From IMG/VR virus record IMGVR_UViG_3300025138_000248, positions 1-28,559 of that record: a stretch of 28,559 bases of DNA, one strand, 5' to 3'. The notes under the pieces were generated by a model. That model ran no database searches and was not told the DNA's origin. It was given only the letters and a program-made list of their open reading frames with translations. The position numbers were made by a program, and so were the translations under genes. Shown piece by piece: positions 1 through 28,559 of this stretch (positions are counted from its first letter, which is position 1; each line of letters begins with the position of its first letter). Source of the DNA: a virus.

Positions 1-30
1 GATGTTATAGATTCATTTTTTAAAGATTAA
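1..30 (+). CDS. 3' end of an upstream gene (partial)
   Basis: The only plus-strand frame that is open from the left edge ends in TAA at 28-30 and encodes DVIDSFFKD before the stop. The next start codon follows after two bases, the same tight packing seen throughout the window. Too little is present to name the product. Confidence 0.4.
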   Translation, partial: DVIDSFFKD

Positions 31-32
31 TT

Positions 33-281
33 ATGATAACACTTAGTATAATATTAACAGTAGTAATAACTGCTTCTGCCTTTATAATTAGAAATTTAAT
101 TGTAAAAAATGAAAAATTAGAAGATTTTATCTCTAAACAAAGTGAAGCTATCACTGCTTGTGGTGTAAGATTAAAACAACTAGACCAAAAAGGTTCATTC
201 ATAGCAGATGATGAAATAGGTTTTTTCTTTAAAGAAGTAGCAAAAATACAAGAAGCTCTAAACGAGTTTACCCTTAAATAA
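33..281 (+). CDS. Small single-helix membrane protein, T4-like phage family
   Basis: 82 residues. Residues 2-23 form one hydrophobic segment (ITLSIILTVVITASAFIIRN) followed by a lysine, consistent with an N-terminal membrane anchor. The rest is a charged helical tail containing 'RLKQLDQKGSFIADDEIGFFFKE'-type sequence (about residues 46-68). From memory, small proteins with this helix plus a 'DDEVGFFFKE' motif sit next to gene 55 in marine T4-like phages; the function is not known. It lies 18 bases upstream of the sigma factor gene and two bases after the preceding stop, so it is probably cotranscribed. The leader before ATG is A/T rich with no Shine-Dalgarno. Confidence 0.75.
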   Translation: MITLSIILTVVITASAFIIRNLIVKNEKLEDFISKQSEAITACGVRLKQLDQKGSFIADDEIGFFFKEVAKIQEALNEFTLK

Positions 282-299
282 AAAATTAGTAAAAACCAC

Positions 300-1076
300 A
301 TGTCAAACAAACTTAAGTACGCCCCTAGTCCTCCCCCAGAACCAGTAGTAGTTGAATCTCTTGAACCAGAAAAGAAAAAAAGAGGAAGAAAAAGAACAAA
401 AAAACAATACTTTACACCAGATACAGATGCAGCTATAAAAGAATATTTAAATTCTTCTAACCAAGATGAAAGAGATGATATATTTGCAACAAGAATACAT
501 TATCCTTTCTACAAATTAGCTGAAAATTTAATCCATACATTCAAGTTCTACTATACAGAAGTAGATGATTTAGAAGATTTAAAACATGAAGTAATTTGTT
601 TTCTTTTAGAAAAATTAGATTATTTTAAACCTGAAAGAGGTACAAAAGCGTTTAGTTATTTTTCGATTGTAGGTAAAAATTATCTTATTCTTTACAATAA
701 CAATAATTATAAAAAGAAAAAAGCAAAAGTAGACGTTATAAAAGCAGATGAAGATGATGGTGTTTTACATCAATTAGGAAGAGATGGACGTAAACAAGAA
801 ATAAAAGATTTTATAGATTATTTCACAGAATATATTGATAAAAATATGTTTACTATGTTTAAAAAAGATAAGGATAGAAAAGTATGTGATGCTATAAATA
901 TACTTTTTAAACGTAGAGAAAATTTAGAAATTTTTAATAAAAAAGCCCTATATATTTATATTAGAGAAATGACAGAAGTAGAAACTCCTGTAATTACTAA
1001 AGTAACTAAAGCATTAAAAAAGGTATATAAAGAATTATATAATGAATATGCTGACACAGGTTATGTAAGAATCTAA
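300..1076 (+). CDS. gp55: Late-transcription sigma factor, T4 gp55-like
   Basis: 258 residues, longer than T4 gp55 (185). This family replaces the host sigma factor on RNA polymerase and directs it to short late promoters that lack a -35 element. A basic N-terminal extension (KKKRGRKRTKK, residues 25-35) precedes the sigma region-2-like core. The core runs from about residue 65 to 142, with HYPFYKLAENLI, then EDLKHEVICFLLEKLDYF, then AFSYFSIVGKNYLIL. This core matches marine T4-like gp55 proteins and aligns by pattern with the T4 block around 'KQEMIADGIEASIKGLHNF'. The C-terminal 100 residues are helical and lysine rich; they may carry the clamp-binding element of the family, but I cannot place it. 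It is the only transcription gene in the window, and all other complete genes after it look late or structural, so it is the likely activator of the promoter-like motifs listed here. Confidence 0.85.
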   Translation: MSNKLKYAPSPPPEPVVVESLEPEKKKRGRKRTKKQYFTPDTDAAIKEYLNSSNQDERDDIFATRIHYPFYKLAENLIHTFKFYYTEVDDLEDLKHEVICFLLEKLDYFKPERGTKAFSYFSIVGKNYLILYNNNNYKKKKAKVDVIKADEDDGVLHQLGRDGRKQEIKDFIDYFTEYIDKNMFTMFKKDKDRKVCDAINILFKRRENLEIFNKKALYIYIREMTEVETPVITKVTKALKKVYKELYNEYADTGYVRI

Positions 1077-1084
1077 AAATTCCA

Positions 1085-1093
1085 TATTTATAA
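1085..1093 (+). promoter_or_regulatory. Putative late promoter motif before the 128-residue gene
   Basis: TATTTATAA lies 9 bases before the ATG at 1103, in the 26-base gap after the sigma factor gene. The same 9-mer occurs in two other intergenic gaps (6265-6273 and 27995-28003). The shorter leader and the lack of the ACAAACAAC tail make this the weakest of the three. Confidence 0.4.
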
Positions 1094-1102
1094 TAAAATA
1101 AT

Positions 1103-1489
1103 ATGGATTCATTAAACCAAATACTTTTTGACGATAAATCCTTTGGAGATTTATTAAAAGAAATTCACGGTAATCAAAAGAAAAAAGCCAAACAACTTGC
1201 ATCTTTGATAGCTGAATTACGTCCTTTAGTTCAATCTTTAGGTGATGCTACTGTAGTAGTTCCTCTAATAAAAGAATACATGGAAATTAGTGTAAAAAAT
1301 GACGATCAACTAATAAAAATGGCAGCTATAGTACAGCGTTTATCTACAGGAGCTGCTTCAACAGGAGATGGTGGTTTATTAACAGCTGAAGAAATGGATC
1401 AATTAATGGATGTAGCTGAAGAAATAGCTAAAACTGTTGAAAAACCAAAAGAAATAGAAGCACCTTCTCAGGAAGAAATAGAAAAATAA
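1103..1489 (+). CDS. Small helical protein of unknown function
   Basis: 128 residues, predicted almost entirely helical. Residues 1-75 are mixed-charge amphipathic helices (for example AKQLASLIAELRPLVQSLG, then LIKEYMEISVKNDDQLIKMA). A glycine-rich turn (TGAASTGDGG) follows, then an acidic tail ending EEIEK. No catalytic motif is visible. It stands between the late sigma factor and the hub genes, and its stop codon directly abuts the next ATG. One possibility is a sigma-associated co-activator playing the gp33 role, since gp33 is similarly small, helical and acidic. No gp33 signature is recognisable, so this is only a guess from position; a small virion or chaperone protein is equally possible. 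Confidence 0.7.
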   Translation: MDSLNQILFDDKSFGDLLKEIHGNQKKKAKQLASLIAELRPLVQSLGDATVVVPLIKEYMEISVKNDDQLIKMAAIVQRLSTGAASTGDGGLLTAEEMDQLMDVAEEIAKTVEKPKEIEAPSQEEIEK

Positions 1490-2881
1490 ATGGCTACATT
1501 AGGACATAAAAATATAAGTAATAATCTTTCTTCTCAACCTGGCACCCTTAAAGCTGTAAGAGTAATTGACATTATATTACATATAAATCATCCTAGAGCT
1601 AAAGAATTTGGAGGGTATGATGCTATAGGAACTATATTTTTTGGAGATGTTTATGAACAAAACCAAGCAGATAATACAAGATTATTAGATAATGCAAGAC
1701 CCTATTTTTCTTTTATAAAACAGTATCCCCTAAAAAATGAAATAGTATTATTAATGAATGGTCCTACAAGAATTTTTGATTCTGATAGAAATTCAAACCA
1801 TAAATACTATATACCCAATGTAAATATATGGAACCATCAACATAATAATGCTTTACCTGATATATCGTATCATATAGAAGGAGAAGAAAGTCCTAATTAT
1901 GGTATGGTAGAAGGAATAATAACAAGAACAGCTGAAGGAGATAATTCAGTAGAACTTCCTTTAGGAGAATATTTTAAAGAAAATTTAAGTCTTCAACCTT
2001 TATTACCTTTTGAGGGCGATACTATTATAGAAGGTCGTTTTGGTAATTCAATAAGATTTGGAGCTACGGCTAAAGAAGCAAATGATAAAACAGCATATTC
2101 TACTAAAGGAGAAACAGGAGACCCCATAACTATTATTCGTAATGGTCAACATGTAGAAGAAGAGGACAATGGTTGGGAACATACAATTGAAAATATAAAT
2201 TCAGATCATTCAACTATTTATCTTACTTCAAATCAAGTTTTACCAAACATGGAAATTGTTTCTTTACATTGGCAGTCTTGGATGGCTAAACATGATGAAT
2301 TACAAGTAGACCAAAAAGATGAATTTAATAATATAACTGAAGGTTTTGAAGATGAAGCTATAGAACCTCAAGAACCAGAACTTATAGAAAGAGATGAATT
2401 AGAAGAAGCAACGGAAGAAGATATAGCAGCTCAAGAAGAACTAAATGAAGATCCAGAAGATTGTATAGATTGTGATAACCATGAAGGTGATTATTTATTA
2501 ATTGAAAATGGAGAAGCTAAATATTCATATGAAGTAGAAGAAAAAACTCCAGATGGTGAAACAGCAGGAGAAAATAACTCACCCCCAGCAAATCCTCCTA
2601 CCCAAAATGAACCCACAGTTCAAACAATGCCTCCTGATTATGGACCAGAAACCTTTGAAAAAGAAACTTATAAAGGTTTTAGAATTATGGAAACACATTC
2701 AAGACGTGATGGGATTTTTATGTGGAGTTATGAAATAGAAGAAAAAGACTACCCAGCAGGATCTCGTGAAGAATATATACTTGAGGAAAATGGATATGCT
2801 AGCACCACTAATATTGATGCTATAAAAGGAGATATTGATGAATATGGAGAAGAATATGATGATGGTTATAGATTAGAATAA
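1490..2881 (+). CDS. gp5-like baseplate hub OB-fold protein
   Basis: 463 residues. The N-terminal ~260 residues resemble the OB-fold hub/spike protein of marine T4-like phages. Visible signatures are RVIDIILHINHPRAKEFGG (residues 24-42), the hallmark EGRFGNSIRFG (181-191), DPITIIRNGQ (211-220) and STIYLTSNQVLP (241-252). Such proteins sit at the tip of the tail tube and hold the cell-wall-degrading needle. From about residue 270 the protein becomes a long acidic, low-complexity linker with a CIDCD motif near 335-340 and a Pro-rich stretch. It ends in a small domain (YKGFRIMETHSRRDGIFMW) and a very acidic tail. The start directly abuts the previous stop, and the gene ends in tandem TAA TAA. 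The T4 lysozyme and beta-helix domains are absent here and appear to be supplied by the next two genes. Confidence 0.7.
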   Translation: MATLGHKNISNNLSSQPGTLKAVRVIDIILHINHPRAKEFGGYDAIGTIFFGDVYEQNQADNTRLLDNARPYFSFIKQYPLKNEIVLLMNGPTRIFDSDRNSNHKYYIPNVNIWNHQHNNALPDISYHIEGEESPNYGMVEGIITRTAEGDNSVELPLGEYFKENLSLQPLLPFEGDTIIEGRFGNSIRFGATAKEANDKTAYSTKGETGDPITIIRNGQHVEEEDNGWEHTIENINSDHSTIYLTSNQVLPNMEIVSLHWQSWMAKHDELQVDQKDEFNNITEGFEDEAIEPQEPELIERDELEEATEEDIAAQEELNEDPEDCIDCDNHEGDYLLIENGEAKYSYEVEEKTPDGETAGENNSPPANPPTQNEPTVQTMPPDYGPETFEKETYKGFRIMETHSRRDGIFMWSYEIEEKDYPAGSREEYILEENGYASTTNIDAIKGDIDEYGEEYDDGYRLE

Positions 2882-2909
2882 TAATGGATATTAAACAAAA
2901 TAAAATAAT

Positions 2910-4529
2910 ATGGTAAGTTGCGGAAATTCAAATACAGGATCAAAAGAACCTGAATTAGGTGTTTTAGACTTATTAATTCAACAAGATAATTTTGGTGATG
3001 CTGATAATGATGGTATTAGTGATGATTTTGGGTCGGAATATAATATAGATGATTCATTAAAACCACCACTTTCTCATTATCCTGATGGAACTTGTGTAAA
3101 AGATATACTAACTGAAGAAGAAATACAGGAAGAAATTGATGATTTTGAAAAAGGTTCAGATCATTCTACAGACGATGGAACACCACCTGTAGAAATTATT
3201 AGTTTAGGATGTACTAATCCTGATGCATTAAATTATGATCCAGACGCTGTAGAAGATGATGGTTCTTGTACTTTTCCTCCCGTTGATCCTCCACCAACTC
3301 CTGATCCTGCATTACCTCCCCCACCAGCTTTTTTGTCTAAAGCAGATGGTTTTAAACAAGCTATTAATGGTATGAGATATCCAACAAAATATGAAGATTT
3401 ACAGGGAGGAGGAGGATCAATTAATGGAATGAGATTAGGAGAATATATTCCTTATTATAGTGTACAAGGAGATGGAACTGATGGATATTTTAAATGGATT
3501 TTAAGTTTTAATTGGAAAAATGCTAAATTTTGGCTCCCAGAACCTAAACCTTTTAATATAGCTACTAAATATTGGAGAGATGGTGGATATCCTAATAATA
3601 GTGCATTACAAGGATATGATAATAAGAATATAGGAACAAGTTACACTACAGTTAAAGATGGGATGTATACGGCAGGTTTATGTAGTGAAATAGAACAATT
3701 ATGGATACACACCACAGGATGTGGGGGAAAATTTAATATGAATATGGCCACTTTAAGACACACAGCTGGGGGTATGATGAAAGAATCGAGAGTTAGTACT
3801 ATGCCTTATCATTGGGTAATTAACCCAGTAGGACATATGTCTCAAGAAATGCCTGACGCTAGATATGGTGCCCATACTGGAAAATATGGAAATGAGAAAG
3901 GAGTAGCAATTTCTTGGATGACTTATAATAATGAATTTGATGGAGGTATACCAGCTAAAATCTATGAAAAAACAGATAAAGCAACATTTGACAGTTATAG
4001 AAGATTATGGCCAACGAATGCACAAATAATTAATTTAGGTAAATTAATAGCTATATATGTAAAAAGATACCCTAACATTAAAATAGCAGGACATCACCAA
4101 TATAAACTTAAACATTGTCCTAATTTTTGGGTACCTGACTTTGTAAGAGCAGGAGGAGTACCTGGTTTAAATCAAGCAGGTATAGATAAACTTGTTAGAA
4201 CAGGTGGAAAAAATCCAGCAAAAGATGGTGATTATGGTAGACATCCAGATGTAGATCAATATGGTCCTGAAACAATATATGGTTTTGCAGCAAGAGAATT
4301 AGCTAAAATTTCAAATCCCGCAGGTATAGGTGGGGGTTCTTCACCTGTTCCTAGTTCAAATCCAGATACACCTAAACCACAAGAAAATAAGTTTAAAGAT
4401 ATGGATTGTACTGAATATACAAATTTAGTTAAAGATTTACAGAAAAAAGGCTTATTAACAGGTTTTATGTCTGGAATGAAACATGAGGATAGGCAGGAGT
4501 TTGAAGAAAAAGCATACACTTGTAGTTAA
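2910..4529 (+). CDS. Tail-associated zinc N-acetylmuramoyl-L-alanine amidase
   Basis: 539 residues. The core (about 255-415) is an Amidase_2/PGRP-type domain like T7 lysozyme, which cleaves the bond between muramic acid and the stem peptide of peptidoglycan. Visible zinc ligands are H267 in LWIHTTG, H395 (or H396) in IAGHHQYKL and C403 in KHCPNFWVPDF. MPYHWVI (298-304) fits the conserved substrate-side segment. Upstream come a calcium-binding-like DADNDGISDD (30-39), an acidic region and a GCTNPDALNYDP...DDGSC module (100-120), followed by a Pro-rich hinge. A Gly/Pro linker (470-492) leads to a small C-terminal helical domain with paired Cys. It lies between an OB-fold hub gene and a beta-helix gene, so it probably acts at the tail tip during penetration and is not a holin-dependent lysis enzyme. 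The N-terminal MVSCG lacks the hydrophobic region of a lipoprotein signal. Confidence 0.85.
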   Translation: MVSCGNSNTGSKEPELGVLDLLIQQDNFGDADNDGISDDFGSEYNIDDSLKPPLSHYPDGTCVKDILTEEEIQEEIDDFEKGSDHSTDDGTPPVEIISLGCTNPDALNYDPDAVEDDGSCTFPPVDPPPTPDPALPPPPAFLSKADGFKQAINGMRYPTKYEDLQGGGGSINGMRLGEYIPYYSVQGDGTDGYFKWILSFNWKNAKFWLPEPKPFNIATKYWRDGGYPNNSALQGYDNKNIGTSYTTVKDGMYTAGLCSEIEQLWIHTTGCGGKFNMNMATLRHTAGGMMKESRVSTMPYHWVINPVGHMSQEMPDARYGAHTGKYGNEKGVAISWMTYNNEFDGGIPAKIYEKTDKATFDSYRRLWPTNAQIINLGKLIAIYVKRYPNIKIAGHHQYKLKHCPNFWVPDFVRAGGVPGLNQAGIDKLVRTGGKNPAKDGDYGRHPDVDQYGPETIYGFAARELAKISNPAGIGGGSSPVPSSNPDTPKPQENKFKDMDCTEYTNLVKDLQKKGLLTGFMSGMKHEDRQEFEEKAYTCS

Positions 4530-4540
4530 TATAATAAAAA

Positions 4541-5083
4541 ATGGCAAACAGTAAAGTAAAAATAACATCAAAACCACAACAACCTTTTGCGTATCAAGGT
4601 AATCAAGTAATTATCAATACGGATAGAGTTGTAATGCAGTCTAAAAAAGATAGTATTCTTATGTTTGCTAAAGAACATATGTCATTTAGTGCAAATAAAA
4701 GTATACATTTTGACACCGGAGGAACACCTAATGATCCAGGAGACAGTTATTTTATTATTAATTCTCCAAAAATTATTTTAGGTTTAAAAGGCCAAAATCA
4801 ACTTCCAACAGAACCCGTTTTATTAGGTGAAAGAACAGAAGAATTCTTAAAAGATGTATTAGCAGCTATAGATGCTTTATGTGATATAATAGATGGTCCT
4901 GAAAATATAGATTCAGCTGGAGATGTACCTTCCCCTGCTTTGGTTTCAGCTATAAAAGTATTTAGAAAAGATCATATAAAAAGATTAGCTTCAGAAATAG
5001 GATATACTTATAAAACGGATGAAGATTTTAAACATAAAGTAGACACTAGTCAAATTTCAAGTAAACACGTATTTACAATTTAA
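4541..5083 (+). CDS. Baseplate spike beta-helix protein, gp5 C-terminus-like
   Basis: 180 residues. Residues 22-82 read as short beta strands with an approximately eight-residue period (VIINTDRV, VMQSKKDS, ILMFAKEH, MSFSANKS, IHFDTGGT, later IINSPKIILGLKG). This is the layout of the intertwined beta-helix needles of T4 gp5 and VgrG proteins, though without the strict VxGxxxxx octad. Residues 93-117 (VLLGERTEEFLKDVLAAIDA) form a helix similar to the one after the LGLKG strand in marine phage homologues. The family would form the trimeric membrane-piercing spike. It follows the amidase after 11 bases and precedes the next ATG by one base. Confidence 0.6.
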   Translation: MANSKVKITSKPQQPFAYQGNQVIINTDRVVMQSKKDSILMFAKEHMSFSANKSIHFDTGGTPNDPGDSYFIINSPKIILGLKGQNQLPTEPVLLGERTEEFLKDVLAAIDALCDIIDGPENIDSAGDVPSPALVSAIKVFRKDHIKRLASEIGYTYKTDEDFKHKVDTSQISSKHVFTI

Positions 5084-5084
5084 A

Positions 5085-6245
5085 ATGGAAGCAGTAATAG
5101 GTAAAATAACAACAATGTTAAAGTCTAAACTACATGGACTTAAAGGTAAAGCTGTAGATCAAGGTAAAAGAAAGGTAATGAAATATAAAGAAAAATTACC
5201 TACTGAAGATCAAATCACAGAAAAACTTAAAAATTCAGGGTGTTCAGATGCTGAGAAAAAAAGATTAGAAGCAAAATATAATAAAATAAAAAATTTATTA
5301 AATAAAATAAAAGGAATAGTAGCAGGAGCAGCAGCAGCATGCGCAGGTTTAGCAGCTATACTAGCTATGTTAAATGGATTATTAAAAATATTAGATGCAA
5401 TTGTTAAAATATTAAATGTAATTTTAAAAATTTTAAAAATAGTAATAAAAATAGCAAAAATAGTAGTTAAATTCTTAGGAGGAACAGGTACAGGAGGTTT
5501 AATAGATTTATTGTCTCGTTTAATAGTAAAAGCAGAATATACTATAGGTAAATGGGTGCAAGCAGTAGGAAGAGCAAAAGAATTTATAAAAAAAATGCTT
5601 AAAAAATATATAAACCCAATTGCAAAAGCATTAGCTAAAGCAGCAGCAGCTTTAGCAGCATTATTAGGAATAATTGAAGGACTTTTAATGATTTTAGAAA
5701 TGTTATATATGTTTATGTTAAGTAAATGTGCTATAAGTGGAGGTGATAATAATTCAACATCAGATACTAATACTAATGGAAACGGAACAGCAGGAGATGG
5801 AACAGGAGATGGAACAGGAGGGGGAATAGGAGATGGAACCGGAGGAGGAGCAGGAGGTGGATTAGGAAACGGAACTAAAGGAGATCAATTAAATGTTTTA
5901 TATCAAATGTTACAAAATAATACTCCTGAAGAAATAATAGGTAGAATGGCTTTAAGAGGAGATGATGAATATATTCGTTATATTAGAAATGCTCGTTTTC
6001 AAACAATAGGATATGAAAGATTTAATGCATCTATAACTTCATTAGATAGTACTCAAGGAGTTAATTACCCTTATAATGATACTAGTAAAAATATATCTCC
6101 AGAAACAAGAATTGATGCTAGAAATGAATTACCAGAATTTCCAGATTTAGTAAGAGGAAGCCAAAAAAGAAATATTTTACAAAGAAACTTAAAAGAAAAT
6201 CCTGATGGTCCTACTTCTAGTGATAAAAACATAGGGTCTTATTAA
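5085..6245 (+). CDS. Hydrophobic, lysine-periodic tail protein with Gly-repeat linker (unknown)
   Basis: 386 residues; not recognised as a named family. Residues 1-75 are basic and helical. Residues 78-100 (IVAGAAAACAGLAAILAM...) form a strongly hydrophobic segment. Residues 101-130 are an amphipathic run with lysines at 101, 108, 115, 118, 122, 125 and 129 separated by I/L/V. A second basic helix (150-178) is followed by another Ala/Leu hydrophobic stretch (179-212). A glycine linker of seven tetrapeptides (237-264) leads to a soluble C-terminal domain (265-386) with FPDLVRGSQKRN. It lies directly after the spike gene, which suggests a virion protein at the hub or one ejected into the envelope. 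A tape measure is unlikely at this length. Membrane insertion is inference only. Confidence 0.75.
   Translation: MEAVIGKITTMLKSKLHGLKGKAVDQGKRKVMKYKEKLPTEDQITEKLKNSGCSDAEKKRLEAKYNKIKNLLNKIKGIVAGAAAACAGLAAILAMLNGLLKILDAIVKILNVILKILKIVIKIAKIVVKFLGGTGTGGLIDLLSRLIVKAEYTIGKWVQAVGRAKEFIKKMLKKYINPIAKALAKAAAALAALLGIIEGLLMILEMLYMFMLSKCAISGGDNNSTSDTNTNGNGTAGDGTGDGTGGGIGDGTGGGAGGGLGNGTKGDQLNVLYQMLQNNTPEEIIGRMALRGDDEYIRYIRNARFQTIGYERFNASITSLDSTQGVNYPYNDTSKNISPETRIDARNELPEFPDLVRGSQKRNILQRNLKENPDGPTSSDKNIGSY
5793..5876 (+). repeat. Seven 12-base in-frame repeats encoding Gly tetrapeptides
   Basis: Seven successive 12-base units of the type GGAGATGGAACA encode GDGT, GDGT, GGGI, GDGT, GGGA, GGGL and GNGT, joining the hydrophobic half to the C-terminal domain of the surrounding gene. 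Units 1 and 2 are identical in DNA, which suggests recent slippage; the others have diverged. Confidence 0.9.
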
Positions 6246-6261
6246 TAAAAATAAAATTAAT

Positions 6262-6284
6262 TTATATTTATAACAAACAACAAA
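6262..6284 (+). promoter_or_regulatory. Putative phage late promoter and A/C-rich leader
   Basis: The block starting TTATATTTATAACAAACAAC is identical over 23 bases to the one at 27992-28014. Both lie just upstream of an ATG (5-6 bases after the block) in the longest intergenic gaps of the window. TATTTATA is the exact reverse complement of the T4 late promoter core TATAAATA, while TATATTTA resembles the Bacteroidota -7 element TAnnTTTG. The A/C-rich stretch would be the untranslated leader. Identity across the spacer argues for a functional signal. Confidence 0.65.
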
Positions 6285-6289
6285 CAAAC

Positions 6290-6736
6290 ATGAAAGCAAA
6301 AACTTTTGAAAATCTAATTAGAAAAGTAGTTAGAGAAGAAATTGATTATTCGTTACGTAGAGAAATTAAATCACTTAAAGAAGATTTAAGAGATGAATTA
6401 AAACCAACTATTGTAGAACATAAAGAAAAAATAGTTGAAGTTCCAGAAGCAACAAAAGCTTCTTTAAGAGAAAAAATAATGGGTAATGCACCTATAAAAC
6501 AGCGCTCAAAACAAGCATTTACATCTAACAGTGCACTAAATGATTTATTAAATGAAACAGCAGCTGGAGATACAAATTTAGAATCAGGAAATGCATCAGT
6601 AAGTATAGCACAACCATTTGCAACAGGAGCTCCATTACCAATGGATACAACAGGAATGCCAGATTCAGTAGCAAATGCAGTAACAAAAGATTATAGTGGT
6701 TTAATGAAAGCAATAAATAAGAAAAAAGGAAGATAA
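6290..6736 (+). CDS. Small coiled-coil virion-associated protein (unknown)
   Basis: 148 residues. Residues 5-50 form a charged amphipathic helix (LIRKVVREEIDYSLRREIK and onward) likely to coil. The middle is basic (APIKQRSKQAFTSNSALND), and the C-terminal half is low in charge, rich in Ala/Gly/Thr, ending in KKKGR. From memory, short proteins with this layout stand before gp25 in other marine T4-like phages, but no function is known. It has its own promoter-like motif with a 23-base match to the one before the last gene, so it probably starts the transcription unit that carries the wedge genes. It ends with tandem TAA TAA immediately before the gp25 start. Confidence 0.7.
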   Translation: MKAKTFENLIRKVVREEIDYSLRREIKSLKEDLRDELKPTIVEHKEKIVEVPEATKASLREKIMGNAPIKQRSKQAFTSNSALNDLLNETAAGDTNLESGNASVSIAQPFATGAPLPMDTTGMPDSVANAVTKDYSGLMKAINKKKGR

Positions 6737-6739
6737 TAA

Positions 6740-7171
6740 ATGCCTATTTTAGAAAGAAGAAATATAAAAATAAATCCTATAGATTTACCACAAAATGATA
6801 AAGTAGCGGTAGGTGTTACTTTTCCTTTTGATGGATCTGCTGTTTTTAATTCTTCTTATACTACTAAAGAACAAGTAAAAAGTAATTTAATTAATTTATT
6901 ATTAACTTCTCCAGGTGAAAGATTAATGAATCCAACTTTTGGAGTTGGAATAAGAGATCTTTTATTTGAACAAGTTATAGACAAAGAACAACTAAAAAAT
7001 AGAATAACAGATGGAGCTCAAGTTTATATACCTGAAATAGATATAGATGATGTATTTATTAAAAGAGAAAATAATGAAACAACTCCAGAAATTCACACAG
7101 TACGAATATCAATATATTATAAAGTATTAGCAGACAGATCAACAGATGCAATATTATTAAACTTTTACTAA
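6740..7171 (+). CDS. gp25: Baseplate wedge protein gp25 (GPW/gp25 family)
   Basis: 143 residues, normal for the family. The core is clear: FPFDGSAVFNSSYTTKEQVKSNL (residues 28-50, in two parts), then LLLTSPGERLMNPTFGVGIR (53-72) and DLLFEQ. The PGER...P.FG pattern is the signature of the gp25/P2 W family, a lysozyme-fold protein without lytic activity that seeds the tail sheath on the baseplate and bridges sheath and wedge. The C-terminal half (VRISIYYKVLADRSTDAILLNFY) matches the beta end of the family. It is followed after three bases by gp6, the neighbour expected from W-J order in P2 and from other T4-like phages. Confidence 0.92.
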   Translation: MPILERRNIKINPIDLPQNDKVAVGVTFPFDGSAVFNSSYTTKEQVKSNLINLLLTSPGERLMNPTFGVGIRDLLFEQVIDKEQLKNRITDGAQVYIPEIDIDDVFIKRENNETTPEIHTVRISIYYKVLADRSTDAILLNFY

Positions 7172-7174
7172 ATT

Positions 7175-9070
7175 ATGGCATTTTCAAAAACATCAAATAT
7201 TTCTAGAGAAAAAAGTATTAAGTATTTAAATAAAAATTTTAATGATTTTAAATCACAACTAACAGATTTTGCAGAATCATATTTTCCAGATACTTTTAAT
7301 GATTTTAGTGATTCATCTCCTGGAGTAATGTTTATGGAAATGGCTGCTTATGTAGGAGATGTTTTATCTTATTATCAAAGTACTCAACTACAAGAAAATT
7401 TCTTATTATTAGCACAAGAAAAAGAAAATCTTTATAATTTAGCTTATTCTTTAGGGTATAGACCTAAAGCTACTACTACATCAACAGTAACTTTAGATTT
7501 ATTTCAATTAGTTCCTTCAGATCCTACTAATCAGTATCAAGCTGATATGAATTATGCTCTTACAATAGAACAAGGATCAACATTTAAATCTGAATTAGGA
7601 CCTGAATTTATATTAGAAAAAGATTGTAATTTTAAAACAGATTCTGATGTTAGTCCTTTAGAAACATCAGTATATTCTATAAATAATAGTACAAATCAAC
7701 CAGAATATTATTTACTTACTAAAAAAGTAAAAGCAAGTGCAGGAGAATTCAAAACAGAAACTTTTCCTGTAGGAAGTTTTTCTAAATTTTTAACTTTAGA
7801 ATTAAATGATCCTAATATAATATCAATAGAATCAATAACAGATTCTGATGGTAACAGATATGATGAAGTACCTTATTTAGCCCAAGATACTCTTTTTGAA
7901 CCAATTGAGAATATAGCAAGTAATGATCCTGAATTACATGGTTTTAATGAGTCAACTCCTTATCTATTAAAATTAAGAAGAGTTCCAAGAAGATTTGTAA
8001 CTAGATTAAAATCAAACGATAGATTAGAAATACAATTTGGGGCAGGAGAAAATAGTATAGTAGATGAAGAAATAATACCTAATCCAGATAATATTGGTTT
8101 AGGAATTAAAGATGGAATAAATAAAATGGAATTTGCATATGATCCTTCAAATTTCTTATACACAGGTACTTATGGATTAGTTCCTACAAACACAACATTA
8201 AACGTAAACTATAGAATTAATAAATTTGGTTTACAAGCAAATGTACCTACTAACACAATAAATAAAGTAGGTACATTATTTGTAAAAACTACTCCTAATG
8301 TAGATAATAGCTTATTACAATATGTTAGAGATTCACTATCTGTAAATAATATGATAGCAGCAACAGGAGGAGGAGCAGGAGATTCAGTTGAAGAAGTAAG
8401 ACAAAATGCTATGGCAGCATTTTCTGCTCAAAACAGAACAGTAACTAAGGATGATTATTTAATTAGAACTTTATCTATGCCTGCTAAATTTGGTAGAGTA
8501 GCTAAAGCTTATATAACACAAGATGATCAAATTTCACCTTTAACTTCTAATCCAGGTAGAATACCTAATCCTATGGCTTTAAATTTATATACATTAGGAT
8601 ATAATAATAATGGTAATTTAACTACTTTAAATAAAGCAACAAAAACAAATCTCCAAACATATCTAGAACAACATAGAATGTTAACTGATGCTATTAATAT
8701 TAAAGATGCATTTATAATTAATATAGGAGTAAGCTTTGAAATAGTAGTATTTAAAAACTTTAATAACCAACAAGTAATAAAACGTTGTATTGAAGAACTA
8801 AAAAAATATTTTAGAGTAGATAGATGGCAAATAAATCAACCAATAATAATATCTGAAATATATACTACTATAGGAGCAGTAGAAGGAGTACAATCAGTAG
8901 TGGAAGTAGGAGTAAATAATATAGTAGGATCAAGTTTAGGATACTCACATTATAAATATGACTTAAGTGATGCTACTATAAAAGGTATAATTTATCCCTC
9001 ATTAGATCCAAGTATATTTGAAGTAAAATTTGCTAACCAAGATATTAAAGGAAAAATAACAACATATTAA
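7175..9070 (+). CDS. gp6: Baseplate wedge protein gp6 (J-like)
   Basis: 631 residues, close to T4 gp6 (660). The N-terminus has the conserved sequence SSPGVMFMEMAAYVGDVLSY (residues 47-66), followed by QLQENFLLLAQEKENLYNLA (71-90) and SLGYRP, typical of marine T4-like gp6. The central region is a beta-rich domain. A Baseplate_J-like segment follows with GGGAGDSVEEVRQNAMAAFS (near 400-420) and a VTKDDYL element. The C-terminus carries EGVQSVVEVGVNNIVGSSLG. The protein dimerises and forms the ring of the inner baseplate that switches from dome to star on contraction. Three bases separate it from gp25 and one base from the next gene. Confidence 0.92.
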   Translation: MAFSKTSNISREKSIKYLNKNFNDFKSQLTDFAESYFPDTFNDFSDSSPGVMFMEMAAYVGDVLSYYQSTQLQENFLLLAQEKENLYNLAYSLGYRPKATTTSTVTLDLFQLVPSDPTNQYQADMNYALTIEQGSTFKSELGPEFILEKDCNFKTDSDVSPLETSVYSINNSTNQPEYYLLTKKVKASAGEFKTETFPVGSFSKFLTLELNDPNIISIESITDSDGNRYDEVPYLAQDTLFEPIENIASNDPELHGFNESTPYLLKLRRVPRRFVTRLKSNDRLEIQFGAGENSIVDEEIIPNPDNIGLGIKDGINKMEFAYDPSNFLYTGTYGLVPTNTTLNVNYRINKFGLQANVPTNTINKVGTLFVKTTPNVDNSLLQYVRDSLSVNNMIAATGGGAGDSVEEVRQNAMAAFSAQNRTVTKDDYLIRTLSMPAKFGRVAKAYITQDDQISPLTSNPGRIPNPMALNLYTLGYNNNGNLTTLNKATKTNLQTYLEQHRMLTDAINIKDAFIINIGVSFEIVVFKNFNNQQVIKRCIEELKKYFRVDRWQINQPIIISEIYTTIGAVEGVQSVVEVGVNNIVGSSLGYSHYKYDLSDATIKGIIYPSLDPSIFEVKFANQDIKGKITTY

Positions 9071-9071
9071 A

Positions 9072-10220
9072 ATGGCATATTATTCTATATTTCCCGAAAA
9101 AGACGCAACAATATATAGTCATCCTAATAGGATAGGTTTAAATACTGGTAGAGATGAAGTATTAGAATTATTAGAAGAAAAATCATCAACTGCTGAATTA
9201 TATTATCCTTCACGTTTTTTAATTAAGTTTAAAAATACAGAAATTAAAGATATTTTTGAAAATAAACTAAAAGGAGTATCTCTTTGGAGATCTAATTTAG
9301 AAATATTTTCCACAGAACATAAAACATTACATGCAAATCACATAGTACAAGTTTATGCAGTATCTCAATCATGGGATGAAGGTACAGGTAGATTTAAAAG
9401 TAATCCTTCATCATCTAATGGAGTAACTTGGGATATGAGAACAGATACAGGTTCAAGTGCAAGAGCAATATGGACAACTTCAAGTTTTGCTGCTAATTCT
9501 ACAGGTTCTAGTTGTGATTTTATGGTATCAGGAGGAGGTACTTGGTGGACAGGAGCTAATTTTGTTGCAGAAAATTCATTTAATAACGCAGATAATTTAG
9601 ACTTAAATTTAGATGTATCTAATATAGTAAAATATTTTTCTGCAAGTTTTTATCAAGGCGCTACTTACCCAACAGGAATAGAAAACGAAGGATTTTTAAT
9701 TAAAAAACCAGAACCTACAGAATGTGATGCATCAGCTAGTTTTGGTGAATTACAATATTTTTCTGCAGATACACATACAATATACCCACCTAAATTAACA
9801 TTTAAATGGGATGATTCATCTTATACTACAGGTAGTAATATTGTATTGACTAGTGGAGATATATTTCTAGCATTATATAATAATAAAGAAGAATTTCAAA
9901 GAAAATCAAAACAACGTTTTAGATTAACTACTAGAAAAAGATATCCAGATAGAGCTTTTGTAACAAGTTCAAATTATTTAGATACACAATATTTACCTAC
10001 CTCTAGTTATTATAGTTTACGTGATGCAACAACAGATGAAATAATAATTCCTTTTGATACTTCATACACAAAATTAAGTGCGGATAATGATGGTATGTTT
10101 TTTGATTTATGGATGGAAGGATTACAACCAGAGCGTTATTATAAACTTCAATTTAGAGTAGATAATAATGATGGTATTAATATTTATGACGAAGATTATT
10201 ATTTTAAGGTTGTTAGATAA
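9072..10220 (+). CDS. DNRLRE-like baseplate/tail structural protein
   Basis: 382 residues. The N-terminal 210 residues resemble the DNRLRE domain. They contain FPEKDATIYS (7-16), NTGRDEVLEL (24-33), SRFLIKFKNTEI (47-58), a helix/strand pair and then the hallmark VYAVSQSWDEGTGRF (94-108) with nearby Pro/Ser and Trp-rich segments. The C-terminal part (about 280-382) has RFRLTTRKRYPDRAF, SYYSLRDATTDEIIIPFDT and ERYYKLQFRVDNNDG, which looks like a beta-sandwich present in marine phage homologues. It stands between gp6 and a structural gene, so a peripheral baseplate role is likely. Its stop overlaps the next start by one base (TAATG), suggesting translational coupling. The exact T4 counterpart is not clear. 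Confidence 0.65.
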   Translation: MAYYSIFPEKDATIYSHPNRIGLNTGRDEVLELLEEKSSTAELYYPSRFLIKFKNTEIKDIFENKLKGVSLWRSNLEIFSTEHKTLHANHIVQVYAVSQSWDEGTGRFKSNPSSSNGVTWDMRTDTGSSARAIWTTSSFAANSTGSSCDFMVSGGGTWWTGANFVAENSFNNADNLDLNLDVSNIVKYFSASFYQGATYPTGIENEGFLIKKPEPTECDASASFGELQYFSADTHTIYPPKLTFKWDDSSYTTGSNIVLTSGDIFLALYNNKEEFQRKSKQRFRLTTRKRYPDRAFVTSSNYLDTQYLPTSSYYSLRDATTDEIIIPFDTSYTKLSADNDGMFFDLWMEGLQPERYYKLQFRVDNNDGINIYDEDYYFKVVR

Positions 10221-12124
10221 TGGGAAGAATAGATCCAAAATTAATAGTATCAGGAGAGGAAAGTTCCATTAAAATTGTTAAATTTAAAGGAAAAACTTCA
10301 TTAAACGCAAACCATCAACATGATTTTGTGGTATATGAAGATGATACTATTGAGATTTTTGAAGCATTTATAACAAATAAAGAAACAGGTCAAAAAGAAA
10401 AACATACACATGAATATTTAGGACCATATCCTTATGGTATAATATCAAAAGTTTTAAGTAATTCTAAAGCAAAAAGAACCCATGACCATAAAATAGATAG
10501 TGTTTCTCATCCTATTAATTTACAAAAAACAGTTTATGGTAAAAAATCATTTGGAGAAAATGTAGATAAAACTTTTAATGAATTTATATCTCCTAAAAAT
10601 ACCATTAGTATAGAAGAATTTTTTAAACATTACCAAGAAATGTTTTATGAAATACCAAGAGATGGTGATAATTCTCATAAATCTATAATAGCTCAAAGTA
10701 CAGATTATATAGGTGATTTTCTAGATGATAGAGATGTAGAAATAATAGAACTTACAAATACAATAGTAGACTTAGAACAAAAACTAGCAGAACAAGAAGA
10801 AGCAGATAAAGAACATCCAGTATTTACAAACGGTACTTTTCTTAAAGAAGCAGATAAAAAGACAATTTATTATATGGATAAAGGAGCTAGAAGAGCAATC
10901 ACAGATTATGATACTTATTTAGTTCTTAAAAGAGTTAATGGTCATGAAACCGAAAAGGCAGACGAAGAAGTTTATATATTAGTTAATGAAGATGTAATAA
11001 AAGGTTTAGAAGTAGGTCCTAGATTTGCTTCTGAAGACTTATATGGGGATAATGAACAAAGAGATAAAGCAGAAGAAAAAAGAAGAGTAGAACTAGACCC
11101 AGATGACTTCGTAGCAGACCCATCTCATTATGATACTACAAGTGATTACATTGCTGCTCTAGACAGAGAAACAAGACAATTATTAGCTAAAGAAGAATAT
11201 GTACAAGAATTATATTATAGATATAAATCTGACAGTGAAAATATATTTAATGATGGTGAAAGAGAAGAAGCAACTAATAAATTTACAGAAGTACGAGAAG
11301 AATTATATGATTTAAGAAGAAGAATACTAAGATATACAGATATTTTAGAATCAGTAGATCCAGATGGAGATTTACAAAATATAGAAATAGATACTTCACG
11401 ATTAAAACAAATAGTGGAAGAAAAAATGTCAAGACCTGATAACCAATTTTCCCAAGCAGAACTTAAACAATTAAGATCTAAAGAAAATAAAATAGGAAGG
11501 TTTTTAGATTCACAAGGAAAAGCAACTTATGGTAGACCTGATAAAAAAACAATATCAGGGGCACCATCTTCAGAAATGGCAGGAATGTCAACACCAGGAT
11601 CAGATTCTTCAGCAATGTCAGGATATTTAGCAGGAGCGGGTATTACAGGTGTAGGAGCTGCAACAGAAGAAGAACCTAAAAATCCTCCTGCAGGATATGT
11701 ATCCAACGGAAATAGAACAGTAAAAAACCATACTATAAACGAAGCAATTAGAGCAATGAAATTAGGAGCAAAATCTCCAGGTGGAAATTATTATTGGACA
11801 TTAAAAACTTTACCTAATAAAATAAGTGAAACCCCAGATTTAGATAATCCTCAATGGCAGGTATATTTAGATAAAAAGGCAAAACCAATCCCTACGGGAA
11901 TTGGAATAGGAGGATCAAGTATAGGAGGAGGTACAAGTATAGGAGGAGGTAATTGGGGCCATGAAGAAGCAAAACGACAAAAGATAAATATATATGCTGT
12001 AAAACCAACTTCTAAATACTATTGGTCTACTTCTAAATTTGAATGGTATGTTGTACCAGGTAAATTCCCAGGTGTAAAATCTAGAAACTGGCAAGGAAAA
12101 ACCATACATAAACTTAATGGATAA
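10220..12124 (+). CDS. Baseplate-region structural protein with His pairs and coiled coil (unknown)
   Basis: 634 residues; no named family recognised. The N-terminal 100 residues carry three HxH pairs: H32/H34 in NHQHDF, H62/H64 in KHTHEYLGPYPYG and H88/H90 in RTHDHKI, plus H97. This is suggestive of metal binding, as in trimeric tail-tip proteins. Residues 168-197 (DDRDVEIIELTNTIVDLEQK and onward) form a coiled coil. A small module at 207-241 contains IYYMDKGARRAITDYD. Residues 275-440 are charged helices, then a Ser/Gly/Ala-rich region (about 455-485). A Gly-repeat linker (GIGGSSIGGGTSIGGGN) joins a final basic, aromatic-rich domain. It overlaps both neighbours' stop/start codons by one base, placing it tightly in the wedge operon. 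Confidence 0.65.
   Translation: MGRIDPKLIVSGEESSIKIVKFKGKTSLNANHQHDFVVYEDDTIEIFEAFITNKETGQKEKHTHEYLGPYPYGIISKVLSNSKAKRTHDHKIDSVSHPINLQKTVYGKKSFGENVDKTFNEFISPKNTISIEEFFKHYQEMFYEIPRDGDNSHKSIIAQSTDYIGDFLDDRDVEIIELTNTIVDLEQKLAEQEEADKEHPVFTNGTFLKEADKKTIYYMDKGARRAITDYDTYLVLKRVNGHETEKADEEVYILVNEDVIKGLEVGPRFASEDLYGDNEQRDKAEEKRRVELDPDDFVADPSHYDTTSDYIAALDRETRQLLAKEEYVQELYYRYKSDSENIFNDGEREEATNKFTEVREELYDLRRRILRYTDILESVDPDGDLQNIEIDTSRLKQIVEEKMSRPDNQFSQAELKQLRSKENKIGRFLDSQGKATYGRPDKKTISGAPSSEMAGMSTPGSDSSAMSGYLAGAGITGVGAATEEEPKNPPAGYVSNGNRTVKNHTINEAIRAMKLGAKSPGGNYYWTLKTLPNKISETPDLDNPQWQVYLDKKAKPIPTGIGIGGSSIGGGTSIGGGNWGHEEAKRQKINIYAVKPTSKYYWSTSKFEWYVVPGKFPGVKSRNWQGKTIHKLNG
11906..11953 (+). repeat. Short in-frame Gly-Ser/Thr repeats
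   Basis: Three imperfect units beginning ATAGGAGGA (ATAGGAGGATCAAGT, ATAGGAGGAGGTACAAGT, ATAGGAGGAGGTAAT) encode IGGSS, IGGGTS and IGGGN, a flexible linker before the last domain of the surrounding gene. Confidence 0.8.
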
Positions 12125-14493
12125 TGGAAAAGGTTACAATAAATAAAATAGAAAGACTAAAAGTCTCAGATTCTAAAGGTTTAACTTCTAGAGATATTAA
12201 TAGAAAGTTTGGTAAAACTAATGATTATATTGAACTTCATATTCATGATTTAGGGGGAGAATTATTAGAAACAACTCCTAATTATCAAGGATATAGCCTT
12301 CCAGATCAAATAGAAAGCAATACATCTCAATTAACTAGTACTTTATTTATAGATCCTTATCAACATTTAGACGATAAAGGATATAAAACAGGAACTTATA
12401 ATGTAGCATGTAATGTCCATAGGAAAAAAATATTTAGTGGCTTACAAGCAGATTTTAAAATCCATGAAATTTCTCCTTCAAGAACAGAATTAAAATTAAA
12501 AGGATTAGGAGTTGATGAAAATAGAGTAAAAAAAGCTATTCTTAGTTTTATAAGTGAAATAGAAACATCTCTTTTTAATAAAGATTTTATTTTAAATTTT
12601 GGTAATAATATAAATATTTTAGGAATTAATGTAGCATACCATAATACAGATGGATGTGCTTTAATTAAATTATACGAACCACTTCCCCCTAATATAGAAA
12701 TAGGAGCAGAATTTTGGGTAGTAGAAGAAATAATTGAACCTTTAGAATTTAAAGTTGATTTAGGAGAAACTCCCATAGAAGAGGGGGGTATACCTTTAAG
12801 AGGACCCAATTTCAGAATAGATACTCGTTTAAATGATTCTATTCCTTCTCAATTTAAAGTATATAATGATTTTTTAGAAAATACCCATTCAGCTTCATTA
12901 TATAATGTATTAAGTCACTTAAGTGAAAGTATAGAATTATCTATAGATTATACCCAAACAGGTACAGGATCTTTAGAAACAGGATTTCATTTTGAAAACT
13001 TTACTCATTTTGGTAGTGCTGAAGAAAGATTAAAAAACTTTAAATATAAATTAGAATTATTAGAATTATATCAAAGACAAATAGATGAAATAAATACAAT
13101 TCAAGGTAGTGTATCTGCTTCAGCTGCTATTACTACTAATATAAGTTTAATAGAAACTAAAAAAGCAAAATTAATAAGTGGACTTGATAATTATGAAAAG
13201 TTTTTATATTATGAAAACCACCCATTTGCTTGGCCTAAAGTCCCTGATTTTGGAATAGGTAATTTACAAGTAACAGGATCAGCATTATTAGATGAATCTT
13301 ATTGGTTACAAGTAGGATTAACAGATTGTGATGTATTTTTTAAACCTTATAATTTAAGACCAACTACTTCTTCCCAGGCAAAAGAATGGTATGGAAATAC
13401 AAATGAATTAAATATAGATTATGGAGGACAAATATTATCAGCCTCTAGATTTGATAGAGATAATAAACATAATTTAGTAAGAACTATTCCAGAACATATT
13501 TCTATGAGAGAAGAAAATGTTCAATATTTAACTTTTACTAATATGATTGGTCATTATTTTGACCAAATATGGATTTATATAGATCATATAGGACAAATTA
13601 GAAATGCTCATAACTCTTTTAAAGACGGTATTTCAAAAGATTTAGTATATACAGCTTTAAGTAGTTTAGGTGTAGAGGCTTTTGATCAATTTGAAAATGA
13701 AGAATTATTTGAGTATATTATAGGAACTAATAAAACTAAATCAGGTTCTTTTGGGACATATGATGCCCCTGACGGAACAACAATGATAACTTCTTCTTTA
13801 GTAACATGTGATAACGGGGGAGGTTCAATGCCTAAAGGAGATATAACAAAAGAAATTTGGAAAAGATTATATCATAATTTACCTTATCTTTTAAAAACTA
13901 AAGGAACAGAAAGAGGTATTAAAGCCCTTATGAATTGTTATGGTGTTCCAGAAACTATATTAAATGTAAAAGAATATGGAGGACCAACAACAGATTCTAC
14001 TACTTATAAAACATTTAATTATGAAAAATTCTCAAGAGCTTTAGCAGGAAGTTCAGATACTGAAGGATATTTTATAAAAGCACCATGGGCATCTTCATCT
14101 TCTCTATTCACAGGAACTATAGAAAGCAGACCTAATAGATCAGAAGGTAAAATTATTTTTTCTATAGGAGCAGTAAAAGATTTATTTAATGCCCCCTTCC
14201 CTAAAACAGTAGAATTAACAGCTACAGATTTATCAGTTCATACTTTTACTTCAAATTATGATTTTTTACTACATGGAGAAAGTGGTTTAGAAACAGCTCA
14301 AAGTTTAGCAGGAGCTATAGATGCACATACATTATTTTCAGCTTCTGTTTTTGTAAGAGAAGATTTATATGATCCTGCTCATGAAAAATATAATTTAGAT
14401 ATTGAAATAATGATTACCCAACATCTTCAGGGTATAGATGGCAATACAGAAATAAAAGGAACTTTATTTGAAGATACATTAACTCCCGCTTGT
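12124..14493 (+). other. Conserved N-terminal flank of the giant protein (gp7/P2 I-like)
   Basis: Residues 1-790. The signature LPYLLKTKGTERG at 586-598 and the following ALMNCYGVPETI correspond to the C-terminal motif of tail protein I, where a KGT-x-R-x-I-x-A-L-x-x-x-G pattern is conserved. The first part of the flank is compositionally like neighbouring wedge genes: charged, few Cys, few Thr runs. Confidence 0.5.
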
Positions 14494-17400
14494 GGTAATC
14501 CACAACAATTTCCTGAAGTAGAATTTTTAACAAAAGTAGATTTTAATGCAGGAGGAGGTATAAATAATTCAACAACAGTTACTACAGTTATACCTGGTAT
14601 TAATACATGTTCAAGTAAAGTATTAATAGAAAACGGAATAACAGCAGATGGATCAGGTAATTTAATTAATAATGGATTATTTCAAGATGATGCTGAATTT
14701 ATGGATTTTGTTACAAATGTAACAAATGGGTATACTAATACAGATATTTCTTTATATAGTTTTGAATCATTAACCCCATCAGCTATTCCATTATATTTAG
14801 GAGAATTCCAATGTAAAGGAATAAATGATTATGGTTTATTTGTTATAGAATGTTTTAAAGCAGATGATTGTGTAAATATTCAATCTGTAGTAACCCCAAC
14901 AACATTTTCTCCAGGAACAACAGCTGTAGGTACAATAACTATTCCTAATAATGTTGGTCAAAATAATGGCCAATATGATGGAGAAACAGTAATATTAACA
15001 TCAGCAGATGGTACTGCTCATACTTTTACTTTAACAGGAGGGGGTTCAGTAAATTCAATAGGTCAAGATCTTATGAATGCCATAAATGCTGATCCTAATT
15101 TTACAGCTATAAATTTAGATTCAGTTCCTCAAAGAACGGGATATTCTTTAGAAATAATAACAATAGCTACTGGATCTAGTACTAATAATCCTATACAGGG
15201 TTCTGCACTTAATATGTCAGGAGATGTAGCTATTATGTCTTTAATAACAAATGGACTTACAGGGGGTACAGATTCAACAGGAGGAGAAGCAGTACTACCT
15301 CCATCAAATAGTACTTGTAATGCAATTTTAGATTTTTATATTGATGGTATTAATTTGTCTTTTAATGTTACTACCGTACAATTCACAGATTATATAGTTC
15401 AAGGAACTACTGGAGATTCTACATATGATAGTTATTTAACTCAAGCAATTCCTTACGCAGCAAGTACACACATTTATGATGGAAGTGCTTATGTGACTTC
15501 TGATGGTAATTCTTACAATTATGGTCCCACTAATAGTGATTATGTTTTTTCACATCCTACTAATCAAGTTTTTGTAACTAGTACATCTATTCAAGCAGCA
15601 GACAAACAGGGTTATTTAGATCCTAGTGAAATTTTAAATTATTGTAATCGTGCATGTGGTAATGTGTCAAGTATAAAAGACGCGTGTTATACCAATTATA
15701 CTACGTTTATTAACGCATTAAATGCTCAAGGTATAATAAATGTAAGTATACCAGGAGTAAATGTAGATACAAAATGGTCCGAATTAAAAGCAGCAGATAT
15801 TATTACTCATTTTCCAGCATCCTCATCTTGTGGATGTGATAATTATGAAATAGGTAATATTACTACAAAAAATACTTTAACTCAACAACCAACAGTTAAT
15901 ACTAGTATACCTTTAGGACAAGGAGCCCAAAATGATAATTATGGAAAGAATGGAGTTAAATTTTATTCAGATACAATAACTACTAATTCATATAATATTT
16001 CTCAAAATAATAAATATTTTGGGGGATCTAATATTAATGATGGACGATTAAATAATATAGGAGTTTGGGACGGAACTAATCCATGGACAGGAGGTACCAC
16101 TATTATGAATCCTATAAACCAATGGATAGGTTTTTCAAAATGTATAACAGTAAAAAATGCTGGAGAATATTTAATAGGACTAGCAGGAGATGATAGAATT
16201 AGATTAGCTATAAATGGTGAAATGCTAATTGAAAAAGATACAAACAGCGCAGATAATTATAATTATTGGTGGGTTTATAAAGTATTTTTAGAAGCAGGAA
16301 ACAATACAATAGTTTTAGAAGGAAAAAATGATGATGATGATGCATCGTTTGGGTGTGATATAGTAGGACCTTTTCCAACAGGTACTTTTAATTCAGAAAC
16401 TGATTTTCATGACATAGATAATAATGGAATTACACTTAATGGAATATCATATAATGATTTAGAAGATCTATATAAAAATAATATAGTATTTAGTAGTCAA
16501 GATGAATTAAGTACATCAACATTAGGAGGAGAAATATTTGCAGGTTCTTTTTACGGAGATCCAGATACAGACACAGGAGTAACAGATGAAGCATCTAATT
16601 ATGTAGATCCTGAACGTGGCGGAATACCTCAATTAGATTGGTTTATAGCTAATGACCCAACAGTTCAATTTAATTTCAGAAAGTTTGCATATTCTCATCC
16701 AGATTACTTAACAGCAACAGTTTCCACCTCATTATCCTCATATACCCCTTGTTTTGAATCACAAAACCAACCAACACGTTTAGATGCGAATGGTGATTCT
16801 ACATACTGGCATACCTTGCAAACTATAATTATAAGTTCTAAAGGATGGCCTCCTACACTTACTACAGGATTTATAATGCCAAATAGTTTTGGTGGTCACC
16901 AATCATATAATACAGGTGATGGTTTGTATTATTCAGATTTAGGGGTTTATAATAGTTGGGAGAGTTTTATAAATGCTTTAAATGCAGTAGAAGGTCCTGA
17001 ACAGTTTCTTACTTCTATGACTAGAGCTGAAGTAGAATCAAAGATAAAAAATGCCGAACAATCACTTATAAATAGTCAATCTTTTCTTGATATTCATAAT
17101 CAACTTATAACAGCTCCATATGACATTCAAATTAAAATTGCAACAACTGTATCTCATGTTATTTGTACCCAAGGAACAGGATCAGGAACAGACACAGGAG
17201 GAGAATTTAACACACAAACAAATCAATGTCCAGAAGGTTATTTATATAATGAATGTACTAAACTTTGTGAAAAAACAGAAATAACAACAACTGGAGAAAA
17301 TGGTTGTGGAGGTATGGTTTTTAATTCAAATAGTTGTGATGATAAAATAGATACAAACCATAGTGGTCTGTCATTTACATCACACATATATGGTATTGCA

Positions 17401-20400
17401 GCAAATCCCGATTATCATAATGTTGAATTTAATACACTTAAATGGTCATTAGGAGGGGGAAATAATCAACTAATACCATTACCTGCTGCTTGTGTACAAG
17501 ATGAGGGTCCTCATTACGCTTATATTAAATATGTTACATATTCTGGTTTAGGTAATGTACAATATACTTCTTGGTCTTCATTTATAGATGCTATTAACGC
17601 TTTAGGTTATTCATTTCAATATGGAAACGAAGTAAATGAAACAAATTTTGGTTGGCAAGATTTAGAAGAAGAACTAGGAGCAAGTGAACTAACATGTGTA
17701 TGGGATTGGTGTGGTTGTGGAGATAGTGATGGATCCTTTGCAACATCAGCAGAGTTTGTAGATTACTTTACTGATTTTGATAATGGTTTTTATGGTCAAA
17801 ATATAGATGATTATTATTTTGAATCAGATGAACCTTTACCTTGGGGTACTTTTGTAGAAGACCAATGTACAGGATCTAATGGTTTACCTATTAGAAGGGT
17901 TGTTGGATTTAAAAAAGATTCATCAATATTACCTATAGATAATACTTTATATATTAATTATCAAACATTTATAAATCAATTAAATGTTGATGGGCACGGT
18001 GTTTCTGAAACAGCCAATTTTACAAATTTAACATCAGAATTAATCACAGGATCTTTTGAAGGATCTTGCCAACATAAAACTTTAATTTCAAACCCTCAAA
18101 CATCTGATGGTAGTTTTCCTACTCCGGGATCTGGAAATACAGGTATGGTTGATTTCTTAGAATATTATTCTGAACAAGGAAATAATATACAAGATATAGC
18201 AGTAGATGGGTTTAAATTTTCTGTTGATCCAGATACTTTAACCCAAACCTTTCAAGAAACCTGCCCATTAGATGCAACAATATATTGTTTTTATGATGGT
18301 ACTTCAATGTCAGCAGAAGTATTTACTAATGTAATAGAAACTATAGAAAATTGGGTAGCAGATCAAGGAACTGATTTTACAGGTACTATTTATCATATGG
18401 TTAATTCTTATGAAAGGTGGTTAGACTGTGCCCGATTGCCTTTTACAAACATTGGAGATCATTTACTAAATGGTGGTTTTGGTTCTATTTCTACCATTTA
18501 TAGTCATAATGATCCAATAAGATTAAATTCTGATATAAATACCACTTACACACCCCAAACAAATACTATTACTTCTGGAGAAAAAGCATTTAATGGAAGT
18601 CACAATTGGTACAAATTAGCTAAAAACGGAACAGGTAATACTAGATCTAAGCAAATAGTTAAAAACATTGAGAATGGTGGTTTGGTAACTATTCAAGGTC
18701 AATCAGTTACTTTAAAATCAGTAATTAATGATGGTAATGGATTATATGATGATGAAGTACCTAATAAAGCAGATAATTATGAAGGTGTTAATTGGAATTG
18801 GAGAGGACCCGCTCCCTCACTACAAAACGCAACAGATAAAGCTTTAGTATTTAATTTTTACGATGAATCTTCTGAAACATCTTCTTCTGGTAAGAGACAA
18901 TATCACCAATCATCTAACAAAACAACACCTGATTTTTCTGATGTGGGTTTAACACAAGCTAAAATTGAGTTAGGTGGTTCTCAAGGTCAAAAAGATTGGA
19001 GAAGTGATTATGAATTGTTTATTAAAACATACTTTGAAAATATAGATAGAACAGCAACTAATTATAAAGATCAAGGAGATTTAATTAATTTTATGTATCC
19101 TTCTGCCCCTATAGGGTTAATAGCTAATGGATCTTCTGTTATTCAAGGGGTAGATGGAGTAACTGCATTTCATAAAACAATGTTAGCTTTTCCTCTACAT
19201 GCATGGGGTTCTATTCTAACAGGTAGTGCAACCAATCCAGGAATGTTAGATACAGGTCATGAGTATTTAGAAACAGCACCACCAGCTAATAATGCTATAT
19301 ATCTAACTGCTCTAGACAGTAATGGTGGAGCAAATTCAAATCCTTATGCTGAAGCAACTTGGGCTAATGAAACAGGACTAGGTACCCCATCAGGATATGA
19401 TCCAACATATGGATATGGTGGTTTACAAAATTATGGGTGGGTAGTAACTTCTGAAGCAGTTAAGGAAAATGCATTCACTTCTTTTGAATTTGAAAATGCT
19501 TTAGAAAAAGTATTAAATGATACATTATGTTCTGATTTTACAGTTCAAGAATTTACGGATCCTAATATATGTTTAGATGTAAATGGAAATATGTTGTTTA
19601 CTATTAATGAATTCTTTATGGATCCTAATATTAATTCAACTCCATTTACTAAATATACAGATTATATAACTGAAGGTCAAAACGCAGGAAAAGTAATAAC
19701 TTTAGCAGACACAAGATTAGAATCACAAATAGGAGGACCAATATCTGTAGATGAATGTATATGTGCTGATGTATGTCCTAATGATTTAGTACTTAATAAT
19801 AATACAATAATAACACTTACAGGATCTTTATTTGATCAATATAATTCACCTTTCACAATAGGACAATCTATTACACAAGCAAATAATAATGGATTTTCTG
19901 CAACAGTAGAATCTTTAGATTCAGATTCAAATGCAATAATAATAAACATTACTAGTGGTACATTAACATTTTCAGATCCTTTAGTAGATGTAGGAACAGG
20001 AGCTCAATATATTCCAGATCCACAAACGGGTGAATTTATAATATCTCAACCACAAGGAGTATTTACTAATTATGATGAGTATATGAATTTTATATCTGAT
20101 CCTGTAAATGGATATAATACAACAAATTTAAATACTTTAAAATTTCAATTAGTAGACCAATCATTTCAAGAAATAACTACAGAAGAAGAAGATTGCTCTA
20201 TTAACGCAGATATATATGTTTATTATGATCATACTTCAATGGGAGATCAAGCAATTCAAGATGCATTTATATCAGTAAATAATTGGGTTTTAGACTTACA
20301 AACAACACAAGGATATAATAAAACAGTCTATCACATATTTGCACGGGACGAAAGATGGGTAAAATGGGGTACTGGTACTTTAGAAGGATTTACAGACCAA

Positions 20401-23400
20401 AATAAATACCACCCTTTAAATTATAACACAGAACCATATTTAATTTCAGCATCAAATGATCCAGGAAATTTCCCAGTACCTGGGGGTATATATAGTGGTA
20501 CTTATCCTGCTTCTAGTCCTTTATCTTCAGTAGGACCAGCAACAGAAGATGTTCTTACAATCTGTTATTTAGATGAATCTGATAATGAGTATGTGAATTA
20601 CGAAAATAGTAGTGCTAGTCCCTATAACCCTCAATTTAGTAGTAATATTAATGCAGCATTCCAAGTAGATCGTAATGATTATGTAAGTGCTTATAATCAA
20701 TTTAATGGGGGGAATGTAGCAAATTTCTTTTATCCAACCCCTAATTTATATAGAACCACAGGAGGTGACCTTACAGCTCATTATACTCAAACTATATTAG
20801 AAGCATTAGCATCAATAACAAGTGGAGATAATGATACTGGATTATTAGCGAATCCTCCTTCTACACCAAATATGCAAAGCACAGGAGATACCTCTTTAGG
20901 ATCTCCTTGGACAGGACATGCTTTTTATAATATATTGAAAACTTCAAACCCTTATTTTAATCAAGGATTTGGAGAATTAGACAAATATGGGTGGGGACTT
21001 AATGTAACTTTCCCCGCAATGTCTTCAACACAATTAGCTATAGATCTTAATGAATTTGTATCTACTTCAGATTTATGTATAACAGAAACAGTACAAGAAG
21101 TAGAAATAAATGTACTATGTACAGGTTCAACATCAACAGACACAAACCAATATGGATTATATACAGTTGAAGGTTTTTATCAAAATGCATTAATAGAACC
21201 ATCATCAACAATTAATGAATATTCAACTGATCTTACACTTTATGGAAATTGGAATGATTTTATAACTCAAAAAATCCAAGAAGATGGAGCAACAGGTATT
21301 AATTTTTTAAATAATAATGGTGCTAATATTAACATAAATACTACATGGGATGATTTATCAAATTCAGTAGCAACATCAGGTACAACAACCACAACAACCA
21401 CAACAACTATTGCTGGCCCCACAATTAATGTATTTACTATTGGCAATCCTTATACTTCTACATTTAATAATAGTAGTCTCAATTCAGGAATAACAGGAAA
21501 TCCTACCCAACAATTAAATTGGTTAATAAGTGAGGGACACGGACAAAATATAGATGGATGGTATTTTGACAATGACACATTAAATAGTGCTAGTAATGCT
21601 AATGGTTGTTGTTGTGATAATTTACCCCCAGGAGGTAATCCAAATGGCCATTCAGGAGGGGTATATAGCACAGTAGAAGATTTTACTTTTACATGTATAG
21701 GTGAACAAGCTTTCTCATCTGTAGCAGGTACTTATCAATCTTGGCATACATTTATTGACACTATAAATCAGTTAAATTACATATCTGTACCAGGTACTAC
21801 AACTACTGGATTTAATGCAGGTTCTGCTTGTGAGGGTAGTACAGATACAGGAATAAGTGGATCAGCTTATACTAGTTCTCTAACTTATAATATTCAGTAT
21901 TGTGTAAATAATGGAGGAGCTACATATACAGGAAATGTTTTTCCAGGAAATACAATAGAAGAAAATTATATAGATTATGTAGCTGCAAATGATCCTACAA
22001 ATGATTTTTCAAATTATTATTTTGAAGACACTGGATATAATGTGGGAACATGTTCTTCATATTCAAAATATGGAACTGGGTTTACAATACAATGTCTATC
22101 ATCAACATCCTCAACAAACGCTGCAGCAGGATTTTTTGGAAATTTAATGGTATCAGGAACAAACTCATCCTTAGAATATACTAGTTGGACAAGTTTTATT
22201 AATGCTTTAAATGTATCAGAAAACATAAATAATAAAGGAGCTAATCCTTTTTCAGTCACTAATACTTTATTACAAGTTTTAGATAAAATGGATGGTTTTT
22301 GGCGTAATTATGATACTGGAACAGAACAACCAACTGTTGAATATAGACTTGATTTTGGTGTAGATTCATGTGAATGTAGTACGACAACAGGACCAAGTAC
22401 ATCAGTACAACAAGACATATTTACTTATCAAGATGATGTAACGAACATATTAACTTATTTTAATTCTACTTCAGAAATAAATTATAGTGCTGCTTTTATA
22501 GTAAATACTAGTGAAGCTAGTTGTGAAGACATACCAGGACCAACAATAGATGTAGAAGATACTCAAAGTATATCAGGAAATATTTCTTTATATGGACAAA
22601 TAGATGGAGGAGCTTGTGTTTGTATTCCAGAAACAACAGGAGGAGAATCATTAGACGGAGACATAGAATTTGAATCATGTATTTGTTGTCCTGAATCATC
22701 ATCTATATCAGTGGGATGTTTAGTAGCAGGAGAAGTGTCTAGTAGTAGATGTGAATGTTCAGCAGACACTTATGAAACAATTATCAATTTTGTTTCAGCT
22801 AGTAGTTTTGAAATAATTCCATCTAGTTCTGCTAAAATGGTAGAATTTAGAATTAAACCACATAGGTTAGATAAACCAGAATATACATCTTTAGAGGCAT
22901 GTTGTGATCCTATTGTAACAGTACCAACAGCTTCACATTTATTTAGTTTATATAATGAACATCACCCAGAAGTAACACCACATTTAGTTTTAAGACCTTA
23001 TACAGGTAGTGATGTTTCTTCTTCTGATGATTTTAAAAATTTCGGTTCCTTAGATTTATATAAAAAAGGATTAATAGTAGGTAGTACAGATATATTCCCC
23101 GTTTATAATGGGAATTTTTGGAATATATTTATAGGAACAAAAGGAGAATCAGGAAGTAATAGTGAAGTATATTTTGGAGCCTATCAATCTAATTTTTTAG
23201 GTCATGTCACTCATCTAACAGCTTCTGCTACATTTAGTGAATATGAAAGAGCTTTATCTTTTGGAGACACAGCTTATAATTTAGCTAATAGAATTCTTCC
23301 AGCAGAAACAGCATATTTTTGTGGAGTTCCTACTAATACTAATAGTGTAAGTGGTAGTGTAAATACATTTAAATATTCAGGTTCTCTTCAAGAAATAAAA

Positions 23401-24645
23401 TATCATATTAAAGATTTCTTAACACATGATACCTTAACAAAACATGCATTAGATCCTTTTCAATATGCAGGTAATACTGTTAGTTCATCTTGGAATAATG
23501 TGTATTTAAGATTACCATTAGGAAGTAATAATAAAGTAGATTCAGCTTCTTATAATAATAATGGATTAGGAATAATTCAAAACTTTAACCCACACCCATC
23601 ATTTAGTTTATATGAATCTTCAAGCATATCTAGTTCTATTACAGGTCAATCCTTTAGTGAAGTTTACGAAACCCACAGACATTTAACACCAGATACTGTA
23701 GGTATTTCAACTACAAGTGAAAAAGTTAGAATAGATTCAGGTTCAGTAGATAGAAGTATATTATCATTTGATATAAAATCAGAAACATCTACATTAGATA
23801 GACAACCTTTAGATTATAATGATTTAGGAGTATTTTTCTCACCACAAGCAGAAATAAATGAAGATATTGTTTATACTTTAGGTGCATTTAGAATGGATGA
23901 TTATATAGGAGATCCAACTCATCAAAGCTTAGCAGAATATCCTGATTTAGAAAATTTAAAGTTAGAATATTTTCAAAAATATTTAAATAGTCACAGACAA
24001 AATATGTTTGATTATATAAGATTAATTCAATTTATAGATCATACTTTATTTAAAGTAGTAGAACAATTTGTACCTGCAAAAGCTAATTTAAAAACTGGTT
24101 TATTAATTGAGCCTCATTATTTAGAAAGACAAAAGTTTGCAAGACAAATACCTACATTTGAAAGATTAGAAAGAGATGCAGAATTTGATCCTTATTTAAA
24201 TTTAGAAGGAGAAGTCAAACATTATGAAGCTTGTATTAATATATCTGATAAAACAAATGAAAATTATTATACATGGGAAGGAGCATTAACAGCAAGTGAT
24301 AATTTATATATGAGCCAAAGTAAATATGCTTCTGATGAATGTAATCCTTATATTACATTATATGATAATTTTGATCCTTTATATGGAAATTATGTAGATT
24401 GTATAATTAGTAAAGAATATTATTATGTTTCTAAACCACCACAATTTTACCAAAATGATCCTGTAAATGAGGGTATAGATCCTAGAATCACAATAAATCC
24501 TCCTTCTCCTTCAAAACCTTCAGGATATGGAGGACGTGAGGTTATTCAAACAAGATTAGTATCACAACAAGGTACACAACAAGCAGCAACTAAAAGTACT
24601 AATGGAAATACTAATGGAAATGGAGAAGAATCTGGAGGATATTAA
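12124..24645 (+). CDS. Giant modular baseplate protein, tail protein I/gp7-like flanks with ~2,765-residue insertion
   Basis: 4,173 residues in one uninterrupted frame. Residues 1-790 look like a conserved phage baseplate protein: HIHDLGGELLE (38-48), a coiled coil (298-360) and KRLYHNLPYLLKTKGTERG (580-598), followed by ALMNCYGVP. That last block fits the tail protein I (P2 I) pattern, the family equivalent to T4 gp7. Residues 3560-4173 are a second conserved block with FDYIRLIQFIDHTLFKVVEQ (3962-3981), VPAKANLKTG and EPHYLER. From memory this block also occurs in large tail proteins of other marine phages. Between them lie eight copies of an A-B-C domain, a PA14-like domain, two VWA-like modules and a Cys-rich junction. 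The start overlaps the upstream stop by one base. Position after gp25 and gp6 matches the W-J-I order of P2. Function as wedge plus host-contact appendage is inference. Confidence 0.7.
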   Translation: MEKVTINKIERLKVSDSKGLTSRDINRKFGKTNDYIELHIHDLGGELLETTPNYQGYSLPDQIESNTSQLTSTLFIDPYQHLDDKGYKTGTYNVACNVHRKKIFSGLQADFKIHEISPSRTELKLKGLGVDENRVKKAILSFISEIETSLFNKDFILNFGNNINILGINVAYHNTDGCALIKLYEPLPPNIEIGAEFWVVEEIIEPLEFKVDLGETPIEEGGIPLRGPNFRIDTRLNDSIPSQFKVYNDFLENTHSASLYNVLSHLSESIELSIDYTQTGTGSLETGFHFENFTHFGSAEERLKNFKYKLELLELYQRQIDEINTIQGSVSASAAITTNISLIETKKAKLISGLDNYEKFLYYENHPFAWPKVPDFGIGNLQVTGSALLDESYWLQVGLTDCDVFFKPYNLRPTTSSQAKEWYGNTNELNIDYGGQILSASRFDRDNKHNLVRTIPEHISMREENVQYLTFTNMIGHYFDQIWIYIDHIGQIRNAHNSFKDGISKDLVYTALSSLGVEAFDQFENEELFEYIIGTNKTKSGSFGTYDAPDGTTMITSSLVTCDNGGGSMPKGDITKEIWKRLYHNLPYLLKTKGTERGIKALMNCYGVPETILNVKEYGGPTTDSTTYKTFNYEKFSRALAGSSDTEGYFIKAPWASSSSLFTGTIESRPNRSEGKIIFSIGAVKDLFNAPFPKTVELTATDLSVHTFTSNYDFLLHGESGLETAQSLAGAIDAHTLFSASVFVREDLYDPAHEKYNLDIEIMITQHLQGIDGNTEIKGTLFEDTLTPACGNPQQFPEVEFLTKVDFNAGGGINNSTTVTTVIPGINTCSSKVLIENGITADGSGNLINNGLFQDDAEFMDFVTNVTNGYTNTDISLYSFESLTPSAIPLYLGEFQCKGINDYGLFVIECFKADDCVNIQSVVTPTTFSPGTTAVGTITIPNNVGQNNGQYDGETVILTSADGTAHTFTLTGGGSVNSIGQDLMNAINADPNFTAINLDSVPQRTGYSLEIITIATGSSTNNPIQGSALNMSGDVAIMSLITNGLTGGTDSTGGEAVLPPSNSTCNAILDFYIDGINLSFNVTTVQFTDYIVQGTTGDSTYDSYLTQAIPYAASTHIYDGSAYVTSDGNSYNYGPTNSDYVFSHPTNQVFVTSTSIQAADKQGYLDPSEILNYCNRACGNVSSIKDACYTNYTTFINALNAQGIINVSIPGVNVDTKWSELKAADIITHFPASSSCGCDNYEIGNITTKNTLTQQPTVNTSIPLGQGAQNDNYGKNGVKFYSDTITTNSYNISQNNKYFGGSNINDGRLNNIGVWDGTNPWTGGTTIMNPINQWIGFSKCITVKNAGEYLIGLAGDDRIRLAINGEMLIEKDTNSADNYNYWWVYKVFLEAGNNTIVLEGKNDDDDASFGCDIVGPFPTGTFNSETDFHDIDNNGITLNGISYNDLEDLYKNNIVFSSQDELSTSTLGGEIFAGSFYGDPDTDTGVTDEASNYVDPERGGIPQLDWFIANDPTVQFNFRKFAYSHPDYLTATVSTSLSSYTPCFESQNQPTRLDANGDSTYWHTLQTIIISSKGWPPTLTTGFIMPNSFGGHQSYNTGDGLYYSDLGVYNSWESFINALNAVEGPEQFLTSMTRAEVESKIKNAEQSLINSQSFLDIHNQLITAPYDIQIKIATTVSHVICTQGTGSGTDTGGEFNTQTNQCPEGYLYNECTKLCEKTEITTTGENGCGGMVFNSNSCDDKIDTNHSGLSFTSHIYGIAANPDYHNVEFNTLKWSLGGGNNQLIPLPAACVQDEGPHYAYIKYVTYSGLGNVQYTSWSSFIDAINALGYSFQYGNEVNETNFGWQDLEEELGASELTCVWDWCGCGDSDGSFATSAEFVDYFTDFDNGFYGQNIDDYYFESDEPLPWGTFVEDQCTGSNGLPIRRVVGFKKDSSILPIDNTLYINYQTFINQLNVDGHGVSETANFTNLTSELITGSFEGSCQHKTLISNPQTSDGSFPTPGSGNTGMVDFLEYYSEQGNNIQDIAVDGFKFSVDPDTLTQTFQETCPLDATIYCFYDGTSMSAEVFTNVIETIENWVADQGTDFTGTIYHMVNSYERWLDCARLPFTNIGDHLLNGGFGSISTIYSHNDPIRLNSDINTTYTPQTNTITSGEKAFNGSHNWYKLAKNGTGNTRSKQIVKNIENGGLVTIQGQSVTLKSVINDGNGLYDDEVPNKADNYEGVNWNWRGPAPSLQNATDKALVFNFYDESSETSSSGKRQYHQSSNKTTPDFSDVGLTQAKIELGGSQGQKDWRSDYELFIKTYFENIDRTATNYKDQGDLINFMYPSAPIGLIANGSSVIQGVDGVTAFHKTMLAFPLHAWGSILTGSATNPGMLDTGHEYLETAPPANNAIYLTALDSNGGANSNPYAEATWANETGLGTPSGYDPTYGYGGLQNYGWVVTSEAVKENAFTSFEFENALEKVLNDTLCSDFTVQEFTDPNICLDVNGNMLFTINEFFMDPNINSTPFTKYTDYITEGQNAGKVITLADTRLESQIGGPISVDECICADVCPNDLVLNNNTIITLTGSLFDQYNSPFTIGQSITQANNNGFSATVESLDSDSNAIIINITSGTLTFSDPLVDVGTGAQYIPDPQTGEFIISQPQGVFTNYDEYMNFISDPVNGYNTTNLNTLKFQLVDQSFQEITTEEEDCSINADIYVYYDHTSMGDQAIQDAFISVNNWVLDLQTTQGYNKTVYHIFARDERWVKWGTGTLEGFTDQNKYHPLNYNTEPYLISASNDPGNFPVPGGIYSGTYPASSPLSSVGPATEDVLTICYLDESDNEYVNYENSSASPYNPQFSSNINAAFQVDRNDYVSAYNQFNGGNVANFFYPTPNLYRTTGGDLTAHYTQTILEALASITSGDNDTGLLANPPSTPNMQSTGDTSLGSPWTGHAFYNILKTSNPYFNQGFGELDKYGWGLNVTFPAMSSTQLAIDLNEFVSTSDLCITETVQEVEINVLCTGSTSTDTNQYGLYTVEGFYQNALIEPSSTINEYSTDLTLYGNWNDFITQKIQEDGATGINFLNNNGANININTTWDDLSNSVATSGTTTTTTTTTIAGPTINVFTIGNPYTSTFNNSSLNSGITGNPTQQLNWLISEGHGQNIDGWYFDNDTLNSASNANGCCCDNLPPGGNPNGHSGGVYSTVEDFTFTCIGEQAFSSVAGTYQSWHTFIDTINQLNYISVPGTTTTGFNAGSACEGSTDTGISGSAYTSSLTYNIQYCVNNGGATYTGNVFPGNTIEENYIDYVAANDPTNDFSNYYFEDTGYNVGTCSSYSKYGTGFTIQCLSSTSSTNAAAGFFGNLMVSGTNSSLEYTSWTSFINALNVSENINNKGANPFSVTNTLLQVLDKMDGFWRNYDTGTEQPTVEYRLDFGVDSCECSTTTGPSTSVQQDIFTYQDDVTNILTYFNSTSEINYSAAFIVNTSEASCEDIPGPTIDVEDTQSISGNISLYGQIDGGACVCIPETTGGESLDGDIEFESCICCPESSSISVGCLVAGEVSSSRCECSADTYETIINFVSASSFEIIPSSSAKMVEFRIKPHRLDKPEYTSLEACCDPIVTVPTASHLFSLYNEHHPEVTPHLVLRPYTGSDVSSSDDFKNFGSLDLYKKGLIVGSTDIFPVYNGNFWNIFIGTKGESGSNSEVYFGAYQSNFLGHVTHLTASATFSEYERALSFGDTAYNLANRILPAETAYFCGVPTNTNSVSGSVNTFKYSGSLQEIKYHIKDFLTHDTLTKHALDPFQYAGNTVSSSWNNVYLRLPLGSNNKVDSASYNNNGLGIIQNFNPHPSFSLYESSSISSSITGQSFSEVYETHRHLTPDTVGISTTSEKVRIDSGSVDRSILSFDIKSETSTLDRQPLDYNDLGVFFSPQAEINEDIVYTLGAFRMDDYIGDPTHQSLAEYPDLENLKLEYFQKYLNSHRQNMFDYIRLIQFIDHTLFKVVEQFVPAKANLKTGLLIEPHYLERQKFARQIPTFERLERDAEFDPYLNLEGEVKHYEACINISDKTNENYYTWEGALTASDNLYMSQSKYASDECNPYITLYDNFDPLYGNYVDCIISKEYYYVSKPPQFYQNDPVNEGIDPRITINPPSPSKPSGYGGREVIQTRLVSQQGTQQAATKSTNGNTNGNGEESGGY
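14689..15795 (+). repeat. A-B-C domain copy 1 (with inserted beta domain)
   Basis: Residues 856-1224. Motif A: AEFMDFVTNVTNGYTNTDI then YSFES (857-882). Motif B: YTNYTTFINALNAQG (1189-1203). Motif C: WSELKAAD (1218-1225). A CGC pair (1236, 1238) follows. The A-B gap is about 300 residues because of the domain at 930-1035 and further sequence. Confidence 0.65.
14911..15228 (+). other. Beta domain inserted in copy 1
   Basis: Residues 930-1035, with GETVILTSADGTAHTFTLTG (954-973) then GQDLMNAINADPNFTA (980-995). The same pattern appears at 693-745 in the conserved flank (TVELTATDLSVHTFT, then SLAGAIDAHTLFSAS), so the insertion may be a relative of a domain already in the protein. Confidence 0.5.
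16126..16377 (+). other. PA14-like beta domain between copies 1 and 2
   Basis: Residues 1335-1418. AGEYLIGLAGDDRIRLAING (1346-1365) followed by EMLIEK, then VFLEAGNNTIVLEG (1387-1400) and a DDDD run. The succession 'GDDxxRLxINGxxLI...' then 'LEAGNNxIVLEG' fits PA14-type sugar- or surface-binding modules. Catalysis is not expected. Confidence 0.5.
16627..17052 (+). repeat. A-B-C domain copy 2
   Basis: Residues 1502-1643. Motif A: PQLDWFIANDPTVQFNF then FAYS (1502-1524). Motif B: YNSWESFINALNAVEG (1609-1624). Motif C: RAEVESKI (1634-1641). A single Cys lies between A and B (TPCFES). Confidence 0.65.
17371..17679 (+). repeat. A-B-C domain copy 3
   Basis: Residues 1750-1852. Motif A-like: FTSHIYGIAANPDYHNVEF then LKWSL (1751-1776). 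Motif B: YTSWSSFIDAINALGY (1814-1829). Motif C: WQDLEEELG (1844-1852). A CGC pair follows (1863, 1865). A-B spacing is about 64 residues. Confidence 0.65.
17749..18045 (+). repeat. A-B-C domain copy 4
   Basis: Residues 1876-1974. Motif A: EFVDYFTDFDNGFYGQNIDD then YYFES (1877-1901). Motif B: YINYQTFINQLNVDG (1943-1957). Motif C: FTNLTSELI (1966-1974). It starts about 24 residues after the end of copy 3, the tightest tandem pair. Confidence 0.7.
18145..19734 (+). repeat. A-B-C domain copy 5 (with VWA-like insertion)
   Basis: Residues 2008-2537. Motif A: MVDFLEYYSEQGNNIQDI then FKFSVD (2008-2035). A degenerate motif B, YTDYITEGQNAGK (2511-2523), and motif C, DTRLESQIG (2529-2537), come after the 424-residue VWA-like insertion. 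A CIC pair follows (2545, 2547). Confidence 0.5.
18262..19533 (+). other. VWA-like module 1
   Basis: Residues 2047-2470. A strand IYCFYDGTSMS (D2058) looks like a degenerate MIDAS loop. TIYHMVNSYERW (2088-2099), a second strand ALVFNFYDESSE (D2247), NFMYPSAP, NYGWVVTSEA and a closing NDTLCSDFTVQEF follow. The same ordered landmarks occur in module 2. Metal binding is uncertain because the second serine of DxSxS is replaced by Met. Confidence 0.45.
20065..21369 (+). repeat. A-B-C domain copy 6 (with VWA-like insertion)
   Basis: Residues 2648-3082. Motif A: YDEYMNFISDPVNGYNTTNL then LKFQLVD (2650-2678). Motif B: YGNWNDFITQKIQEDG (3040-3055). Motif C: TTWDDLSNSV (3073-3082). VWA-like module 2 lies between A and B. 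Confidence 0.55.
20191..21093 (+). other. VWA-like module 2
   Basis: Residues 2690-2990. IYVYYDHTSMG (D2702), TVYHIFARDERW (2734-2745), DVLTICYLDESDN (D2817), ANFFYPTPNLY, DKYGWGLNVTF and TSDLCITETVQEV mirror the landmarks of module 1 in the same order. It is shorter because the segment between the first and second strand is about 75 residues smaller. Confidence 0.45.
21382..21408 (+). repeat. Nine-threonine run (three 9-base repeats)
   Basis: ACAACAACC, ACAACAACC and ACAACAACT in tandem encode nine Thr (3087-3095) between copies 6 and 7, probably a linker. The near identity of the units points to slippage. Confidence 0.9.
21499..21780 (+). repeat. A-B-C domain copy 7 (motif C not visible)
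   Basis: Residues 3126-3219. Motif A: PTQQLNWLISEGHGQNIDGW then YFDND (3127-3151). Three adjacent Cys (3162-3164). Motif B: YQSWHTFIDTINQLNY (3204-3219). I cannot find a clear motif C after it. Confidence 0.6.
21955..22293 (+). repeat. A-B-C domain copy 8
   Basis: Residues 3278-3390. Motif A: ENYIDYVAANDPTNDFSNYY then FED (3280-3302). Motif B: YTSWTSFINALNVSEN (3352-3367). Motif C-like: TNTLLQVLDKM (3379-3389). A CEC pair follows (3416, 3418). Confidence 0.65.
22366..22758 (+). other. Cys-rich junction with repeated CxC motifs
   Basis: Residues 3415-3545 hold eleven Cys, mostly as CxC: 3416/3418 (SCECS), 3498/3500 (ACVCIPE), 3519/3521/3522 (SCICCPE) and 3543/3545 (RCECSAD). It joins the last A-B-C copy to the conserved C-terminal flank. 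Metal binding or disulfide cross-links are possible. Confidence 0.6.
22801..24645 (+). other. Conserved C-terminal flank of the giant protein
   Basis: Residues 3560-4173. MVEFRIKPHRLDKPEYTSL (3572-3590), then a lectin-like beta region (LFSLYNEH...GNFWNIFIGTKGE) and a helical block with FDYIRLIQFIDHTLFKVVEQ and VPAKANLKTGLLIEPHYLER (3962-4002). This block recurs, by memory, in large tail proteins of other marine and Bacteroidota phages. The end is a Gln/Asn/Gly-rich tail. Confidence 0.55.
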
Positions 24646-24663
24646 GGAGCCTAATAGAATATA

Positions 24664-24682
24664 TATGTATATAAAACAAACA
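24664..24682 (+). promoter_or_regulatory. Possible variant late promoter
   Basis: In the 41-base gap before the next gene, TATGTATATAAAACAAACA keeps the TATA-rich core followed by an ACAAAC leader seen at 6262-6284 and 27992-28014, but not the exact 9-mer. It ends four bases before the ATG at 24687. Confidence 0.35.
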
Positions 24683-24686
24683 GATA

Positions 24687-27600
24687 ATGTCAAATCATAA
24701 TATATGGGATAATAGTTGGGGTAGTATAACTAACCGCGAATCAACTCCTCCTTCAGGATGGAGTTGGGTAGATGGTAAAAATTATTGGGAATACTCAGGA
24801 CAAATTACAACACCTTCAACACCTCCAACCATAATATACCAAACATCTTCTATAGATTGTTTTCCTGATGTAGTTGTAAACACAACAGGAGATCCTATAG
24901 TAATACCAACAGGAGAACCTGTTCATATACCAGGTATTTCTCCAGGAAAAACTATACCTACAGCACCTGCTCCCCCTGTTTCAAACCCACAACCACCGGT
25001 ACCTACCTTTGGTAAATTATATAATGTATGTTTTAATGATGAACTTTTAAACCAAAAAGGATGGACTAGAGCAAGATGGGAAGGATGTAAATTAAGATCT
25101 TTATATTATAATGAATATACAGGTGAAATGGATGAAGGAAAAGAATTAAGCCCAATTCAAAATCCTAATTTAGATACAAGTATAGATGGTTTAGAATTTA
25201 TACTAACAGCTTCTTATAATTTTTCATCATCAGGTGTTTCTAGCCAAACAGGTAATCCTTTTGAATTTGATCAAGATAGTGGTATAGTTTATACTTTAAA
25301 TGGATGTACCCTTAATTCATTACGTTTTCAAAACGAATTTAGAGATGATATACCTGATAGAGAAAAATATCCACCAAAAAGTTTAGATGCAATAGATCAA
25401 ACTTATCAAAAGAAAAATAAATCTTTAGCTCAATCACCTTTTGGACCTAAAATATATGATATACCTTTAGTACCTACATCACATTACAAAATAAATCCTT
25501 ACACCCAAGAACCAGAAGAACAAGAAAGAAAAAGAGGAGAATTTTCTTTAATTCCTACTCCTATAAAATTAAACCCAATAGATCCTAAAGGACTAACAGG
25601 GGGGCCTTTCTTTTTGGGGACAGATTCAGGACAAGATGAAACTGTAGCTGGAAATAATAGATTAGCTTCAGAATACCAAATCAGAACAGAGGAAAGAGAA
25701 TATGTCCATCAAGGTCCTTGGTCTTACATAGATGAATCAGGAACTACAGTAAGTTCTGTTAGTCTCCCGGGAGGAGTTGCTGATTTAAATGATTTTACTA
25801 CTTGGGGTTATAATCAAACTTTTATTTCTAGATCAGCTATTTTACCTGAAAAAGAAACAGAAGGAGATTTAACATATGGTAAAAGTCCAGTAATTGAAAA
25901 TTATTCAAATGCAGTATTCTTTGGAAACACAGTGTATGGTTATCAACAAAGTGAAGTATTTCCAGGACCAGGTCCTGATTTTTCATATATTAAATTAGAA
26001 AAAGCTTATATATTCAATTCTGAAGATGATGAATTTTTTGTACAAGAAATAAAATCAGAAGGAGAAGATAGAACATTTCAAAACCAAATGCAATCTACTT
26101 TTCCTTGGGCCACAGATTTTAGAATGAAATTGTTAGATTATGATCAAGAAAATAATTTAAAAACAAGTTATGGTGTCCATTGGAATAGAGGATATTTTTC
26201 AGAAATAGCAACATACACAACAGAATCAGCTCACAGAACAGGATCAGGACATTATCCAGGGGTAGGAAGAGGATTTACTTTAATGGGGGGAAATTATATA
26301 GGAGCTTCAGCAGGAACAGATATAATAGCAGGTATTGGAGGGGTTGCAACAGGACATGGTCATATTGATGCATCAATACCAAGTCAACCAGCAATGGGTC
26401 CTCATTCAGATGATATAGATGAAATTAATGAGGGAGTTCAATTTAGAAAAGCTCCAGTTGATGATAATGATGGTGGTTATTATTATTTAGCTAGTGATAC
26501 AGGAGCAGGAGAAGGAAGTTTTCTTTATGGTACCTTTAAACGAGCAGGATCTGATTTTGGTAGAGAAGAGAAAAATTTTCCTAAATACCAAGAAATGGTA
26601 GCACCAGGTAATTTTAAATCAGGTCCAGGAACAGGTAACTTTTTTGGATTAGATCCTTTACCTGGAGGAATGAGATATTACGAATTTAAATTTTATCCTA
26701 TATATAGACCTGTAGCAGGAATGTCGGCAGATGGTTCTGATAATAGAACAGCAGGAAGAATAGTAGCAGGAACTTTTGAAATAAATGATAAAAATCCTTC
26801 AGCAGATTGGTGGTTTAGTAAAGGAGGACATAAAGAAATTTTATGGGTTTCTGAAAGTTGTGCTGGAGATGTGACAGCAAGTATGAAAATGTTTATGGAT
26901 GAATGTCATAAACAAGATGATTTATACATTGTAACATTTAATGAAGCTAAAGATGTTGATAAATCATTTAATCAAAGTTTCCAAAGAGAAGATCATCCTT
27001 ATTTATCAAGATCATTAGGAAACGTACCAGGATATGGAGGAACTCCATCTTTAGATTATGCCGATGCTACTAATGGAGACGGTAATGAGGGTGATAATAC
27101 AGCACCCTATAGCTATTATATAAATTATACTAGACCCCTAAATACTTTTGGAAGTATGTTATATAGTAATAGACCAGAAGCAGTCGGTGTAAAAAACGCA
27201 CATAATTTACTAGCCGGTATGGGGGATGCAGCAGAAATAGGTATGGGATGGTATGATTATTCGGAAGAAGCATTGGAATGGTCAGCTACAGTAGGACAAA
27301 CAACAAACTCAGAAACAGGAGAAATTTGGTCTGTAAATGATAAAGGATATAAAGGAAAATATGTAGGATTTGGACCCATGGGGGGAATACATGCAGGAGG
27401 TATAAACGCACCTAGATTTATGAATGGAACTCCTTTTATTCAATTAGGAGATGCTGATGGTAGAGGATTTAAAAATGATGGTGCGGGATCTCAAAATGAT
27501 ATTTCTATAACTAATGGAGGAACAGGAGGTACAAATGGAACTATTTATTATAACACTGTAAGTGTATGGACAGGTTACATGTATGGAAATAATTGGGGAC

Positions 27601-27977
27601 AATTTTGGACAGGTGCTAAATACATTGACCATAAAACCAGAAAAGGATGGTCTGGTTTAAATAAATGGACAATTTCAAAATTAGAAGAAAGACCTAATTT
27701 TATATTAGCTGATATAAATAAACAAGAAGAATTACCACAGGGTGTGGGTAATAAAGGATTTATACTTATACCCGATACTTTAAATCCTAGAATTAAAGCA
27801 AATTTAGATTATTATTTAAGCAAAGCAGGTTTAATTGATAAAACAAGAGCTCCAAAATATAAAGATAAATCAATTAAAAGAAATACTTATTTACCTCCTA
27901 AAGTAAAATTAGGAAAAAGAAAAAGAAAAGGATTCTTTTGGAAATTGATAAAAAGAGTAAAAGGTAAAAAATATTAA
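24687..27977 (+). CDS. Large tail/fibre-like structural protein (unknown)
   Basis: 1,096 residues; no named family recognised. A Trp-rich start (IWDNSWGSI, GWSWVDGKNYWEYSG) and a Pro/Thr-rich stretch (41-107) precede a conserved-looking block KLYNVCFNDELLNQKGWTRA (110-129) with WEGCKL. A central block has YGKSPVIENYSNAVFFGN (397-414), a pattern I associate with large structural proteins of marine T4-like phages. The second half is Gly-rich with many short strands (GPMGGIHAGGINAPRFMNG and others), like a fibre or adhesin beta domain. The last 22 residues are very basic (LGKRKRKGFFWKLIKRVKGK, then KY). It follows the giant baseplate gene after 41 bases with a promoter-like variant, so it may belong to the same appendage or be a separate fibre. 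The start is supported by the A-rich leader. Confidence 0.6.
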   Translation: MSNHNIWDNSWGSITNRESTPPSGWSWVDGKNYWEYSGQITTPSTPPTIIYQTSSIDCFPDVVVNTTGDPIVIPTGEPVHIPGISPGKTIPTAPAPPVSNPQPPVPTFGKLYNVCFNDELLNQKGWTRARWEGCKLRSLYYNEYTGEMDEGKELSPIQNPNLDTSIDGLEFILTASYNFSSSGVSSQTGNPFEFDQDSGIVYTLNGCTLNSLRFQNEFRDDIPDREKYPPKSLDAIDQTYQKKNKSLAQSPFGPKIYDIPLVPTSHYKINPYTQEPEEQERKRGEFSLIPTPIKLNPIDPKGLTGGPFFLGTDSGQDETVAGNNRLASEYQIRTEEREYVHQGPWSYIDESGTTVSSVSLPGGVADLNDFTTWGYNQTFISRSAILPEKETEGDLTYGKSPVIENYSNAVFFGNTVYGYQQSEVFPGPGPDFSYIKLEKAYIFNSEDDEFFVQEIKSEGEDRTFQNQMQSTFPWATDFRMKLLDYDQENNLKTSYGVHWNRGYFSEIATYTTESAHRTGSGHYPGVGRGFTLMGGNYIGASAGTDIIAGIGGVATGHGHIDASIPSQPAMGPHSDDIDEINEGVQFRKAPVDDNDGGYYYLASDTGAGEGSFLYGTFKRAGSDFGREEKNFPKYQEMVAPGNFKSGPGTGNFFGLDPLPGGMRYYEFKFYPIYRPVAGMSADGSDNRTAGRIVAGTFEINDKNPSADWWFSKGGHKEILWVSESCAGDVTASMKMFMDECHKQDDLYIVTFNEAKDVDKSFNQSFQREDHPYLSRSLGNVPGYGGTPSLDYADATNGDGNEGDNTAPYSYYINYTRPLNTFGSMLYSNRPEAVGVKNAHNLLAGMGDAAEIGMGWYDYSEEALEWSATVGQTTNSETGEIWSVNDKGYKGKYVGFGPMGGIHAGGINAPRFMNGTPFIQLGDADGRGFKNDGAGSQNDISITNGGTGGTNGTIYYNTVSVWTGYMYGNNWGQFWTGAKYIDHKTRKGWSGLNKWTISKLEERPNFILADINKQEELPQGVGNKGFILIPDTLNPRIKANLDYYLSKAGLIDKTRAPKYKDKSIKRNTYLPPKVKLGKRKRKGFFWKLIKRVKGKKY

Positions 27978-27991
27978 GAAACAAAAAAACA

Positions 27992-28014
27992 TTATATTTA
28001 TAACAAACAACAAA
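27992..28014 (+). promoter_or_regulatory. Putative phage late promoter and A/C-rich leader
   Basis: Second copy of the 23-base block seen at 6262-6284 (TTATATTTATAACAAACAAC then AAA), placed 5 bases before the ATG at 28019 in a 41-base gap. The core TATTTATAA spans 27995-28003. Confidence 0.65.
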
Positions 28015-28018
28015 AACA

Positions 28019-28559
28019 ATGGGATATTTAGACAATACACAAGTTATAGTAGACGCAGTTTTAACTAAAAGAGGACGAGAATTATTAGCTAGAAATGATG
28101 GTTCTTTTAGAGTAACACAATTTGCATTAGCAGATGATGAAATTGATTATTCATTATACAATGAATTTCATCCTAATGGATCACAATTCGCAGGAGAAGC
28201 AATAGAAAACGGAACATTATTAGAAGCTTTTCCAGATGAAAACAATATTATGGTTCATAAACTAGTAACTTTACCAAGAGGTACAACAAAATTACCTATT
28301 GTAACAGCTAATATAAGTAAAGTTCAACTATCTCTTGGATCTACTACAAATGTAAATCCAACAACACTTAACTTTGGTGGTCAAGCAAATCTTAAAGAAC
28401 CTTCAGGATATATGGCTACAATTGCAGACAGGAGATTATTACAAGCATTTGTAGGAGTAGGACAAAAAGGTAGAGTATCTGCTCGTAGACCATTTAGTGA
28501 TTCTGCTTTAAGTGAAACAATTAAAGGTACTTCATTTAGCTTAACTGCTATTAATAGTA
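28019..28559 (+). CDS. Conserved T4-like virion protein, cut by the window edge
   Basis: The frame is open for 180 codons and runs off the right edge, so length and C-terminus are unknown. It begins MGYLDNTQVIVDAVLTKRGR followed by ELLARNDGSFRVTQFALADD, then EIDYSLYNEFHPNGS, AIENGTLLEAFPDE and KLVTLPRGTTKLPIVTA. This N-terminal pattern (GYLDN...VDAVLTKKGRELLA...FALGDDEIDY) is one I recall from structural proteins of marine T4-like phages. A precise role (tail, head or fibre) is not established from sequence. It has its own promoter-like motif, identical over 23 bases to that before the 6290 gene, so it opens a new transcription unit. Confidence 0.75.
   Translation, partial: MGYLDNTQVIVDAVLTKRGRELLARNDGSFRVTQFALADDEIDYSLYNEFHPNGSQFAGEAIENGTLLEAFPDENNIMVHKLVTLPRGTTKLPIVTANISKVQLSLGSTTNVNPTTLNFGGQANLKEPSGYMATIADRRLLQAFVGVGQKGRVSARRPFSDSALSETIKGTSFSLTAINS

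Follow-up and report, generated by a model that had tools for sequence, protein, structure and literature searches.

A giant gp7/tail protein I-like protein, probably a baseplate wedge subunit, with an insert of about 2,900 residues in an environmental virus

The virus record IMGVR_UViG_3300025138_000248, of which we analysed the whole stretch of 28,559 nucleotides (referred to below as the window), contains an uninterrupted open reading frame of 4,173 codons with no internal stop (Table 1). We find it fairly probable that this giant gene encodes a wedge subunit of the gp7/tail protein I type, in which the wedge domain is split in the sequence and one of its loops carries an insert of about 2,900 residues that helps the phage to grip its host. 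The insert is lacking from a widespread family of relatives, including the sister lineage of the giants, and the two flanks that remain in these relatives bear a weak resemblance to the P2 gpI and cyanophage gp7 families.

Table 1. Features of the window discussed in the text (residue numbers refer to the giant protein)
Feature	Positions	Strand	Basis
gp25-like baseplate wedge gene	6740..7171	+	PHROG matches
gp6/J-like baseplate wedge gene	7175..9070	+	PHROG matches; weak Baseplate_J
382-residue gene, first of the two that separate gp6 from the giant gene; kept in relatives, without a family match	9072..10220	+	
634-residue gene, second of the two that separate gp6 from the giant gene; L016 has two smaller genes instead	10220..12124	+	
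gp7/tail protein I-like, probable baseplate wedge protein with giant insert	12124..24645	+	ORF and homologues
Conserved N flank, residues 1-656, in all insertion-free relatives	12124..14091	+	homology
First half of the Tail_P2_I/gp7-like core, residues about 455-620	13486..13983	+	profile match, gp32 model match, PF09684 in one relative
KTKGTERG motif, residues 591-598, in-register anchor to P2 gpI, cyanophage gp7 and T4 gp7	13894..13917	+	
Inserted region, residues about 657-3557 (about 2,900), mosaic, fast-evolving	14092..22794	+	L016 junction; absent from L104; dN/dS, mosaicism
Weak PA14-like stretch, residues 1341-1376	16144..16251	+	Pfam E 1.5e-4; PDB profile
Insert module copy 1, residues 2040-2490, D-G-T-S-M	18241..19593	+	no Pfam or PDB match
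Insert module copy 2, residues 2685-3000, D-H-T-S-M	20176..21123	+	no Pfam or PDB match
Laminin-G/pentraxin-like domain, residues about 3558-3815	22795..23568	+	homology; fold of homologous region of L016
Putative second half of the wedge core, residues about 3858-4010, ends ...FVPAKANLKTGLLIEPHYLER	23695..24153	+	homology; aligned to gp32 with the first half
Variable C-terminal tail, residues 4011-4173, partly common to L104	24154..24642	+	L104 comparison, dN/dS

The giant frame is a real protein gene, since dN/dS is below 1 in every one of its segments, which indicates purifying selection throughout, and it is not an accident of assembly, because the same form is found on other environmental virus contigs: 3,998 residues from stop to stop in L004 and L005, 3,967 residues in L009, and more than 4,129 residues in L007 and L008, where it is cut by the end of the locus, with L003 and L006 as partial contigs of the giant form. 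Lysine and arginine together make up 9.7% of residues 1-657 versus 1-5% of the insert, in which threonine, asparagine and glycine are commoner than in the N flank. The ORF, its homologues and the drop in basic residues all agree with an earlier note, made from the letters of this DNA, which had described a single intact frame with conserved ends and a compositionally distinct middle. The same note called the middle "repeat-rich", which holds for the protein, where we found degenerate modules with six Y..[WY]..FI..[LI]N motifs and a block of 310-450 residues with the motif D-x-T-S-M that is present twice, but not for the DNA, which has just a single 26-bp array in the middle of the gene. Inspection of the DNA for repeats gave no evidence that the insert originated from nucleotide tandem repeats.

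The borders of the insert can be placed by comparison with insertion-free relatives, which are about 1,200 residues long where they were retrieved with 42-44% identity. One of these (L016) aligns to window residues 20-674 and 3558-4010, with 42-44% identity to both flanks; the two parts are adjacent in L016 and nothing corresponds to the insert. On this alignment the junction lies at about residues 657/3558 and the insert comprises about 2,900 residues, starting about 130 residues earlier and being larger than the ~2,765 residues estimated previously. Of 157 frames with both flanks (some of the loci overlap on one contig), 145 have 5-555 residues between them: 5-56 where there is no laminin-G domain, mostly 237-390 where there is one, and 458-555 in a few cases. 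Distances of 3,003-3,427 residues occur exclusively in the window's clade, among relatives that were sampled by similarity (the best 80 loci per scan), so that intermediates outside the sample may exist. The closest relative, L104, has an N flank 54% identical to that of the window and shares part of its C-terminal tail, yet lacks the insert. In the phylogenetic tree the giants form a clade and L104 is its sister (support 100/99 in both cases). Since an insertion-free protein is the sister of the monophyletic giants, a single gain of the insert in the window's clade is the simplest history. Insertion-free forms are thus common among the relatives, as the idea of an insertion into a smaller gene had implied.

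The insertion-free family is itself widespread: besides L016, L144 and L153 it comprises over 560 further stretches of environmental viral contigs, and it carries no Pfam or PHROG assignment. Some of its members (L141, L138, L127, L161 and L132; 1,820-1,990 residues) are enlarged in the C-terminal tail that follows the wedge core and not at the loop where the giants carry their insert. In others (L084, L090, L091, L093 and L096; 458-491 residues between the flanks) the laminin-G domain is separated from the C-terminal core by an extra module of ~170 residues, so that the family has a second insertion place.

The laminin-G-like domain directly follows the insert in the giant and is common to most of the insertion-free relatives. 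The homologous region of L016 has a predicted jelly-roll fold with Z-scores of 14-16 to laminin-G and pentraxin structures (about 15-16 for the laminin-G-like fold). The model of full-length L016 matched laminin-G folds alone, its wedge core being of low confidence, and the core was then modelled in a relative that lacks the laminin-G domain and for which the alignment was deeper.

The assignment of the flanks to a wedge core of the gp7/tail protein I type is moderately supported by four comparatively weak lines that agree: profile comparisons, a Tail_P2_I match in one relative, a structural model, and the lack of an in-register Tail_P2_I match in the two genes between gp6 and the giant gene. 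The place of the gene behind gp25-like and gp6-like genes also speaks for it. The KGT motif or its variant KGS is kept in most of 49 relatives, with RGT in the remainder, and sits between two helices of the core. In hhalign comparisons the profile of the laminin-G-free family scored above 60 out of 60 column shuffles, both with cyanophage gp7 and with the family of P2 gpI, in each case on the KGT motif, whereas against T4 gp7 nine of the 60 shuffles scored as high; the hhalign probabilities for the gp7/gpI links amount to just a few percent. The Pfam family Tail_P2_I (PF09684) matches the homologue in LR756508 at the place of the KGT motif (E-value 0.024), which is the sole match of this family in the 484-kb genome. 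No family member searched reached the Pfam cut-off in the core, and when the core sequence was searched directly against Pfam, PHROG and PDB nothing reached the cut-off. The kinship proposed for the flanks thus gains some support from the profiles of P2 gpI and cyanophage gp7, though not from that of T4 gp7; a match of the flanks to unrelated families was not found, and neither was a lack of insertion-free forms.

A further comparison concerns structure. An AlphaFold2 model of the core of the laminin-G-free relative L153 (mean pLDDT 69.6, below 50 at residues 489-529 and 579-636) aligns with the wedge protein gp32 of Anabaena phage A-1(L) (8KEA, chain c) over 169 of 191 residues, model residues 408-734, with rmsd 8.0 and Z 7.7, a value at which similar arrangements can still arise by chance. 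The gp32 protein, deposited as a wedge protein, itself matches Tail_P2_I with an E-value of 0.0016. T4 gp7 is absent from the fold search lists, an absence that excludes nothing. The matched range covers both flanks, and because the gp32 alignment spans them both, the model lends moderate support to the view that the flanks form one wedge domain with the added modules placed in its loop.

Nearly all of the insert lacks a match to known families, and no homologues of it were found in named phage records. The PA14-like stretch scores 22 bits in Pfam, under the gathering cut-off of 24, and the sole PDB profile match of this region is a PA14 protein (E-value 0.094). The two module copies match neither Pfam nor PDB entries. 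A VWA domain was considered for these D-x-T-S-M modules, two of which have a VWA-like look, and gained no support from sequence: no match was found in Pfam at an E-value of 5, nor any PDB profile match at an E-value of 10.

The insert evolves faster than the flanks in most comparisons. In the comparison with L009, residues 1-657 have a dN/dS of 0.20 and residues 3558-4010 one of 0.13, whereas values in the insert reach 0.40-0.80; across all comparisons the insert ranges over 0.20-0.80, most of it having 0.35-0.80 versus 0.13-0.20 in most flank comparisons. L004 is an exception to this pattern, with dN/dS 0.46 in the N flank and 0.20 where the insert begins. Between the window and L004 the identity is 88% in residues 658-1200 and 69% in the N flank, a contrast that is a sign of module exchange, and whole modules are present or absent between individual giants. 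The earlier note had pictured receptor-binding modules carried inside a wedge subunit. Of this picture, the insertion and the gp7/tail protein I-like core agree with our results; that the insert binds receptors or the host is what the weak PA14-like stretch and the adjoining laminin-G-like domain would suggest.

The preferred reading can be put as follows. The giant would be a gp7/tail protein I-type wedge subunit of a contractile-tail baseplate, whose wedge domain is divided in the sequence: the first half would end after the KGT motif and the next strand, the second half would resume about 3,200 residues downstream, and the halves would fold together. The loop between them would be the site of added modules: immuto-like phages have none there, most relatives have a laminin-G-like domain, and the window's clade has that domain preceded by another ~2,900 residues. 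If the giant is the gp7 subunit, there would be six copies per baseplate, as T4 has one gp7 per wedge (PMC6300606), each sending an appendage of ~3,000 residues from the baseplate rim; the copy number is taken over from T4. The insert would assist the grip on the host surface alongside the fibre proteins encoded downstream rather than replacing them.

The last point departs from the earlier suggestion that the giant takes the place of separate short tail fibres. The window ends before the downstream fibre-like genes, and we used the giant-clade contigs L011 and L013 instead, in which the downstream series is that of insertion-free relatives and includes a gene for a protein of ~870 residues with Laminin_G_3. 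As these fibre-like lectin genes persist, we reject a replacement of the tail fibres by the insert. The giant gene is followed in the window by a gene for a 1,096-residue protein (24687-27977), of which the central stretch alone is common to insertion-free relatives (the comparison took in L015 as well as the giant-clade contigs L011 and L013); its counterpart in L015 has a weak match to the F5/8 type C (galactose-binding) domain.

Upstream, the order of genes is the one noted before, namely a gp25-like gene, a gp6-like gene, two further genes and the giant gene. Two or three genes separate the gp6-like gene from the giant-family gene in the window's lineage, in immuto and in Mel-JY01, unlike in T4, P2 and cyanophages, where the wedge gene directly follows gp6/J; this is a habit of gene order and not a property of the protein. 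It does lend itself to a different reading, which we regard as unlikely, that the giant is some other baseplate or fibre-connecting protein, that the true gp7/gpI is one of the two intervening genes, and that chance accounts for both the KGT motif and the fold match. Both intervening genes are conserved and lack an assignment, and the gp32 fold and hhalign scores of the giant's family are weak. On the other hand, the 382-residue gene has no significant match to the profiles of P2 gpI, cyanophage gp7 or T4 gp7 (6, 6 and 3 of 25 shuffles, respectively, scored as high), and the 634-residue gene matches only that of cyanophage gp7, weakly (score 19.0, 0 of 25 shuffles as high; 24 and 22 of 25 for P2 gpI and T4 gp7). 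Neither of them contains a KGT motif in the window or has an in-register Tail_P2_I match, whereas all three (in-register motif, Tail_P2_I match and gp32 match) occur in the family of the giant. The 634-residue gene has a peculiarity of its own: the two smaller genes of L016 (4094-5215 and 5212-5835) each resemble the same part of it, which suggests a duplication or a fusion.

Two further alternatives concern the use or the history of the insert. Instead of binding the host, it could be a structural spacer or a scaffold that enlarges the baseplate, for instance to hold the downstream fibres or to form a second baseplate layer, which we regard as possible rather than likely. No binding domain can be recognised in most of the insert, the gp7-like part of AlgoCIS holds tail fibres (PMC8894135), and the fibre-like genes are retained; fast mosaic evolution, the PA14-like stretch and the adjoining laminin-G domain are, however, more usual for surface recognition. 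By analogy with the Herelleviridae phage protein Vp4 Gp119, discussed below, host binding would be the likeliest use of the insert. The large form could also be ancestral, with the insert lost from the other relatives, and because cyanophages too have giant gp7 proteins the size could be old. We consider this highly improbable, as insertion-free lineages surround the giant clade in the tree, its sister L104 and all other sampled branches have insertion-free forms, and the insert matches no named phage record.

If the giant is indeed a gp7-type wedge subunit, its family provides a comparative series for one baseplate subunit, in which the same site holds no module, one lectin-like domain or thousands of residues, with a sister that lacks the insert. 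The gp7-like subunit has been described as an evolutionary hotspot (PMC8894135), and such a series makes this idea directly testable. The large insertion-free family, with neither Pfam nor PHROG assignment, suggests itself as the missing wedge subunit of immuto-like phages, whose unrecognised gp7/gpI it probably is. Direct homologues are gp109 of Flavobacterium phage immuto (1,265 residues) and proteins of Microcystis phage Mel-JY01 (1,336 residues) and LR756508 (about 1,400 residues), which have similar neighbours (gp25-like, gp6-like and small unassigned genes) and differ from the window's protein in the lack of the giant insert and, in immuto, also of the laminin-G domain.

Among more distant systems, P2 gpI (Tail_P2_I) and gp32 of A-1(L) share with the giant family the KGT/KGS motif, a place of the gene after J/gp6 and, going by the tentative model match, the predicted core fold; they consist of 176-191 residues without inserted modules. 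Gp119 of the Herelleviridae phage Vp4 is a wedge protein that contains carbohydrate-binding modules and binds bacterial cells (PMC11406892). It resembles the giant in being a wedge-type protein enlarged by added domains, which are carbohydrate-binding in Gp119, and differs from it in size (831 residues) and in belonging to a different wedge protein (BW3, A511 gp105-like) (PMC11406892).

The closest parallel is found in cyanophages, in which gp7 or "baseplate wedge initiator" records reach 4,225 aa in ACG-2014f, 3,045 in S-CAM3, 3,495 in ACG-2014e, 4,458 in MED4-213 and 7,312 in P-RSM3, and PHROG 2885, a "baseplate wedge subunit", spans 4,179 positions. VrlC appears to substitute T4 gp7 in pelagimyophages and cyanomyophages (PMC7029224); we found no paper on giant gp7 proteins in the open-licence literature. 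The gp7 proteins of P-RSM3 and ACG-2014a/d (L208, L211, L209) contain, at residues about 120-610, an extra insert of ~490 residues before the KGT core in comparison to ACG-2014e, so that the same protein has been enlarged at another site there. Like the giant of the window, the cyanophage giants are encoded behind gp25 and gp6 in the tail operon, have a KGT core and possess thousands of extra residues. In contrast, their gene directly follows gp6 without the two intervening genes, the KGT core is near residue 200 in most of them and near residue 590 in the window, and their extra regions have no sequence match to the insert. It is conceivable, if rather doubtful, that a loop of the wedge domain tolerates insertions of any size and that cyanophages and the window's lineage separately built rings of giant gp7 adhesins of 3,000-7,000 residues, the core being split here by more than 3,000 residues. 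Giant gp7-type proteins are already known from cyanophage annotation, and the window adds a well-documented further case to a phenomenon seen before; what is new is the family, its clean insertion-free sister and the evidence for an insert inside the wedge domain.

Follow-up and report, generated by a model that had tools for sequence, protein, structure and literature searches.

Predicted VWA-fold modules with an altered metal motif in giant virion proteins of uncultivated phages

In uncultivated phages, giant structural proteins frequently lack any assigned domain. One such protein is encoded in the window analysed here, the whole of a 28,559-nucleotide stretch of viral DNA (IMG/VR record IMGVR_UViG_3300025138_000248). 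An earlier note on this sequence had pointed to two large insertions in it, here called M1 and M2, and compared them with von Willebrand factor A (VWA) domains. What are these modules, and what do they contribute to the virion? The reading that we consider rather probable is that they are undescribed VWA-fold modules, inserted by phages in their large virion proteins, where they would bind the host surface and probably hold metal. The protein has thereby gained a predicted fold and a conserved site, and other phages can be searched with the profile of the family.

The carrier lies downstream of the gp25 and baseplate-wedge genes (table 1). The wedge gp6/J-like product is 46–48% identical to its counterparts in immuto and Mel-JY01. 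Orthologues of the giant protein are found in these two and in LR756508; in immuto and Mel-JY01 the orthologues follow the same gene order as the baseplate cluster of the window. Orthologues occur in Flavobacterium and Microcystis phages. The N-terminal core matches the shorter orthologues at 29–31% identity (BLASTP, E 1e-61 to 1e-80). Neighbourhood and conserved order support the assignment of the carrier as a phage baseplate/tail protein, in agreement with the tail origin claimed earlier.

Table 1. Features of the giant ORF, its modules and its gene neighbours in the window.
Feature	Position	Strand	Basis
Baseplate wedge gp25 gene	6740..7171	+	PF04965 E 2.1e-13; phrog_261 E 5e-14
Baseplate wedge gp6/J-like gene	7175..9070	+	phrog_6 E 1.2e-20
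Giant baseplate-region protein, carrier of M1 and M2	12124..24645	+	ORF, 4173 aa
N-terminal core (aa 1-665)	12124..14118	+	common to 1265-1404 aa orthologues, BLASTP
Central inserted block (aa 666-3712)	14119..23259	+	repeats, M1 and M2; orthologue alignments
VWA-fold module M1 (aa 2044-2477)	18253..19554	+	homology to M2 and family
M1 variant metal motif D2058-G-T-S-M2062	18295..18309	+	D-x-[TS]-S family motif
M1 ERW motif (aa 2097-2099)	18412..18420	+	landmark and family conservation
M1 YDES motif (aa 2246-2249)	18859..18870	+	aligns with end of M2 predicted strand 4
VWA-fold module M2 (aa 2688-2994)	20185..21105	+	AF2 pTM 0.82; VIA Z 9.3 to VWF-A1
M2 variant metal motif D2702-H-T-S-M2706	20227..20241	+	landmark, model, family conservation
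M2 ERW motif (aa 2743-2745)	20350..20358	+	landmark and family conservation
M2 LDES motif (aa 2816-2819)	20569..20580	+	D2817 column invariant 48/48
C-terminal core (aa 3713-4173)	23260..24642	+	common to shorter orthologues

Every ordered landmark that the earlier note had listed is present in both modules: IYCFYDGTSM at aa 2053 of M1 and IYVYYDHTSM at aa 2697 of M2, TIYH (2088) and TVYH (2734), ERW and YDES/LDES (table 1), NFMYP (2322) and NFFYP (2867), YGW (2437 and 2955), and TVQE (2473 and 2989), each of the last preceded a few residues earlier by LC. M1 and M2 also align with each other beyond chance (BLASTP E=1e-9), and their proposed relationship holds. A profile of eight copies spans both over their whole length (domain E about 1e-114 to 1e-120), which is a matter of consistency rather than independent evidence because both are members of it.

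The two modules belong to a family of 48 non-redundant copies, found in uncultivated phages and in Cellulophaga phage phi4:1_18. Copies are mostly 20–31% identical and about 290–435 aa long, with long variable loops; the compact L012 copy has 296 aa. Conservation was counted on domains that span 300 or more positions of the profile, together with the phi4:1 copy, 50 sequences being reduced to 48 at <90% similarity; the counts leave out partial copies (including L029, L031, L032, L033, L043, L045, L059, L076, L080 and L081), the weak L044 match and the L015 fragment at 43–84. A tblastn search of 50,697 phage records returned nothing, either for M1 and M2 or for the divergent members L034, L018, L028 and L030; M2 alone had no match in viral contigs, and a PDB sequence search with query A2 gave none at E<=10. 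Scans of bacterial and archaeal genome contigs returned 69 and 10 pattern matches, none of them confirmed. In other viral-contig scans 2 of 9, 6 of 25, 36 of 43 and 45 of 64 pattern matches were confirmed. The phi4:1_18 copy, gp042 (ALO80248.1), was detected only via the whole L008 protein (E 9e-3) and then confirmed by the family profile (E 5.6e-17).

The assignment to the VWA fold comes from structure prediction. The AlphaFold (AF2) model of M2 matches VWF-A1 (1oak) over 156 residues at 3.1 A, and integrin beta is also among its structural matches. A second model, built from a different alignment, reaches Z 10.2 to 7y1t_B (158 residues, 3.2 A). For both models, all 50 rows among the matches listed are VWA-like domains, and the label VWFA recurs among the named matches in a library of viral structures. 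Sequence models give no such link: VWA models match 0 of 28 family members in Pfam at E<=1 and 0 of 28 in NCBIfam at E<=0.1, and no VWA model in PHROGs detects the family. By hhalign the family scores E 0.4 against canonical VWA domains, no better than an unrelated control (0.38). The VWA assignment therefore rests on fold. Abandoning it over the failure of sequence profiles was considered and not adopted, the fold evidence being weightier. Scattered weak matches of single members to malate:quinone oxidoreductase (best E 0.0058) were judged to be chance. Of the VWA resemblance first suggested, the fold stands, with two models at Z 9.3–10.2 over about 157 residues, and the sequence link to VWA models does not. 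The predicted Rossmann-like core, with its alternation of beta and alpha elements, supports membership in the VWA/I-domain fold superfamily.

A fold match of this kind might be generic Rossmann-like similarity in a family unrelated to VWA. Foldseek found no PDB match at E<=0.001 (best E 6.4e-3, low TM scores), and the profile comparison is at control level. We nevertheless regard such similarity as very improbable, since two models from different alignments rank VWA at the top, no other fold is among the 50 rows listed, the viral library points the same way, and D-x-[TS]-S and the strand-4 Asp fall at the place presumed for a MIDAS. An enzyme with a Rossmann-like core, acting for example on cell-surface glycans or peptidoglycan, would use the conserved D/E/H/R/N/Y cluster as its active site. 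Unusually many invariant polar or aromatic residues (W, H, E-R-W, D-E, Y-H, D, N-P-Y) would suit it; it is made improbable by the rows listed for both models, all of them VWA-like, and by searches of Pfam, PHROGs and NCBIfam, which gave the modules no enzyme family that convinces.

The putative metal site itself is conserved in an altered form. D-x-[TS]-S follows strand 1 in 45 of 48 copies, and this motif together with an Asp after strand 4 is what we take to be the expected MIDAS place. Residue by residue, D, T/S and S are each kept in 45/48, the strand-4 Asp (column D2817/D2247) in 48/48 and E in 47/48; in the M2 model, strand 126–132 ends at D2817. The canonical DxSxS (D-x-[ST]-x-[ST]) occurs in a single copy and is absent from 47/48. 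At the position of its second Ser the family has M in 23, L in 20 and I in 1 of 48, and the Met noted earlier is correct for M1 and M2 in an ungapped reading. A T/S three residues before a conserved Gly, a candidate for the MIDAS Thr of the loop ahead of strand 4, is present in 30/48 (T in 24, S in 6); the Gly is missing in 2/48. The other most conserved polar or aromatic motifs are E-R-W, Y-H, D-Y/H and N-P-Y, with D-E-[SAT] after strand 4. The core polar residues are highly conserved; a receptor site that tracks its host might vary more, a point against an adhesive reading. The residues proposed for a metal site at D2058/D2247 and D2702/D2817 are strongly conserved, but the motif of this putative site is non-canonical. 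These models and counts predict a previously undescribed VWA-fold family with an altered metal motif. Passages returned by full-text literature searches describe no virion VWA adhesin family of such a kind.

In the earlier reading both modules are nested in an A-B-C repeat, M1 in its copy 5 and M2 in its copy 6. A motif A profile from five other copies gave copy 6 a weak score, 6.7 bits against 4.5 for the best of 20 shuffles, and missed copy 5, and a motif C profile from six other copies found neither; iteration against 30 shuffles left the outcome unchanged. Alignment A5 places the flanks of M1 and M2 opposite each other. The second AF2 model, of the module with flanks (pTM 0.60), is too uncertain outside the VWA core to decide nesting. 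The weak motif A of copy 6 hints at nesting, which motif A of copy 5 and motif C of both do not bear out; insertion is seen on a larger scale. In the tree, each of the two modules clusters with the copy that occupies its own site in other contigs. A joint M1+M2 group has support 46/86 (AU p=0.483 in a six-row version), and M2 as a duplicate of M1 was considered and not adopted.

Insertion is seen directly in two alignments. The central block of about 3050 aa is absent from 3/3 shorter orthologues of the giant protein (1265–1404 aa), whose alignments jump from aa 628–665 to aa 3713–3862. The second case is L008, where the module interrupts a structural protein that runs unbroken in three cultivated phages; it is missing from 3/3 of the cultivated homologues aligned. 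Exchange may also occur. At the M1 site, L009 and the window are 30% identical, against 70% in both adjoining stretches and 85–86% in both cores; grouping of the L009 module with other M1 rows is not rejected (AU p=0.119), and fast divergence could account for the difference. The M2 site of L005 holds a 634-aa stretch without a family-profile match. Carriers are diverse: the L034 copy sits in a tail fibre with collagen and Peptidase_S74 domains, the L020 copy shares its protein with fn3 and LRR domains, and the phi4:1_18 carrier is annotated 'structural protein'. PF04965 occurs in only 6 of the 37 records searched, window included, and most carriers are therefore not tied to a contractile baseplate.

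Surface adhesion by the virion appears to be the most likely role of the modules, which would be exchangeable; relatives in a tail fibre or beside LRR and fn3 domains hint at receptor binding. In the window phage and its close relatives, the inserted block carries the modules, each with a predicted Rossmann-like core and long variable loops, in the baseplate-region protein. The modules would stand out from the contractile tail and attach to some structure of the host surface, the variant site probably holding a metal ion. Alternatively, the VWA-fold modules could act within the tail, as spacers in its structure or as contacts in its assembly, binding neither host nor metal. Ku and Sec23 are metal-free VWA domains that act as protein–protein glue, Ku70/80 is not known to have a metal-adhesion role, and Ku70/80 is among the VIA rows. 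The missing canonical motif fits such a part, as do the first modules of L028, L055 and L057, which have lost D, T/S and S and kept the strand-4 D, Y-H, D and N...Y. Yet D-x-[TS]-S persists despite the low identity of the copies, all three degenerate copies are accompanied by an intact second module in the same protein, and carriers range from collagen-type fibres to baseplate proteins, so unlike that no common assembly partner is evident. We therefore think a spacer role unlikely, if well short of negligible, and retain host-surface binding. A bolder form of the adhesive reading, possible but tentative, is a private VWA-fold adhesion family, its metal site remodelled to D-x-[TS]-S...D-E, in uncultivated marine and other phages: a cartridge swapped among giant baseplate, short-tail structural and collagen-type fibre proteins, sometimes as an intact copy paired with a motif-lost one, which on the side of the virus would correspond to adhesion by integrin I domains.

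The domain family is thus a candidate cell-gripping module. Single residues can be named for test, the Asp of D-x-T-S and the Asp of D-E-S, and Cellulophaga phi4:1 is a cultivated carrier. Should it prove to bind to the surface of the host, VWA would join the list of phage adhesin parts.

Among known domains, VWF A1 and the integrin beta I-like domain share with the modules the predicted fold and an Asp after strands 1 and 4. They are about 10% identical to the modules and have DxSxS in place of D-x-[TS]-S-[ML]; unlike them, the modules carry ERW, YH and NPY motifs and long loops. Gp042 of phi4:1_18 is a divergent full-length copy in a structural-annotated carrier, and differs in its long tree branch (2.16); the comparison covers its module. 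In 5 of 37 records, canonical VWA_2 (PF13519) domains score above the Pfam cut-off; they lie in other giant ORFs (2517–3223 aa) of some carrier phages, the same kind of virus (L088–L092). They presumably share the fold but, unlike the new family, keep the D-x-S-x-S and T/D motifs, and their profile has no match to it. Passages on extracellular contractile injection systems place VWA among the fibre domains of phage-tail-derived particles (PMC12923769); those domains are Pfam-defined, whereas the VWA models of Pfam do not detect the new family. Tailed jumbo and archaeal phages also encode VWA domains, which the passages concerned describe mainly as intracellular partners of AAA+ ATPases, in MoxR AAA+/vWA co-chaperone and CobS/CobT-like pairs (PMC7824862, PMC8651126, PMC7911831); here, by contrast, it forms part of virion-type proteins.

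The two related modules of the giant protein, M1 and M2, are predicted to adopt a von Willebrand factor A (VWA) fold. The sequence landmarks listed in an earlier note are all found, in order, in both, and the modules align to each other as it had supposed (BLASTP E=1e-9); most of the signal comes from the opening 56 residues, and a weaker terminal piece has E 0.024. Neither has a convincing Pfam or PHROGs family match, and tblastn found 0 matches to them among 50,697 phage records. An AlphaFold2 model of M2, built with a 28-row alignment (pTM 0.82, mean pLDDT 77), has strands at residues 12-18, 51-56, 126-132 and 181-187 with helices alternating between them. The D-x-T-S motif follows the strand at 12-18 and D-E-S that at 126-132. 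Foldseek placed Sec24, integrin beta and ANTXR2 on top and VWF-A1 at rank 7, with 0 matches at E 0.001. VIA-align superposed the model on VWF-A1 with Z 9.3 (156 residues, 3.1 A, 10% identity) and gave a Z of at least 8 for 122 of 999 chains. The best 50 of these 999 are all VWA-like, and include VWF-A1, integrin beta, and Ku, RGLG1 and a proteasome chain, which we take to be VWA folds. A viral structure library gave as its best match an uncharacterized protein of Virus NIOZ-UU157 (E 2e-5); several entries ranked next bear the name VWFA. A second model (aa 2645-3084, 17-row alignment) is poorer overall (pTM 0.60), and in the same region it reaches Z 10.2 against integrin beta 8 and Z 10.0 against VWF-A1. 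Structure prediction thus agrees with the VWA-like fold that the note had proposed. Curated VWA models match no family member searched. When hhalign compares the family with canonical VWA domains that other giant ORFs of these phages carry, E is 0.4, the level of an unrelated control. The probable VWA assignment therefore draws on the modelled structure and on where the acidic motifs lie. In five of the 37 carrier records searched, another giant ORF (of 2517-3223 aa) includes a canonical VWA_2 domain that scores above the Pfam cut-off; five further records have matches below it.

Coordinates of the modules, their carriers and neighbouring features
Feature	Protein position or size	Nucleotides	Strand	Remarks
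Window: amidase gene		2910-4529		Amidase_2 E 9e-9
Window: GPW_gp25 baseplate wedge gene		6740-7171	+	PF04965 E 2.1e-13
Window: gp6/J-like wedge gene		7175-9070	+	phrog_6 E 1.2e-20
Window: giant ORF	4173 aa	12124-24645	+	holds both modules
Window: weak PA14 match	aa 1341-1376	16144-16251		E 0.0012
Window: M1	aa 2044-2477	18253-19554	+	
Window: M2	aa 2688-2994	20185-21105	+	
Window: ORF after giant ORF	1096 aa	24687-27977		
L005: stretch at M2 site	634 aa	12164-14065		
L020: phage protein	2208 aa	4777-11400		module, fn3, leucine-rich repeats, phrog_7816
L028: first module		4162-5160		D-x-T-S lost
L034: collagen-type tail fibre	1727 aa	5290-10470		module near N-terminus
L088-L092: VWA_2 giant ORFs				records G038, G037, G024, G013, G035

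Relatives were gathered from IMG/VR contigs in three rounds, with the M1/M2 pair first and then with enlarging alignments. When all ORFs of the fetched loci were searched, 51 distinct ORFs matched the family profile, counting the window ORF and omitting its fragment L001. Ten carry two full copies (the window ORF, L002, L009, L013, L014, L015, L028, L030, L055 and L057). Dereplication left 48 full-length copies, one of them gp042 of Cellulophaga phage phi4:1_18, annotated as a structural protein. Identity to M2 is mostly 20-31%, close orthologues excepted. A Trp in helix 1 and two further columns, Tyr and Asp, are fixed (each 48/48). Strong conservation is also seen in D-E-[SAT] (Asp 48/48, Glu 47/48), N-P-Y (Asn and Tyr each 47/47), ERW (Glu 46/48, Arg 44/48, Trp 47/48) and D-x-[TS]-S (Asp, Thr/Ser and Ser each 45/48). 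Just one of the 48 copies fits the canonical D-x-S-x-S pattern; the expected second Ser is Met in 23 and Leu in 20. D-x-T-S is gone from three copies, the first modules of the two-module proteins L028, L055 and L057, where it reads K/R-G-x-[NE], with Lys or Arg replacing Asp. These degenerate copies are otherwise largely preserved, with the Asp of strand 4, Y-H, the helical Asp, and both Asn and Tyr of N-P-Y still in place, and each shares its protein with an intact copy. Two adjoining ORFs of about 1100 aa, L032 and L043, each hold a partial, divergent copy.

The window is a virus record of 28,559 bases whose structural genes all lie on one strand. The closest annotated relatives of its wedge protein are those of Microcystis phage Mel-JY01 (48%) and Flavobacterium phage immuto (46%). 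Two genes between the gp6/J-like gene and the giant ORF have no Pfam or PHROGs family match below E 0.01. An N-acetylmuramoyl-L-alanine amidase gene lies just upstream of the baseplate genes, and the ORF after the giant one has no Pfam or PHROGs match at E<=0.1. Orthologues of the giant protein measure 1265 aa in immuto, 1336 aa in Mel-JY01 and 1404 aa in LR756508, and the gene order around them is the same in both annotated genomes, immuto and Mel-JY01. All three lack the module. In each, the match to the window N-terminus runs up to aa 628-665 and that to the C-terminus starts from aa 3713-3862, with 7 to 161 residues between the matching parts. The window lineage therefore has about 3050 additional residues, comprising the repeats and both modules. 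This block includes a weak PA14 match, below the gathering score, which may be a glycan-binding domain. An unrelated case is locus L008, whose 714-aa protein is split by the module; the halves on either side form one uninterrupted stretch in Maribacter phage Panino, Flavobacterium phage elemo and Cellulophaga phage Calle_1.

Within the window lineage, the protein of locus L009 is 85-86% identical to the window in the two cores and 70% in both M1 flanks, and 30% in M1 itself; that of L005 has M1 and, at the M2 site, a stretch with no module and no VWA-family, Pfam or PHROGs match, which is a different cartridge. Both patterns look like module exchange at fixed sites, with fast divergence as the alternative for M1 of L009 (AU p 0.119). 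In a tree of the 48 copies, window M1 clusters with the M1 modules of L002 and L005, and window M2 with the M2 modules of L002 and L009, each at 99-100% support. A group joining M1, M2 and L009 M1 receives support 46/86; for a six-row version of it the data speak neither for nor against (p 0.483). Interruption of an A-B-C repeat by the modules finds weak support: profiles of motifs A and C built from the other repeat copies recovered the copy-6 A motif weakly (6.7 bits vs 4.5 for the best of 20 shuffles) and missed the copy-5 A motif and both C motifs.

The best-supported account is that the module would be a surface-exposed adhesion domain that takes hold of a structure on the host and binds a metal in its variant site. 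The chief alternative is a role that is structural only. The virion contexts of relatives point the same way as adhesion. In the L034 fibre the module is joined by 18 stretches of collagen repeats and, at the C-terminus, by a Peptidase_S74 chaperone; several further contigs have similar copies. The leucine-rich repeats of L020 match an EndoS-type LRR model (E 8e-9), and phi4:1_18 gp042 sits among genes annotated as structural. Other carriers have no role-indicating Pfam or PHROGs match. Of 37 records, many of them fragments, only 6 have a gp25 match, so the family is not limited to contractile tails.

In the literature drawn on here, phage VWA proteins are for the most part described as AAA+ ATPase partners (PMC7824862, PMC8651126, PMC7911831). 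VWA also appears among the fibre-associated domains in a catalogue of extracellular contractile injection system tail fibres (PMC12923769), which offers a precedent for VWA on a tail-like particle. The present family would be a variant of that arrangement.
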